A DNA stretch of 64,000 nt from a virus, in IMG/VR virus record IMGVR_UViG_3300027844_000680, positions 1 to 64,000 of that record; one strand, given 5' to 3'. A program made the translations under genes and the position numbers. Numbering within the stretch: the stretch's first letter is position 1; each line of letters starts with the position of its first letter. The notes beneath the pieces are model-generated. The model was given only the letters and a program-made list of their open reading frames with translations. It did not search any database and was not told the origin of the DNA. Positions 1 to 64,000 of the stretch are shown here, in pieces.

Positions 1-1943
1 ACGGCCACCTGCAAGACGGGGGTCACAGACTTTTCTCCAAGATTGGGGGGTCTGAACTACCTGTACCTTTGGATATGCTCAAGGACGGTGACACGTACTA
101 CTTCCAAAGGACATTCTATCTTTCATCGGGAGCAGCCCTGCTCGACGGACCCCCCTCTTCGTCGTTTTCCCAAACGATGCTGAAAAAGGATCTGCCGCAT
201 AAAGCAAAGATCTCCAAAGGGGCTGGAGGGAAGATTGAGTTCACGGACGACGGCTTTGCCCCGACCTACTACGTTCGAGTGAGGGCGGTTGATTCAAACG
301 TAAACGATGGGGGACCACCGGATGGCGGCGGCTTCGATTCGGAGTTTCGCTATCGTTATATCTTCGACACCCGAAACGTGGATGCAGGGGGCATTGTTGC
401 CCCGATCTTTCCAACCATCAATGGTGAATCCTTGGATGGTTCTTGTGCTGGCCGACCCTCTTCCATAAGTGAACTTGGTATCCCAGGAGACAATACAGCA
501 GACGTACTAATGTCTATTAGGACGGCATTGGCAATCTTGATTCTGGCCCGTGTTGACATGAACTCTATTGACGAGCTTGATCCTGACCGAGCCCCCATTG
601 ACGAGACGTTCATCATGGGCACTTCTGCTTCTACGGCCACATTCCTTTCTATGCCGATGGATGCGAGGCTGACGACAGCAGGTCGTGCAACCGGATTGGA
701 GTTTGCTCGCCCGTTGATTGAAGAGATGTTGGGTTCTGACCCCACCGCCTTCTACGACAAGACCTCTACGGATGCGGCGTTTGTGGACGATATCTCCAGC
801 CGAGTCCAAATGATGGCAAAGAAGATCTATGGTCGCATGGGAAATCTTGGGGACGCATTAGAAGAGATGCTTGCCGAAGAGACTGAACACTTGCGAACTG
901 TGAAGTGGGACGATCTTTGGCCTGACGCTGGCAGTTATGCCGCAGGCAATAGGACGATCCTTGAATCCGTTACGAGCGGCATAGGAACACGGGGGTTGGT
1001 TCGGAACCTTCAATGCGAATATCAGAATGATCCCGAGGGACTCGCCGCCCTTATGTTAGGCACCAGCCCCAACGGGGAGATACGCACCGACACCACCAGC
1101 ATCGACTATTTTTCGGTGTCCCAGGAGATGTCGATTGCCGGGGATGTACCGCTGATCCTTTCCGGTGAAGGTCTTGCGAAACTCAAAAAACACTACGAAG
1201 ATGCTTGTGATACGGACGCCTTGGCTCGATTACAGTCGGCTATTGCGGCCAATCCCCAAGGGGTGCCCGTCGTTTCCCCCGAAGAGTTGGCGGTGATGGT
1301 GCCGGAGGGTGGCCCTGGCACGACACAGGCGGCACAGCCAGAAATGATCTCTTATGCCCAGCCGAACTTCCCAGTGATTCGAGGGACCGGCACTGGTTCC
1401 AAGAAGTCTTGGGTGTCGTGTCGGACTCTGCTTCGACAAGACGGGGAGTTGTTCAGGCAAGCAGGTCTCGTCTTGAATATCGCTGTTGCAGCCCAACGGA
1501 AAAAATCAGCTTGGATGTATTGGCGTATCGGTCCCATGCTGGACCTTGAGAAGTTCTTTCAAGCGATCATCAACTGGATTGAGTCAGCCGCTAAAGCAAT
1601 CCAAGCAATCATCGACACCATTCTGGAGTACATCAACTACATCCAGCAGCGGATCTATGAGGTTCAGGCACTCATTAGGAAGATCAACGCCATCATCCAA
1701 TCCATCTTCCTCTTTGAGATCCCTGCCGGATATGTGTCTTTCTACTACTCTGACGGGACGGACGGCTTGCTAATGGACTTCATGTCCTCTGAAAACAAGC
1801 CCACGGACGCCCCTACGGCATGGGGGGCTTGTGCGCTGGCGGTTGTCCCTCTTATCCCCTACTCCGATTGGCTCCTTGGCTTACTTTTCCCCAGCTTGTT
1901 CGAGGAAGACACAGAGACTACGGGTGGGGAGGCAGCTACCTAA
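1..1943 (+). CDS. 5'-truncated phage structural protein, upstream of baseplate genes
   Basis: The frame is open from the first bases of the window (codons in phase with position 3), so the gene begins upstream. A TTG at 69 is only an internal candidate start. At least 646 residues are visible, ending at TAA 1941-1943. I do not recognise the family. About nt 1540-1710 encode a long amphipathic helical stretch rich in Ile, Ala and Gln (LEKFFQAIINWIESAAKAIQ and onwards), a possible coiled coil or membrane-proximal helix. A region containing GTDGLLMDFM and ENKPTDAP follows, then a hydrophobic tail with PLIPYSDWLLGLLFP. Its position before the gp25-like and J-like genes suggests a baseplate or tail component, which is inference from gene order. 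The stop overlaps the next start (TAATG), suggesting translational coupling. Confidence 0.75.
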   Translation, partial: GHLQDGGHRLFSKIGGSELPVPLDMLKDGDTYYFQRTFYLSSGAALLDGPPSSSFSQTMLKKDLPHKAKISKGAGGKIEFTDDGFAPTYYVRVRAVDSNVNDGGPPDGGGFDSEFRYRYIFDTRNVDAGGIVAPIFPTINGESLDGSCAGRPSSISELGIPGDNTADVLMSIRTALAILILARVDMNSIDELDPDRAPIDETFIMGTSASTATFLSMPMDARLTTAGRATGLEFARPLIEEMLGSDPTAFYDKTSTDAAFVDDISSRVQMMAKKIYGRMGNLGDALEEMLAEETEHLRTVKWDDLWPDAGSYAAGNRTILESVTSGIGTRGLVRNLQCEYQNDPEGLAALMLGTSPNGEIRTDTTSIDYFSVSQEMSIAGDVPLILSGEGLAKLKKHYEDACDTDALARLQSAIAANPQGVPVVSPEELAVMVPEGGPGTTQAAQPEMISYAQPNFPVIRGTGTGSKKSWVSCRTLLRQDGELFRQAGLVLNIAVAAQRKKSAWMYWRIGPMLDLEKFFQAIINWIESAAKAIQAIIDTILEYINYIQQRIYEVQALIRKINAIIQSIFLFEIPAGYVSFYYSDGTDGLLMDFMSSENKPTDAPTAWGACALAVVPLIPYSDWLLGLLFPSLFEEDTETTGGEAAT

Positions 1944-2953
1944 TGGGCTCTTTTGGAGGAATGTCGAGGCTTCGGACCGGATACTGGAGAGGTATCCGAG
2001 ATTGGCTCTTGCGAGAAGGCGTTGACGTTGAACGTCGGATTCAAGCCATTGGTGTGGAACGAAACCGTATTGGAACGATCACTGTCGTCTACGGTCAAAA
2101 GGGTGTTGGGGCAAGTGTCATTAGGACAGAGAGCCGCCGAGCATTTGCGGTGTCCCCAGGATCTTCTTTGGAGAAGTTGGTTCAGGCTTACGTTATGATG
2201 GGCGGCAATCCATTGGACATTTCAATGTTCATGCTACCTGATAGAACCGTACACATCTCATCTGCCAAGGACCACAATGATGTGGATGTATATGAGGAAG
2301 TATACCCCTATGGTGGTGTAGCCGCCCCCGTCAGTGCCCACGGCCCAGAAGACACCACGATGGATCGAGGGTCTTTACCAGACGGTGCCCCGGTTCAAGC
2401 AAGTGATTACAGTTCATACCCAGGTGGGAAGCTCAATCTCAAGAAATATAGTGCAGAGCGCATTGGGGGCCAAGCACGGTTGGTTTGGTTGGATGTTCAT
2501 ACGAGCACTTCCCACACTATCCATAAGGCAAGGCGGTGGGCGAACCAAGAGATTGCGGAGAAGCTCCATCTACTTGAACACAAGATCATCAAGCTCATGG
2601 ATCTTCGTGAACAGCTTTGGGACGAGTATTACTTCGAGCTTGGTCAAGCCTGGGCAGGAACGATTGCGGCGTTTGACGCCACTGCTATGCCGAGCAAGCT
2701 GATTGACGGGCAAGACCTTTCCTTTGTCGATGATGAGGACGATTCTGATTCCATGTTTGGGGACCGGGGGATTTACGTGAAGGTTCATACCTTGGCCTCC
2801 ATCGTCTCGGACCTCGATGACATTTTCTTCGTTCAACAGAAATCCGGTCAGACCATGTTCGTCCCTCAATATGATGATCTATTGGTCAATACGCAGTGGG
2901 CTTATGGAGATTTACCGCAGGGCGAGGAAGCCTTGCTCACCTTGATGATGTAA
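1943..2953 (+). CDS. Unknown virion-region protein, 336 aa
   Basis: I choose the ATG at 1943 (MGSFGGMSRLRTGYW) because it overlaps the upstream stop as TAATG. The frame stays open further upstream, to an ATG at 1820, but that start would lie deep inside the previous gene. No domain is recognised. The N-terminal third is basic and contains a predicted beta segment (IGTITVVYGQ). The middle has a helix-rich part (HKARRWANQEIAEKLHLLEH), and residues around 270-280 form a strongly acidic patch (DDEDDSDSMFGD). It lies directly before the gp25-like baseplate gene, so a tail or baseplate accessory role is plausible but only from context. A 48-nt gap follows before the next gene. Confidence 0.75.
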   Translation: MGSFGGMSRLRTGYWRGIRDWLLREGVDVERRIQAIGVERNRIGTITVVYGQKGVGASVIRTESRRAFAVSPGSSLEKLVQAYVMMGGNPLDISMFMLPDRTVHISSAKDHNDVDVYEEVYPYGGVAAPVSAHGPEDTTMDRGSLPDGAPVQASDYSSYPGGKLNLKKYSAERIGGQARLVWLDVHTSTSHTIHKARRWANQEIAEKLHLLEHKIIKLMDLREQLWDEYYFELGQAWAGTIAAFDATAMPSKLIDGQDLSFVDDEDDSDSMFGDRGIYVKVHTLASIVSDLDDIFFVQQKSGQTMFVPQYDDLLVNTQWAYGDLPQGEEALLTLMM

Positions 2954-3001
2954 CCGTTTTCCGCTCTATACACCCCCTTATGGTGGGAGCTTTGGACCAC
3001 C

Positions 3002-4141
3002 ATGAGTATCGATGTCAGACTTACATATTCTTGCCCCCACATCACCGTGGAAGAGGTGGTAGAGGTGTTAGACAGACAGGTGTTGAAGACGAGACAACCT
3101 GTTGCTTCTACCAAGCTGGTTAGGGTGTTGGTCAATGATGTGTTTGAGATCCCCTCCGAGGGGTCATATTCCCAGGCTCAGTTGATCAGTAGAGTTGGCC
3201 CTTACTTCATCGTAAAGAACGAGCAGGAGTTTGTAGTCACCGGGTCATCCGAGACCGTGACTTTGGCTCTTACCTCTACCGAGGACACCGGCAGGTCACT
3301 AACGACTAATGAGTTGGTTGCTCTTCTTCGGCCACTTACGACGACCCTGCACTTTGAGAATAAAGGCGGGGCACTCTTGATTCGGGATACCTCGAACATT
3401 GGGCCAAGGTCTTCCTTGCGTCTTTCTGGGTCCGCAGCCGAGAACCTCTTTCCTCATCAGACAGGAGACCGGGGAAAACAACTCTGGCCTGGGTGGGACA
3501 TTTGGACGCCCCCTGGAATGATTACCTCCAAGTACGTTCGGTTCCGTTCCCCCATTCGGTCTAATCCAAGGATTACTGTGACCTACCCCGTCCGTCGCAC
3601 CCGTTGTCTTCGATGTCGGGGTGGAGAGGTCGAGAACGATCCTCGCTTCACGGAAGCAGGCCAGATGATCTTGGTTGAGAATGAGAACCTATTGAATCAG
3701 TTGGTGTTGAAATCCTTGCTGACAGATAAGGGTTCTAACCCCTATTTCAAGGGGTATGGGACGCTCCTTCGGAGTAGAATCGGCAAGAAGGCCACAACAG
3801 GGATCGCCGCTTCGATATCTCAAGATGTGACGAGATGCCTTGAGAAAGTGAAACAGTGGCAGGGAACCCAGTCAGGGTATCAGTACGTTAGCCGTAAAGA
3901 GCGGCTTTCAGAGATCGTGTCCGTAGACACGTCCCCACACAAAGACGACCCCTCGACTTTCATGGTGGACGTTGTTGTCCGTAATGCTTCTCGGTCACCA
4001 ATCCGCATTTCAGTGATTTACACGGTTCCTGGGGTGGTGGCACGGTTGATTAGGGACGGTATTCCGTTGGCACAAGTAGGAGATACCGGGGGCACGTTGG
4101 TAGCTCTCGCAGACCTCAACCCAAGACGGGGAGCCTTCTAA
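3002..4141 (+). CDS. Baseplate wedge protein, gp25-like C-terminal domain
   Basis: The protein has 379 residues. Its C-terminal half (about residues 212-379) has the gp25-like pattern: NLLNQLVLKSLLTDKGSN, a Gly-Tyr-Gly-Thr-Leu segment, a helical region and then beta strands ending in ISVIYTVPG. Proteins of this family join baseplate wedges around the hub in contractile tails. Just before it sits CLRCRGGEVENDPRF, with C202 and C205 forming a CxxC that could be half of a metal site. The N-terminal 200 residues are not recognised and make the protein much longer than T4 gp25. The ATG has GGGAG upstream. The TAA stop overlaps the next ATG (TAATG at 4139-4143), coupling it to the J-like gene, the usual gp25-then-J order. 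Confidence 0.72.
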   Translation: MSIDVRLTYSCPHITVEEVVEVLDRQVLKTRQPVASTKLVRVLVNDVFEIPSEGSYSQAQLISRVGPYFIVKNEQEFVVTGSSETVTLALTSTEDTGRSLTTNELVALLRPLTTTLHFENKGGALLIRDTSNIGPRSSLRLSGSAAENLFPHQTGDRGKQLWPGWDIWTPPGMITSKYVRFRSPIRSNPRITVTYPVRRTRCLRCRGGEVENDPRFTEAGQMILVENENLLNQLVLKSLLTDKGSNPYFKGYGTLLRSRIGKKATTGIAASISQDVTRCLEKVKQWQGTQSGYQYVSRKERLSEIVSVDTSPHKDDPSTFMVDVVVRNASRSPIRISVIYTVPGVVARLIRDGIPLAQVGDTGGTLVALADLNPRRGAF

Positions 4142-7100
4142 TGTCTGAAGTAACCTTTCTTTGCCCCGATGGGGCCTCTCGATCTGACTTCGTGTTCACG
4201 ACAGACGTGGAGTACCGCTTCTTCATTGGGACATGCCCCGCAGACACCGCCTATATGCAGATTTCTGTGTTTGGTGGTCCGATGTTGGATGATCCAGACC
4301 TTATCACTTTCGAGGGGGATAGCTTCATTATCCCCAACCCCACCAAGTATCCAAATGGGATGCGGTTGCTGCCTGGGCAAAACCTAATCGAAGTACGGGC
4401 AATAAGAACTTCGGGGGGCATCACACCCACATCCTCTATCCAAGCCACGTTATCTCAAGACGATGCTCTTCTTCTTTATGCTGCCCCAACTGGGTTGAGG
4501 ATGGATCGAGAAAATGGGTTTGTCCGCTTCGTCATAGAGTACACGCAGGGTGATTCTTTTCAAGGGTTCAACGTCTACGCAAGCCCCGACCCTGGTGGGA
4601 CAACGGGCTACATCAAGTTGAACCCGACCTTGATCACGGACCTGTATACGACAGAGGAAGTCGTTACTCCTTTGGGTGAGTTGCAGGCAGATACGGCGAT
4701 TGTCCTCGATGAAAACGGGAAGCCGCTGGCAGATCCCCTATATTTCCGAGTGACTGGAGAGCAAGAGGGTCGGTCAGGGAACGCCCTTCAGATGGACATC
4801 AATGAACGTATAGCTGTTTCAGAGACATCCCGGCATCTTCGTACAACTCTCTTGTTAGAGTCAGTAGCGAAGAAAACCTACTATGCCTTTGAGCATCAAA
4901 GGGATGCCGTTTACACAACCCCAGGTCGCTCCACGATTCCAAACTCGATTCTGGCGGGAACCCCAGTAACAGACGATCTCTATTACGTTGCTGCGGCGGT
5001 GTACTACGACTCAACCACTTTGAGGGAGTATTCGTCTCCTTTTTCTGTTGAGGTGACGGGCAAGCCTCTTGTAGTGACCCCGCAGATAGGTACATTCCCC
5101 GCTACGTCTCGGCGTCGGATTCTCAATGAACTGACCCAATCGATTCATCGCAGTAATCCTCATGTAGCGGTTCAACCGGGGTCCGTGCTGCGAGACGTGT
5201 TCATTGATCCAATGTCGTCAGAATCACAGAGACTCCGGTTCATCCTGGAGTTTCTACACGCAGCACAATCTTTTTCAACACTGCTTGTCATTGATGATCC
5301 GACAGGGAGTGGGGTGTCTGTTGACACGAAACTCTCCCCTTACAAGCAGGCAATCGGGCAAGCCTTCTATTTGAGCAACACCCTTGATGTGCAAGCTCTC
5401 ATTGATATGTGTTTCAGCAAGCTCGCCCACAACCTTGGGATTTCACGGAGGTTGGGGACCAGGGCACGGGGAGAGGTAACTTTCTATACCCCTACTCGAC
5501 CGACACAGACCATCACAATACCGCTTGGGACAGTTGTTACAGGTGGGGGTAGGGAGTTCAAGACAACCTCTGCGGCACGGATTCCAGCCACCTTGTCAGC
5601 GCAATACTATGATTCTGGGACAGGCACGTACCGAGTTCGAGCTTACGTTCGAGACGCTGGGGTCGGAGCCTCTGGAAATCTGTCAGCAGGACAGATGTCT
5701 TCTTTCAGTTCTTCTGGGCTATCAAGTGTTTCAGTAATGAACGAGTCCGCTACCTTTGGGGGCCTTGATAGAGAAGGCAACACGGCTTTAGCCATTAGAG
5801 CTATGGGGGCGATTGCCAGTGTCGATAGCGGTACGCTTCGGGGGTACGAACAAACTGTGGCTTCGATGGCAGGGGTGATTGAGTCGAAAGTTGTGGTGGC
5901 AGGCGATTCTTTGATGAAGCGTGACTACGACTACACCTTGGGACAGAACCGGGGTGGGAAGGTTGATATCTATGTTCGAGGTTTACAACTTTCCACAGTC
6001 ACGGACACTTTCGCCTTTTCGTTCGAGACAGCCTATGACGTAGTGTTTGAGCCTGTGGGAGACCCTCAAGATCTTATCTTTCAGTCCCAAGATGAAACAC
6101 TTTCCGAGGACAACCCCATCATTGAGATGTTGAACTTCCCAGATAGGACACCCCCGCTGGGTATTCTGAACGCCTCGACCGGAGGCCGATTCGTGCTTGA
6201 TGGTCTGGAGATTCTTTCTTACGACACGATTCAGATTTCCAGCGAGTTCAATGACCCCGCAGACATTGATGTGACTGATGTCATCACGGGAGATTACCGC
6301 TATCGGACCAGTCTTCAGTTTACCCCCACCCGACAGCCCGTTAGCTCGGTTGTTTTGATGGAAGGTTCTGATGGAACGATTTTATCGTCCCAGGACTATG
6401 TTCTCTATCGACTTGATGATCCCCTGGTCATGGGAAGATCCTCTACGGCAGCAAACTATGTTCAAGTGGATAGTGCCACCAGCATTGGAACGGTTCTTCA
6501 AGTTGACGGTGAAGAGCACCTTATCCTTGGGGCCAACATTGAGTATCTCTTCATGCTCGGGGCCAACAAGCTGACCATTGTGATCAAGGATAGCGAAGGC
6601 ACAGTCTTCAATGGACCCGAGGAAAATAACCCCGATTACCGGATCATTTCTCCCGAAGATTCCCAGACAACTTTTGGTATTCAGAGGACTGAAGACACCG
6701 AGATCATTTCTGGGCAGGAGGTCTTCATTGATTACTCCCATGATGAGAACTTTACGATCCAATACATGACGAACTCCTTGATTGGGACGACCCAAAACTC
6801 CCTGGAAGCAGACCGCCACTTGACCGCAGATATTGTAGTCAAGGAGGCCACGAAGACGGCTGTTGATATTTCTGCCACGATTGTGCTGGCCTCGGGAGCA
6901 AATGTTGAGACAGTTGAGAATGAGATCCGCAACAAGCTGGTCAATCTTTTCAACAGCCTTCAACTCGGGGTTGCCCTACGTCATTCAGATGTATTGGAGC
7001 AGCTTGATTCGACCTCTGGCGTTTCTTATGTCGTGGTGCCGTTGACCCGACTGGCCCGACAAGAGGGTTCATTGGTGATTCGGGAGAGGTTAGACACCTC

Positions 7101-7650
7101 TGAATCGGAAGATACTTTGTTCATCAAGAGTTGGTCTTCTGATTTGGTCCACACGTACTTGGTTACAGGGCCTCTTTCTTCGGCCACTCTGAATGGGGGC
7201 GGTGAGGGAAATGAATATCGAGCCATTCAACAGGATGGCTTGGATTTGGTGTTGGAAACCATCATCCCGAATGAAGCAGGACAGCCTCTTCAGAAGAAGG
7301 TTGGCAAGTGCTTCATCATCGGGAACGGTGGCGTTATGATTCCTGGCTACAACGATGATGACACTGTGGCAGCAACCTATCCAAAGATGGATCAAAACGA
7401 GCGTTACGAACAGTCAATGTCCATGACCCAAAATCGGGTTTTGGTCACGGTAGCTGCTTCAGATTCCCCTACGAACCACAACTATGAGGTGACTTACTAT
7501 GTGGGTGAAGATCTGGGTGTCGGGAACATTGAGCCAGAAGCGATTGAGTATCTGACAGCCGGGAACTTCGACTTCATCTTCGATGAGGACACTCCGAGAG
7601 TTACTTCTCGGAGTACATATAGTCGCACCACGTCCACGGGAACCTACTGA
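4141..7650 (+). CDS. Baseplate J-like protein, 1169 aa
   Basis: Baseplate J-like proteins (P2 gpJ and T4 gp6 relatives) form the wedge ring of contractile tails. The J core spans about residues 322-760: HVAVQPGSVLRDVFIDPMSS, a conserved strand region with VTGGGREFKTT, then FGGLDREGNTALAIRAMGA and ASVDSGTLRGYEQTV, which are characteristic J-like motifs. A late segment around residues 920-980 (LVNLFNSLQLGVALRHSDVL, then a GVSYVVVPL strand) matches the usual J C-terminal part. The first 300 residues are an extra region including a fibronectin-like segment (GFNVYASPDPGG). The protein is two to three times the common length, so it carries inserted or appended modules. The start overlaps the upstream stop and the end overlaps the next start (TGATG at 7648-7652). 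Confidence 0.85.
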   Translation: MSEVTFLCPDGASRSDFVFTTDVEYRFFIGTCPADTAYMQISVFGGPMLDDPDLITFEGDSFIIPNPTKYPNGMRLLPGQNLIEVRAIRTSGGITPTSSIQATLSQDDALLLYAAPTGLRMDRENGFVRFVIEYTQGDSFQGFNVYASPDPGGTTGYIKLNPTLITDLYTTEEVVTPLGELQADTAIVLDENGKPLADPLYFRVTGEQEGRSGNALQMDINERIAVSETSRHLRTTLLLESVAKKTYYAFEHQRDAVYTTPGRSTIPNSILAGTPVTDDLYYVAAAVYYDSTTLREYSSPFSVEVTGKPLVVTPQIGTFPATSRRRILNELTQSIHRSNPHVAVQPGSVLRDVFIDPMSSESQRLRFILEFLHAAQSFSTLLVIDDPTGSGVSVDTKLSPYKQAIGQAFYLSNTLDVQALIDMCFSKLAHNLGISRRLGTRARGEVTFYTPTRPTQTITIPLGTVVTGGGREFKTTSAARIPATLSAQYYDSGTGTYRVRAYVRDAGVGASGNLSAGQMSSFSSSGLSSVSVMNESATFGGLDREGNTALAIRAMGAIASVDSGTLRGYEQTVASMAGVIESKVVVAGDSLMKRDYDYTLGQNRGGKVDIYVRGLQLSTVTDTFAFSFETAYDVVFEPVGDPQDLIFQSQDETLSEDNPIIEMLNFPDRTPPLGILNASTGGRFVLDGLEILSYDTIQISSEFNDPADIDVTDVITGDYRYRTSLQFTPTRQPVSSVVLMEGSDGTILSSQDYVLYRLDDPLVMGRSSTAANYVQVDSATSIGTVLQVDGEEHLILGANIEYLFMLGANKLTIVIKDSEGTVFNGPEENNPDYRIISPEDSQTTFGIQRTEDTEIISGQEVFIDYSHDENFTIQYMTNSLIGTTQNSLEADRHLTADIVVKEATKTAVDISATIVLASGANVETVENEIRNKLVNLFNSLQLGVALRHSDVLEQLDSTSGVSYVVVPLTRLARQEGSLVIRERLDTSESEDTLFIKSWSSDLVHTYLVTGPLSSATLNGGGEGNEYRAIQQDGLDLVLETIIPNEAGQPLQKKVGKCFIIGNGGVMIPGYNDDDTVAATYPKMDQNERYEQSMSMTQNRVLVTVAASDSPTNHNYEVTYYVGEDLGVGNIEPEAIEYLTAGNFDFIFDEDTPRVTSRSTYSRTTSTGTY

Positions 7651-9203
7651 TGGCTTACGGGGACGGTGGAGATGGTGGAGACTCCACCAAGAAGACTTCT
7701 GGCCTTCCCAGGAGAGGCAGTCAGCTAAAGGGGGGTCCAGATCTTCCCAAAAACTCTTATGTTGAAGGGTCCAAGAAGATTGTCCCGGGTTCAGTCCCCC
7801 TCAACCCAAGCTCTATCCGACCTGTTGGACAGCAGTACCATGATGTTATCAAGAAGCAGACCGAAAACATCATGGGATTCTTCACCGCTGTTCTTCCCAG
7901 CAACTATGTAAGTCAGGTTCGTGGGCCGTTTTACACACTTCAGTTTCAGTCCGCAGCCGAACAGATTGCGAAGATCCAGATTGAAGCCCAGGAAGCCTTT
8001 GCTGATTCGGACTATGACTTCACCCGACCCGAGTTCCTTTGGCAGATCCTTGGGACTCTGGTTTTCCCTGCTCACGGTCTTGAGGGTACACCAGACATTC
8101 CCATCGACCATGAATACCGCCATTTCTTGCGGAGCATGGTGGTGCTTTTCCTCAAGGGGGCACGTCCAGCAACTATTGAAGCTGGTATTACATTACTGAC
8201 AGACGCTAACCTGACCCTAATCGAGAAGTCCCTGGAAACAAAGAGGACGACGGGTGCTGCTTACGGGTTGGATGAGCAGTTCGAGTTTGAGGTTAGCTTG
8301 GACAAGATCCAGTACACCACGGAAGAAGACGGCCATTCTCACACCATGCTGTTGGACAGCCGGGGCACTGGAAAGACCACGGAAACCATCGGGCAAGATG
8401 GGAACCACACCCATGAGATCCTTCGGTTCGTAGTACAAGCCTCCCTTGATGACGGCCACTCACACGATCTGGTGTCCGAGTTCCCCGAAGACCCCACACG
8501 TCTTCAGTACAACGCAGAGATGGTCCTTCGGGCACTCAAGCCCGCCCATACAGCCTACCAGTACCGCTACCTGTTTCGAGAAGCCTTTGGGACGCTGTTC
8601 GATGACAGCATGAGCTTCACCCAGGAACAGTTCCATTATGAGGATTTACGCAAGTTCTGTGCAGGGGCAACCCGAGTCGCAGGGATTGGGGAGACCTTGG
8701 TGGACAGGCGGTTGTTCAGAGACCCAACCAAGAGCTTTCGGTGGATCAAGCCCGGTGCCGAGTTGAACATCACGGCAGGACCGAATCTGGGGCCTTACCG
8801 GGTACAGGATGTCTTGGTCTTCACCGTGGGCCAAGACAGCACCCTACGCCCTTACACCACGTCCAGCGGGTTGGGGGGATCTCTCACGGTCGATGGGGAT
8901 CGGATTACGGACCCAGACCAAAACTTCACTCTCGCCCAAGAGGGGGAGATCCTGACCATTTTAGAAGGCCCCAACACGGGCAGCTATCGCCTTGCTTACT
9001 TGCTTGGATCGGGCGGCGGCCCCGTAGGGTTTGCAGTCGGCCCCGCTACTTCAGTCCGAGTAGAGCCGACCACCCTTCGCCTGGATACACGGATGCCGGT
9101 CTCTCTTGAAGAACAAGCCTATACAGTGTCCGTAGATAGACTGGGAACGAGAGTTCCCCAAGTTGTGGAGGGAGAGGATGCCACAGAGCTTTTTTACCTC
9201 TGA
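7650..9203 (+). CDS. Baseplate / fibre-connector protein with HxH insertion
   Basis: The 517-residue protein directly follows the J-like gene, the position of gpI-type connectors that link the baseplate to fibres. Residues around 85-200 have the pattern of phage baseplate proteins (DYDFTRPEFLWQILG, HEYRHFLRSMVVLFLKGARP, TLIEKSLE). At nt 8328-8470 a histidine-rich insertion has three clustered motifs, DGHSH, DGNHTH and DGHSH. HxH motifs bind metal in several trimeric phage tail tips, for example T4 gp12. The C-terminal part is beta-rich with two repeated segments, ITAGPNLGPYRVQDV and ILEGPNTGSYRLAYL. The role is inferred from order and motif similarity, not from a confirmed homologue. A 74-nt spacer with no obvious promoter separates it from the next gene. 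Confidence 0.6.
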   Translation: MAYGDGGDGGDSTKKTSGLPRRGSQLKGGPDLPKNSYVEGSKKIVPGSVPLNPSSIRPVGQQYHDVIKKQTENIMGFFTAVLPSNYVSQVRGPFYTLQFQSAAEQIAKIQIEAQEAFADSDYDFTRPEFLWQILGTLVFPAHGLEGTPDIPIDHEYRHFLRSMVVLFLKGARPATIEAGITLLTDANLTLIEKSLETKRTTGAAYGLDEQFEFEVSLDKIQYTTEEDGHSHTMLLDSRGTGKTTETIGQDGNHTHEILRFVVQASLDDGHSHDLVSEFPEDPTRLQYNAEMVLRALKPAHTAYQYRYLFREAFGTLFDDSMSFTQEQFHYEDLRKFCAGATRVAGIGETLVDRRLFRDPTKSFRWIKPGAELNITAGPNLGPYRVQDVLVFTVGQDSTLRPYTTSSGLGGSLTVDGDRITDPDQNFTLAQEGEILTILEGPNTGSYRLAYLLGSGGGPVGFAVGPATSVRVEPTTLRLDTRMPVSLEEQAYTVSVDRLGTRVPQVVEGEDATELFYL

Positions 9204-9277
9204 TTTCAGGGCGGGCTTCCATATCCCTTCAATAGCTCCCCTTGATTGAGGATCGCACTTGATGGAGAGGTTCACCC

Positions 9278-12200
9278 ATGTCGGCCAGTATTCTAACAAC
9301 GATTGAACGTGACGGGCTGATGCTCGTCGCAACATACACGGACGTAAGTGCCGAAGTTGCCCGAAAGGGCGACGTAATCCACTGCGAGGCGAAAGACCCT
9401 GGTCCGCACACCACGTTTTCGTGGAGCCTTGTATTCACGCCAGATTCCCCCAACGGGTCGGAATCAGCAGCGGGGCTGGAGACACCCCCTGGCGTAAGCG
9501 GGACTGTCTGTCAGTTCACGGTTGACCATGAAGGGGCCTATTTGGTCCGGTTGGTGGTTGATGCGGGACTTCCTTCCGAGCAGACACGCTTTGTTCGGAT
9601 TCGTTACCAGACCCTCTTCGGGGATGTACGTCTTGTTGCTGCGGGCGAGCGACGGGATGCCGTAGGGGTCATTCCCTATGATCTGACGACTGAGGGGTGG
9701 GCAAACCAGCAGAACCAGAACCTCCAGAAACTCCTTGCTTACGTTCGACGTGTCAGCACTTCTGGCCGAGTGCTGTACGTCGATGCGAACCGAGGACGCC
9801 ATACGTGGGAAGCTGGGCAAGGGATCAACGACGAACAAAACACGGTCCATCTGCCCGGTTCAGACCCAGCCGCTCTGGAGGTTTCGGGCATCACGACTGG
9901 TGCCGAGGGGTTCGCTGACTTCTCGTCAATCAATGCAGCTATCGCTTATGCCCATTGTTGTGCAGAGCGTGATGAAGCGGCCCTAACACCCGAGCATCCT
10001 TACTACGTCTTGATCTACCCCGGCCTCTACATCGAGGACGTGGTGTTCGAGGAAAACGTCCATCTCATCGGTCTTCATGCTCCAGAGAAGTATGTCCGTG
10101 GGGTGGTGGTCCAGACCGCTGCAACAAGCACCAGCCACATCTATTCGGGGGATAGCGATACAGATCTGGTCATCTGTAAGAACATCGTCTTCGAGAACCT
10201 GCGCCCTGAATCTACCAAACCTGTGGTGGATGTTCGTCGTGGGATGATGCAGATGGAGGGCTGTTCGATCCGACAAACGGTTGGTACGGGTCCAAGTGCC
10301 TTACGGGTAGTGACCACTGATATCGCCCACATGGCATCAGCGGATTTAGACAACTGTTCTGTTACCAACGGGATCTCCAACGAGGCGATGTGCGCCATCA
10401 TGGCGGGCAGCGATAATGGCAGCCTGTCTTTGAAGGATTGTTACGTTCAAGGGCCTTCTGGAATCCGGTTGAACGGGGACTTTGGCAACGGGATCTACGA
10501 AGATTACACGGCCAATCTCGTTCGGAGTAAGATTCTGTCCTCACACGCTGACGGGACTACAATCAGTTCTTCAGCAGATGCCCTGCACATCGTCCACTCG
10601 AAAGTTCAGGGCAACGACCCCGACAAGAGACTTGTCGTGGGAGGGGGCGGTAAAGCAGGCGATCTCCGTCTGTATCTGAACCACAGTGATCTTGGTGCCG
10701 CCGACATTCAGTTCAACACGACCAATGTCACCGGAACCTCAAAGATCTACCTCGAATCGTCCACCTATGGGGGATTCACGTTCCCCGCAGCCGCTCCCGA
10801 GGTGGTATCCGAGACCCAAGGCAAGTCCGTCAAGCACCTTTCGGTCTATGCGGACCCCTTCAATAATGGGACGGTAGCTGTACCTGCTCCCCACCAGTTG
10901 GGTGCCGAGAGCGTACAGGATGCCGTAGACGACCTCACGGTCCTGGCGACTCCCCTGTCCTCTTCAACGGACGGGTCCAATGTATTCATGGGCCTCGACG
11001 GGGCGTATGACGCTTTCACCAGTGTCGATCCGCCTCTCAAGGGTTCAGGCCACGGTCGGCGTATCGTCGCTGATGCAGGCCCCGTTCAGATCATCCAAGC
11101 GGCTGCCCCGGATCTTCCGGGGGTTACGGTCGGTGCGGGTGCAGGCAACAAGAACGGCCACTTGCAGGTCGAAGGCAGTGTTGAGGTCGGGGGTATCGAT
11201 ACCCCCGAGATCATCCTTGAGCCAAACCCCTTCCTGGCTGGCCCGCACATCTTGATGGGCGACACTATCTGGCCGTCCGACATCGTTGCGTGTGGGGAAA
11301 CGATCACCAACCATCGGTCTTTGCCAGCAGCGATTGTTCAAGCTCGTTCAACGTCTGTTGCCCATAACTACAACATGCGCCTTCAGACGCAGAGCACCAG
11401 CAACGCATCCAATGGATCAATCGGCTGGCTCATCCTTCGGGCAGGTGACTCACTCGACAAGGCGACGATTGGCCCCCATGCGGGCGGTGTCTACCTCCAA
11501 GCAGGTAGCTATCTGAACGATCTGGCTTCTGTCGGGAACGACTGCTCCCCGGGAACGATCTTCTTGGCCCCTGGCTATGCCACGGCTGATGCGGTCCTCA
11601 CGGGTGAAGAACAATACGGTTGGGTCCGACTCGTTGATTTGAGTGGAGCCAGCTTCGCCACGTTGACTGCCCAAGGGGCACCCGGCGCTTTCGGGGCCGG
11701 GGGTAGCATAACAGATGCGGCGGGCAAGATCGTCATCGCCACTGCGATGGGCCATGTAAAGGCCAGCATCACGGTAGGCATGGACATCGCGGCAGTTATC
11801 GCTGCGTTCAATGATCCAGATGAAGGCGGAGGGCTCCTGGTCGCCAGCGATGACGGCGCAGGAAAGCTCGTTCTGACTTCCACGGATCGAGGGCCACTTG
11901 CAGAGATCCTGTATGTCTTCGATGAGCCCACGGACGGCGGGGCTGCCAATGCGGTCTGCCAGACCGTGGGTAACCTCCGAGTCTCTTCGGGTAGCGGGGC
12001 TGCTCCCCATGCGGTGTATTCGGCGGGTTCTTACGACTCGTTCGTCAACATTCATGCTCCCGAGCACAACAAGATCGAGATCGGGGCAGGTGGTCTCGTA
12101 GGTTCAATGACCTACGACGCAGACACCGGGAAGCTCACGGTCCCCGGTGCTATTGATCCTACCTGTGTGATCTTCGCTGAAGCCGATCATACGGCTGCTG

Positions 12201-13732
12201 ACGGAGACGGCACGGTAGGCGGTGTAACTACGATTGCAGGCCAAGGGGCCATCTTCGTCAGTAACGGGGCAGGTGGTCTGATCGACAACGGTCTCTACTA
12301 CCGCCGAGAGTCAAACGCCGCTCCGATGCCAGTCGTCACAGGTAGCGGGAATCCCGGCGAGGTAGCCCTTTGGGGGGCCGATGCAACGCTTGAGGGCGAT
12401 GCAGCACTGACTTGGGACTCTGTGACGGGCCTCTCGTTCGACATGGACTCCGCTTCGATGATTCGTGTCATCGACAACGGTGTACTCGGGACCAACGCAG
12501 ACCCACAGGTGCAGTTGCTCGACAAGGAGAATGGGGCTGGGAATGATCCAGTTCTCCAGGCTGCTTGGGGTTTTCTCAACTCTGCCAACACCCATGTCTC
12601 ACTGAAGAACTTTCACGACCCGGGCAACATCGATCTTGTCACGACCAACGGCGACATCATCATCCCGAATGGGAATGTCCACGTTGAGGCTGGGAAGATT
12701 GGTATTGGAGTTGCGCCCGTAGCTCACTTGAGTATCGAGGATGCAGCCAGCGACCCCGTGATCTCCCTCAAGCGTGCCACCTCTCACTGGAACCTCATCG
12801 CTCATCATGCAGATGACTACTTCGCAATCAACGAAGAGGGTGAAGGTTCGCCCTTCGTCGTTATCCCTGGTGGAAATGTAGGCATCGGTACAACCGCTCC
12901 CACGGAGAACCTTCAGATCGGAGGCGGCGGTGAAAGTAAAGACGGTGATCTAATGCTGTTCTCCGATGCGGGGGATTCACATTCCCTGTTCATCATGGAC
13001 GCCCTCGGGCTGCACGACGACCAAGCTGGCATCTACTGGCGACATGGCGGCTCGAACAAGTGGAGCATCACTACCAAGGCCGATGGAGACTTGGACATTT
13101 ATGACCGTCAAGGTGGCGGCACGTCGATGCTCCACTTCCAACATGCGGCTGACGGTTGTATTGGCGTTGGTACAGATGCCGCTCTGGTCGAGAAGCTGGA
13201 AGTCGCTGGTGCCGTCAAGATCGGTGCTTCGGCAGATGCAGACGCCGCAGTGGGTACACTCCGCTACGACGGTAATGACTTCCAGGGGCGCACGGGTGCC
13301 GGTTGGGAGAGCCTGACAGGTGGTGCGGTCTTGAGTGTCCACACGGACATTCAAGCGGACATTACCCTGACAGCAGCCGAGTACATCAATGCAGTCTACG
13401 TCGGAGTCAATGCAGCCCAGGCCGATCCTGCTAACAACACTGACATCAACGTGGAGTTGCCGAATACAGAGGCTACTGGAGCTTTGATCGGTCGAAGGAT
13501 TCACATCAAAGACGAGACCGCTGGTGGTGCTCCGAGCTTGACGTGGGATCACGATGCCGATGCAGTAACTCCCGAGGTTCCAGTCAAGATAACGGTGTCC
13601 ACTGCTGGTGGGGGCGGCCAGATCGATACCTCTACGGATGCCGTGGAGATGACGGAGGATAACCAGTCCTTGCTGGTGATTTGTGTAGATAACAATGGTG
13701 GTGCTGGCCCAGCCAAGTGGTTCATCATCTGA
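9278..13732 (+). CDS. Tail fibre / tailspike-like protein, beta-helix type, 1484 aa
   Basis: The ATG at 9278 has GGAGAGG seven bases upstream. Residues 15-115 form an Ig or PKD-like domain (ARKGDVIHCEAKDPG, TFSWSL, GAYLVRLVVDAG). From about residue 205 a right-handed beta-helix begins with the pectate-lyase-like signature SSINAAIAYAH followed by YYVLIYPGLYIEDVVFEE, running to about 480. A long Gly/Ala/Asp-rich beta region follows. Near residues 1200-1210 it contains VGIGTTAPTENLQIGG, a pattern common in phage fibre shafts. No intramolecular chaperone of the endosialidase type is evident at the C terminus. It probably binds or degrades a surface polysaccharide, but no catalytic residues can be assigned. 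It is the first of the giant fibre block. Confidence 0.7.
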   Translation: MSASILTTIERDGLMLVATYTDVSAEVARKGDVIHCEAKDPGPHTTFSWSLVFTPDSPNGSESAAGLETPPGVSGTVCQFTVDHEGAYLVRLVVDAGLPSEQTRFVRIRYQTLFGDVRLVAAGERRDAVGVIPYDLTTEGWANQQNQNLQKLLAYVRRVSTSGRVLYVDANRGRHTWEAGQGINDEQNTVHLPGSDPAALEVSGITTGAEGFADFSSINAAIAYAHCCAERDEAALTPEHPYYVLIYPGLYIEDVVFEENVHLIGLHAPEKYVRGVVVQTAATSTSHIYSGDSDTDLVICKNIVFENLRPESTKPVVDVRRGMMQMEGCSIRQTVGTGPSALRVVTTDIAHMASADLDNCSVTNGISNEAMCAIMAGSDNGSLSLKDCYVQGPSGIRLNGDFGNGIYEDYTANLVRSKILSSHADGTTISSSADALHIVHSKVQGNDPDKRLVVGGGGKAGDLRLYLNHSDLGAADIQFNTTNVTGTSKIYLESSTYGGFTFPAAAPEVVSETQGKSVKHLSVYADPFNNGTVAVPAPHQLGAESVQDAVDDLTVLATPLSSSTDGSNVFMGLDGAYDAFTSVDPPLKGSGHGRRIVADAGPVQIIQAAAPDLPGVTVGAGAGNKNGHLQVEGSVEVGGIDTPEIILEPNPFLAGPHILMGDTIWPSDIVACGETITNHRSLPAAIVQARSTSVAHNYNMRLQTQSTSNASNGSIGWLILRAGDSLDKATIGPHAGGVYLQAGSYLNDLASVGNDCSPGTIFLAPGYATADAVLTGEEQYGWVRLVDLSGASFATLTAQGAPGAFGAGGSITDAAGKIVIATAMGHVKASITVGMDIAAVIAAFNDPDEGGGLLVASDDGAGKLVLTSTDRGPLAEILYVFDEPTDGGAANAVCQTVGNLRVSSGSGAAPHAVYSAGSYDSFVNIHAPEHNKIEIGAGGLVGSMTYDADTGKLTVPGAIDPTCVIFAEADHTAADGDGTVGGVTTIAGQGAIFVSNGAGGLIDNGLYYRRESNAAPMPVVTGSGNPGEVALWGADATLEGDAALTWDSVTGLSFDMDSASMIRVIDNGVLGTNADPQVQLLDKENGAGNDPVLQAAWGFLNSANTHVSLKNFHDPGNIDLVTTNGDIIIPNGNVHVEAGKIGIGVAPVAHLSIEDAASDPVISLKRATSHWNLIAHHADDYFAINEEGEGSPFVVIPGGNVGIGTTAPTENLQIGGGGESKDGDLMLFSDAGDSHSLFIMDALGLHDDQAGIYWRHGGSNKWSITTKADGDLDIYDRQGGGTSMLHFQHAADGCIGVGTDAALVEKLEVAGAVKIGASADADAAVGTLRYDGNDFQGRTGAGWESLTGGAVLSVHTDIQADITLTAAEYINAVYVGVNAAQADPANNTDINVELPNTEATGALIGRRIHIKDETAGGAPSLTWDHDADAVTPEVPVKITVSTAGGGGQIDTSTDAVEMTEDNQSLLVICVDNNGGAGPAKWFII

Positions 13733-13751
13733 TTGAGCTTACGGGGCTGGA

Positions 13752-16700
13752 ATGACGGACCCAAATGATTGTCTTGAACTATCGCCCTTTGGGCCATTCT
13801 CTACGGATGACGTGGTGGTCCCACCCGCTCATCCTGAAGGGGCTGGCTATGGGGGTTCGAGCTATGGTCTCAAGGACTATGGAGACGGCACCCTTGGCGG
13901 TGTCCCCAAGGTCTTTGGCGGGGGCTACGGTAGAGAGGGTGTAGGGTTCGCTCCGTATGGCGGTGGCGTTTTTCCAGCGACCCCTTTCGCTATCAGCGGC
14001 GGGTACGGTGGAGATCCTTACGGCTTCATGGGCTTCGGCTCAAAGGAGTTGGGAGACCCAAGAGTATCGTCTGCTATTTCGATCAGTGGAACACAGGTCG
14101 AGGTCTTCTTCACGGAACCAATGGACCCACGGAATCCGGCCCTGTCCGATCCGGCGTCCTATGATCTAATCGCTTTAGTTGGGGCGGAGACAGCCATCTT
14201 GTCCGTCTCTGTTGGGAATGTCAGTTCCGTAGATGCTGGTGCTGACATCCCAATCCCCGAGTATACGGAACCAGCTTCCCTACCCCCCGTTGGTTCCGTG
14301 GGACCGAGCGGAGGATACGGAGGTACTTTCGACCCTCCGCCCGGTTCTGACTCTGGGGGTGGTGCTTTCGGCGTCCCCGGCTACGGGTCGGCTGACTTCG
14401 TTGCAGTTCCTTGGACCGCCTACGCTGAAGATGCAGACGAAGAACGAATCACGTCAGACGGCGTGACTTCCATCATCCTCACACATCTCGGTACGACCCT
14501 TGGCGGCACCTACAAGGTCAAGGTAGTCGTTGGGATCACGGATATTGCGGGGAACGAGGTAGTCATTCCCACGGACATCGGAGAGGGCGCTAACCTCGAC
14601 GTGATCCAGTCGAACGAAGCAGTGTTCTTCGCTCGGGGAGATGCTCCTACATACACCGTGACTCCGGTTGCTGGTGACAGACTGCTTCTCAACTTCAGCA
14701 GCGACATGCTGAAGGCAGAAGAGTTCTCCCCTGGAACCAAGTTCTTACCCTCTTATGCGTTCGCTCCGGTCGATCCATACCCGGTTGATCTGACCGTCCT
14801 CCTTGCAGAGCACCCTCACAACTACGAGTCGGACAAGGTTCTGCTCTCGGTGAAGGGGATGACGAGCATCGAGTACGGCAGCACTCTTTCACCGGCCTCG
14901 GCGATCAGCTACGACGGGAGCTACCTCCCGAATGAATCTTCAGACTTTTCGGGATCTGAAGTAGGCACTGGATCATCCTACGCTTCGACTGTCCTCTCGA
15001 TGACTAAAGAGGTCGGCGATACCTACGGCTGGCAGTTCCTCGACCTCTCGGGTCGGATCATTCCGATCACGTCCACGTACCGCACGGACATCACGTTCGA
15101 TGCTGGCAACGCCGCTGTAATGCCCATCATGGGCGAGAACGACACGCTTGCCCAGTTGGTGATTGCAGACGGAGAGACCAAACTTTCCATTTCTTTGTCC
15201 AAACTTTCGGGACAAGATGTTTTGTCCATTGGGGAGTATGCAGACCTTCCAGCAGTGTGGTCTGAAGGCGTCCACACAATCACTGTAATCCGCAATCAGA
15301 AGGCTGGTATCTACGCTTTCTTGTTCGATGGGACTCCCATCGGAGCTATCGGTACGGCCTTCATTGAAGAGCCTGCGGATTTCGCTGGCGTCTCCTTGGA
15401 TCTTTCAGCAACTTACAAAGTTTCTAACTTTCGTCTTCATTCGGTGGGGTTCGGGGCGACCGGGACGCTGTATTCCTCATTGTGGAACTTTATGCACGAT
15501 GTCGAGGCGCTCTTCACGGGGTCCGACTTACTCACCAAGGATCATCTGCTGACCCAGAGAGGTCCGTTGGTCAAAGGGTGGGGGGACGCTACCCCCGCTA
15601 CCAAGCAGGATGTTGAGGTCAGGGTAAACGACACCCCCGTCGAGATAGCGGGGGTCAACCCATACACAGGAAGAATCTCAACGGTCATTCCAATCCCGAA
15701 GATGCCTGTTGGGGACATGGCTATCTCTGTTGACTACAAGTGGTTCGCTACACCTGTGATGGAGATGCGTGGCCTAAACTGGGAAGGTCTGACCCTCAAC
15801 AAGTGGGATCTTTCCAGCGCCCACCATGATCCCCCGGCACACGGGGAACAGATCCAAGACGAGACACACCCGAAGGGCGCTCCCGACACAGCACGGTTTC
15901 CGATGGGGACAACTCTCGGTCCTCTTGACCGTAGGACACCCCTTCATATCGGGCATCGGTATCTGGGGTTCGAGCGGGCGTACACAGCCAGCTTGAACAG
16001 CCCTGTCACGTTGCTGTTGAACCAGAACCCAAACTCGGTTGCGGTAAACAAGTTCGAGGACACTCCGGTTCCGATTACGGCCTACTACGAGGGGCTGAAC
16101 AAGCCGACTGATGTGTACTACTTGGAGGACGGGACTCTCTATGACGGCCCGAGGCACGTCATGGCGAACGGCACGATGTATACGGGCGCTTCGCATACGC
16201 CGTTTTCCGAGCCGTTGGGCTCTTGGAACCTCTTTGGGCAAGACGACGGCGGTGTCGATGCGGGTCAAGGCACCTATACACTGACAGATGAGGGTAACGG
16301 AGAGCCTGGAGTGGCTTTCTATCACCGCCTCGTCGAGTTGACGCATCCCACGACGGTACGACTGGTGGCCCGGTTCAAGACCGTGGGGTCAGAGCCTCAC
16401 GGGGTCTTTACCGGGATGTGCTTTGGAACCCACAACAACCGCAACCTGTACTTGGTTGGTGCGCTTGAGGTGCCGTCCCACAACGAAGATGACGACCCGG
16501 TTCAACATATCGGACTGCTCCAAGACGGGGCGAACCCCCATCTCATAGAGTCTTGGATTATCGGTCCTCAAGTCCCCATTGAGATCCTCAACCAGACAAC
16601 AGCCAAGGCCATCACGTCGGACCTCCCCCATGATCTGGAAGAGGGGGCGAGGTTTCAGATCTTCGATGGCTCCCAGGAAGGCACCTATCTGATTGAGGCT

Positions 16701-19700
16701 CTGGTCCACCAGACAGACGGCACCTCTACGATCACTGTTGAAGGAGAGTTTCCTGCTGAAGCTGGCCTCTGGGACAACACTTACTTCACGGTTGTCTTGG
16801 AATCTAAACATTCAGAGACGCTCTCCTACGTTCTGACGGTCGATCCAATAGAGAAGAAGGCCAAGCTATACGTGTCTGGGGAACTTTCGGGGATGTTCCT
16901 TGATCTGACGGACCCCCCTTCCTTCACAGAGCCCGCCTTGGTCCCCTTGCTCTTGAACACCCAGAAGGAAGGGCAGGTCTTCTGGGGCTCCGTAGATCGT
17001 CAGGCAACCAACTCTTCCGTGTGGTCTTTCTTCAGGTATTCCGTCAGCCCCGACTACGAGATCGTTCATTCGCAGGGGCTTTCGGTGTTCACAGAGATGA
17101 ACGCTCTACCCCAGGACAACCCAAACGACGTTGAGTGGTTTCGGGAACAGATCTTCGGGTATTCGGAGATCGATGCGACCGCAGATGCACTGTTGCTCAA
17201 GAGCACGTCTGCCTCGTCCTCTGCTGATCTGGCATACAGGTACACCCGGTTGGAGCCTTATTTGGCTCCTGACGCCCAGATCGATGTCGATGCCAAGTTC
17301 CGTGTCGATAGCGGCATCCTTGGTGCGGGAGACGCCCAAGTAGAGGTCCGAGACACCCGCAAAAGGGTTCTCTTGAGTGCCCTTTGTTACATGGAAGCTG
17401 AAGGGTTGAGGTTGAGGCGGTTGGTTTCCATGCCCTCGTCTTCGTTGTCCTGTCTGTATCTTCCCCAGGACGACCCCAACGGGGCCTGGGAAAAGTTAGG
17501 GGCTCTCGGGCACAAGATTGAAGGCCAGACCCTTGTGACTACCCATAGTGGGGAAGTCGGGGGTCAACTGGTTGGTTGGGAGACCTCTCTTGATCTTTCC
17601 TCTATGTCTTTTGAGGACACTGGCAGCCGGATAGCAGAAGCCCGGTTCGCCGTGAAGTCCTTTGAGGTAGACGACGAGGGAAGGACCGGCATCACCTTCC
17701 AAGTGTGGGCTGGCGGGGTGTTATCCCCCAGAGCGGTACTTGTGACTCTTCGATACGTCGGAGAGGAACCGGCAGTCACAATCAATCAGACCTCTGGAGC
17801 CCCTATTGGGGAGTTTCTGTTCGATTGGACAGATGGGGAGTTCCATACCTATCGAGTTCTAATCGATGCTGTGGGAGACACGGTGGTCCTCGTCTTGGAT
17901 GATGCCATTAGTGTTCCCCTGGAGTTCACGGCGCTCCCTTCGGTAGCGAGCAACACCAAGCTCATCTTTGGGCATCACGGCGGCACTGCGGAAGTTCATT
18001 GGGATTCGGTGTCTGTCCATGTTCAGCCTCCCCCAGATGCCAAGCGCACCTTGGGAGTCTGGAGAGGTCGTGATCCAGACAACATCAACAACTGGGAACT
18101 GCCCCGTATCGATTCTTCCACGGCCCCTAACTCTTCCCCTACCGGGCCGGTTATCGAGGAAATGGATTGGCGCAACTCGTTGGACATTCGTATCCATAGA
18201 GACCCCGAATGGGGCGTGACAATCCTTCGCACAGATCTACCACCGCCTCCGTACTTTGATGGGGAGTGGGCAACGGACATCACGTCTCCCAGTGCCGGTT
18301 GGATCAATGTCGAATACAGGAACCTGCCGGATATCGGCTATGAGGAAACCTTCGGTGTAGTCACGTTTGGCGCACTCGATCCCCGGTCTGTTAGCCAGCA
18401 ACGATGGGAGTCGCTGCGTTACCGCATCTACAACCATCCGACTGATGATCTGCGTTCCCCCGAGCACATGATCCTCAATCAATCCAACATCATCACGTCT
18501 GGGGAGACGACAGAGGACATTTATCCCGAGAAAGTCGTCTTGGAGACGCTCGATTCTTCACGGGTTTCGTTGAAGGCTGCTCACATCTACGCTTCACGGA
18601 TCTTCAAGGTGTTGGAGGGGGATACCATCATCCCTTCAGACAACTGGGACTTCGATATTTCCAGTCAGTTGATCACATTGACGGCCACAACCTTCTCCGA
18701 TGAACACGTTACGGCCACTATTATCTTCACGTCGGACCATGACGTTCCGACAACCGAGACCTATCTCAAGAGCCAGCCCCTCCACGACAGCATCACTCTC
18801 TTGAACGAAGGCACCCCGGCCTTCGCCCGTAACCAGACGGCGGACGCCATTAGAGGCATCACGACCGGGGCTCAAATCAGCTACTTCTATGATGTCTTGA
18901 ACAGTGACCAAGACTTCGTGTTGAACGACCCCTTCAAGGCGGTCACGTTCGCTGACGATCCAGAGTCCCTCTATGACTCGATGAAGTTCTTTGAGATCTC
19001 CAACGACGGAGATATTGGACTCCTGACCACCCTTTGTGATGATAGGTCTCCAGCCCACGGCTTCCGAGAGATCGCTCTGGAAGGCTCCCTGTTCCAACAG
19101 CAACATTCCGGTATCCCCAAGCCCGACTATGAGCAGTACGGAGGGATGCCCGGGACGATCCTATTCGCAAGCGGTGGGAACCAGACTCTCGGTGGGAACT
19201 TGGCGGGCGGCGAGTCTGTTCGCCAAGGCACAACAATGACATGGCCTGTGGCTCATGGGGGCATAGACCAGAAGACGACTTGGAACATTACGTTGGATCA
19301 AGTTATCTTGGACGCTACGGACCTGGAGAGCCCAGACAACTATCACCGGCATCTGCATGAGCAGATACTCTTCCTCGGCTCCCAATCAGACAATGTAGCC
19401 CCTACGGGACATGCCCTCGTTACTCGGTTCCCAGACGGGATTCCTGACGCTCCAGACGGGTTTTTGGGTATCCACAATCACGGTGCTTGCTTGGCGACGA
19501 TGGAGCAAGCCGCCGCTCATTCTCGGCTGGGACCGTGGGGCGGGTTGTCTTCATTGGTGCCTACGCCCATCCCTGGAAGGCGTGGAGAGCTTTTGGAGCA
19601 GCAGATTGAGGTTGGCTCGGAAGAATATGGGGAGGTGTTCCGTACCGGATCTTTGCTATATGGGGGGAATCCTTTGCAACCGGACGGCATTCCGGCGTTG

Positions 19701-19871
19701 GGCAACGGTATGGTCTTGCAAGGGGGGGCGATGTTGCCTGACGGTTCCGCACACACTTTTGTCCTTCAATCTCCAGACGCCACTCCAACTTATGGTGGAT
19801 ACGGCGGCGATCCCTACGGCGGCGAGACCGAAGGTGGGGTTGGTGGGGGATCTGGATCGATTGACTATTGA
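13752..19871 (+). CDS. Giant fibre protein with Gly/Tyr repeats and lectin-like domains, 2039 aa
   Basis: The N terminus carries several Gly/Tyr clusters (AGYGGSSYGLKDYG, FGGGYGREGVGFAPYGGG, GGYGGDPYGFMGFG). The extreme C terminus returns to the same motif (YGGYGGDPYGGETEGG). Residues about 105-170 look like a bacterial Ig-like domain (QVEVFFTEPMDPRNPALSDP), and a Y-x-V-x-V followed by DIAGNEVV occurs near 260. Three stretches, about residues 445-580, 866-1110 and 1297-1430, resemble concanavalin/LamG-type jelly rolls, with alternating strands and endings such as KLIFGHHGGTAEVHWDS. These folds usually bind glycans. No enzymatic site is seen. I infer a virion appendage that recognises host surface sugars. 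The start is an ATG 19 bases after the previous stop, with only a weak GGAA-type ribosome site. Confidence 0.65.
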   Translation: MTDPNDCLELSPFGPFSTDDVVVPPAHPEGAGYGGSSYGLKDYGDGTLGGVPKVFGGGYGREGVGFAPYGGGVFPATPFAISGGYGGDPYGFMGFGSKELGDPRVSSAISISGTQVEVFFTEPMDPRNPALSDPASYDLIALVGAETAILSVSVGNVSSVDAGADIPIPEYTEPASLPPVGSVGPSGGYGGTFDPPPGSDSGGGAFGVPGYGSADFVAVPWTAYAEDADEERITSDGVTSIILTHLGTTLGGTYKVKVVVGITDIAGNEVVIPTDIGEGANLDVIQSNEAVFFARGDAPTYTVTPVAGDRLLLNFSSDMLKAEEFSPGTKFLPSYAFAPVDPYPVDLTVLLAEHPHNYESDKVLLSVKGMTSIEYGSTLSPASAISYDGSYLPNESSDFSGSEVGTGSSYASTVLSMTKEVGDTYGWQFLDLSGRIIPITSTYRTDITFDAGNAAVMPIMGENDTLAQLVIADGETKLSISLSKLSGQDVLSIGEYADLPAVWSEGVHTITVIRNQKAGIYAFLFDGTPIGAIGTAFIEEPADFAGVSLDLSATYKVSNFRLHSVGFGATGTLYSSLWNFMHDVEALFTGSDLLTKDHLLTQRGPLVKGWGDATPATKQDVEVRVNDTPVEIAGVNPYTGRISTVIPIPKMPVGDMAISVDYKWFATPVMEMRGLNWEGLTLNKWDLSSAHHDPPAHGEQIQDETHPKGAPDTARFPMGTTLGPLDRRTPLHIGHRYLGFERAYTASLNSPVTLLLNQNPNSVAVNKFEDTPVPITAYYEGLNKPTDVYYLEDGTLYDGPRHVMANGTMYTGASHTPFSEPLGSWNLFGQDDGGVDAGQGTYTLTDEGNGEPGVAFYHRLVELTHPTTVRLVARFKTVGSEPHGVFTGMCFGTHNNRNLYLVGALEVPSHNEDDDPVQHIGLLQDGANPHLIESWIIGPQVPIEILNQTTAKAITSDLPHDLEEGARFQIFDGSQEGTYLIEALVHQTDGTSTITVEGEFPAEAGLWDNTYFTVVLESKHSETLSYVLTVDPIEKKAKLYVSGELSGMFLDLTDPPSFTEPALVPLLLNTQKEGQVFWGSVDRQATNSSVWSFFRYSVSPDYEIVHSQGLSVFTEMNALPQDNPNDVEWFREQIFGYSEIDATADALLLKSTSASSSADLAYRYTRLEPYLAPDAQIDVDAKFRVDSGILGAGDAQVEVRDTRKRVLLSALCYMEAEGLRLRRLVSMPSSSLSCLYLPQDDPNGAWEKLGALGHKIEGQTLVTTHSGEVGGQLVGWETSLDLSSMSFEDTGSRIAEARFAVKSFEVDDEGRTGITFQVWAGGVLSPRAVLVTLRYVGEEPAVTINQTSGAPIGEFLFDWTDGEFHTYRVLIDAVGDTVVLVLDDAISVPLEFTALPSVASNTKLIFGHHGGTAEVHWDSVSVHVQPPPDAKRTLGVWRGRDPDNINNWELPRIDSSTAPNSSPTGPVIEEMDWRNSLDIRIHRDPEWGVTILRTDLPPPPYFDGEWATDITSPSAGWINVEYRNLPDIGYEETFGVVTFGALDPRSVSQQRWESLRYRIYNHPTDDLRSPEHMILNQSNIITSGETTEDIYPEKVVLETLDSSRVSLKAAHIYASRIFKVLEGDTIIPSDNWDFDISSQLITLTATTFSDEHVTATIIFTSDHDVPTTETYLKSQPLHDSITLLNEGTPAFARNQTADAIRGITTGAQISYFYDVLNSDQDFVLNDPFKAVTFADDPESLYDSMKFFEISNDGDIGLLTTLCDDRSPAHGFREIALEGSLFQQQHSGIPKPDYEQYGGMPGTILFASGGNQTLGGNLAGGESVRQGTTMTWPVAHGGIDQKTTWNITLDQVILDATDLESPDNYHRHLHEQILFLGSQSDNVAPTGHALVTRFPDGIPDAPDGFLGIHNHGACLATMEQAAAHSRLGPWGGLSSLVPTPIPGRRGELLEQQIEVGSEEYGEVFRTGSLLYGGNPLQPDGIPALGNGMVLQGGAMLPDGSAHTFVLQSPDATPTYGGYGGDPYGGETEGGVGGGSGSIDY

Positions 19872-19935
19872 TCTTGTCTGCTGCGGTAGTCGGTCTATCG
19901 ACACCCAGAAGTAGAGATCGATATGGAGTAGATGA

Positions 19936-20571
19936 ATGGCCCAGTATAGAGAACGATTGCGGAGAACCCGGTCAGCCTTCAAGGTTGGTCTGGGACTAAA
20001 GCTCGCAGATTATCTGGACGCCCCGCACGGTAGGTTCATTTTCCACATGGAAGATGCTCGCACGGGTGGGGTGCTAACCCATTGGGAACGAGACAATGTG
20101 ATCACCCGAGATGCGGGTGTTCAAGCGGCTCGTTTGTTCCGTAATAGTGTGGAACCCAACCACGGATGCAACATGCTGTCGGTGGGTACGGGAGCCACGG
20201 GTAACCTTCTCTCTCCTGATGCCCCAAGCGCAGAGCAACGGCGACTCAACAACGAGATTTCACGGAAGTCCTTTGCTTCCACGACCTTCCGCAATCCAGA
20301 TGGTGTGGCAGTGTCTTATCCCACCAATGTTGTGGATTTTACGACGACATTCGGAGAGGCAGAAGCGGTAGGGCCTCTGAACGAAATGGGCCTTGTGTCC
20401 ACTGTTTCAGCTAACCCGACCGTGTTGAACCCCAATCCGAACGCTTATCCCACGTATGACGCTACGTTGGATGTTACAGAATATGATGTGCTCTTGAACT
20501 ACTTGACCTTCAGTGTAGTCACCAAACCGAGCACAGCCATTCTGACGATCACTTGGCGTCTAACCTTTTGA
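19936..20571 (+). CDS. Small phage structural protein, 211 aa
   Basis: The ATG at 19936 is preceded by GGAGTAGATGA, a fair ribosome-binding site. The N terminus is basic (RERLRRTRSAF), followed by a beta-rich body with GRFIFHMEDARTGG, NVITRDAGVQAARLF and SVGTGATGNL. These resemble short virion proteins seen beside tail fibres in other phages, where an N..TRDAG..AA pattern is common; this is recognition from memory. The C terminus ends in hydrophobic strands (TAILTITWRLTF). It sits 12 bases before the next fibre gene and is probably an adaptor, cap or decoration protein of the fibre complex. The exact role is unknown. Confidence 0.55.
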   Translation: MAQYRERLRRTRSAFKVGLGLKLADYLDAPHGRFIFHMEDARTGGVLTHWERDNVITRDAGVQAARLFRNSVEPNHGCNMLSVGTGATGNLLSPDAPSAEQRRLNNEISRKSFASTTFRNPDGVAVSYPTNVVDFTTTFGEAEAVGPLNEMGLVSTVSANPTVLNPNPNAYPTYDATLDVTEYDVLLNYLTFSVVTKPSTAILTITWRLTF

Positions 20572-20583
20572 TGAGGTCGAGGA

Positions 20584-23500
20584 ATGGCTATCAAGGACCA
20601 CGATAAGCATTACGACGACCTCGCGGGCGCAGTCCCGGGACAACCTAATCAGGTTTCCCGTCATCTGAAGCTCGGGGAGCGGTCGCTCAATCAAGTCGTC
20701 TATCAGTCGGGGAAGCCCGTTCTCGACGCAGAACTGAACTTGAGCCAGGACATCTCCGAGTACACTCGGCAGCTTCTCGCCCGCCGAGAAGCCCAGTCCG
20801 GTTGGCTGAAGGGTCAGACTTTCCGAGACGGCTATTTGGATTTCACTTTCCAGCACTCCTGTGACGAAGGTTTCGCTCCGAACACCTTTAGCATGAAGAA
20901 AATGGTCGCCCTCGTTGCCGGTAATCCGGTTGTCGTGGAGTACACCGATACTTCAGTGGGTGGTGGAAACACCATCACGTTGCCTGCCCCGACCACCTAT
21001 GACGGCACGAACGCCACGATCAAGAGGACCGATTTCGTCTTCTTGGAAGTGTGGAAGACTCTTGTTGCCCCAAGCCCCAGAGCTTGGGCGACGGTTACGA
21101 TCCATGAGTGTGGCACGCCCCCTCTTCTGGAGGTGGGTGTAGATGAGGTAGCCATTACGGTTCCCGTCAGTGCCGGAGGTAGCGGCCTCCAGACTCACTT
21201 TGTCGTGGCCGCCGAAGGTACAGGCTACCCCTCGATCCCCGATTCCACGAACTGGGAGATCGGAGCCAACGGATGCTCCACAGCAGATTATCTGGCCCAT
21301 GCCATCAACAATGCGGTCATTGGGGTTACCGCCTACACGAACGGTACGGAAGTGATCACCTTGAAGGCGAATCTTCAAGGTGCTTCGGGCAACACGATCT
21401 CTATCGAAGTCGTATCCACGGAGGCCACAGAGATCGTCATCCCGGGTGGGCTGTTCACTGGCGGCGAAGACCGCCCCAACAAGCCCGCTCAAAACAAGAT
21501 CTGGCGGCACGGCAACGTGCAGTCCCCAGAAGTGACATGGCTTGAGGACGATCTGGCCGACCCCTTCATTGATACCGAGTCTACGCAGAGGATTCAGCTT
21601 CAGTACCGCATCCGAGCAACCGGAGCGGGTGAGGGTGTCAACTATAAGATACACCCAGACGGGTTCACCACACCACGGAACATTCCCGGTGGTGAGGGTC
21701 AAACGAACGCACAGGGCGCTCTGTCTGTCCCGGTAGACGAATACCCCTTCGTCCCGGCAGACCGTGAGAGCGTTAGGGACAACTCTGATGCAGTTGCCTA
21801 TGGAATCCAAGACGATGGGCTTTTCGTTGCAGGAGACGGGTCCGAGGAAGCCGCAGCGGCACTTGGAGCCGTAGATGGCTTTGTTTATGCCATTCCGATT
21901 GGTTTTGTGTTCCGCAGAAACGACATCTGGAACGCTCCAGAAGCCTTCAAGGGCTTCGACCCGAGGAACAATGCTAACGGCGCTCCTACGCATGACCACG
22001 GCGGGTACAACGGCCCCTTGGGGGTTATCCCTGCGGGCCACTCTGACCGCCCAGATGCGTTGTTCAGCGATTGTATTGATGCCAATGACATCCTGGACCT
22101 CCGCCGCCATGTGGCGATGGCGGGGCATGATCTAAAGGCCGAGCTTCAATACCAAATCCAGTCTCTTCTGGATGGGGAGTTCCGAACTTGGGCCATCGAT
22201 TCTTCCGACAAGGACACTCTCGGAGGGTCTTCCGGCAACGTCTCTACTCGATTCTTGGTTTGTAACGAGATCGGGAGAGAGCAGGGCAAGGGAGGCAACC
22301 CCCCTCATTCGGGTGACACCCAACGGGGCACTACGATTCGGAGTTTCGACCATATCGCCCGCCGATTCGGCGACCAAGCTGTGGTCGAGAGAATGACATT
22401 CGCTTTCTGGCCTGGAGACCGGGCGGCCTCTGGGGCTGTACCAGACGGAATCCCTGGTCAACTCAATGACGGCAAGTACGTCTCCAAGACAGGCAACGGA
22501 AACCGTTGGTCAGAAGACGATGTACTCCACTTGAACCTGGGTAGCTTCGACGCTTCAACTTTGGGTGGTGTGTTCTCTGGGGGAGCCTGGGCCAACAGCT
22601 TCCCAGACGGGCCTTATGTCACGCAGTTCGCCCCTCCCGGCATGGTGATTACCGATGTCTGGCTGGTTCACCATGACGATGGTCACTACGACGCAACCGA
22701 ACCCGTGGACCAAAGAGTGCAGATCAAGCACATTGATGGGCTTGGGACCGCTCATGTTGAGCTTCATTTGGATGCCAACGATGACACGGTTTCCGGTGGG
22801 TTGCCGGTCATTTTGAACTCCAATGATGAGTACAAGCTCGTCCGCTCTGCCGGTGATGATCTGGCTCTCCTTGCAGGCTCTCCACGTCGAATCTTCGTTG
22901 AAGTCGAGGTGTCCTATCCAATCGGCTACGGCCTGACGGACACCCCAGATGAGAAAGTCGAACCCGATCCAGAGGTTTACCCCTTTGGAGAGATCATTCA
23001 GTGCGGCGGCGTACCCCCGACCGACATGGAACACCCCCTTCCTCCCCAATGGCGTCCTGGCTATCGGGAGGTCAAGCTGGAGTATGTCGCAGGACATAAC
23101 GGTGGTGGGGCACCCATTGGGTCTGTCCCGGGACATGAAGAACAGATCGTCAGCACGACACAAAATCAACTGCGGCTGCCCCGACGAGTTTACCGGAGCG
23201 GGAGCCACCTCCTTACCGTATCCGACGTTCCTGCTACGGCACCCGTAGGTGTAAACGACGACCAGAGTGCCTATGGGTCCAGCGAGAGAGTCATCTCGTT
23301 GGCAAATCTATTGAGTGGGACTCAAACACTCTGCCAAGTGACATACTTCGCTCAAGACCCCCTACCGAACTGGGGAGGCGCAGGAACGGGCTATCAGATC
23401 GCTGCCTATTTCCGGTCCAACGCACCCCAGACATGCGGTGTGAAGGAAGGGGACATCAACGGCCCGCTTGCTGGTGGGCAACTCCCATCGAAGTTGGAAG

Positions 23501-24123
23501 TCGAACCTCTCATCATGGCCGATAACCTGTGGACGGGTCAGGTCGGCATGGGTTCTGTGGATTCGTCCTTCCCTTACATCGCCCCATTGGACCAAATCCC
23601 TATCAATGATGGGTCAGGTCTATCCGGTGAAGTTGGGGGAGATGAAGCCTGGGTCGCTGGTCAAACCCATGAGTGGTATTTCTGCGCTACGGCGCAAACC
23701 AGTGTTGACGACTTTGACGCAACGACTGGACTGTTGTCACTTCACCCATTTGTCCCGGCTGACAGGACACAACTCCTGCGGCTCGGGGGCGACGAAAACG
23801 AGCAGAAGCCTCGAAAGGACATGGAGTTCCGAGCTTACTATCCGTTTGCGGATGACAGCACGTATCGACCGACGATCATGTCCCAACCTTTGTCGGGAGC
23901 AGTTCGCCATAAAGTGTTTATCCCCATGTTAGTTCGAGCAACCGAGGATGCTAAAGGTGCCGCTGGTGGGATTCTTTATCGACGCAACGAAATGCTTTTG
24001 ATTGTATTGAGCCGATTCGCCGCACTCGACACTGATAACACCGTGGTCTTCACCGATGATGGGAACACGACCTGTGCCGCTGTATATCGAACCAAGAACC
24101 TTCTTCTCACGGTGGGAGACTAA
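20584..24123 (+). CDS. Fibre-like protein, GKPxLDxELNL family, 1179 aa (paralogue of 47979-54275)
   Basis: Near residue 43 the protein has VVYQSGKPVLDAELNLSQDI. Further on are VFLEVWKTLVAP, RHGNVQSPEVTWLEDDLADP, GFVYAIPIGFVFRRND and DALFSDCIDANDILDLRRHV. Every one of these has a counterpart in the protein encoded at 47979-54275, so the two share their N-terminal half. About residues 234-280 form a module with ADYLAHAINNAV, then TLKANLQGASGNTISIEV, typical of small beta domains in phage fibres and flagellar hook-like proteins. The C-terminal 600 residues differ from the paralogue. I infer a virion attachment domain followed by a divergent distal part. The ATG is preceded by GAGG and lies 12 bases after the upstream stop. 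Confidence 0.65.
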   Translation: MAIKDHDKHYDDLAGAVPGQPNQVSRHLKLGERSLNQVVYQSGKPVLDAELNLSQDISEYTRQLLARREAQSGWLKGQTFRDGYLDFTFQHSCDEGFAPNTFSMKKMVALVAGNPVVVEYTDTSVGGGNTITLPAPTTYDGTNATIKRTDFVFLEVWKTLVAPSPRAWATVTIHECGTPPLLEVGVDEVAITVPVSAGGSGLQTHFVVAAEGTGYPSIPDSTNWEIGANGCSTADYLAHAINNAVIGVTAYTNGTEVITLKANLQGASGNTISIEVVSTEATEIVIPGGLFTGGEDRPNKPAQNKIWRHGNVQSPEVTWLEDDLADPFIDTESTQRIQLQYRIRATGAGEGVNYKIHPDGFTTPRNIPGGEGQTNAQGALSVPVDEYPFVPADRESVRDNSDAVAYGIQDDGLFVAGDGSEEAAAALGAVDGFVYAIPIGFVFRRNDIWNAPEAFKGFDPRNNANGAPTHDHGGYNGPLGVIPAGHSDRPDALFSDCIDANDILDLRRHVAMAGHDLKAELQYQIQSLLDGEFRTWAIDSSDKDTLGGSSGNVSTRFLVCNEIGREQGKGGNPPHSGDTQRGTTIRSFDHIARRFGDQAVVERMTFAFWPGDRAASGAVPDGIPGQLNDGKYVSKTGNGNRWSEDDVLHLNLGSFDASTLGGVFSGGAWANSFPDGPYVTQFAPPGMVITDVWLVHHDDGHYDATEPVDQRVQIKHIDGLGTAHVELHLDANDDTVSGGLPVILNSNDEYKLVRSAGDDLALLAGSPRRIFVEVEVSYPIGYGLTDTPDEKVEPDPEVYPFGEIIQCGGVPPTDMEHPLPPQWRPGYREVKLEYVAGHNGGGAPIGSVPGHEEQIVSTTQNQLRLPRRVYRSGSHLLTVSDVPATAPVGVNDDQSAYGSSERVISLANLLSGTQTLCQVTYFAQDPLPNWGGAGTGYQIAAYFRSNAPQTCGVKEGDINGPLAGGQLPSKLEVEPLIMADNLWTGQVGMGSVDSSFPYIAPLDQIPINDGSGLSGEVGGDEAWVAGQTHEWYFCATAQTSVDDFDATTGLLSLHPFVPADRTQLLRLGGDENEQKPRKDMEFRAYYPFADDSTYRPTIMSQPLSGAVRHKVFIPMLVRATEDAKGAAGGILYRRNEMLLIVLSRFAALDTDNTVVFTDDGNTTCAAVYRTKNLLLTVGD

Positions 24124-24125
24124 CG

Positions 24126-27100
24126 ATGCCCCGGAAAAAGAATCCTGGTGATATCCGGGTTGGGGCGGGTTCTCGATCCGTTGAAGAAACCAACTGGACA
24201 CTTACTCCCGGTAAGGCGGGGAAAGTCGATGAGGCAGATGCTTCTCATGCAGAAGCCGAACATGACCACGGCATTGGCCCTGGTGGTGTTGGATCATCTC
24301 CCCTGAAAACCCACATCGATGATGAGACCGGAGCCCATCCGGCAGCCTCTATCTCTATTGATGGGAACCCAGGTGGGGTGTTTACGGCAGATGATGTCGA
24401 AGGTGCCCTGGACGAACTTTCAGCACTGATCCCTCCGAAGCCTCCCAAGGTTGGCTACGAGCGGTGCTTCCTTGATCTGACTGGAATCCCCGATTGGGGC
24501 GTTCTGAAGTTGACCGATGCGTCTTTGCTTTTCCGAAGCCCCGCTATCTTTACGCATACATCCAACCCACCGGCATCGATCTATCCCTACTATTGGCACC
24601 CCACTCACCCGGCTTGGGAACACAGGCCCTTTGAGGCAGAGGGCAAGCAGTTCGACAATGACTACACGATGGCGGGGGAGCAGTGGTCTCAAGGCGGTGA
24701 CGATCCGTGGACAGACCACACCTTCAATATCCACGCTGTTACCTATTCGGGCGGCGGTGCAGGTCTAACCCACGCCGGGGCGTTCACTCGATCAGATAAC
24801 AACAATGTGCATGAGCGAGTAGACACTGTTCGTATCTACCCTGCGTATGACATCGGAACAGGAACGAACGTCGATGACAACGGACTGATTCCGGTCGTTC
24901 TATCTGGGATGATTCACCCGGCAGACCGTGGTCTTCTCGCTTTGATCTACTGGCCTCCTGGTGGAGACATCGCAGCGTTCATGGCCCAGGATCTTGCCGA
25001 GCAGGTTCCCGCCGCCATCTTGTTGGGGCAGGGGATCTTGGGCCAAGGCTGTCCATGTGACGGCGACCCAGGTGGCATCTTCCTTATGGGTGAAGACGAG
25101 AACGGAGACTTCGATCCCTATGAGTGGCCGGGAGCCGCTGCGGGGCAAAGCTCCCTTCAAGAACTGCACAGTGGCATTCGATATGATGGCCTCATCTTCA
25201 GTCAGGACTCTCCGTATTACAACTTCGATGAGCTACAAGATGAGTCTAAAGAGATTGGTTCCTTCGTCCTCAATGGGACCGAAGTCACCTTTACCGTAAC
25301 GAATCACCTATTTGATGAAGCTGATGTAGTCAGTGTTCGAGAGAACTCAACACATCCTTGGTTGAACACTGACTGGATCATTGAGTTGGTAGACAACGAC
25401 CACTTCCTAATCCGCTTGGGCGAGGATGTCGGTTCGGCCACCGTTGACCCTGCGGACGGCAAGGTGTTCCGTAAGGTTGGTGCCAACAAGGCCCATTACC
25501 CAGACGAGGTTCACACGCCCTACCCAGGTCAGGTTCGGTTAGGCACCGACCCCCAAGCTGGGCAAGCTATCCCCAATGGTATTCCCATTCTTGGTGCTTA
25601 CTCCAAGGCTCGGGCAGGCGGGAACGACAACAACTTCTTCCGCTACCGTCTCCCTTATCTGAACGAATACTCGAATGAAGCCTGTTGGCGTCTGAAGTGG
25701 ACCCCTACGAGTGAGAAGGGGCGTTACTACCTAAAGCCTGCTGTTGCCCTTGAGCCCGACGATTTGCTGGCACAAGCAGGCGACTATCCCGACTTCACGA
25801 AGGACTATTGGCCCTTCCAGTTGGGTAGATATCGACACCGCTTCCTCATCAATGCTTGTCCTTGCGTGGGTATCGAGAACGCTCCCTTTGATTTGGGCAG
25901 CTATGTTCTGGTCCACTTCAAGAAAGAAGTCTATTTTGAGGACATGGTGGCCCGGGGCGAAATGCCCACCAAGGACCGCATCTACTCTGCTTATCTGGCT
26001 CACTTCGATGATCCAGAGCATGTCTCAAACGCTGCCAACGCTGAAGAAAGTGGGTGGCAGGCGCTCATTGGACCCGACTTCAACCGGGCACCCTGGTCTT
26101 ATCACGTCATGCGAGCATCGATTCTCGCAGATATGCGAGAAAGCTCTGACGCCCCGACCATCTCAAACGCTGCCTTTGACTACGAGACGGTTGGCGACAA
26201 TGTGATGTGGGTCTCTGGAGTGGCATATTTCCACCCCACACAGGCAGATGGTACGGCAGGTTTCTGGCTCAAGGACGTGACCACTTCGGCTGCTGGTCTT
26301 TGGGCAAACAACTATCGGACTTCTGACCATCTCCAACGAGTGTTGAACACACCGAACCCGGCCTTGCTCGGGGTAGCCCCCTTCTCGTACACCACCCATG
26401 TTCCTGACTGGGTGGATACGGATGGTGTTGGCAAGCCACGGCGACAACGTGTCGAGTTCGACATGGAATATCTGCTTGGAGCGGTCCCCGGTTTCGGGGT
26501 GGATCTTGCACCCATCGCTACCGCCGCCGCTAACATCTCCGTGGATACAATGAAGCTGTCAGGGGATGCCGCTTTTGCATCCTTCTCGTCCGACGCTCAT
26601 CCCCGGGCTTGGTTCCGACGACCTCTGGGACACACAACGTATAGTCCCGCAAGCACCGTTCTTCCGACCATCGGTGTCTCACTGATGCTCCCCAACGGTC
26701 TCAAGTTACTGAACCACTCATCTGCTTTGAGCCTCTACCCCATCTTTGGGAACTTCTTTGAGGGCGGCATCCCCCTCCTTTCATTGACTGGCGGGTTGAT
26801 GGCTGACAAGCCACTCGCCATCTGGAAAGACTCTGTTGAATGGTTCTTGGATGAGTCATACAGGTACTCGCTTGATTGGTCCCTGGCTCTCAATGGGGGT
26901 GATATCCAAGATGAGTTGAACGCTCGTTTGGCAGGCCCAGGGCTTCCATATACTTCGGGCAACCCCCAACCCATCGAAGTACCTGTACGTGCAGCCCATA
27001 CTCCGACCATTACAGCGGTCATCAACAGTGAAGCTGTGGACTGCGACTGGAACAACGCTTCTTGGCTGCAAGCTGGTTTGCACGAACAGTCCCTTACAGT

Positions 27101-30100
27101 CTTTACCGATCCCGGTGAGGCTCAAGTTGCAGGGCTACCAGACCGGAACCCTCCAATGTTTGAGGGGCTCCAATCTCCGTTCCCGGCAAGAGGCATCCTT
27201 CTGTACCCCCAGACGAGCTACACGGGAACCCACCGCCCCCTGGCAGGCGAAGACTACGCAGGCAACGCCCAACCCGACTATTCCGGCATCACGGGCGACC
27301 GTGGCTATGTTCGCTGCTTCAACGTGGGGTTCTCTCGGACAGACTATGGATCTTCCGCAGCGGGTCAGCCATTCTTTACCCTTCGCCTTTGGGGCCTGCA
27401 TGTAAGCGATATCGCTTACATGGCACCCGGTCCTGGATCATATTCCATCTCTGTTCAAGTCAAAGTCCCCGGGCTGACGACTTGGATGGATCTTGGCCGT
27501 CCCGATGGGGCAGGCCCCTCCAAACAAGACCCCAAGCTCGATGGAGCAGGGTGTCTTGTTCGTGGGCCAGAAACGAAGAACAACCCCGCTGAACCCGTTA
27601 CAGGATTGGTCTCCTGTGACTTGAAAGTGAACGTCGGCCCGGTAGCTAATCTCTTTGAGAGTACCGGCCATGACTTTGTGGCTGGCGAGGTTCCTGTACT
27701 GATCAAGGTGGTCTTGAAAGACCGAGAGAGTACGCTGCAAGGGAATCCGAATGTACTCCAGTACGATTTCCGCCATCGTTGGGACAGCGAGGACGGAGAT
27801 TTTGATGGGGGACCACACCCAGACTTCGAGTCAGGGTTGGTTCGTGGGTTGGTTGGCATCGAGATTCTTCATCCCGAGGGTCATGCCGCCCCCAGTCCTG
27901 CGGCGCTGCCCCCCGGTTTGCCTGTGGTCACCGCCCCAGCCCCATTCTCTGTGGAGCTTGATGTGGCAGCAGCCGCATCGGCTGCTCAAGCCATCTCCTT
28001 CGCTATCGCTGCAACAGTAGCGTCTCAACAGGTGGTCCAACAGAGCTTTACGACTCTGTTTCCAAGTCTTATGGTAGGGCTCAACGAGGCCATCGCTGCT
28101 GCTCAAGCACAATCAAGTGCTGCCTCCAGCACTGCATCCCCGATTCAGGTCTTCGACTACCAGCCCACGGTAGAAGGGCTCGATCCAAGTGCCACACTGA
28201 CGGTGGCCCCAGCGGCTCTGGTAGAGGCCCTGGAGGGGTTGGAGACTATGTTCGCCTCCAAGACCGAAATCTTCCAAGCGTTTGATCCAGTTGCTAACCC
28301 ACTGTTAGCAACAGAGTTGATTGGCACTACTGGAGGTTGGGGTTCTATGGACGGTGTTGATGTCGGTGTTGATCCCTTTGGGGTCAATGCAGCGCAGTTG
28401 GCATTGAACGTAGCGAACGCCGATCTGGTCGCCGTACAATCCTCTTACGATGAGGCTGTTGCCTCTCTCGCTGCCCTTACGACTGCCGTTACTACTCTGT
28501 ATGATTACTATACAGCGGAGGGTACTGATCCTACGAGCGAAACCGTTTACAATGGGTTGATCGCAGCACAGACCACAGCGCAGCAGCAAGTTGACCAACT
28601 TGGGGCCGCTCTTGCGGCGGCTCTCGCAGCCGTTGAGGCCGCATCCGCCGATCTGGCTCAAGCCAATGCACGCACAGCCCAATCACAAGCAGCCAGCGCA
28701 ACTGCAACTTCGACAGACGCCGAGAATCAGGCAGCCGCAGCCGTAGCGAACGATGCCGCACATGCAGCCGTTACATCAGCAGCCGCAGCCGTAGCCGATT
28801 ACCAAGCGGCGATTGTATCGGTGACCGATGCAATCGCGACACTGATTGCTGCGTCTGCTCCCACTGGACCCGGTTCCATCGTGGCTACGCTGCAAGCCAT
28901 TCTTGCAGCGAACGAAGCGGCATTGGCCGAAGCTATGGCAACGCAAGAGGCGGCGAACGCCACATACGTCGAGACACAAGCAGTCCTCGCATTGGCACAA
29001 GCCGCTTACGACGCCTCACTCGCCCCCACGGTATCAACGTCTCTGTGGACTCTTGCTACTCACGCCTCTGATCCTGCTGTGCCTGCCCAAAGTCAGCTTG
29101 CGTTTAGTAGTTACAGTGGCGCAGCCCCGACCCTTACGGTCTCACATGACCCAGCCCTCTCCAACGCTGCATATGTGTTTGGGTCTGACGCAAACGGGAT
29201 TCTCTTGACCTACGGTCCAGGGTTCTCAATGGGTGCGTTGTTGGCGTTGTTGGAGTCGCATTATGCGGCGGATAACGCAACTGCCCAGTTCTACGACGGG
29301 AGTAACTGGCTGGTGTCAAACACCATGCTTGGCAGTGGTGCGGATTTCTTCCTCGCAGGAGCCACTGAATCGTTGAATCTCGGCCCCGCCGAGTTGGGTG
29401 CAAATGGTGCTGGTACGTGGGTCGCCCAGGCTGTGGATCACTCCGTTATTTGGTCGATCAGCACCTACTCTTCCGTACAACCGGGTCAAAACACGGGCGC
29501 AACTGCTTGGGGTGACCTGACTTTCACTGCGTCTACGGCCAACATCCCAGCCGGGGTGACGGGCGTGCTGGTCGAATACGATGCGAACGCCGCTGCGGGC
29601 TCGGTGGTAGAACTTTCTACCACCCCCAACCTAACCTTGAAGTATGGCCCCGGGGTTCAACTCTCGGCGTTGATGGATGCCTGGGCAAACTCCAACCTCA
29701 TCCCTGGAACAGAGGCGACGTTCGTCACAGCCATAGGGACATACGACTCTTCGGCGCTGGCCGCCAACGCCGAAGATGGCTTCATTCAGACTATCGGACA
29801 CTTCTCTCTGGAACTGGTAGCCAACACTTTCGCTGAAACACCCACGGCGATTTCGGGTGAGTGGACATTGGTTACCCAGGACTTCACAACTTCATGGTCG
29901 CTGATGACCCCCACACCGACAGCCATTGGGACATTCGCTGTTACCCAAACTGTCATCGGCCCCGCTACGGTTTCCCCTCAAGTGGGGATTCAGATCGAAT
30001 ACGACGCCAGCGTGGCAGATTATTCTGGAACCACGGTCGGCGATCCCGGTTCGGATACCTACCAAATCAAGTACGGCGACATCACTCTCGCCACTTTGAT

Positions 30101-31727
30101 GGGGTCCATCGATAGTGATCCAAACCTCCAGTCGGCTGGTATTCGGACTACTGTCGCAACGCTCGATGAGCAGAATGCCTCATTCATAAGTGGAACATCC
30201 CCTTGGGATATGGCTCTGAAGCAAGGCGATAACGTCATCGACTTTGATGAGCAGGCGTGGGGAGCCACTTCATCAGTGACCTGGACATCTCTACCAGTCT
30301 TCGTAGCGGCAACATGGACCATTCTGGAGATAGATGACTTCCTGCGGCTTGGACATGAGGTCGATCCTGCTGAAACCCGAAGTATTCAAGCCTCGTATGA
30401 CGCTGCCCGCACCCCGCACGAAGTACAGGTCAGTTTCAATGCCTCATCTGGACTCACAACGATTACCTACGGGGCCAACACCACCCTCAGTGAACTGATG
30501 ATGGGCTGGGAGCTTTACGTCAGTGACAACAACCTTTCCAGTCCAGCAGCGGTGACAGCGGGTAATCACCCGGCTGAAGTTGATGGTCTCCCCGGCTTGG
30601 GCGATGACAGCATCTCTGGGGCTGAACTCGTAGCCAACGGCGGGGATATTCCGTTGCTGGGCATTACGAGTGATACTTACGGTTTCTGGAGTCGCAACCT
30701 TCCCATAGCGGTGATGGGTCAGGCGACCGTTGTTACGGCAACCCAGACCGTCACACCTTATCTGACTGACTACACCTTCACTTGGGACATGCCCGAAGAG
30801 TTCGACAACGCTGGTACTGTCATCCCTGCCATCGGCAACTTGGAAGTCACTCACACGGCGGTCCCAACTACCGCTTTCGGCAGCTACTATCCCTATGGGC
30901 AAGGCATTAGCATCACGCACGATTCAACCCTCTCGACCTCGTTTGGCAGTCAAATAACAGGGATCGCACCGAATCAGATCGTAGCTATCACGTACAATGA
31001 CAGCCAGCCGATAGCTCTACTGATGGCCCACATCAAGACCGTTCTCGAAGCACTGCCATTAGCTAATGGCAGCACCGTTACGGTGACACTTGGCGGGGTC
31101 GATGCCAATGCAGTACAGAGTGACCCCACCGCTAATGTAATGACTCAACTTGGAAGCCAAAGGCTCCTGTTTGATACGCCCACGTCTTTGAACTTGAACA
31201 CTCCGGCCCCTGCTTCTTGGGGCTACACGGCGGCGTACAACGAATGGCAGGTTGCATGGACCATTGGTGTCTCGGGGGAAGCTAACAACCCGAACCAAGA
31301 CCAATCGCACGAACTGGTGCTCTCACGGATGAGCGTACATACCCCCGAGGCACCCCCGCCTTTTTACAGCATCAGTTTTGAGTACGATTCCACGGCAGCC
31401 GCCGGTTCCGTGAATCCCGTGCAGAACGACATAAATGACCCCACGGCAGGTGTAGTTTGGAAGTACGGGGTCAATGTCTCGATGATGGACCTAATGTATG
31501 CCATTGACGTTTCTGCTTCTTGGGGAGGTAGTGATACCCCGTCCAGATTCTCGACATTGGACGGGAACACTCGGGACGAAGTTCCCGGTGGAGTGGCCGG
31601 AGACTTTACACTCGTCGCATATGACTCAGAGGGCAACGCCGCCAAGGCTCTGTTCCTACCAGCAATCCAGACATGGGATAGCACTGACACGGTGGTCCCA
31701 ACCCCTGCGACATGGGACACAGTATAA
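24126..31727 (+). CDS. Giant fibre protein with Ala-rich helical section and six-fold repeat, 2533 aa
   Basis: The ATG follows the previous stop by two bases, with GGGAG upstream. The first 1270 residues are beta-rich and unrecognised, with His/Trp-rich segments (DHGIGPGG, YYWHPTHPAWEHRP). Residues about 1275-1640 change abruptly into an Ala/Gln-rich, almost Gly-free region (AAQTTAQQQVDQLGAALAAA) that must be helical and probably coiled coil. From about 1640 to the end are six divergent repeats of roughly 130-175 residues. Each has a Trp-containing strand, a [EH]YD or [ST]HD turn, a KYG or TYG strand, and a helix of the form LSALM. The layout suggests a stalk made of a helical neck and a beaded beta distal part. 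No enzymatic motif was found. Confidence 0.65.
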   Translation: MPRKKNPGDIRVGAGSRSVEETNWTLTPGKAGKVDEADASHAEAEHDHGIGPGGVGSSPLKTHIDDETGAHPAASISIDGNPGGVFTADDVEGALDELSALIPPKPPKVGYERCFLDLTGIPDWGVLKLTDASLLFRSPAIFTHTSNPPASIYPYYWHPTHPAWEHRPFEAEGKQFDNDYTMAGEQWSQGGDDPWTDHTFNIHAVTYSGGGAGLTHAGAFTRSDNNNVHERVDTVRIYPAYDIGTGTNVDDNGLIPVVLSGMIHPADRGLLALIYWPPGGDIAAFMAQDLAEQVPAAILLGQGILGQGCPCDGDPGGIFLMGEDENGDFDPYEWPGAAAGQSSLQELHSGIRYDGLIFSQDSPYYNFDELQDESKEIGSFVLNGTEVTFTVTNHLFDEADVVSVRENSTHPWLNTDWIIELVDNDHFLIRLGEDVGSATVDPADGKVFRKVGANKAHYPDEVHTPYPGQVRLGTDPQAGQAIPNGIPILGAYSKARAGGNDNNFFRYRLPYLNEYSNEACWRLKWTPTSEKGRYYLKPAVALEPDDLLAQAGDYPDFTKDYWPFQLGRYRHRFLINACPCVGIENAPFDLGSYVLVHFKKEVYFEDMVARGEMPTKDRIYSAYLAHFDDPEHVSNAANAEESGWQALIGPDFNRAPWSYHVMRASILADMRESSDAPTISNAAFDYETVGDNVMWVSGVAYFHPTQADGTAGFWLKDVTTSAAGLWANNYRTSDHLQRVLNTPNPALLGVAPFSYTTHVPDWVDTDGVGKPRRQRVEFDMEYLLGAVPGFGVDLAPIATAAANISVDTMKLSGDAAFASFSSDAHPRAWFRRPLGHTTYSPASTVLPTIGVSLMLPNGLKLLNHSSALSLYPIFGNFFEGGIPLLSLTGGLMADKPLAIWKDSVEWFLDESYRYSLDWSLALNGGDIQDELNARLAGPGLPYTSGNPQPIEVPVRAAHTPTITAVINSEAVDCDWNNASWLQAGLHEQSLTVFTDPGEAQVAGLPDRNPPMFEGLQSPFPARGILLYPQTSYTGTHRPLAGEDYAGNAQPDYSGITGDRGYVRCFNVGFSRTDYGSSAAGQPFFTLRLWGLHVSDIAYMAPGPGSYSISVQVKVPGLTTWMDLGRPDGAGPSKQDPKLDGAGCLVRGPETKNNPAEPVTGLVSCDLKVNVGPVANLFESTGHDFVAGEVPVLIKVVLKDRESTLQGNPNVLQYDFRHRWDSEDGDFDGGPHPDFESGLVRGLVGIEILHPEGHAAPSPAALPPGLPVVTAPAPFSVELDVAAAASAAQAISFAIAATVASQQVVQQSFTTLFPSLMVGLNEAIAAAQAQSSAASSTASPIQVFDYQPTVEGLDPSATLTVAPAALVEALEGLETMFASKTEIFQAFDPVANPLLATELIGTTGGWGSMDGVDVGVDPFGVNAAQLALNVANADLVAVQSSYDEAVASLAALTTAVTTLYDYYTAEGTDPTSETVYNGLIAAQTTAQQQVDQLGAALAAALAAVEAASADLAQANARTAQSQAASATATSTDAENQAAAAVANDAAHAAVTSAAAAVADYQAAIVSVTDAIATLIAASAPTGPGSIVATLQAILAANEAALAEAMATQEAANATYVETQAVLALAQAAYDASLAPTVSTSLWTLATHASDPAVPAQSQLAFSSYSGAAPTLTVSHDPALSNAAYVFGSDANGILLTYGPGFSMGALLALLESHYAADNATAQFYDGSNWLVSNTMLGSGADFFLAGATESLNLGPAELGANGAGTWVAQAVDHSVIWSISTYSSVQPGQNTGATAWGDLTFTASTANIPAGVTGVLVEYDANAAAGSVVELSTTPNLTLKYGPGVQLSALMDAWANSNLIPGTEATFVTAIGTYDSSALAANAEDGFIQTIGHFSLELVANTFAETPTAISGEWTLVTQDFTTSWSLMTPTPTAIGTFAVTQTVIGPATVSPQVGIQIEYDASVADYSGTTVGDPGSDTYQIKYGDITLATLMGSIDSDPNLQSAGIRTTVATLDEQNASFISGTSPWDMALKQGDNVIDFDEQAWGATSSVTWTSLPVFVAATWTILEIDDFLRLGHEVDPAETRSIQASYDAARTPHEVQVSFNASSGLTTITYGANTTLSELMMGWELYVSDNNLSSPAAVTAGNHPAEVDGLPGLGDDSISGAELVANGGDIPLLGITSDTYGFWSRNLPIAVMGQATVVTATQTVTPYLTDYTFTWDMPEEFDNAGTVIPAIGNLEVTHTAVPTTAFGSYYPYGQGISITHDSTLSTSFGSQITGIAPNQIVAITYNDSQPIALLMAHIKTVLEALPLANGSTVTVTLGGVDANAVQSDPTANVMTQLGSQRLLFDTPTSLNLNTPAPASWGYTAAYNEWQVAWTIGVSGEANNPNQDQSHELVLSRMSVHTPEAPPPFYSISFEYDSTAAAGSVNPVQNDINDPTAGVVWKYGVNVSMMDLMYAIDVSASWGGSDTPSRFSTLDGNTRDEVPGGVAGDFTLVAYDSEGNAAKALFLPAIQTWDSTDTVVPTPATWDTV
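29130..31560 (+). repeat. Six divergent protein repeats inside the 2533-aa fibre gene
   Basis: Repeat cores begin near nt 29137, 29571, 29994, 30385, 30910 and 31370. Representative aligned cores are VLVEYDANAAAGSV with LTLKYGPGVQLSALMDAW (second) and ISFEYDSTAAAGSV with VVWKYGVNVSMMDLMYAI (sixth). The others retain the D after the first strand, the YG before the helix and the LL or LM in the helix. The DNA of the copies has diverged, so this is an old internal duplication rather than a recent tandem array. Confidence 0.7.
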
Positions 31728-31839
31728 CCATGCTTGGAGCACTTGATGAAGCAGTTGATATTTGAGCTTTTTTGGATGGCCGGTGCCCCGATAGTCCCAC
31801 TATACGGCACACCTTGTAGAGCACGGAGAGTCGAGTCTC
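31728..31839 (+). other. Intergenic spacer before the 5090-aa gene
   Basis: This 112-base spacer is the longest gap in the late fibre block. It has a T-run (GAGCTTTTTTGG) near 31764-31775 but no stable stem in front of it. I could not identify a sigma70-like promoter pair with acceptable spacing, or any copy of the 28-base element found at 57-58 kb. A GGAG lies about 10 bases before the ATG at 31840. Confidence 0.5.
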
Positions 31840-34800
31840 ATGGCAACAGATAAGGAACTGCTTGAAAAGTTGCGTAAGGCCCTCGAAGAAAAGGGCCATA
31901 CGACAGCTTTGCGTGAACCGTGGCAAGAACACCTTGACCGGCATACCTCTGTGTCTTCAACGGCGTCTTTGCAGGCGTCCGAGATCTTCTCGGACTTCGC
32001 TGGATCGTGGGCTGCTTCCTATCAAGTAGACCCCACCGCCACAGATCTGGACAAGATCTCCAACGAGCGGCTGCCCCCTTCTCCTGCGAAGATGACCTCC
32101 AAGCTCGGTCTCCCGGGCTACCCCGAAGTCAACTTCATCCCGTACAGCCACAACACGAATCGTTTTGGCGTCAAGGGGCCATCTCTTTTAGGCCATCCGA
32201 TCTCTTTCGAGGTCATCGGGCCAACCGCCAAGTCTCCCAACGTGGACTGGCAGTGGTTTCTTCAAGAAGGCTCCAGTGAAGACCGCCTCTATTTGGATCT
32301 TGGGGCGAACCTCCAAGATCCAAATGGAAGCAGTGTTCTGGCTCCTTCGATCACCAGCCTGCAAGACGGTTATGGGGATCTCTACGGTGACAACAGTCAG
32401 GCCGGGATCTATGTCATCATCACCCAGACGGGTGAGAACTCCAAGACGGACACCCAAGTAACGGGTGTTGGTGACGGCTACATCGCTCTGGAGGGCGTTG
32501 CAGGCCCGGGTGGGGGTCTCCGAGAGGCGATTCGTGCCAAGACCGGAGCCTCGAAGTATGAAATCTTCCGAGTTGTCTCCTGGTCAAACGACTACCTGCA
32601 ACTCGATCCGGGTAAGCGGATTCGAGACCACTTTGACATCTCGGCCAGCACAGACCCGATCATCCGGTCGATCATGTTGGTTCGACCAAAGGCCACTCGA
32701 ATGGTCTCCATCCCCGGTACAGGGGATGCGAAGGGACAAGAACGTGCCCTCGTTGTGGTTCCTCCCGAGCGGTCCCTCAACTCCGATCTGAAGCCTCCTT
32801 ATGAGTACGACAACGCTGCTCCTGGCTCATGGCGAACCGAGGGGTTCTACGGAGCTTGGCCCGGTCTGGGTAATGGCGACTCAAATCTTTACGCTCAAGG
32901 GTCGTCTCTTCCGGTCCCTCGGATCGTGGGCCGGTCCCGGGCTTTGCTCCCATCTACTTTGGAAGTCCCTGGCGTACCCCCCAATCTTCTCGTACTCAAG
33001 GCCGCCACTTACTCGGGGGTTGAAGATGCGAGGGATGAGCTAAAGGCCGGGGATGTCATCCATCTCCATGAGGTCTATTCTGACGAACTTGCGGAGGTAG
33101 CTCCGAAACTGACCGCCTCACCACATGGTTGGTGGGAAGTAACCAGTGTTCCTGCCCGTGGGGGGACAGACCAGTTTATCCAGCTTCGAGGGATCGAGGA
33201 AGTAAACCCACGCACGGGTAAGGCTCACTTCGGTCCGTGGGCAATCGACGGGTCAGGCCAAGATCTCTCACAACCGGTCCCGCAGGTTTGGGTCAAGTTC
33301 ACGATCCACAAGCCCATCAAAGACTTGTGGAGCAACACAGGTACGGGGTATCAGTTTGATCTGGACGCTCTGAAGAGCGCCCGCTTGACCAACTTGATTG
33401 ACCCTTCTTGGGTCCGTGAGTCTGGTAAGGCCATTGAGATTGGGCACGAAACGGTCTGGGCCAAGGCCGATAAGGCCATCTTCGATACCACGTCTTCACA
33501 GCAGGGTCTTTCTGGAACGAACGCAAACCCAGGCAGCTTGCTGGACCTCGGTTTCCGAATGGTCCTCTTCCCCGCTATGGCGTCGGGGGATCATCTGGTC
33601 CCAGACTTCGCCAACCCGATTGATAGCCTGGAGGTTCGTTTAGATGAGGATGCTGCTGACGAACGGCAGTATCTCACTATCGACTATTCAGCAGGCATCG
33701 TGGTCCTCTCTCACTCCCCCAAGCTGGGGTGTGAGCTTGATCCTCATGGGTTGATTGGGCAGATCACCGACTTGAACCCTCGGGGTGAGCTTGTTCTCTT
33801 TGCTTCCTGTGTTCCGTACTCGATGGAGATGGGACAGCTTGGATCAAGCATCCGAGTCACTTCGGGAGCGATGGAGCCCGACTGGTGCCTCCCCGATTCG
33901 ACCCAAGCCGATGTCTATGGTGCCCGTCACCGTGTAGATATCAAGACGGATGTTGATGGGGCACCACAGATCGTAGGCAGTCAGGTCTTGGGTCAATCCC
34001 TCGTCTTGGCGCTGGCTGTTCCAGCCACACCGATGGAGTTCAAGAAGTCCCTGGCGGCTTTCCCGGTCGCTGGTCACATCGAGATTCTTCAGTCGAGCGA
34101 GGCCCCGGCGTTTACCACAACGTCATCGACCACGGACACTATCCGACTCTCGACGTTCTCCTATAACGGAGTGGACGTATACACAGACTCGGACGGCCCG
34201 TGGGTTCGGTTGCGAAATGTCTATGGCGGTGCGGACGCTGGCAATAGCGTAACGGTCAATCACGACGGGGAGTTCCTCGTCGTATTCCGCAAGGACTTCT
34301 ACCCAGAGACCGTGATCGACTCCACGGGAGACTCTGACTTCTCCTATCAGTTGGACACGACACACGGTTCTGCCAAGCGTACAAAGACCCTCCGGTTTGC
34401 TCACGCCAACCTGTTCGAGAACCTCGACGGAACCATCACGGTTTACCCAACAGCCGTTGACGGACCAGCAGAGGAACTGCGGGCCTTCTTCCCACTTGGG
34501 GGGCCAGACGACACTGCTCGATTCCATTTGGTCCCCGAGACGCAGATGTGGACCGCAGACAGCGGCCCGTGTCGGGATGATGGGGAGCATGAGGTCGGTA
34601 TTGAGATCAAGCGGGGACGCTTCTTCTCGTCCATGCGAGTGGATGTTCGCCAAGACCACATGCGGTACTGGCGGTTCACCAACCTCGTATCGAAGCTGGA
34701 GCTTCAAGCACCACAAGGACTTGAGACGCCACCAGATACTTTCGTAGCCCACATCAACACCGGGCAGGATGCAACTCAACCCCTGCCTCCGCACTACATG

Positions 34801-37800
34801 GACTGGATGCCCCAATCTGAAGGGGCTCTCTGCGCCGTCATTGAGGGTTCAGTCATCTTCTCCAGAGGACTGGCCGAGCTTGGTAGTTCAGCGGTCTCGG
34901 CATCAACGGAAAGCGCCCGATTCGTTCTCAATGCCCGTATGTATATGGGACTCGACAGTCAGTTCTTTGCTGGCCGCCCGTCTTTCCGTGATGAGTATGC
35001 ACAACGAGACACCTTCCCGTCCCGTGGGTTGGAATCCCAGATCGCAGGTATTCTTGCAGAGGCCGAAGAAGGCCCCGCCAACCCGATCAACTGGTTCGCC
35101 CACACTGCCGAGGTGTGGAACAACGACCTCAATGCTGATCGGTGGGAAGTCCGAGCCAAAGAGCTACGTGAAGACGTAAACAACCACTACGGACGGCAGC
35201 GTCATGGTGGGATGGGCAAGATTGCTTCGTTCTACACGGACGCTCTTGAGTCCCCGAACTACAAAGAAGACACACGATTGGCCTTTACGGAACGTCAAGT
35301 TTCGACGCTCCCGACCAAGCCGTATCTGTTGTCTGATCCCATCCCCCAGGACGGGATGGCGTTCCCAGAGGGCTATCGGTACATCCTAACGGTCAAGTCG
35401 GCTGACCCGAAGAACGGCAACGCCTCCAAGTGGATCACTGCCCAGGTCATTAGTACCGATGAGATGCCGGTCACAACTGATCCAAATGTTGTTGCCCACT
35501 ACCTCAACAATGCGATTTACGATGGCACCGTTTCCAACAACATCGATGCAGAGTTGGACAACGCAGGGTTCTTCAAGACCCTTGGGGCGGGTGCTTCTTA
35601 TGCAGCCGGTAACAGTCTTCTCGGGACGAGTACATTAGTATCCAACCTGACCCGTAACCCCATGCTTACCCGGGATGAACGCCAGTTTTTGTGGTGCGGC
35701 CCCGGTGATCCACGACACCCCGAACACGTTATCGGAGGCTCCAACGATACTGGTAAGGTTGCCCTGCTTTGCGGTGGCTGGGGTTCTGCTTCTGCTGAAA
35801 GTTCTGCTGGCAGCCATCGAGACTTTACTAATGTCGTTGTTGAGTTCACCCATACAGCAGACTTTGGAGACGCCGGGTGCTCTGGTTGTGAAGATCTGGC
35901 CGAGTTCCTTGGCGGAGACTTCGCTCTCGACCGGCCTACATGCGGGTTGTTCTTCGGAGGGCACGCATGGGAGACCTTCCAAGTCGGTGCCCAAGCCTAC
36001 GGGACAGACCTTCCGATAGAGGGCTCGCAGCTATTCGTTGGCAGTCAGGTTTACACACTCACCGCCGATGACAACGTAGTACATCCCGACAAACCCTTCG
36101 TTGGCACCAATGTCCGTATTGCTTCGGGTGGTTTCGACACACTGAAGAACTTGGTTCGAGCAATCAGTACACACTCTGGGGACAGGGTGTGGATGTTCCT
36201 CCCTCCCGAGTACCTTCAGGACCAAACATCACAAGCCATTATTGAGAACGCTCCCGGTCACATTATTCGTCAAGAAGAAGATGTCACCCAACTCCGGTGG
36301 GTGGGTGGTCGTCAAAACGACCCGGCCAACCCGTGGTTGACGTTTTCGCAACCGGGCGGCGCTTCAGATCTACATGCCACTGTTTGGTGGTATCGCCCAG
36401 CCCCCGCAGTGAACACGGATGTCAATCCGTGGGAGTTTGGCAGTGGCTTGGACGGTAACAAAACCGAGGCCCGACTTTCGGATGCCCTCGGGTTCCTTCA
36501 GCGTGGAACCCCCCCGTTGGGTTCAATGGCCGGTTCCTTTCCCATTAGGGGCACCTATGGCGACACAGAGGCACTGGTCCTCGGGATGCCGAAGGGAGAT
36601 AGCCCCTATTACAGTGGCCCCCAGGCAGGAACAGGGCTCCCGAAGATTCACGGCAAACATGCCATCCCGGGCTACCTGGGACGGTGGGCGTGGGACATTG
36701 AGAACACCATTGATCCTATTGATGTCACAGACCCCACTACCGCAGGCATCGGTCAGATCCTTGCCACTTACGGTGTAGGGGCTCATTCAGAGAACCATTT
36801 TTCCAGCCAGTTGGCGAACCGTACCAGTTTGGAAATGGCGGGCGTGGCCCCCGATGGGTTTATCAACACGACGCCCCATCCCCACCATCTCCAAGTTGGG
36901 GATGAAGTCACTATCTCGGGCTCATCCCTCCAGCTTCCTTGGCTCGGTGAGCACAAAGCTCTGAATGGTCGCCATCGGGTGATCGCACTCTCCACCGACC
37001 AAGATGGGAACACAGACCCGTTCAAGTTCCAGATTGATCTGGGGGACGGCACCGGCTCTGTAATCCAAGACCCAATCGACAACTTCTATGAGTTCCACGG
37101 TCTCGGGGAAGTCTCTGTTGGTAAGACCTTCCAAACAACGGATACCCGTTGTGGGTTCGGCGAACAGCAAACTGGCTACGAGTCCTTCCTTGTCTACGCA
37201 GTGGAACTGGATCGTCACGACACCGCAGCCCTTCTGAAGAAGAAAACAGTACGGGACTTCATCGGAGTCGGGGACATTATCACTGGCCGCTCATTGAGCA
37301 TCGCCGGGGATGAGACCTATCCGTTCGTTCCTGTTGAGGGGCAGCGTAACGATCCTTCGTTCCACGGCCTTGTCTTTGATCCTCTCGCTCCGTTGTCTCT
37401 GAAGACCGGGGCTGTGGATGAACAAGGCGCTCCGGTAACCGTAGACAAGATCGGTAGCTCGGCCTTTACGTTCCTTGTCCATCGGACGATGAACACGGAC
37501 CGGGCAGCATGGCCGAGTTCGGAGCAAGCCCAACTTGCATCGGCGCTCCCCAGTCACCTCCGAATGTCGGAAGTGCAGCCGTATGACTTCGGGTTCAGCA
37601 CCCCAGACCGGGCGTTCCCGGTTGGTGAATCCTTCAGCATTTCGATCATCGCTAATGCGAACGCCATCACGTCTTCGGGGACTTTCAAGAGCCTGTATTC
37701 CGCTTTGTACGGGATACATGGAAAGGGATACACAGGTACTTCGGCCACCCCCGGTCTCGATGGCGGCTCTGTTACGTCATGGCCTGGAGAGTCTTCGATT

Positions 37801-40800
37801 CCCAACGCCATCTTCATGGCTGGCGGTCGGATCAACCTTCTGTCCAACCTCAACCCAACGGCCCCCGCAGGGTTGGTGTTCTCATCACCGACGCCCGGGG
37901 TCTCCGACGTAAACGCAGAAGAGCGTTATGCCACGACCTACATTGAACACGGGGTCTTTGTCTCTACGTTCAATGCCCATCATCCTTCTCCGCACTCGTC
38001 CTACAAGCTGCCTACTATTGGTGTTGGCGCTCCCCTCGATTCTGCTGGGCTCCATTCAGCGTTCTCCACTCTTCGGGGCAACACGGAAGCCCAGTTCAAG
38101 GGGGGATCTTCAATCGGTGGGGTGGGTGGTCTTCGGATCTCCGGTGACGCCACCATATGGCTGAAGAATGTTCGGGGGATGGGCGGTAAGAACGCTTACG
38201 TCCGACGCTCTCCCACTATCTATTACACAAAGTCCCCCTCGGGTGCTCCTGCCCTCGGCAACACCACTACCGGTCCCATCACGTCCTTCGGTCGTGATGG
38301 TGTCTCGGGGCACACCCCCAGTGGGTTCTCTGCTTCCAAGCGGACAACTGTAAATAGTGATGGAGCAACGCTCCATCTCCAAGAAGCGACGATTGAGATC
38401 GGCCTTACCAGGGCTGATCTTGCTTCATTCCGATACGCCACAGGCAACCCCGAGTTCCCTGCGTTGCGAGACGATGTTCACGAACCCTTACAGGACCAAG
38501 ACAGCGACGGTTATTGGGATGACCAAGGCGAGGGCGAGCGTATGCTCCACTACGCCAACGCCGTCGATTCCGTAGACCTCCCTGTTCCAGCCCGGTTCTT
38601 GACTGGCAGCTATCTCACGCTATCCCCCACCCAACCCCCTGGTTGGGATGAGGCAGGAAGTCCGAATACCCGGTCAAGCAGCAAGGTGCTTACGGATCTT
38701 CGACTTGACGAACAAGGTAACCCCACCCTCACCAACCCCAATGACGGGTCTTGGAGGATTACGGGCGTACCGATGATCACGGCGAGCTTCCGTACCTCTG
38801 GAAGTATCGACGGGTACGGTGCCTCGGTTTATCAGACTTTCCCCGCAGGGGATGGGATGAGCAGTGGTCCCGTTGTGGACACTACCTCTCCTGACGAGAT
38901 CGTCCAGGGCACTGGTTTCCAGGGCATGTCTGCCTCGGCCTCCGAGTCTTCCATTGTGGCGGTTCTCCAAGTTCGGGTGGAGCGGTATTCCCTCATCTCG
39001 TCTAATCCCGCATTGGACGAGGGCAGCCTTTTCCATCACCAGTTCGTCCCAGAAAATGCAAACCCAGGCGAGTTCCGTGACGGGGAAGGCATCGCACTGG
39101 ACTCTGTGTTGTCCCACACTTGGTCTATCTCCGCCGACCCGGGAGGGGACTCCCCCATCCTCGTTGCAGAGGTAATCGATCCAGGCGGTTCACCCACGGG
39201 TGCCCCGGCCTCTTTGCATGGCCTGACCTTCAACCCGAAGGTGTTGGCTTCTGGAGCCAACACGGTTCCTATGCGCTTGGTCCCGGTGTTCTCCCGCACC
39301 CCGCAGACTGATTCGATAGCAGGAATGGATACCCGTCTAATGGGCATCCATTCTAATCAAACGCATCGTGGCGAAACTCGCAGCTTTGCGATGTTCACGG
39401 TCAAGGGTGTTGGCCGGTCTCCGGTTATCTGGGATACCGCACAAGAAACCTATTTGCGTGCGACGATCTTCTCTTCCCAGAGGGCAGACCGTCTGGATGA
39501 TCTGATCAGTAGTCAGACGACCCAGGGTGTCTTCGAGAGAGACCAGACTGGTCGAGTGAGCTTCGTTGGACACCCAGCCCGATTGGGCTTGGGCGTAGTC
39601 CTTGATGGAGGGCTCGGCCTTGTTTCAGCCCGAGCGTTCCGAGCGCAACCCAGGTCTCCAGTAACAGACACGGTTGGTTCGTTGACGGTATTCGGCCATA
39701 ACGCCGCCTACCCGATGCTGAATCTGCTGAAGCCCCGGCAACACGTTGGAGTGGAGCTACCCTCTACCTTCAACACAGTTGAGTTCTACGAAGACACTGT
39801 AATCGTTGGGCCTCTTGGATCGTTGATCTTTGATGATGGTCGAGCGGTTCACGGCTTACCGGCGATGGACATCGCCGGTCGATATGCTTCGGCGTCATTC
39901 AAGTCGTCTCCACACCGTTTGGGTATTGGTGTCACCAAGGGGTACGCCGCTGCGGGCGCTCCTGGCGACAACTGGAGCATTGGAGACCTAATCACTCGGA
40001 GCGATACGCTGTTCCCGTTCACGGTAGCAGGTATCAAGTTCCATTCCCCAGGCGGGCTCGTTTACGAGCGTGCCTATCGCAGTATTGATGCGAGGACCGG
40101 TCCCAAGTCGATGTTCCTTGGGAAGAAAGCCCAGGCGGGTATCCGTGGGCTGGAGATTCCGTGGACTGGAGAATGTCTCTTGTTGCCGAAGGGGCCGCCG
40201 ACGATTCACGGTAAAGGCCATGCCAACTGGCGCTGGACAAATGACAGCAGTGGTTGGGACTACTTTGACTTTGGAGAGGCGAACCGGGCCACGGGGCACA
40301 CCCCCTTGGATACACCTCTTTACGAGTTCCACGGAGGCTATGGGCGAGGACATCTCGAACCCCACTTCCCCGTGCTTCCCGGGCCTATCTTCGACACGAT
40401 GACCACATCGGGGGTCCAGACCAACCTTATCTCCCCAGACTCTTCCGCTGGGGTGTCACAGCACCGTGGACACCCAGGCAACGTCTACATGGGCTATCGC
40501 CACAGTTTGAGTCGAGATGATGGCGACATCTTCAAGACTTGGAATCACTGGAATAGCAGCGCAGAATCTTTCACCAAGGTTGCTCGCCAACAGATGCGGG
40601 TTCTGGATGGGATGGTTTTGGAGGACGTGACTAACGGCACATTCTTCACTATCGGCGACATTGGCCGGATGGATGAGATGGTCAAGGGCACGATTGAGCT
40701 TGTGACCGACTTTGGGAGCGCCAACGTCGATTCGTGGGATAGTAAGACCATCATCATTGTCGTTCAAGATTGGGATGACTACGTTGAAGAAGAAGATGGA

Positions 40801-43800
40801 GACGATGGTTCTGGGGACGATCTAATCACGTTCGTCATCTACTTCGTGGATGTCATCTCTGACCCAGAGACTCAAGTTCAGATCTCTGACGCAACGGACC
40901 CGGCAGAGAAGGCCAAAGAAACCGTCGATAACCTGCTTCAGTTTATGGCATCTAATGACTGGTTCCGTGCTAACAACGTCGGTTGTGTCTTGGATCAAAC
41001 TGGTTGGGACGAGAAGACGGTCCTCCGCTTCAGTGGTCCGGTTTCAGCAAGGCATGAGGCTACTTTCATTACCGGTAGCAGCGTTAGCCCAGTATCGGGG
41101 CAGGCTCCTTTCTCTCTCGTACCAAACAGCTTTAGTAACTACCGTTGGCACAGGGGAACTGGTAAGCCGGGGGAGACTTTAGAGCTTGGTCAGTGGGGCG
41201 GCGAGCGTACTGTGAAGCGGTCTTCCACAGGCGGTTCAGTAACAGCAGGTGGCGGCCAGCCCGGTACTACGGTGTTCCATTTCCTCCAGAACGCCCCCGA
41301 ACAGGGCATTAGTGGTGGGAGCAACATTATTGCTCCCGGGGAGAAGATCACCTTTGGTGTGTCTCCTGGGCCACCCGATTATCAACAGAACTCCACAAGG
41401 ATTGGAGCATACTCCTACGCATCGCAGCTTGAGATTGATGTTAGTGACTCCACCCTGACGGGTGTCACCATCGCTTTCAGCACCACCGACCCGAGCGTGG
41501 ACCCCACACTTTGGGCGAGCGGCGCAGGGCACTGGCAAAGTAATGAGTTCAACCCTGGAACTTCTGGGGCCAAGGTACTCGTTGAGATCATCGGGGATGG
41601 GGACTCTTCTGGGGCCGCTGCGACTCCACAGCCGTTGTGGTACTACGGGGTCACGTCCAGCGGGGACATCCTCGCAGGCGGGTCCGTCACCGTAACTGGG
41701 GGAACCTCGGCCAATGAGGTGGCTCTGTCGGTCCACCCGGGCAGCGGGTATCCTTTCCTCGACGTTGACGGGGCCGGTATTGTAAACGTCGGTATCGTCA
41801 CTACTTATTCGATCCCCAGTAGCTACACCACCGACTACAACCTCCTTTATGAGTCGGTGGCTAAGACAGGGTTCCTCAACGTAATGGCACTTACCGCTGT
41901 TGCAGACACGCCTGGACCCTTCCAGTTCCAGATCGTCAACGGGGACAATAAAGCGACCTTCATCAACTTGGTCCAGGCGTGGAATAACGCCCCCTGGCAC
42001 GAAGTATTTGACTTCGCCAACTGCCCAGGATTGAACTACGCCCCCATCGCCCGTCTTATCGGGCAAATCGAGCGGTATTCTGAAACCAGCAGCCAGACTT
42101 ATTCTGGGCAGATTCCTGCTTATCCTTGGATCTGGGCTGTCGAGTTTATGACACGAGAGATCGGCCCCGATACATCCAATGGGGCCTTCTTTATGAAGAA
42201 GTCCAGTGGGGTTGATGGTAACGGTGATCCGATTTGGGACTACCTGATGACTTTGGGTGAGGGAAGTTCCACCGAAGTCTTTATCAATGGGGGTATGGGA
42301 CTCGACATCTCCAAAATAGAGGCAGCGGCAGAGGTCTATGGCGGTACCGACCCTAACGGTGATGTAATCCCCGTTAGACCGTGGGACGCAGGCCCCTTCT
42401 GGGAGGGGTGGGAGATTGATGGCCTCATTATCGAACTGATCCCCTTCGTCAATGGTTACACCCCCGAGTTGATCTTCGATCTCAATGGGCACTATGACCC
42501 GACCAAAGACCTCTTTAGTACGCAGGAAGCCGGTTACGGCGACCGGGTTGACGGTGGGATGGTCCGGCGTAATCTGGCAGGACACCTGTATCGGGTCGTT
42601 CCAAACGTAGAGTTCGTGCCTGTGCTTGGTAAGCGTGGCGTGGACGGCGGCCTACTTCCCCCGTTGGCTAACCCCCATGATCCACAAAGCGTAATCCCCA
42701 GCGCAGATGCCGTCTTCTATTCTGCTGGCTACAACTTCCGTGGAGCTTCTTCACACGGGGTCGGGGACATTGGACGATCTCTCTACATCTGCGGGACACA
42801 CAACTATGTCTACACTGGTTGGTGGACCATCATCGACGTGGTGGAAAACTACCCCCTTTCAGTATTTGATGACTTCACTCTTGGCCGCCCCGAGAATGGT
42901 GACCATTCTCTCCGTACCGTAGCGGTTCTTCGTAAATCGAATCGAGGGAACGGAACACGAAACCCGGCAGATAATGGGTTGAACCAAGGGGATGGGGCGC
43001 TGCCGTTGCAGTATCGACCACCCCGAGTCCGTATGGGGATGAATCACCAAACCAATGGCTTCCCGCAGGGCGATAAGAGGGGAGCGACCCATTACGGCTT
43101 TTTCTCCCAGGGGTCCGTAACAGGAAAGCGGCCCGAATATAGCGACTTGTGGTTGACAGTCACTTTGTCCAAGGGAGGCCCAACCGAAGCGTTACATCGA
43201 CAACAGTGGCGTGTCCTCACAGACGATATGTGGGACGGGATCGTCTACGACATCGACTCTGATGGAGTCATCTTCCCCCTCGCCGCGAACCCAAGTCTCC
43301 AGGTAACGGATGCTGTTAGCTTGGCGACGTACTGCAATCAAGACGTTCGTACCAACGGAAAGGCTGTCAAGTTCCCTGCCGGTCACACCCTAAGCAAGCC
43401 CTGGATCAGATGGCAGACCGACCACAATGTCTCTTCCGTGTACGGAACAGCCGTGGTTGTCAGCTACAACACGAACGAACTGAAAACCTCTCCCCACGCC
43501 TCTGAATGGTTGTGCGGGCCGGGTGGTCGGTTGCAGATCAACTTCTTCTCCAACGCCTCTGTGGGATTTCAAGGCGGCGATCCGAGCGCAGGTGCCCAAT
43601 ACACTATGGGTGTTGGGTTCTTGTCCTTCACGGGCCACAACAGCGAGCTTGACGCCACAACGGGAGACCGAAACAATCACCTCTGGGCTCATCCTGTAAA
43701 GCTGTACGGGAGCCAACCCAGTGACGGCATCCTTGAAGTTGACGCTGGTATGCACGTCAACTCCGCAGCAGGCGGGTTGCGATGGGTGTTCTCGGCCCCT

Positions 43801-46800
43801 CTCGTTGAAGAAAACATTGGATCGTATCTGCATCTTACGAAGCCGTCCGTGTATCGCTTCTCGAAGAAGCTGGCTTCGCAGAAGAATGCCGATGTCTCTT
43901 ACGAAGAGGACTTCCATTGGACCAGTGGATATCCCCGAGAGGGCGATACTTACTGGAACTCTACGGACATCTTCCGAGTCAACCGCTGCCCGAACACCAT
44001 GAACATGATGGTGGGTGGTGACTGTGAGACTTACTCACCGGAGATCATCCGAGTGTACCCCTCTGCCGAAACGGAAATCGTTGACGAAGGGGCTACGGAT
44101 AGCGGTCAAGGCCGGATGATCATGTACTCGCCGCTTGGCGTGTGGGGTAACTGGCCGGATAGTGCGACAGGATCGTTGCCCGCATCTGGTTCTGTCAATG
44201 AGCCTGTGATCTACGCTCTTCAGCCCATCGCCCGGGAACGCATCGTCTCTATCAAGGCGTCTGCTGGCAGTTCCAATGTGGTTCGGGGTGCGGGTTATGA
44301 TCCGATCCAGGGGTCAATGAACGACTCGGGGTTGACCAACGACCGATTGGGTCGAGGCCCCCTCTCCGGTGTTCACGTTCAAGAGCATATGGTCGGCGAT
44401 GTGAGCAGTTCGCATGTCAGCCCCACTGGGATCATCATGTCCTCCCCGTGGTTGCTGTTATCTCGGGCAGATGCTCAACGAGCAGTGCCGCAAGCTGACG
44501 GCCCTTATTCGATAGCAGAGGCGGCGGAGGATCTTGGGCAAGCTGGGAACAACATTGGATCGAACTTCTTTGGGGACACAGCCAACTGGCTGCTGAACAG
44601 CCACGATCCAATCTGGGTGGACCCCGAGCACGGTGAATGGACTGGTGATCCACAAATCTCCAATGAAGCCCAAGATTCTTACTTCGGACTCGGACAGGTT
44701 CCTTCTTACTTCTACTCTCTCTATGCGTGGGCACCTGCGGGGCAGTGGTGGGAGACTTTGATTCCCAACCTCTCCGAGACGCAGGGTCAGTACAACGCAA
44801 GCTGTACGCCGCCGACTATGCGCTTTGATCTAACAGAGGCTTACACCCAGGCCATGCAACCCGGTGGCGGAACCAACTCGCCTTACCCGAACCACGCCCC
44901 AAAGGGCGCTCGCCTAAACCGAATCTGGGTCAACTTCGGCGTGTGGGGTAACGAACCCCAAGGTCGGCATACACAGCTTGGTCTTCCCGGGTACAAACAG
45001 AGTGATAACACGACAGCGCCCAACGAGGTTCTTAGCGAATACCACATGGCGTTCAACTTGGTCTGTGAGCTTCCTGGTTCACAGGCTCGACTGAAGCCCC
45101 GTGACCACACCTATGTCCAACTCAAGTGGGACACCTCCGCTCAAGGGGCCTATTACACTGACACTTATTGGTACGGGACTACGATTACGATCCGACACTC
45201 CGATACGATGGGCAACATACAGTCCCTCGTTTTTGAAGCTGTGGAGCAGGCTGACCTTACGGCACTGGACGGTGGGGGAGACCCACTGTACGAAACGTCC
45301 GACCATAACCTTGGTAGTATTGGCCCATCACAGACACTTGGGAAGTATGTGGTCCCCCTTGACGCACCGGGTGTTGTCCCAAGCGTAAATCATGTGATCG
45401 CTGCTCGGAGGCTGGCGGCTGAAATCAACCGGGTGTCCACAATCGCCAGCGATCCCAACCACAACGACTATGACCCAAACCTCTCATCGTTCAACCTGAC
45501 GGCTTACGCCGTGGGTACCCGGGTTCGGATTGAGGCCAATGTCCCGGGAGACTCTGGGTTCGAGATTCGGTCCCATCATTCTTACTACTATATCGTTGGG
45601 ATGACGACGAGCCTCTACCAGCCGCCTCGTATGGTTCTGGAAGCTGGAAGCGTAGTTGACAACACGCCTACGGCGTTCCGCACTTTCCGAGGGGGCGCAC
45701 CCACAGAGCTTCATACTGGAACGTGCAGCTTCCCCTTTGGGGACCGAGCACCCAACGCTTTGGCAACCTACAACGCTTCCCAGCTACACCATACGGACCA
45801 AGGCTCTCGGGCTCCCGGTGGCACGGTGGTCATTCCCCTGTACTGCAACCGTGAGGCAGGAGACCTAATGCCTAACGTCATGGAGCGGTATGTAGACGTT
45901 GGCCCGTATTCCGAGATTGGCTACGGCCAGTTGACTCCCGATTGGGCGTTGGGCAGCTATGAGTTTGGTTTCGGGGCGGGTGAATCTGAATGGCCGTGGA
46001 AGAGGACCACGATGCCAATCGAGAAAGCGGTGCTCCAGGGGGAGATGCTGACAGTGATCAAGATGCTCCCTTGGTATCTTGGCGGGCATATGTGGAACCT
46101 CTCGCTGAATGACGCCAGCTTTTCCATGTATATGGGGAACGCCCATACGCCGGTTGTGTGGGGTGGTATCGACTTCGACACTGCCAACTCCAACCCAGGT
46201 GGGTTCCAAGGTGAGCAAACCGAACGAGGACAGTTCACGGCTCCATTCCTCAAGCCGGAATACAGCATCGCTTTGGCGTCTTTGTTCCCACGCTTGTCCC
46301 GAGTCGGTGGTGGTGTCCGAGACACCTTCACGTCAGGATTGGTAGCAAATGGTGACATTTTCCGCCGCTCTGCTAATGGCACCACAGGGAACGGGCCAGC
46401 TTCTTTGAGTGCTGCTGCCATGACAGGGATTGTTGTGGCTCACAACGCCACCAGTCCTCGCCCACCGCTCCGTACCGATGGCGGCCTTATGTTCGGCGCA
46501 GAGACATCACCCTCCTATCCCAATGACCAGGATGAGTCTTATGGGTATACATCCAGCGGGCAAAGCGGTACGAGTAAGTTCTCTGCAAGGTCACCGGGAA
46601 CTTGTCCTCATGCGTTTACGATTGCTCTTACTCCGGTCGGGGATCGCTTTGATCCACCAAGAGGCGAAGATGGGCATCGAGTCTCTGTGTCACCTCATGG
46701 GATTCATGCGGCCAAAGATCCGGTTTCCGGTGATCTCGTACCCCGGCCCTACTCATGGGATGGGGACCAGCGGCTTCCGTTCCACGGTAGGACTTTGCAG

Positions 46801-47112
46801 CCCTACACCGACCGACCCTTCAAGGTGGGCAACTGGTTGGATGAGGTACTGAAGGAATACGGGATCGCCACTCCTTCTGGGTCTATGTTGCCGCCCGGTG
46901 CCCGAATCTTCCTTGAAGTGGCGACAGGTCCAGGCCCCGGTGTTGTAAACGCCATCGACAAACAATACTGGATGGAAGGCCAAGATGAGTGGGCACGAGT
47001 CTCAAGTGGGTGTTGGGTCGGTAGTGTGAAATGTGCCTTTGATGTCGAAACGGCTGATGGCACAGCTTACACAAGAGATGTGAATGTTCTCGGCGATGAG
47101 GAGGATCGGTAG
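31840..47112 (+). CDS. Exceptionally large virion-type protein, 5090 aa
   Basis: A single uninterrupted frame of 15.3 kb runs from ATG 31840 to TAG 47110-47112. The N terminus is a charged helix (KELLEKLRKALEEKGH). After that the sequence is Gly/Asp/Pro/Trp-rich and beta-like throughout, with few cysteines apart from local CxxC spots such as AGCSGCEDL. An acidic linker (VEEEDGDDGSGDD) lies near residue 2982. Possible small repeated modules with a short helix ending in an N or D-type turn occur near residues 1220 (HYLNNAIYDG), 1420 (FDTLKNLVRAIS), 3030 (KETVDNLLQFM), 3370 (KATFINLVQAWN) and 4520 (ARRLAAEINR, later RIEANVPGDSGFEI). No protease, glycosidase or toxin motif was recognised. Its place between fibre genes argues for a virion appendage or adsorption protein. 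The intact frame argues for strong selection. Confidence 0.7.
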   Translation: MATDKELLEKLRKALEEKGHTTALREPWQEHLDRHTSVSSTASLQASEIFSDFAGSWAASYQVDPTATDLDKISNERLPPSPAKMTSKLGLPGYPEVNFIPYSHNTNRFGVKGPSLLGHPISFEVIGPTAKSPNVDWQWFLQEGSSEDRLYLDLGANLQDPNGSSVLAPSITSLQDGYGDLYGDNSQAGIYVIITQTGENSKTDTQVTGVGDGYIALEGVAGPGGGLREAIRAKTGASKYEIFRVVSWSNDYLQLDPGKRIRDHFDISASTDPIIRSIMLVRPKATRMVSIPGTGDAKGQERALVVVPPERSLNSDLKPPYEYDNAAPGSWRTEGFYGAWPGLGNGDSNLYAQGSSLPVPRIVGRSRALLPSTLEVPGVPPNLLVLKAATYSGVEDARDELKAGDVIHLHEVYSDELAEVAPKLTASPHGWWEVTSVPARGGTDQFIQLRGIEEVNPRTGKAHFGPWAIDGSGQDLSQPVPQVWVKFTIHKPIKDLWSNTGTGYQFDLDALKSARLTNLIDPSWVRESGKAIEIGHETVWAKADKAIFDTTSSQQGLSGTNANPGSLLDLGFRMVLFPAMASGDHLVPDFANPIDSLEVRLDEDAADERQYLTIDYSAGIVVLSHSPKLGCELDPHGLIGQITDLNPRGELVLFASCVPYSMEMGQLGSSIRVTSGAMEPDWCLPDSTQADVYGARHRVDIKTDVDGAPQIVGSQVLGQSLVLALAVPATPMEFKKSLAAFPVAGHIEILQSSEAPAFTTTSSTTDTIRLSTFSYNGVDVYTDSDGPWVRLRNVYGGADAGNSVTVNHDGEFLVVFRKDFYPETVIDSTGDSDFSYQLDTTHGSAKRTKTLRFAHANLFENLDGTITVYPTAVDGPAEELRAFFPLGGPDDTARFHLVPETQMWTADSGPCRDDGEHEVGIEIKRGRFFSSMRVDVRQDHMRYWRFTNLVSKLELQAPQGLETPPDTFVAHINTGQDATQPLPPHYMDWMPQSEGALCAVIEGSVIFSRGLAELGSSAVSASTESARFVLNARMYMGLDSQFFAGRPSFRDEYAQRDTFPSRGLESQIAGILAEAEEGPANPINWFAHTAEVWNNDLNADRWEVRAKELREDVNNHYGRQRHGGMGKIASFYTDALESPNYKEDTRLAFTERQVSTLPTKPYLLSDPIPQDGMAFPEGYRYILTVKSADPKNGNASKWITAQVISTDEMPVTTDPNVVAHYLNNAIYDGTVSNNIDAELDNAGFFKTLGAGASYAAGNSLLGTSTLVSNLTRNPMLTRDERQFLWCGPGDPRHPEHVIGGSNDTGKVALLCGGWGSASAESSAGSHRDFTNVVVEFTHTADFGDAGCSGCEDLAEFLGGDFALDRPTCGLFFGGHAWETFQVGAQAYGTDLPIEGSQLFVGSQVYTLTADDNVVHPDKPFVGTNVRIASGGFDTLKNLVRAISTHSGDRVWMFLPPEYLQDQTSQAIIENAPGHIIRQEEDVTQLRWVGGRQNDPANPWLTFSQPGGASDLHATVWWYRPAPAVNTDVNPWEFGSGLDGNKTEARLSDALGFLQRGTPPLGSMAGSFPIRGTYGDTEALVLGMPKGDSPYYSGPQAGTGLPKIHGKHAIPGYLGRWAWDIENTIDPIDVTDPTTAGIGQILATYGVGAHSENHFSSQLANRTSLEMAGVAPDGFINTTPHPHHLQVGDEVTISGSSLQLPWLGEHKALNGRHRVIALSTDQDGNTDPFKFQIDLGDGTGSVIQDPIDNFYEFHGLGEVSVGKTFQTTDTRCGFGEQQTGYESFLVYAVELDRHDTAALLKKKTVRDFIGVGDIITGRSLSIAGDETYPFVPVEGQRNDPSFHGLVFDPLAPLSLKTGAVDEQGAPVTVDKIGSSAFTFLVHRTMNTDRAAWPSSEQAQLASALPSHLRMSEVQPYDFGFSTPDRAFPVGESFSISIIANANAITSSGTFKSLYSALYGIHGKGYTGTSATPGLDGGSVTSWPGESSIPNAIFMAGGRINLLSNLNPTAPAGLVFSSPTPGVSDVNAEERYATTYIEHGVFVSTFNAHHPSPHSSYKLPTIGVGAPLDSAGLHSAFSTLRGNTEAQFKGGSSIGGVGGLRISGDATIWLKNVRGMGGKNAYVRRSPTIYYTKSPSGAPALGNTTTGPITSFGRDGVSGHTPSGFSASKRTTVNSDGATLHLQEATIEIGLTRADLASFRYATGNPEFPALRDDVHEPLQDQDSDGYWDDQGEGERMLHYANAVDSVDLPVPARFLTGSYLTLSPTQPPGWDEAGSPNTRSSSKVLTDLRLDEQGNPTLTNPNDGSWRITGVPMITASFRTSGSIDGYGASVYQTFPAGDGMSSGPVVDTTSPDEIVQGTGFQGMSASASESSIVAVLQVRVERYSLISSNPALDEGSLFHHQFVPENANPGEFRDGEGIALDSVLSHTWSISADPGGDSPILVAEVIDPGGSPTGAPASLHGLTFNPKVLASGANTVPMRLVPVFSRTPQTDSIAGMDTRLMGIHSNQTHRGETRSFAMFTVKGVGRSPVIWDTAQETYLRATIFSSQRADRLDDLISSQTTQGVFERDQTGRVSFVGHPARLGLGVVLDGGLGLVSARAFRAQPRSPVTDTVGSLTVFGHNAAYPMLNLLKPRQHVGVELPSTFNTVEFYEDTVIVGPLGSLIFDDGRAVHGLPAMDIAGRYASASFKSSPHRLGIGVTKGYAAAGAPGDNWSIGDLITRSDTLFPFTVAGIKFHSPGGLVYERAYRSIDARTGPKSMFLGKKAQAGIRGLEIPWTGECLLLPKGPPTIHGKGHANWRWTNDSSGWDYFDFGEANRATGHTPLDTPLYEFHGGYGRGHLEPHFPVLPGPIFDTMTTSGVQTNLISPDSSAGVSQHRGHPGNVYMGYRHSLSRDDGDIFKTWNHWNSSAESFTKVARQQMRVLDGMVLEDVTNGTFFTIGDIGRMDEMVKGTIELVTDFGSANVDSWDSKTIIIVVQDWDDYVEEEDGDDGSGDDLITFVIYFVDVISDPETQVQISDATDPAEKAKETVDNLLQFMASNDWFRANNVGCVLDQTGWDEKTVLRFSGPVSARHEATFITGSSVSPVSGQAPFSLVPNSFSNYRWHRGTGKPGETLELGQWGGERTVKRSSTGGSVTAGGGQPGTTVFHFLQNAPEQGISGGSNIIAPGEKITFGVSPGPPDYQQNSTRIGAYSYASQLEIDVSDSTLTGVTIAFSTTDPSVDPTLWASGAGHWQSNEFNPGTSGAKVLVEIIGDGDSSGAAATPQPLWYYGVTSSGDILAGGSVTVTGGTSANEVALSVHPGSGYPFLDVDGAGIVNVGIVTTYSIPSSYTTDYNLLYESVAKTGFLNVMALTAVADTPGPFQFQIVNGDNKATFINLVQAWNNAPWHEVFDFANCPGLNYAPIARLIGQIERYSETSSQTYSGQIPAYPWIWAVEFMTREIGPDTSNGAFFMKKSSGVDGNGDPIWDYLMTLGEGSSTEVFINGGMGLDISKIEAAAEVYGGTDPNGDVIPVRPWDAGPFWEGWEIDGLIIELIPFVNGYTPELIFDLNGHYDPTKDLFSTQEAGYGDRVDGGMVRRNLAGHLYRVVPNVEFVPVLGKRGVDGGLLPPLANPHDPQSVIPSADAVFYSAGYNFRGASSHGVGDIGRSLYICGTHNYVYTGWWTIIDVVENYPLSVFDDFTLGRPENGDHSLRTVAVLRKSNRGNGTRNPADNGLNQGDGALPLQYRPPRVRMGMNHQTNGFPQGDKRGATHYGFFSQGSVTGKRPEYSDLWLTVTLSKGGPTEALHRQQWRVLTDDMWDGIVYDIDSDGVIFPLAANPSLQVTDAVSLATYCNQDVRTNGKAVKFPAGHTLSKPWIRWQTDHNVSSVYGTAVVVSYNTNELKTSPHASEWLCGPGGRLQINFFSNASVGFQGGDPSAGAQYTMGVGFLSFTGHNSELDATTGDRNNHLWAHPVKLYGSQPSDGILEVDAGMHVNSAAGGLRWVFSAPLVEENIGSYLHLTKPSVYRFSKKLASQKNADVSYEEDFHWTSGYPREGDTYWNSTDIFRVNRCPNTMNMMVGGDCETYSPEIIRVYPSAETEIVDEGATDSGQGRMIMYSPLGVWGNWPDSATGSLPASGSVNEPVIYALQPIARERIVSIKASAGSSNVVRGAGYDPIQGSMNDSGLTNDRLGRGPLSGVHVQEHMVGDVSSSHVSPTGIIMSSPWLLLSRADAQRAVPQADGPYSIAEAAEDLGQAGNNIGSNFFGDTANWLLNSHDPIWVDPEHGEWTGDPQISNEAQDSYFGLGQVPSYFYSLYAWAPAGQWWETLIPNLSETQGQYNASCTPPTMRFDLTEAYTQAMQPGGGTNSPYPNHAPKGARLNRIWVNFGVWGNEPQGRHTQLGLPGYKQSDNTTAPNEVLSEYHMAFNLVCELPGSQARLKPRDHTYVQLKWDTSAQGAYYTDTYWYGTTITIRHSDTMGNIQSLVFEAVEQADLTALDGGGDPLYETSDHNLGSIGPSQTLGKYVVPLDAPGVVPSVNHVIAARRLAAEINRVSTIASDPNHNDYDPNLSSFNLTAYAVGTRVRIEANVPGDSGFEIRSHHSYYYIVGMTTSLYQPPRMVLEAGSVVDNTPTAFRTFRGGAPTELHTGTCSFPFGDRAPNALATYNASQLHHTDQGSRAPGGTVVIPLYCNREAGDLMPNVMERYVDVGPYSEIGYGQLTPDWALGSYEFGFGAGESEWPWKRTTMPIEKAVLQGEMLTVIKMLPWYLGGHMWNLSLNDASFSMYMGNAHTPVVWGGIDFDTANSNPGGFQGEQTERGQFTAPFLKPEYSIALASLFPRLSRVGGGVRDTFTSGLVANGDIFRRSANGTTGNGPASLSAAAMTGIVVAHNATSPRPPLRTDGGLMFGAETSPSYPNDQDESYGYTSSGQSGTSKFSARSPGTCPHAFTIALTPVGDRFDPPRGEDGHRVSVSPHGIHAAKDPVSGDLVPRPYSWDGDQRLPFHGRTLQPYTDRPFKVGNWLDEVLKEYGIATPSGSMLPPGARIFLEVATGPGPGVVNAIDKQYWMEGQDEWARVSSGCWVGSVKCAFDVETADGTAYTRDVNVLGDEEDR

Positions 47113-47115
47113 CCA

Positions 47116-47973
47116 ATGCGTGTACTTGTTGATCTAACGAGTCATGTGACGGCCCTAACGGGCTCGTTGCCCGACCCCGATCCTGTAACTGGAGTCCCCG
47201 GCACCCAACTTGGTGTGTCCGGTATTACTCAAGTTGAAAAGGATGCGGATCTCTATGTCCCCGTTCCTGTGAACGGGAAGTACATCGTTCCTATCCCCGA
47301 AGGACTATCGGTCCATGTGGATAAGGACTCTAAAGTGCTTCCTATTGATGGGAAGGATATCTCCAGCAAGGCGTATGCGGAGCTTCTGGCTCGATATCCG
47401 ATGTATGGGCATATCTACTTCAACCCCTTGCTGACCGTCTCGAACCTTATGGAGATTGATCCGGTCAAGGAGTTTCGGGACAACTCGGTGAAGCCTCCAA
47501 GATGGTTCTCCGGTCGCTATCAGACTGGTAGGGCCGTGGAAAACCACCCCCAGAATGGGAACGCTCCCAACTCAACGGCGGTGCTTCCGATCAATGCAAC
47601 GGTTGATCCGGCACGCCCTGGGATGCTCATTACTGAAGAAATCGACCTCACCCCCTATACCGGGGAAGCGGGGACGGACGAGTTCATGGCTTATTGGAGG
47701 ATTTACGTCTTCGATACGAGCCATGACATTTCGGGAGGGTTGTTCGGACAGCACGCAGGGGTCAACGAACCCGCTATTCGTTCAATCATCGAGATAGATC
47801 AAGAACCTGAAGGGTTCACAACGTATTTGACGATTGACGATGGAGTGAACTGGTTTGAAGTTGGAAGGTTGGAACCCATCTCGTTTTGTTGCAAGGTTAC
47901 CAAGGTACGCCTCGCTTTCCGAAACGACTCCCCAACCAAAATCCATGTGGCTTCATTTGCCTTTATGTTTTGA
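47116..47973 (+). CDS. Unknown virion-region protein, 285 aa
   Basis: The ATG at 47116 comes three bases after the stop of the giant gene, and GAGGAGG at about 47098 inside that gene can serve as the ribosome site. The N-terminal half has short beta segments around LYVPVPVNGKYIVPIPEGL and YPMYGHIYFNPLL. The C-terminal half has MAYWRIYVFDTSHD, TTYLTIDDGVNWFEVGRLEP and a final strand VRLAFRNDSPTKIHVASF, consistent with a jelly-roll-like beta sandwich. I do not recognise the family. Its size and place between the 5090- and 2098-residue genes suggest a cap, adaptor or chaperone-like partner of a fibre. That is inference only. Confidence 0.65.
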   Translation: MRVLVDLTSHVTALTGSLPDPDPVTGVPGTQLGVSGITQVEKDADLYVPVPVNGKYIVPIPEGLSVHVDKDSKVLPIDGKDISSKAYAELLARYPMYGHIYFNPLLTVSNLMEIDPVKEFRDNSVKPPRWFSGRYQTGRAVENHPQNGNAPNSTAVLPINATVDPARPGMLITEEIDLTPYTGEAGTDEFMAYWRIYVFDTSHDISGGLFGQHAGVNEPAIRSIIEIDQEPEGFTTYLTIDDGVNWFEVGRLEPISFCCKVTKVRLAFRNDSPTKIHVASFAFMF

Positions 47974-47978
47974 TATGA

Positions 47979-50900
47979 GTGGCGGGAAACATGGCTGAAG
48001 ATTTCGGAAATGGCGCAAGTCGCACACTCTCTGCACTAATGAGGCAGTTTTCTGCCGTTGTATGGCAGAAGGGTAAGCCGCCGCTGGATTCGGAACTCAA
48101 CTTGATGAGTCAAGTTGAGGCCGAACGACTGCGGCAAACTGTCAAATCTGTGATGCACAGTGGATGGTTGATTGATCCGACGAGGACCAAGATTGACTTC
48201 AGTTGCTCTAAAGACTGGAGCAACTACTTCGTCTTCGGTAAGCAGAAGTCAGGAGAAAAGGAACCTCTCCTGTTTGCTAACGTCAATGGATGGGTCATTC
48301 CCGTTGCTGGCACTTTCACCGAGACTGAAGAAGAGAAGACAAACCGCATCCGTCTGAACCCGCCACCCGCAACAGACAGCCGGGTGGATTTGGTGTTCTT
48401 GGAGGCTTGGCAGACCCTTGTCGCCCCCAACCCGAGCGAGGCCAACAAGCCCGCCGTGGATAAGGTCTGGAAGTACGGCAACGTCGAGTACGGCGGGTCG
48501 AATATCGAAGACGATCTGGAAGACCCGACTATTGGGTTCGAGACCTCCGAAAGATGTCAGATTCAATACCGCATCCGTGTCTATGGATCGGGTGCAGGTC
48601 TTGGTGCTGGTGTAGCTCTCGATAAGTATCCAGACGGTCTGGGAGACCTCAACATTCTTGGTCAAGGTACACAGGACGCTCCTGTGGCTGGTTCCTCCTT
48701 CGCTAATGTGCGGGAGAAGTTGGATGACCCATCGCTTTGGCGTGCCGGTGACGGCGACCCAAACAATGCCTTGGGGACAATCGACGGCTACGTCTATGCT
48801 ATCCCCCTCTGTGCAATCTTCCGGCGTAACACTAATACCTTTGTGGCTGTGACTTCGGCAGGGAACCCAAACCAGAACGGTGCCCTTGATCGAAACCCAT
48901 CTACGGGACAGCTTGCGGACCCCCGAGAAGGGGCCAAGGCTCTTGCAGTTCCGACTTTGTTGGACAACCTGCTGGCCGATTCCTTGGGGACAGTACAAGT
49001 AACTGGTCTCATTGGATCTGGGTTTGATGACACGTTGCATCTCCCCGAGGGTCTTTTCCTTCAGGTTGAAGATGAGATCATCGGGATTTCAGAAGTAGAC
49101 GTTACTACGACCCCCCCGACCATTACGTTAGAAGACCGTGGCCGTTACGGAACCCACGCCACGACGCATTTAGCGGGCTCACCGATTCAGTTCTTCAGTG
49201 TCCGACCTGATGGGTTGTTCGCTGATGAGGTTCATCCAACTGATATCTTGGATCTCCGACGAGCCGTGACTCCCGGCGAGTGGGATTACCACCGTCTTCT
49301 TGAACACAACATCGCCGCCCTGGCGAAGAATGACCTGCACTCCACCCATAAGAGGTCGGCTGCGGGAGATACCGAGGGTCCAGTCGTTGCCGAAGTCAGC
49401 TACATGCTGGCGGACGGGTCCACAGATGTTCCAAACCATACAGAGGGCTTGGACGGTCCAGACGGCACCCGAATCATCTTCTCCGATGCTTGCAGTGTGC
49501 AACAGCAGGTGACGTTGCTTCTCGATAATGATGCCACGCTCACCCAAGGTGCAGTCAATGATGAGTTCGACTCCAATGTTGGTTGGGATGTAGCACCAGA
49601 CTTCAAGCCGAGCGGCTGGGTCAATAACGAGGGCAGCACCGGCTCTTGGACCAACGGATCAGTCATCTTCCTCCATATTGGGGGCGAAGACGGTAGCGGA
49701 GGCGCACGGGCGTCATTCCGTTCTGGGTCCGACAAGAAGGTGCGGTTCGTCACTCCCAAGGAACATTGGAAGACGGGCTACCCTACGGTAAACCCTCTGA
49801 ACGGCAACCAATACCCCGTCACAGTGCAGTTCTTGGGGGCACCGGCTCACCAGCCGATGGCTCTCTATGAGCAAGACGTGGACGCCCACGCACTCAAGAA
49901 GCACCCGGGTCCGATGTACCCCTATCGACGGCTCAACTTCGAGTCCCCTTTCATCGTGTTGGGTGGTCTGCTTGATTCATCTTTACGCATGACTGGTCTG
50001 GCCGTTGCGACCAAGTACACCGCTATTGCACAGGCGGAGGGCTTCTGTGAGATCCAAGTTGATGTGAACTTCGACACCGAAGGGGTGTACCACACTACGG
50101 AACACGGACAGTTCGAGAACGACCCCTCCACGGTTTCTGCCCCACTCTTGCGGGGTAGCCGAACGCTATACGGCATGTTGACAGACGAGGGGAGAGACCG
50201 CACAGGCAAGTCTTCCGAAGTCTATGTAGTGCTTTATGGGGACAATGCGTCAGGGGGTCGAGTCAACAATGGCTGCTTCCGAGTCATTGGGGCCGGGACA
50301 GCCGGATACACGGAGCACTCTGCTGATGATGCCTACTCTATTGTAGTGGCCCCTCTTGATCCAGAGTTCACTACGTTCGACACCACCACGGGCGGTGTTG
50401 TCACTGCCGAGTTCCGTTCCCAGTACACCAATGCCGAAGACGGTAATGGACTGACAACCGGAGACCCTGCTCTTTGTATCGTATTGACCGACCTTGGCGG
50501 GTTGGCCGACCATCCTTGGAACAAGGCTCTTCTTGACGATACTGTTGGGGACTTTGATTATTCGTTCCCAATCGACGCAGCAAGTGGTCTGGTGAAGATC
50601 GACGCCAAGCTCGTTCTATCGACTACGCTGCTTTATCACCCGGGACGTGGAGCTATGGCTCGCTTGCCGGATAGCCTCACCCGGTTCTCGCTAACAAACG
50701 CTGATAGCACCTACCTACGACAGTCTCCTGGGGCGCTTGACACCACTTTCTCTGCGGCGTCTGGAACCCCAGGGAGCGAAACCTTCTTCGATCCAGTTCA
50801 TGTCCAGCTTTGGAATCGTTTGCCGTCTTTGGGTTGGGATGCTCCCGTTGCTCCTGGCTACGGTGGCCGCATTGTTGCGAACACAGAGCAGGATCGAGAC

Positions 50901-53900
50901 AACGAGTTGTTCATCGACCGTGGCAGTAAGACGGTAGTCTTCCGTCCGTACCGTTACCGTCAAATGACGTTGAACGGTATTACGGTTGGTCTGAACACTA
51001 CTGTTGATCCCTGTGGTGGGGCAGTGGTTGAAGTGGGGCTGGACGGTAACTACCTCTACCCAGACACTACTCCCAAGGACGCCCACGAACTGTTCACAGG
51101 TAGCCTCGCTACTGGCAAGAGAATGGGGTTCCCCATTCCCACAGAGGCCATGCCTCGGTTTGGTCGCCAGGACATCCCTTACTTCCAAGACATCACAGGG
51201 AATGGGTCGGGGACTTTCCTTGCGGGCATCAACCATATGTTCTGCGATTCGACCACGTTGAACAACGAGGTCTTCAAGATCATCGGTGGAGAGGACAACG
51301 AATCGAGTGGCTCCCAGGTCAAGCCGATATTCTTCCGAACCGGCACCCCCCAGGATTATGGGCACGGCGGCACAGTCATCGGAATAGTGGACAACAAGCC
51401 CTACTACGAAGCTCGCAAGGTCTCTGATATCGATGAGTCCACCGAGAAGGGTACGGTTGTTCGCACCAAGTTCCGAACGGTTGTCTCCAGTGATTTTGGT
51501 CCCGGTCTTGACGGTATCCAACTGCCGCCGTATCTCGGAGTGGCCCGGTTGTACGGGGTCTACGACTACGATGATTACCAGTCGAAGGGTGGCCGCAGCT
51601 TTGAGTCAGATCGTGTGACTCTTGAGAATGACCCGGCTACGAATCTTCTACGCACGGATGCTACCGAGCAAACCTTGTTCATCATGCGGGATGGCGCACT
51701 CGATCTCACAGGCGAGACCGGGGACCATACCTATGTGATCCCCTCCAACGTCATCGATGTGACGCTCTCTCCGAAGCACAAGCTCAACGACTCGACCTCC
51801 CAAAAGGAGACTTTCAGGGACTTCGAGTACGTGGTTGAGATGACAGTGTTCGGGTTCTCCAAGGAATGGATCAACGGGAACAACTACGTGCTGGCTCGCC
51901 GTCACGATGCCCAAGGCAACTTGGTTTCCGATGGGGACAACGAAGAGTTGGAAGACCTCTCGATGGTCTTCCCCTGTGCTGCTTCACTGAACAGCGCAGT
52001 GTATTCACTCTACAACCGCACGGTCTACCAGGGTGACCCCTACATGACCCGTGCTGGTGCGGTCCGAACGGTCTCCGACTATGAGCATCGCTACGGACAA
52101 GTCTCTGTTGCAAATGCCTACGAGCTTGTTCACCCGATCCAGCAGTTCAACGACCAGGGTGAGGCGCAGGTCCAGCTTCCGAACCCTCGGATGTTTGAAG
52201 TCTTGGCCTCTATGGACTTCTACACCACGCTTGGGACAGGTAAGATCGGCGGCCACCTCTATCCAGGCACGTTGTTGGATGTTGGCTACACGGAAGACAC
52301 CCTGAGTTCTTCTCGAAGAATCCCTGGATCATCCGACGACTCGGCATGGCGAGTTCTGACCCGTGCCTTCACCGAAGGCCAGAAGACCAACAGCAACCGA
52401 GCAGAGGCAGAGATTCGGTTCCTTCCCGGCTCTGTTAGTGCGATGGACGGGGCAACGATCACGATCACCGATCTGGACGGCCTCTCCTTTGACTTTACAG
52501 CGAGGGCTGCCCTTACTGATGAGGTTGTACTTGGAGAAGACGAGTTCCGTATCGTTACAGGATATCGTCCCCTCGTTTGGACCCAACAGTTGGACTTCCC
52601 CGCCCTGCTCCCCGGCGAAAGCACCTCTTTCACTATTGGTGCAGACGGTAGCGGAGAGAACTACGAGACCCACATTCTGAATAACGCAGGACTTCGGTTC
52701 GGGAATACCGTAGACATCAATGCGATGACGGGGGCTGATTACCCAGAGAACTTGATAGTCCAGGCGCTCGTTACGAACGATAACGTCCTCAAGGTTACCG
52801 CTACCAACTCGGCGGCGATGGCTGTTCGACATCCTTCAGTCAAGGCCCAGCACGCATGGGACGGCACGGATGGGGTGGCCTCTACAGGAAGCGCCCCGGT
52901 CACAATCTTGGCGCACACTGCCCACACCAGCACTGCAATCACAGTAGCCGGGGCGGGTCTCAATGATGTGGTTCTGGTCAACATTCACGGGATAGACAGT
53001 GATAACGATGACGAATGGGACGGCCCCGTCTCTGGGATCATCGCTGACGGCTATGTCTCTCAAGCGGGTGAGGTGAAGATACGTCTCACGAACACCACGG
53101 ATGCAGATATCGCATTAGAAGATTCTGCTGTGACTTACGAGATTCGGGTCTTCTTCGCAGACGTGGAAGCCACAACGACTGATCCAGTCGCCCAGAACTT
53201 TGTCATTCGGGCTCTCGATACGCATCGGGACGTTGAACTCACAGCCAACCGCTTTGCCATAGCTGTCAATCGACGCACTGGAATGGGGAACGCTATTCAA
53301 GCGATGGCCGCTCATGCTGACATGGTTCGGTTGATTGGTGTTCCCACAGGTGCCGAAGGCAACGGCTTGAAGGTAACGACCACCAGGGACAACTCGGGTG
53401 CCAACGTGGACGCCGCAAAGACGGTAGCGAGACTGTTTCAGATCGTTGTACCGCACTCCAACAACCTGCCCATTGATTCGTTCCTGGGGGCGGTGTTTAC
53501 ATCAGCCTATTTCCGAGGTGGTGCAGACATCCCTATGAACGCCGGGGACGGCACCAGTCAGATGGGTCTGACTGGAATGACGGACCGGTTCCCCTTGGGG
53601 ATCTTGCTGCAAGACAGTGATTTCGTGTGCGAGAATCCGCTGAACGACCAAGCTACGGCGATGAAGACCAGTCCTTCGGGGTTACGTCCGATTCAGACCA
53701 TGCTTCCTTTGTCGGAACGTGGTGAAGAACACGACCGATTCATGGGTGAGCCGGGTGAGATGGTCAGCATGTCAGACGGCTCTATCTTGGTTTACACGCC
53801 GTTCCATGATGCCAACCGTCCGACAGGCACCCACAACTACCGTGTCTATCGTGGTGGCGGGGCCGTGATGGCGATGTCAGGCAAGAACCCAGGTGGCCCG

Positions 53901-54275
53901 GTGGATTGGGTCAGTGAGTCTCTGATCGCCCCCCTGAAGCCCGTTCTGAAGGCCGGAGCACTGTGTTGCAAGGCTATGTTGGTTCGGAACTTCGTGGAAG
54001 CCGCTTTTGCCGACCCAATGGAGGTCTCGGCGGGTGACGAGATCCAGATGATTATGATCACTCATGGCGTCCTTGGATCGGGGAACACCCAGAACAACGG
54101 CGTGATGATTGCTGGCACAATCAGTCCCACTGGTTATGGTGAAGGCTATGCTGCCGCAGACCGGTATCGTATCGACGGTAAGCCCATGATGGGCTCTGCC
54201 CACTCCAGGGCACATCGTCCGTTCGATGCTGTTGAGCCAGTGCCGCTCATTACTGATAACGATCCTATCGAGTAG
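47979..54275 (+). CDS. Giant fibre-like protein, GKPxLDxELNL family, 2098 aa (paralogue of 20584-24123)
   Basis: Residues about 26-42 carry VVWQKGKPPLDSELNLM. They are followed by VFLEAWQTLVAP, YGNVEYGGSNIEDDLEDP, GYVYAIPLCAIFRRNT and DGLFADEVHPTDILDLRRAV, matching the 1179-residue protein in order and spacing. Between these lies an extra domain (EGLFLQVEDEIIGISEVDVT, then GTHATTHLAG). The distal 1500 residues are beta-rich and largely unique, with late small modules such as NAIQAMAAHADM followed by GAEGNGLKVTTTRDNSGA. The start is uncertain. GTG 47979 and ATG 47991 are both in frame; GGCGGGA sits very close to the ATG, and the GTG has no clear ribosome site. It is the last large gene of the fibre block and probably a host-contact protein. 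Confidence 0.65.
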   Translation: MAGNMAEDFGNGASRTLSALMRQFSAVVWQKGKPPLDSELNLMSQVEAERLRQTVKSVMHSGWLIDPTRTKIDFSCSKDWSNYFVFGKQKSGEKEPLLFANVNGWVIPVAGTFTETEEEKTNRIRLNPPPATDSRVDLVFLEAWQTLVAPNPSEANKPAVDKVWKYGNVEYGGSNIEDDLEDPTIGFETSERCQIQYRIRVYGSGAGLGAGVALDKYPDGLGDLNILGQGTQDAPVAGSSFANVREKLDDPSLWRAGDGDPNNALGTIDGYVYAIPLCAIFRRNTNTFVAVTSAGNPNQNGALDRNPSTGQLADPREGAKALAVPTLLDNLLADSLGTVQVTGLIGSGFDDTLHLPEGLFLQVEDEIIGISEVDVTTTPPTITLEDRGRYGTHATTHLAGSPIQFFSVRPDGLFADEVHPTDILDLRRAVTPGEWDYHRLLEHNIAALAKNDLHSTHKRSAAGDTEGPVVAEVSYMLADGSTDVPNHTEGLDGPDGTRIIFSDACSVQQQVTLLLDNDATLTQGAVNDEFDSNVGWDVAPDFKPSGWVNNEGSTGSWTNGSVIFLHIGGEDGSGGARASFRSGSDKKVRFVTPKEHWKTGYPTVNPLNGNQYPVTVQFLGAPAHQPMALYEQDVDAHALKKHPGPMYPYRRLNFESPFIVLGGLLDSSLRMTGLAVATKYTAIAQAEGFCEIQVDVNFDTEGVYHTTEHGQFENDPSTVSAPLLRGSRTLYGMLTDEGRDRTGKSSEVYVVLYGDNASGGRVNNGCFRVIGAGTAGYTEHSADDAYSIVVAPLDPEFTTFDTTTGGVVTAEFRSQYTNAEDGNGLTTGDPALCIVLTDLGGLADHPWNKALLDDTVGDFDYSFPIDAASGLVKIDAKLVLSTTLLYHPGRGAMARLPDSLTRFSLTNADSTYLRQSPGALDTTFSAASGTPGSETFFDPVHVQLWNRLPSLGWDAPVAPGYGGRIVANTEQDRDNELFIDRGSKTVVFRPYRYRQMTLNGITVGLNTTVDPCGGAVVEVGLDGNYLYPDTTPKDAHELFTGSLATGKRMGFPIPTEAMPRFGRQDIPYFQDITGNGSGTFLAGINHMFCDSTTLNNEVFKIIGGEDNESSGSQVKPIFFRTGTPQDYGHGGTVIGIVDNKPYYEARKVSDIDESTEKGTVVRTKFRTVVSSDFGPGLDGIQLPPYLGVARLYGVYDYDDYQSKGGRSFESDRVTLENDPATNLLRTDATEQTLFIMRDGALDLTGETGDHTYVIPSNVIDVTLSPKHKLNDSTSQKETFRDFEYVVEMTVFGFSKEWINGNNYVLARRHDAQGNLVSDGDNEELEDLSMVFPCAASLNSAVYSLYNRTVYQGDPYMTRAGAVRTVSDYEHRYGQVSVANAYELVHPIQQFNDQGEAQVQLPNPRMFEVLASMDFYTTLGTGKIGGHLYPGTLLDVGYTEDTLSSSRRIPGSSDDSAWRVLTRAFTEGQKTNSNRAEAEIRFLPGSVSAMDGATITITDLDGLSFDFTARAALTDEVVLGEDEFRIVTGYRPLVWTQQLDFPALLPGESTSFTIGADGSGENYETHILNNAGLRFGNTVDINAMTGADYPENLIVQALVTNDNVLKVTATNSAAMAVRHPSVKAQHAWDGTDGVASTGSAPVTILAHTAHTSTAITVAGAGLNDVVLVNIHGIDSDNDDEWDGPVSGIIADGYVSQAGEVKIRLTNTTDADIALEDSAVTYEIRVFFADVEATTTDPVAQNFVIRALDTHRDVELTANRFAIAVNRRTGMGNAIQAMAAHADMVRLIGVPTGAEGNGLKVTTTRDNSGANVDAAKTVARLFQIVVPHSNNLPIDSFLGAVFTSAYFRGGADIPMNAGDGTSQMGLTGMTDRFPLGILLQDSDFVCENPLNDQATAMKTSPSGLRPIQTMLPLSERGEEHDRFMGEPGEMVSMSDGSILVYTPFHDANRPTGTHNYRVYRGGGAVMAMSGKNPGGPVDWVSESLIAPLKPVLKAGALCCKAMLVRNFVEAAFADPMEVSAGDEIQMIMITHGVLGSGNTQNNGVMIAGTISPTGYGEGYAAADRYRIDGKPMMGSAHSRAHRPFDAVEPVPLITDNDPIE

Positions 54276-54282
54276 GAAGAAT

Positions 54283-54507
54283 ATGCCTTTCGTAAGCAGA
54301 GCCGAAATCGACCAGAAGGTGCTTGTTGCATCAATGGACACGTATAGGCAACGACTACGGCAAGCACTCCTTGATCCTGCCCTCACTGGTGACCAGCGGC
54401 AGAACATCAAAGAACGGCTCACTAATCTTGGACAGCCCAAGGTTTACCGTGAAGATACACCACCACCACCCGGCGCTATCGAACTACCAGTAGATAACGA
54501 AATCTGA
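54283..54507 (+). CDS. Small unknown protein, 74 aa
   Basis: I set the start at the ATG at 54283 (MPFVSRAEIDQKV) because TAGGAAGA lies directly upstream. The in-frame extension to 54226 overlaps the preceding gene. The product is mostly helical (DTYRQRLRQALLDPALTGDQRQ), with a proline run (DTPPPPGAIELP) near the C terminus. No family is recognised. It lies between the last fibre gene and the membrane-protein gene, so it may be a late accessory or lysis-linked protein. Confidence 0.6.
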   Translation: MPFVSRAEIDQKVLVASMDTYRQRLRQALLDPALTGDQRQNIKERLTNLGQPKVYREDTPPPPGAIELPVDNEI

Positions 54508-54530
54508 TTCGTTCGGTAGAGTACCCCGGC

Positions 54531-54554
54531 TAATACGACGATACTGTAAGGAGA
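54531..54554 (+). promoter_or_regulatory. T7-promoter lookalike overlapping the ribosome-binding site
   Basis: The leader of the membrane-protein gene reads TAATACGAC, five bases, then CTGTAAGGAGA. This matches the first nine bases of the T7 RNA polymerase promoter and its GGAGA end, with a one-base length difference. A nine-base match somewhere in 64 kb is expected by chance about every other window, and GGAGA is also the ribosome site (AAGGAG). I list it only as a possible regulatory site. Confidence 0.15.
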
Positions 54555-54560
54555 TCGACT

Positions 54561-55178
54561 ATGTTGAAGCATTATCTGGTAGCTACCGTTGCTGCTTTTC
54601 TTTTGATCACAGCCGTTCCGGCATCTGCCGAAACCCCAACTAATACCGGCAATACTGCTGTTGCCACCACCACTGCCACCACCGGCAATACTGCCGAAAC
54701 GGTGACAACTGCGGGCACCAACACTGCCAAGACGGTGACGACAGAAGCAACGGGCACAGCAGGCACAGTGGCTACTGGTGAAGAAGCCAAGCCTGACGCC
54801 ACGTTTGAGGCTACGGGAGAGGGCCTGGAAGGTCAGCTTTCCGATGAGCAGATGACTCAGGCCGTTGACGCCATGATCCAAGCAGTGGGAGATGAAGCAG
54901 GACCATTCGCGTTCCTGGCTCTTCTCTGCATGTTCATAGGGACACTCCTGAAGAACATGGTGCTGCCCCGAGTGAACATGGACAAGAAGTGGACCCCAGT
55001 CGCTACGATGGGTGTGTCTTGTCTTGCTGCTGTTGGCTATTGCATGTGGGCGGGTGTTCCGGTGCTGGAAGCCTTACCGACCGTGGCTCTCGCTGTGGCA
55101 ACCGCCGTTGGCGGCTACGAGATGGTCGTGAAGCACGTCATGGCGCTCGTCAAGTCAGACAAAGAGGCTGAAGCCTAA
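54561..55178 (+). CDS. Secreted-leader membrane protein, holin candidate, 205 aa
   Basis: A strong AAGGAG lies nine bases before the ATG. Residues 1-23 look like a signal peptide (LVATVAAFLLITAVPASA, cleavage after ASA). Residues 24-75 are a Thr/Ala/Asn/Gly low-complexity segment with imperfect repeats (NTGNTAVATTTATTGNTAET). At the DNA level ACCGGCAATACTGC occurs twice. The C-terminal half has three hydrophobic segments: FAFLALLCMFIGTLL, VATMGVSCLAAVGYCMWAG and ALPTVALAVATAVGG. It ends in a charged tail (KSDKEAEA). The topology, size and position next to a lytic transglycosylase fit a holin or holin-like lysis protein. The homology itself is not certain. It is the last gene before the bidirectional terminator. 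Confidence 0.6.
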   Translation: MLKHYLVATVAAFLLITAVPASAETPTNTGNTAVATTTATTGNTAETVTTAGTNTAKTVTTEATGTAGTVATGEEAKPDATFEATGEGLEGQLSDEQMTQAVDAMIQAVGDEAGPFAFLALLCMFIGTLLKNMVLPRVNMDKKWTPVATMGVSCLAAVGYCMWAGVPVLEALPTVALAVATAVGGYEMVVKHVMALVKSDKEAEA

Positions 55179-55218
55179 TACAACTCGACCCCGCTCTCTG
55201 CCCCCAGGGTAGCAGCGA

Positions 55219-55256
55219 AAAAAGCCCCTTACCGGTTCGCCGGTAAGGGGCTTTTT
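55219..55256. terminator. Bidirectional intrinsic terminator
   Basis: A perfect 17-base-pair stem (AAAAAGCCCCTTACCGG at 55219-55235 and its complement at 55240-55256) closes a TTCG tetraloop. It has an A-run on the left and a T-run on the right, so it works in both directions. It lies between the convergent holin-candidate gene and the KH gene. Confidence 0.93.
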
Positions 55257-55260
55257 AGTT

Positions 55261-55581
55261 CTAACTGTCGTCTTGTTTTCGCTGATAAGACTTGCGGTGG
55301 AAGACCGCTTGGGATGCGTGTTCACGGTGCGGCTGGTGATTCCGGTCTTCTGGGATTTCCAGGGTGTACCGCATCTTCCGCTTACCCCCAACCGCTGCAA
55401 GGAGCGTTCGTAACGCATCTGCGTGGGAACCCCCTCGACCGATGACTTTGCCTACGTCTCTGGGATCTACTGTGAGTTCGAGAATACAGGTGCGTGACCC
55501 AACGACTTCCAGACACGATACTTGGTCTGGATAATCTACGATCTCTCGGATTACCACTTCAACTAACTGCGGCACATCCAT
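55261..55581 (-). CDS. KhpA-like KH-domain RNA-binding protein, 106 aa
   Basis: The first 75 residues match the bacterial KhpA (YlqC) family: an N-terminal helix (LVEVVIREIVDYPDQV), the strand CILELTVDPRDVGKVIG, the KH GxxG loop GKVIGRGG (residues 44-51), and a helix with ADALRTLLAAVGGKRKMRY. Cellular KhpA is a 75-80-residue single KH domain that pairs with KhpB and binds many RNAs. Here a basic, His/Gln-rich tail of about 30 residues is added (NHQPHREHASQAVFHRKSYQ). The start has GGAGAG seven bases upstream. It is the last gene of a minus-strand operon and ends five bases from the terminator. A role in controlling host or phage RNA is inferred from the domain alone. Confidence 0.85.
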   Translation of the reverse strand: MDVPQLVEVVIREIVDYPDQVSCLEVVGSRTCILELTVDPRDVGKVIGRGGSHADALRTLLAAVGGKRKMRYTLEIPEDRNHQPHREHASQAVFHRKSYQRKQDDS

Positions 55582-55667
55582 GACGGTCTCTCCGTTACAT
55601 TTTGATTATGATACAGCAAATCCAAGGATTGGAAATGCTGTTGGAGGCGGGGGGTATGGAACTTTGA

Positions 55668-56456
55668 TTAGAGCCAAGGCCGCTCTCTCCAGATACGACG
55701 GTAACTTCTCATTTGGTGGCGGGCGTACCTGCGGGCACCTTCACCGCTGCCATTATAGATCCTAAAGGCTTCTTGAGTATCGCCTCGGCTGCGTTTGTTG
55801 CACCGCCAGAGGATATAAGCCGCCGCACGTAGGTTGGTGAGGGGTTTCCACAGATCTTCCTTGGAGGAAATGCCAAGCTCCTTCTTGAGTGTTTCAAGCC
55901 ACACTCGGGGGTAGATCTGGGTTAGCCCAATCTCCCCGACTTTACCAAAAGCCTTCTGTGAGCACTTCGATTCTCGGTACACAGTCAAAGCAAGAGCTTT
56001 CGGGTTGATGTCATATTCCCCGGCAGCTTGAAGAATCAAGCTGTCGAAGTTTTCGGGTGGTTGGATCTTGCAGTGTTCCGAGAAGCGTTCCTCGACTATT
56101 TCCCCGGCAACCTCCAGACAATCGTCTGCTTCATCACCTCCGCAGCACATTGTCGTGACGCAACAATCGGGGCACTTGGCACAGTTGTCGAGGATGTACC
56201 TCTCATGCCATGAGAGGTCTTCCCAAGAAGGATCACTTATGTCCTGCGTGGAGACCTCGGTAGCCTCGACCGACACTTCACTTGGGAAGTAGTATTCCGG
56301 TTCCTCAACTCCGAGACTGATCGTGTACTCGCCAACATTGGAGAGTCCAGCGGTCCCACCACCGGGTTGGTGATAAGCGTTGTTGGTGTCACCCGCATCA
56401 GCGTTACCGGCACACGCATACAATAGGAACGAGAGGCATAGCGATATAGTTCTCAT
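55668..56456 (-). CDS. Lipoprotein lytic transglycosylase with cysteine cluster, 262 aa
   Basis: The N terminus is a lipoprotein signal with lipobox LYAC (C15). Residues 140-260 form an SLT-type lysozyme-like domain: NPKALALTVYRESKC with probable catalytic E162, then GEIGLTQIYPRVW, and a C-terminal NLRAAAYILWRCN and RIYNGSGEGARRYARH. It would cleave peptidoglycan at the outer-membrane or periplasmic face. Residues 92-129 hold eight cysteines (C92, C95, C98, C99, C104, C105, C113, C129), unusual for this family and suggesting disulfides or metal binding. The start has GGAGAAG close upstream. It lies second in the minus operon, 98 bases after a small basic protein gene and 86 bases before the KH gene. 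Confidence 0.85.
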   Translation of the reverse strand: MRTISLCLSFLLYACAGNADAGDTNNAYHQPGGGTAGLSNVGEYTISLGVEEPEYYFPSEVSVEATEVSTQDISDPSWEDLSWHERYILDNCAKCPDCCVTTMCCGGDEADDCLEVAGEIVEERFSEHCKIQPPENFDSLILQAAGEYDINPKALALTVYRESKCSQKAFGKVGEIGLTQIYPRVWLETLKKELGISSKEDLWKPLTNLRAAAYILWRCNKRSRGDTQEAFRIYNGSGEGARRYARHQMRSYRRIWRERPWL

Positions 56457-56553
56457 CAGACTTCTCCGTGCAGCTTCCTTCAGACCCCAACCATACTCAC
56501 TGGAGTTCAGAAGTTACCTACCACCTGCTATTGAAGGAAAACCTGGGAAGCCC

Positions 56554-56928
56554 TTATGCGAGCCCCTCTTTACGAAGAGCCGCACGAAAATCTGCATCGG
56601 AGCGGGCTTCTTGACGGGTGCGGAGTCCGTAGTCACGGGGGCGAGCCCGTTGTGAACCTTGGGAGTTCCATCGCTGACCTTTACGGAATCGACCCGCTTG
56701 CTGATCGCAAGCACAGGTGACCAGATCACGGGGCGAAACCCCCGGCACCCAATCACGGTTGAAAGCACCATCCTCCCCGACTCGACGGACGTGGATAGCC
56801 AGATGTTTACGCCACTCACGAAGAGTACGCTCTCGTTCCAATGCTGCACGACGCATGGCGTCTTCTCCTATCATTTCCAGAACGGCGAACCGTTCAAGGG
56901 CTTGGGGGTCGATGCCCACGGGCGGCAC
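56554..56928 (-). CDS. Small basic protein of unknown function, 124 aa
   Basis: It starts at GTG 56928, the only usual start codon between an upstream in-frame TAG and the conserved-looking part. The ribosome site is weak. The product is Arg-rich: REWRKHLAIHVRRVGEDG, DWVPGVSPRDLVTCACDQQA, then GRFRKGQRW. A C-x-C followed by GRFRK resembles short phage proteins annotated as possible nucleic-acid binders, which is recollection rather than a demonstrated match. It is the first gene downstream of the leftward 28-base promoter-like element (57030-57057), with a leader of about 100 bases. Competing frames on either strand here look less coherent. Confidence 0.55.
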   Translation of the reverse strand: MPPVGIDPQALERFAVLEMIGEDAMRRAALERERTLREWRKHLAIHVRRVGEDGAFNRDWVPGVSPRDLVTCACDQQAGRFRKGQRWNSQGSQRARPRDYGLRTRQEARSDADFRAALRKEGLA

Positions 56929-57029
56929 CTTGATTTTTGACGGAAGCAGCCCACCTGCTCCCTAAACCATGCACATACGTTGGTGTTCTCCTACGTGTTG
57001 AGGTTCGAGGTTATCTCCGCCTCTCACAA

Positions 57030-57057
57030 CGTCTACCCCCGGTATCCGAAAGGTAAC
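57030..57057 (-). promoter_or_regulatory. 28-base element A (leftward)
   Basis: Read on the minus strand it is GTTACCTTTCGG, then ATACCGG, then GGGTAGACG. It is followed by TTGTGAGAGG, which copy B also carries. It faces the minus-strand operon and lies about 100 bases before its first start codon. I interpret it as a promoter. Confidence 0.7.
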
Positions 57058-57060
57058 AAT

Positions 57061-57082
57061 AAATCATAAAACCCAATGATTT
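57061..57082. promoter_or_regulatory. AT-rich inverted repeat between divergent elements
   Basis: AAATCAT (57061-57067) and ATGATTT (57076-57082) form a perfect seven-base inverted repeat with an eight-base spacer. It lies in the 44-base gap between leftward element A and rightward element B. This is a natural place for a regulator that would control both directions. Confidence 0.4.
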
Positions 57083-57101
57083 CAAGGACTTACGAAAGTT
57101 T

Positions 57102-57129
57102 GTTACCTTTCGATCCGTCAGGGTAGACG
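57102..57129 (+). promoter_or_regulatory. 28-base element B (rightward)
   Basis: It reads GTTACCTTTCGA, TCCGTCA, GGGTAGACG and continues TTGTGAGAG, so it shares about 10 further bases with the divergent copy A. It is the first of three rightward copies upstream of the HARP-like gene. Confidence 0.7.
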
Positions 57130-57226
57130 TTGTGAGAGCGATGGCATGGACGAAGCTGGGTGTAAGCCCCGCAGGGAACGTAAGTCGGGATGCCCGAAGT
57201 GCCGTCACCTCTCTTACACAGCCCCG

Positions 57227-57254
57227 GTTACTTTTCGGTACCCGGGGGTAGACG
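57227..57254 (+). promoter_or_regulatory. 28-base element C (rightward)
   Basis: It reads GTTACTTTTCGG, TACCCGG, GGGTAGACG, with the same total length as the other copies. It contains the stop codon (TAG at 57249-57251) of the 36-codon frame that begins just after element B. Confidence 0.65.
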
Positions 57255-57378
57255 AAATGAGGGTAGTCCGATTCGGTCGGAAACAGGGTCCAGAGCGAAG
57301 CCACCACCGAGAGGTCTGGGGCCGAGTGTTGACGGACAGGGAGAGAGTAGGCCGCTCCCAACTACCATCATTTTCCTC

Positions 57379-57406
57379 GTTACCTTTCGAGAGGCGAGGG
57401 TAGACG
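57379..57406 (+). promoter_or_regulatory. 28-base element D (rightward), before the HARP-like gene
   Basis: It reads GTTACCTTTCGA, GAGGCGA, GGGTAGACG. The start codon of the HARP-like gene lies 31 bases downstream, after GAGAGGAAAC, so it is well placed as the proximal promoter of that gene. Confidence 0.7.
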
Positions 57407-57437
57407 AGGCAGGACACACAGCGAGAGGAAACAGAAC

Positions 57438-58409
57438 ATGGGTTCATCAGACCACATCAAAGTTGCGGACCTTCACGGGATGCCCGTGCCAGACTTTTTC
57501 ACCACCTGCTATTCGCTGACGGCGAGTCACTGCTGCGTGTGTGCAACCCCTCTCCGAGATGCCTTGAGCGTCCAGCTAATGATCGGCCCTACCTGCCGTA
57601 AGCGGTACGGCTACCTCGATCTCCCCGAGAACCCCAACATGCCCGTGGCGTTGGGTCTGGTCGCTGCGTTGGAGCAGCAGGACAACATCAAGCCGATGGT
57701 GGTCCGCTACCTGCTCGCCAACCGGGACGACCCCCGAATGATGTGCAACATCTTGACGGCGTTCGCCAGCGTCCACTACTCCGACAAGACGTTGGTCTTG
57801 GCGGCTTCCCCCATCATCCGTGCGCTCGGTTACCCAAAGCTCGCTGAAAAGCTGGAGTGGGACCGCAGCGTGGTCCAGATCCGCAAGGATTGGGCAGCGA
57901 AGCGCATCGAAGTCTACACCCCCTACAACCGCCAGTTCGTTGTGGACCTCCACAAGCTGACTGGACAGTCTGCCGAGAAGGTCTACAACGAGCGCAAGGA
58001 CCGCAGCGGCAACGTCCGTCAGGGCAAGTTCAAGTGCTGGTCTATACCGGAGCGATTCGAGGCCGATCTCATGGCCCTGATTCGGGGCTACTACGAGGGC
58101 GAGGCCATTTATGACGGTGAGGGCGTGAGCGTCATCCCCGGCCCCACAGATGCCGAGAAGGCTGTCGCCGTGAAGGTGAAGGTCTCCCTGGCTTCCCAGG
58201 TTCGCATCGAGCCTGGAAGTACCTCCCGTGCCCGAGTGGCCGTGTTCAGCCCGCCCCCGTGGGAAGACGAGGCGTGCAAGGCGTTCGTGGACGGTGTTCG
58301 GAACATCCGTGGTCGCTCGTTCGACCGTGACCGCAAGTGCTGGACGGTTCCTGCCGCTGCCTTGCAGCGAGTCGAAGACTTGAAGGCCCAACATTTCGGA
58401 GCCGAGTAA
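57438..58409 (+). CDS. Zinc-motif protein with two HARP-like repeats, 323 aa
   Basis: Residues 31-57 have CCVCATPLRDALS followed by IGPTCRKRYG, a short cysteine motif of the DUF6011 kind that probably binds zinc. Two later segments resemble each other and the HARP domain of annealing helicases (SMARCAL1 type). The first, about residues 155-210, has RIEVYTPYNRQFVVDLHKL and GKFKCWSIPERF. The second, 264-318, has RVAVFSPPPWEDEACKAF and RGRSFDRDRKCWTVPAAAL. In that family the pattern is a beta-alpha unit ending in K-x-W-x-x-P and contacts branched or single-stranded DNA. No helicase domain is present. A GAGAGGAAAC ribosome site precedes the ATG. It is the first clear gene of the rightward block that leads into the WGR and ligase genes, so a DNA repair or replication role is reasonable. 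Confidence 0.7.
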   Translation: MGSSDHIKVADLHGMPVPDFFTTCYSLTASHCCVCATPLRDALSVQLMIGPTCRKRYGYLDLPENPNMPVALGLVAALEQQDNIKPMVVRYLLANRDDPRMMCNILTAFASVHYSDKTLVLAASPIIRALGYPKLAEKLEWDRSVVQIRKDWAAKRIEVYTPYNRQFVVDLHKLTGQSAEKVYNERKDRSGNVRQGKFKCWSIPERFEADLMALIRGYYEGEAIYDGEGVSVIPGPTDAEKAVAVKVKVSLASQVRIEPGSTSRARVAVFSPPPWEDEACKAFVDGVRNIRGRSFDRDRKCWTVPAAALQRVEDLKAQHFGAE

Positions 58410-58444
58410 GCCAGTTACTTTCTCGGAGTAAGCCAGTTACTTTC
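58404..58444 (+). repeat. 19-base tandem duplication spanning a stop codon
   Basis: GAGTAAGCCAGTTACTTTC occurs exactly at 58404-58422 and 58426-58444, a 22-base period. The first copy contains the TAA stop of the HARP-like gene, and the second supplies the left half of 28-base element E. The duplication appears to have copied the gene end together with the start of the control element. Confidence 0.8.
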
Positions 58445-58463
58445 CAACCCCCGAGGGTAAACG
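58436..58463 (+). promoter_or_regulatory. 28-base element E (rightward), before the WGR-ligase pair
   Basis: It reads GTTACTTTCCAA, CCCCCGA, GGGTAAACG, the most divergent of the five copies but with the same length and ends. It lies 22 bases before the ATG of the WGR gene, so it could drive the WGR and ligase genes. Confidence 0.6.
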
Positions 58464-58485
58464 TCGCAGAGGAAGGAATAGCACT

Positions 58486-59010
58486 ATGTCATACTACACC
58501 ATCCAAGCAGCAGCAGAGGCCGCAAGACTGGGTATCCCCTGGAAGGTCCGTCTGGAATACACGGGCTACAACGACAAAAACGCCAGCGGCAACAGCTACA
58601 AGTTCTGGGAGGCCAACGGCGTTCCAGGCTCTACGGCTGTCACCATTCGCTACGGGCGCATCGGCTCGGCAGGGCGACCGCTCCAGAAGGATTGGAGCTA
58701 CTTCGTTGAGAAGTTTCCCGAGAAGCAGGCCAAGGGGTACGACTATGATTCCCGTACCCAAAGTGCCGTGGATCAGCCCGAGGCTACGCCCGTCACGACT
58801 CTGGCAGACGGCACGATCTCCGAGATTGAGGTCAGCCAAGTGGTCGCATCGACCTTCGGCGCAGGCCCCTACGGTCAGATCCGCAGCGTTCTCCGCTCGG
58901 TGATGAGCGGTACGGAGTGCTGGTCGGCCTATGACGAACACGGCACCCTCATCATGCAGTTGCCCGAGGCTGGCGTGGAAACCATCAAGGAAGCGGTACT
59001 GGCAGTATGA
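58486..59010 (+). CDS. WGR-domain protein, 174 aa
   Basis: Residues about 20-90 fit a WGR domain: KFWEANGV, VTIRYGRIGSAGRPLQKDW, FVEKFPEKQAKGYDY. The usual Trp-Gly-Arg is Tyr-Gly-Arg here. WGR domains bind DNA ends in PARP proteins and occur in bacterial and phage proteins next to or fused with ligases. The C-terminal half (residues 105-174) is a separate mixed alpha/beta segment (SQVVASTFGAGPYGQIRSVL, HGTLIMQLPEAG) that is not recognised. The ribosome site is GAGGAAGG. The stop overlaps the ligase start as ATGA at 59007-59010, so the two are translationally coupled. I infer that it helps the ligase find or hold DNA ends. Confidence 0.8.
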   Translation: MSYYTIQAAAEAARLGIPWKVRLEYTGYNDKNASGNSYKFWEANGVPGSTAVTIRYGRIGSAGRPLQKDWSYFVEKFPEKQAKGYDYDSRTQSAVDQPEATPVTTLADGTISEIEVSQVVASTFGAGPYGQIRSVLRSVMSGTECWSAYDEHGTLIMQLPEAGVETIKEAVLAV

Positions 59011-60926
59011 GCAAGCAAGTTACCAGCCTCGCAGCCAAGCTCACCCAGGCACGGGACGCCTACTACAACGGCAAGCCCATCATGTCTGACCTTGAGTTTG
59101 ACGTGATGGAAGACAAGCTGCGTAAGCTCGATCCAGGCCACGCCTTTTTCTCCAAGGTCGGCGCTGCTCCTGTGAGCGGTTGGTCCAAGGTCACGCACAA
59201 GATCCCCATGACCAGCTTGAACAAGGCCCAAGACGCCGACGATATGCGAACGTGGGGTAACGGTCGCACTGGCTACATCGCTGCCGGGGAGTTCATCTGG
59301 ATTGAAAAGCTGGACGGGATCTCGATCTCACTCCGCTACGACAAGGGCATCCTGACCCAAGCTGTGACCCGTGGTGATGGCTCTGTGGGCGAAGACATTA
59401 CCCGCAACGTCAAGCTAATGAAGGGTCTCCCGAGTCAACTCGCTGTTGATCCATCATGGTCAGGCTACGTTCGTGGCGAGATTGTCTGCCTCCGGTCTGA
59501 CTTCGATGCTCACTTTCCCGGTGAGTCCAACCCTCGCAACACGGCTTCCGGTACTGCCAAGCGTCAGTCCGATCCACGTCCATGCGCTCACCTGACGGTG
59601 ATGCCGTTCCAGTGCCTTCCAGACACGGGAATGTACGCCACCAAGAAGGGTGAGCTTACTGCCCTGCAATCCTTGGGGTTCACCCATACCCCTCAATGGT
59701 GGACAAGGGACTCCCTCACAGCCATCTTCGACACTTACAACGAGTATGTGGCTACGAGGCGGGACAATCTGGACTACGAGATCGATGGGCTGGTGGTCAG
59801 CCTCAACGACAACCAGAAGTGGGAAGATGCCGGGGAGAAAAACCATCGCCCCGCAGGATCAATCGCCTTCAAGTTTCCCCATGAGTCAGCCACAACCCGG
59901 CTCCAAGATATCATCTGGCAGGTCGGCAACTCCGGTCGTGTGACCCCCGTGGCCGAGTTTGATTCGGTGCCACTGGCAGGGGCCAACGTCCGTCGAGCGA
60001 GCCTCCACAACATCAGCAACATCGGACGCATCGCAAGCGAGGCAGGACACACGGCACTGCGGAAGGGTGATCTGATCATGGTCAGCCGCCGCAACGACGT
60101 GATTCCATACGTCGAAGCCCTCGTCACGCCCAAGACAAGCGGTGCTTTGTTGTCTGTACCTCCCACCGACTGCCCGTGCTGCGGCACGGCGTTGCAGATG
60201 GACGGTGAGTATCTGGTCTGCAACGGCACGATGTGTTCGGCCCAGGTGTCGGGCAGCATCAAGCGTTGGGTCAAGAAGGTCGGCATCCTCGATTGGGGGA
60301 CCAGCGTGATTGACGTTCTGGTGGACTCTGAACTCATCAAAGATCCAGCAGACCTCTACAAGCTCGACGAAACCACTCTCTCGGCTGTCCAACTTTCGGG
60401 TCGGCGGGTCGGCTCTGGTGCCAAGACCATGCTCGCCAACCTCCACGCCAAGACCGATCTCCCCGTGAACGTGGTGGTCGGCTCGCTCGGCATCGACCTC
60501 ATGGGTCGGTCAATGGTCAAGAAGCTGGTTGACGCTGGCTACGACACCCTGGACGCTCTGGCGACCGCTACGGTCCAAGAGTTTGCTTCGGTGCCCGGTA
60601 TGGGTCAGACGAAGGCAGAAGCCTTCCATAGTGGCTTCCACTTCCGCTCTGGTCTCATCAGCAAGCTGGTGATGAACGGTATCACCATCAAGGCTCCCTC
60701 TACTGGCTTCCTCAAGGGCATGACAGTCTGCATGACAGGCTTCCGTGACGCTGCGATGCACGATGCGATTGAAGCCGCAGGCGGGACCATAAAGTCGAGC
60801 GTTGTTCGTGACCTCGATTACTTGGTCGCCAAAGACCCAAGCTCTACAAGCGGTAAGGCCAAGAAGGCCCGTGATCAACTCACACACATCGTCAGCATCG
60901 AAGATATGCAAAGCCTCTTGAGCTAA
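59007..60926 (+). CDS. ligA: NAD+-dependent DNA ligase, full length, 639 aa
   Basis: It joins DNA nicks using NAD+. All family domains are present in order. The Ia-type NAD-binding segment has AYYNGKPIMSDLEFDVM (about residues 17-33). The adenylation domain has the catalytic lysine K101 in EKLDGISISL and TRGDGSVGEDIT. An OB fold region contains GRVTPVAEFDSVPLAGANV. A four-cysteine zinc finger uses C389, C392, C405 and C410. Helix-hairpin-helix repeats follow (LGIDLMGRSMVKKL, FASVPGMGQTKAEAF). A C-terminal BRCT domain begins GMTVCMTGFRD. At 639 residues it is close to the cellular LigA length of about 670, and no key residue is missing. It is coupled to the WGR gene by an ATGA overlap. Many phages use ATP-dependent ligases instead. 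Confidence 0.95.
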   Translation: MSKQVTSLAAKLTQARDAYYNGKPIMSDLEFDVMEDKLRKLDPGHAFFSKVGAAPVSGWSKVTHKIPMTSLNKAQDADDMRTWGNGRTGYIAAGEFIWIEKLDGISISLRYDKGILTQAVTRGDGSVGEDITRNVKLMKGLPSQLAVDPSWSGYVRGEIVCLRSDFDAHFPGESNPRNTASGTAKRQSDPRPCAHLTVMPFQCLPDTGMYATKKGELTALQSLGFTHTPQWWTRDSLTAIFDTYNEYVATRRDNLDYEIDGLVVSLNDNQKWEDAGEKNHRPAGSIAFKFPHESATTRLQDIIWQVGNSGRVTPVAEFDSVPLAGANVRRASLHNISNIGRIASEAGHTALRKGDLIMVSRRNDVIPYVEALVTPKTSGALLSVPPTDCPCCGTALQMDGEYLVCNGTMCSAQVSGSIKRWVKKVGILDWGTSVIDVLVDSELIKDPADLYKLDETTLSAVQLSGRRVGSGAKTMLANLHAKTDLPVNVVVGSLGIDLMGRSMVKKLVDAGYDTLDALATATVQEFASVPGMGQTKAEAFHSGFHFRSGLISKLVMNGITIKAPSTGFLKGMTVCMTGFRDAAMHDAIEAAGGTIKSSVVRDLDYLVAKDPSSTSGKAKKARDQLTHIVSIEDMQSLLS

Positions 60927-60978
60927 TGGCTCGCAGGTTCGCCCGCTTTGATCTTGGCGGGACGACCGTATTCTTCAT

Positions 60979-61006
60979 GGGCAAAGTTTCACCCCAAAGT
61001 TTGCCC
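60979..61006. promoter_or_regulatory. Inverted repeat in the ligase-GHKL intergenic region
   Basis: GGGCAAA (60979-60985) and TTTGCCC (61000-61006) form a seven-base inverted repeat with a 14-base spacer that itself contains CACCCCAAAG. It lies 52 bases after the ligase stop. No T-run follows, so it is not a good terminator. It may be an operator or processing site. Confidence 0.3.
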
Positions 61007-61068
61007 CTCAAACATTGAAAAACGCACTACTTCCAAGCATTTACGCTGGGTCTCTCAAATCGAAGTTA

Positions 61069-61097
61069 TTGACGGAGCCCCTCGAACGTGATAGGGT
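61069..61097 (+). promoter_or_regulatory. Sigma70-like promoter of the GHKL ATPase gene
   Basis: TTGACG (61069-61074), a 17-base spacer and TAGGGT (61092-61097) match the bacterial housekeeping promoter layout, with five of six matches at -35 and three to four at -10. The predicted start is near 61104, giving a leader of about 100 bases. This differs in type from the 28-base elements. Confidence 0.6.
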
Positions 61098-61112
61098 GGT
61101 GTATGGGGTTAG

Positions 61113-61122
61113 GTTAGCTAAC
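61113..61122. promoter_or_regulatory. Palindrome near the predicted transcription start
   Basis: GTTAGCTAAC is a perfect ten-base palindrome, flanked by GGGGTTAG on the left and TCCCC on the right. It lies about 8-18 bases after the predicted start of the GHKL promoter, where a repressor could block initiation or early elongation. Confidence 0.4.
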
Positions 61123-61125
61123 TCC

Positions 61126-61147
61126 CCGAAGAACCTGGGTTTTTCGG
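61126..61147 (+). ncRNA. Leader hairpin upstream of the GHKL gene
   Basis: CCGAAGAACC and GGTTTTTCGG pair almost completely (one G-T pair) around a loop of about four bases, forming a hairpin in the 5' untranslated leader. No T-run follows it directly. It may stabilise the message or take part in attenuation. It ends 57 bases before the ATG. Confidence 0.4.
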
Positions 61148-61204
61148 TCTTGAGCTTGATTCCGGTTCGGTCGGGGTCGTAACTATGTAAACATTGAGGA
61201 AACA

Positions 61205-62734
61205 ATGGGAAACAAACACGTCGAAGTCGATCTGAAAGGATTGGCGAAACTGCTCGAACGAAAGGGTCTGCACTGGCTGGCTCTTGAACTGCTCCAGAAC
61301 GCTCTGGACACAAAGACCACCGTTATCGATCTCACGATGACGGCGATCCCCAACCGCCCGATGGTGGAGTTGGTGATCACGGATGAAGATCCAGATGGGT
61401 TCCTCGACCTGTCTCACGCCTACACGCTCTTCGCCGAGTCTACGAAGAAGGACGACCCCGAGCTTCGTGGTCGGTTCAACTTCGGAGAGAAGTTGGTCCT
61501 CGCATATGCACTTGCGTATGGGGGAGAGGTGGAGATCTCCACGACCAAGGGAACGATCCTGTTCGATGATAGTGGACGGCACTCCAAGCGCCTCAAGCGT
61601 TCCGAAGGTAGCCAAGTCCGAGTCATCGCCAAGCTGACCCGAAGCCAGATGGCCGAGGTCGAGGCAGCGATCCTCTCGATCATCCCTCCCGCCGCCGTCG
61701 TGGTCACGTACAACGGGAAGCCACTCCAGACCCGTGTCCCGGTTCGGACCTTCACTGCGACCTTGCCTACGGTGAAGTCAGACAACGAGGGCATCCTACG
61801 TCCCACGAAGCGGAAGACCGAGGTCGAGGTCTACGAAGTCGTGGGCGATGAGAAGCCCACGATCTACGAGATGGGCTTGCCCGTCGTGGAACTGCTGGGT
61901 GACGACAAGTACCACGTCAACGTGAAGCAGAAGATCCCTCTCAACATGGATCGGGACAACGTGACCCCGGGGTACTTGAAGAATGTGCGTGTCGAAGTGA
62001 TGAACGCCACCCATGATCTACTCGACAAAGAAGAGGCCGCATCAACCTGGGCTACGGAAGCTCTCGGTGACGACCGGATTGGGCAAGCCGCTGTCTCGTC
62101 AATCTTGGACCAACGCTTTGGAGAGAAGCGGGTTATCGCTGACCCCTCCGACCCCGAGGCTACCAAGGAAGCTGCCCGTGATGGCTGGACAGTCATCCCT
62201 GGAGGCACCTTTGGCGGGAAGCAGTGGGGCAACATCAAGCAGAACACCAGCCGAGGCGGAACCCGCCCTGCTGGTCGTGTGACTGGCACGTCCTTTGGGA
62301 CATTCAGTGCTGCCCGAAACCCTGTTCTGGACCCAAGCAAGTACACCGATGGGATGAAGGAGTTGATCCCGTACATCATTCAAGTGGGCTTCCTGCTTAC
62401 GGGTGGGGACATCGACGTGATCATCACGGATGATCGGGCTTGGGGTCATTCGGCCAACTACGAGGGCAGCGTGCTGACCCTCAACCTTGTTCGGAACGGA
62501 CACAGCTTTTTCAACGACAAGACCCCCGCAGGGTTCGTCCGAGTCAACTCGCTGTTGATCCATGAGTTCGCAACCCACGTCACCCGGGACCGACTCTCCA
62601 GCCAGTACCATTCGACCCTCGCTACCTATGGAGCCAAGCTCGCCGTGGCGGTAGCCACCATCGGCGCAGACCTTACGGACGCTTGGAACCTGGGCACGGG
62701 TTCCACTGCGGTCGATTGGGACGCCCCTATTTAG
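61205..62734 (+). CDS. GHKL-type ATPase with degenerate HExxH-like C terminus, 509 aa
   Basis: The N-terminal domain has the GHKL ATP-binding signatures shared by gyrase B, Hsp90, MutL and MORC proteins: N-box ELLQNALD (E28, N32, D35), G1 VITDEDPDGF (residues 57-66) and G2 RGRFNFGEK (88-96). The middle (about 150-270) looks like an S5-type transducer with beta strands and LNMDRDNVTPGYL. The C-terminal third contains LLIHEFATHVTRDRLSSQYH (H453, E454, H458). This resembles a zinc-protease HExxH helix but has an extra spacing residue, so a functional metal site is doubtful. GAGGAAAC precedes the ATG. It has its own sigma70-like promoter. Phage relatives with this fold exist, but their function is not known to me. 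ATP-driven conformational switching is inferred. Confidence 0.75.
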   Translation: MGNKHVEVDLKGLAKLLERKGLHWLALELLQNALDTKTTVIDLTMTAIPNRPMVELVITDEDPDGFLDLSHAYTLFAESTKKDDPELRGRFNFGEKLVLAYALAYGGEVEISTTKGTILFDDSGRHSKRLKRSEGSQVRVIAKLTRSQMAEVEAAILSIIPPAAVVVTYNGKPLQTRVPVRTFTATLPTVKSDNEGILRPTKRKTEVEVYEVVGDEKPTIYEMGLPVVELLGDDKYHVNVKQKIPLNMDRDNVTPGYLKNVRVEVMNATHDLLDKEEAASTWATEALGDDRIGQAAVSSILDQRFGEKRVIADPSDPEATKEAARDGWTVIPGGTFGGKQWGNIKQNTSRGGTRPAGRVTGTSFGTFSAARNPVLDPSKYTDGMKELIPYIIQVGFLLTGGDIDVIITDDRAWGHSANYEGSVLTLNLVRNGHSFFNDKTPAGFVRVNSLLIHEFATHVTRDRLSSQYHSTLATYGAKLAVAVATIGADLTDAWNLGTGSTAVDWDAPI

Positions 62735-62795
62735 AGTCAGGGGCGGTCAAGGGGCAGTGGACAGGGTAAGGTGTTCTCCCATCACGGAGTTTACC

Positions 62796-63164
62796 GTGCC
62801 CTCCGCTGGCCTCGACCTTTTCCTCAAGTCCCCTCACTTCAAGCTCCGTATCACCGAAGCCGACAGCTACGCCCAGGAGGTTGGAAGAAACCCGTGGGCG
62901 GTTCGTGTCGCCTGGGTCTCTTTGACTGAAGGTCCGTTGGTGGCTCGCCGCTACCTCAAGAAGCGACGGGCTTACCAAGACACAGCCCCGTACCAGATGT
63001 ACTGCCGCCTCATCGATGAAGGGATCTTCTCGGAAGACCCTCAAGGGGTCTACTATGAGTCTGCTCCAAAGTGGGAAGACGACGCTGGCACGATGGCATG
63101 GTTCAACACCATCATTCTGATTGCAGAAGGCATGGAGGTGCCACAAGACTTCCCTCGGCGGTAG
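62796..63164 (+). CDS. Unknown protein, 122 aa
   Basis: I place the start at GTG 62796 (MPSAGLDLFLKSPHF), because GGAG sits nine bases upstream. An earlier in-frame GTG at 62757 has no ribosome site. The product has an alpha/beta look: HFKLRITEADSYAQEVG, VRVAWVSLTEGPLVARRYL, then an acidic C-terminal part (EDPQGVYYESAPKWEDDAG) and a hydrophobic helix (MAWFNTIILIAEGM). No family is recognised. It lies 61 bases after the GHKL gene and 43 bases before the peptidoglycan-binding-domain gene, all in one direction, so they are probably cotranscribed. Confidence 0.6.
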   Translation: MPSAGLDLFLKSPHFKLRITEADSYAQEVGRNPWAVRVAWVSLTEGPLVARRYLKKRRAYQDTAPYQMYCRLIDEGIFSEDPQGVYYESAPKWEDDAGTMAWFNTIILIAEGMEVPQDFPRR

Positions 63165-63207
63165 CCTATCTATCGACCACTGTTTGTGGAACTGTGGAGG
63201 TAAGTCT

Positions 63208-63978
63208 GTGCAAAGGATCAAGCTCATACGATACGGCACTCTGACCGTCACCCCCGATACCAGGGATGTCCTTGAAGCTCTTGGCAACAAGGCCACAGAG
63301 GTAGGGTGGCGAGTTGGGTTTGATCCGAGCCCGTGGGCAGAGGATGACGGAGCGCCCCGGTATCTTTCCCTCTCCCCCGCAGGCAGAGGCTTCAAGATCG
63401 AAGCCCTGCATGACCAGATCACAGCGCCCACAGCCTGTCTGGCGGCTCTCTGGAGCATGACCGTCCCACTCGGGTTGACTCCGTGGAACCGCTATCCGGT
63501 CCCCGGTCACAAGGACCACCAGTTCCACAACTTCGGGCCGTGGAAGCCTCTTATGGACCGCCTCTTGGCAGAAGGTCGTGGACACCTCGCATGGCCGTCC
63601 GTCTGTTGTGCTGCCCAAGTAGATGCCGGGATATGGAAAGGCGACAAGACCGTGGAACGCTTTGTTCAAGCGCAGCTACATCGGATTGGGTACAACGTCG
63701 GACCAGTCGATGGGATCATCGGTCCCCGTACAGCACAGGCTATCGAGACGATGGGCTTGTCTGGCATCCCTCTCAAACAGATTGCCGAAACTCTGGTTGA
63801 CCGGGAGCCCCCCACCCCTTCCAAGCGGGATTCTTCTACCGGGCACATCGTTGTCCCGGGTCGTTCACTTTCCGTAGCGAGCTTCGGGGATGTACGGACG
63901 GTACAGACCAACAACGGAGTCAGCTTGGATGTTCGTGGGCGGGGTCGAGTTGTTGTAGATATCGGGGGGAGTCGATGA
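63208..63978 (+). CDS. Protein with C-terminal-half peptidoglycan-binding domain, 256 aa
   Basis: I choose GTG 63208 because GGAGG lies at 63196-63200 with seven-base spacing. The longer frame from 63121 has no ribosome site and overlaps the upstream gene. Residues 1-145 form an unrecognised alpha/beta domain with GNKATEVGWRVGFDPSP, HDQITAPTACLAALWSM and a His-rich VPGHKDHQFHNFGPW. Residues 149-190 match a peptidoglycan-binding-like domain: VERFVQAQLHRIGYNVG, then VDGIIGPRTAQAIETMG. The C-terminal 50 residues are beta-rich (VSLDVRGRGRVVVDIGG). No lysozyme, amidase or peptidase motif is visible, so it is not clearly an endolysin. The fold is also used as a generic small domain in phage proteins. 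The stop overlaps the next start (ATGA). Confidence 0.65.
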   Translation: MQRIKLIRYGTLTVTPDTRDVLEALGNKATEVGWRVGFDPSPWAEDDGAPRYLSLSPAGRGFKIEALHDQITAPTACLAALWSMTVPLGLTPWNRYPVPGHKDHQFHNFGPWKPLMDRLLAEGRGHLAWPSVCCAAQVDAGIWKGDKTVERFVQAQLHRIGYNVGPVDGIIGPRTAQAIETMGLSGIPLKQIAETLVDREPPTPSKRDSSTGHIVVPGRSLSVASFGDVRTVQTNNGVSLDVRGRGRVVVDIGGSR

Positions 63979-64000
63979 TTGACCACCTATCATCCCTCTG
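63975..64000 (+). CDS. Start of a further plus-strand gene, cut by the window end
   Basis: ATG at 63975 overlaps the preceding stop (ATGA), and GGGGGGAG lies four bases upstream. Only MIDHLSSL is visible before the window ends, so nothing can be said about function. Confidence 0.5.

Follow-up and report, generated by a model that had tools for sequence, protein, structure and literature searches.

In phage phiEco32, a phage sigma factor directs the host RNA polymerase (RNAP) to phage-specific promoters, and the same has been proposed for phage 7-11 (PMC4331800). A similar use of sigma factors together with the host RNAP has been proposed for RNAP-less jumbo phages (PMC7824862, PMC13282480). 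The 28-bp element described here resembles the phiEco32 and 7-11 motifs, which were found by comparing intergenic regions, in being a repeated phage-specific motif at gene starts (PMC4331800). It differs in having two boxes within a fixed 28 bp, whereas those motifs consist of a single -10-like box (TAATGTATA, TGTGATGTTATA). The sigma of those systems is phage-encoded, whereas none is present on the fragment analysed here; the likeness is one of design. As in RNAP-less jumbo phages, no RNAP was found and a sigma factor is encoded by relatives, although the sigmas of those phages are RpoD-like or minimal single-helix-turn-helix (HTH) proteins (PMC7824862), whereas those of the relatives are predicted to be ECF-type, some with an extra N-terminal part. 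The elements form a real, functional-looking set of probable phage-specific promoters of an already known kind, to which is added a design that appears to be kept while its letters change.

The stretch of DNA that was analysed (the window, 64,000 nt) comprises bases 1-64,000 of a virus record, G000, which is 85,358 bp when complete. G000 encodes a contractile-tail module (Baseplate_J, sheath initiator) and very large structural proteins, as well as DNA ligase, SNF2 and DnaB-type helicases, methylases, thymidine kinase and thioredoxin, and falls within a lineage of large phages with contractile tails. Its relatives, found via the DnaB-type helicase, have tail and replication genes in common with it, mostly at 30-60% identity, and include the 485-kb uncultured phage LR745208. 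Several records with a related sigma factor are about 300 kb long, so that G000 probably represents only part of a much larger genome.

The pattern GTTACYTTYC-N9-GGGTARACG has exactly five matches in the window, where none is expected from 100 dinucleotide shuffles, and these coincide in place and strand with five 28-base elements reported previously from the letters alone (hereafter the sequence-only reading). A scan of the window allowing up to three mismatches added no copy and left the 57 kb ahead of the cluster empty, in agreement with the earlier claim that the element is absent from the late genes. The elements and the features around them are as follows.

57030..57057, minus strand: element 1, GTTACCTTTCGGATACCGGGGGTAGACG, exact match, intergenic; divergent partner of element 2, facing gene 56554-56928
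57102..57129, plus strand: element 2, GTTACCTTTCGATCCGTCAGGGTAGACG, exact match; first of three tandem copies before gene 57438
57227..57254, plus strand: element 3, GTTACTTTTCGGTACCCGGGGGTAGACG, exact match; second tandem copy
57379..57406, plus strand: element 4, GTTACCTTTCGAGAGGCGAGGGTAGACG, exact match; 31 nt to the ATG of gene 57438
58436..58463, plus strand: element 5, GTTACTTTCCAACCCCCGAGGGTAAACG, exact match; 22 nt to the gene 58486 ATG, a ribosome-binding site lying in the gap
58414..58422, plus strand: extra half site, GTTACTTTC, 22 bp before element 5, without a downstream box
57021..57138, no strand: core of the divergent pair, 18-bp perfect inverted repeat CTCTCACAACGTCTACCC / GGGTAGACGTTGTGAGAG
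57056..57085, minus strand: sigma70-like match TTGAAA-N18-TATTGT, the sole one near the cluster, overlapping the start of element 1
56554..56928, minus strand: gene faced by element 1; protein of 124 aa without known function, start codon uncertain
57438..58409, plus strand: gene after elements 2-4; 323 aa, DUF6011 domain
58486..59010, plus strand: gene after element 5; 174 aa, WGR domain
59007-60926: NAD-dependent DNA ligase gene, following the WGR gene in an apparent operon
57130..57378, plus strand: two segments between the tandem elements, with no convincing gene

Elements 1 and 2 are separated by 44 bp of AT-rich DNA, and the inverted repeat extends both of them beyond the downstream box. 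The half site lies within a duplicated 19-mer (GAGTAAGCCAGTTACTTTC) recovered by a repeat search. If elements 2 and 3 are active, the two segments at 57130..57378, which have no Rfam match, would be transcribed as leader or short RNAs.

Six further copies with zero to three mismatches are present in G000, at 74717 and 74810 on the minus strand and at 74861, 75035, 75394 and 77020, giving 11 in total; a reversed control pattern produced one chance match. When repeated gapped 5-mer pairs were ranked de novo, with no prior, GTTAC-N14-GGGTA came first in G000 (10 copies, 0.12 expected). The copies align without gaps and hold about 35 bits of conservation, with GTTACY-N13-GGGTAR in all except one, which has AGGTA. 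The variable centre of about 8-9 bases proposed earlier is present; its length is 9 bp, and it proved to be partly conserved (C10, G11, A/G12, Y17 and R19). The divergent arrangement proposed for 57030 and 57102 was confirmed and recurs in a second pair at 74810/74861.

A hand-curated gene list places only 3.9% of G000 in intergenic DNA, and 11/11 copies lie entirely within this fraction and share the strand of the gene that follows (p~3e-16, a nominal value, as copies in one cluster are not independent). The sequence-only reading had held that each element faces a gene or gene set, which these strands uphold, and had named copies scattered in coding DNA as evidence against a promoter; the genome-wide search found none there. 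The two clusters share one plan, in which a divergent pair (44 or 23 bp apart) is followed by more tandem copies and then by single copies before downstream genes. The copy nearest to the ATG lies, in order of size, 18, 18, 22, 31 and 33 nt away across the genes at 57438, 58486, 75096, 75440 and 77066, with a ribosome-binding site between, and 63 nt from the start of the minus-strand gene 73841-74653. Element-bearing gaps measure 50-76 nt in three cases, and in three compact gaps the upstream stop codon lies 4, 9 or 26 nt before the element, which leaves little room for another promoter. Sigma70-type matches (TTGACA-N16-18-TATAAT) near the elements do not exceed chance, with 2 found and 3.5 expected in the cluster region. 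This result agrees with the earlier view that the layout is not that of a standard sigma70 promoter.

The favoured explanation, considered reasonably likely, is that the element is a phage-specific -35/-10 core promoter read by the host RNAP with a phage sigma encoded on the missing part of the genome. Position, orientation, spacing and the comparison with relatives all lend good support to its identity as a promoter. GTTACY would form the -35-type box and GGGTAR(ACG) the -10-type box, 13 bp apart, with transcription predicted to start a few bases past the element and the ribosome-binding site directly downstream. A phage-made sigma would program the host RNAP at the element, switching on, without recourse to host sigma70 promoters, the DUF6011, WGR and DNA ligase genes and several small genes. 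From these observations we infer the promoter role, the start site, the timing and a phage-sigma reader encoded on the missing part of the genome. If this explanation is true, sequence alone would suffice to read how an uncultured giant-phage lineage programmes its transcription, and the lineage would offer a set of orthogonal phage sigma-promoter pairs, whose promoters are long and very specific and which could be tested for co-evolution and as tools.

Searches of the 85-kb G000, an incomplete record, for a sigma gene by tblastn, family HMM and TIGR02937 were all negative. Relatives encode a sigma-like protein in two related forms: a long form of about 300 aa in G003, G009, G010, G011 and G012, and a shorter form in G006, G008, G013, G015 and G017. 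The two forms that were tested match TIGR02937 (sigma70-ECF) with E-values of 1.3e-6 and 9.7e-6. In the relatives' protein P0001, a single alignment to this family model (positions 16-155 of 165, E 1.3e-6, below the curated cut-off) covers both sigma region 2 and sigma region 4, as in an ECF sigma. TIGR02937 scans of the records matched most copies, including three of the long form at 5e-12 to 3e-8; the G011 copy and the G012 long form were not among the matches. The G003 sigma has no sequence match in the PDB, and its structure was predicted with moderate confidence (pLDDT 67, pTM 0.32). Its best structural matches are almost all sigma factors, headed by M. tuberculosis sigmaH (probability 0.99), each match being weak individually (best E 2.7e-3). 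The relatives' protein is taken to be an ECF-type sigma factor, divergent in sequence and lengthened at the N terminus in some of them, and LR745208 encodes a further divergent member of the family. Several larger relatives also encode a second protein of about 200-270 aa that contains two HTH domains resembling sigma region 4 (L102:1558-2166, L156:1183-1776 and L157:1237-2046, related to each other) and would be an alternative reader. By eye, the gene located two places upstream of the double-HTH gene in L102 and L156 resembles a DNA polymerase clamp-loader subunit.

Relatives both encode a sigma and carry analogous elements, which makes a phage sigma the favoured one of the three readers named in the sequence-only reading. 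In G003 the element GGGTTCCC-N13-GACGTAA, likewise exactly 28 bp long, is present in 13 copies, 10 of which have SD and start 16-26 nt downstream (p 8e-6). G009 and G010 were picked up solely via a relative of G003's sigma-like protein and were seen afterwards to contain the same kind of element, before genes in every copy (4/4 at 20-22 nt in G009 and 8/8 at 17-25 nt in G010). The pattern GGKTTC-N16-18-CGTA, spaced N17/18 in five records, occurs 12, 24, 7, 4 and 4 times in the five records with the long-form sigma, of which 8, 9, 6, 4 and 3 copies are upstream of SD+ATG, and one to three times, never so placed, in five other records; this agreement between motif and sigma lies within one clade, does not represent independent events and is confounded by shared ancestry. 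In G012 (297 kb) a promoter-like class of about 20 copies, GGGGGGTTCAACTC...TATCTCCGTATA (also written GGGGGGTTCAACTC...CTCCGTATA), has GGGTTC and CGTA at N18 in common, and a weaker second class, GGGGT-N17-GGGTA, has 13 copies. Short palindromes (CCCTATCGGACCCGTAGGGT) before several G012 start codons (L062-L076) were set aside.

The element of LR745208, TAAA-N15-CCGATAG, has at least 45 copies (45-49 by pattern stringency, within the 350 kb that were read), almost all of them at gene starts, and in full reads CGATTTC-CTAAAAA...CCGATAGGGT, directly before dozens of small genes (L149-L155). The sigma28/FliA consensus is TAAA-N15-GCCGATAA, to which CTAAAAA...CCGATAGG, at dozens of LR745208 gene starts, is similar; it is not the sequence of the G000 element, whose own letters occur in none of the relatives examined. 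G006 and G013, which have the shorter sigma, gave no clear element, and the partial relatives G001 and G002 have neither sigma nor comparable element. The design of the element seems to be kept across the lineage while its letters change. A tentative extension of this pattern is that the lineage may hold to one strategy, a phage sigma with a fixed two-box promoter, while the promoter letters turn over completely, some converging on host SigB-like (G000) or sigma28-like (LR745208) promoters, as a series of co-evolved sigma-promoter pairs.

Repeats in G001 were rejected as a G000-type element, being a different thing. A long array of a degenerate 12-bp unit in G001 (L021:9099-11266, and also at about 19.8-21.7 kb) is broken by many near-identical copies of a ribosome-binding site and start (GGGAGATCAACCATGACTAACG, minus strand), as if it encoded many short repeat proteins each with the same start. 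The 288-kb contig IMGVR_UViG_3300028177_000001 (L165, L169, L173), from the same sample as G003, contains at least three copies of the G003 element and may be the remainder of that phage. In the viral collection, the exact G000 element gave a single match, which lies inside a repetitive coding region (L011) and was taken as chance; a looser pattern gave 43 single-copy matches on contigs without a homologue of G000 proteins, which were taken as chance.

The main rival to a phage sigma, an unlikely one, is that the promoter is read by a hijacked host group-3 sigma of the SigB/SigF type. In B. subtilis the SigB consensus is GTTTAA-N12-14-GGG(A/T)A(A/T), to which GTTACY-N13-GGGTAR comes close; Streptomyces SigB-family promoters are similar to it as well, and its box sequences and 13-bp spacing fit well the GTTW and GGGWA boxes and 12-14-bp spacing of SigB/SigF-type promoters (PMC8346170). 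The nearness of the LR745208 element to the sigma28 consensus is also consistent with this rival, as relatives might borrow different host sigmas. However, the near-identity of the G000 copies much exceeds the loose conservation of the SigB-family promoters listed in PMC8346170, and the element has an extra ACG after the -10 box and a conserved YTTYCGA after the -35 box. Further arguing against it, the full element occurs only three times, singly, among 84,980 species genomes, matches in bacterial genomes that were taken as chance, and relatives encode their own sigma. No SigB/SigF-family sigma gene was found on G000. The sequence-only reading proposed an ECF-type host sigma; a host alternative sigma, if one is used, would be SigB/SigF-like rather than ECF-like. 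Were the boxes to mimic a host sigma instead, they would help to connect contigs with their hosts.

Phage repressors are known to bind repeated asymmetric sites close to gene starts, and the tandem and divergent arrangement of the copies is compatible with a stoperator-like asymmetric repeat that serves a phage regulator as operator or activator site, in place of a core promoter. This is improbable, given that the element lies 18-33 nt from the ATG with little promoter room, that no separate promoter is predicted above chance and that the two-box design fits sigma promoters.

Reading by a phage-encoded RNAP, T7-like or multisubunit, would suit the high identity of the copies, which is typical of phage-RNAP promoters, and the gene might lie beyond the incomplete G000 record. 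It is very doubtful, however, as no Rpb2-type multisubunit RNAP was found in nine related records in which controls were detected, and this absence disfavours a phage RNAP as one of the readers named earlier. A T7-type search also gave no match, its control being undetected as well, and the variable centre between the boxes is unlike the contiguous promoters of single-subunit enzymes. An RNA role as leader hairpin or processing site, suggested by partly complementary boxes with one bulge (GTTACYTT / RGGGTARAC) and by several variable positions of the alignment that retain G-U or A-U pairing, is the least credible and was rejected, since folding hardly beats shuffles (mean z -0.74) and does not do so for the analogous G003 element (+0.38), there is no Rfam match, and divergent copies 23 and 44 bp apart cannot both be transcribed unless promoters overlap them.

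Other features of the record include a 5,090-codon open reading frame (window 31840-47112), which adjoins another of 2,533 codons, both lacking a Pfam match. A perfect 17-bp inverted repeat at window 55219-55256, with an A-run and a T-run (AAAAAGCCCCTTACCGG...CCGGTAAGGGGCTTTTT), lies between convergent genes and is likely a two-way terminator. At window 55261-55581 the minus strand carries a gene for a KhpA-type KH-domain RNA-binding protein in this phage. A putative lipoprotein with MopE copper-binding motifs, which is unusual for a phage, is encoded at L010:9160-11199 (record 83160-85199).
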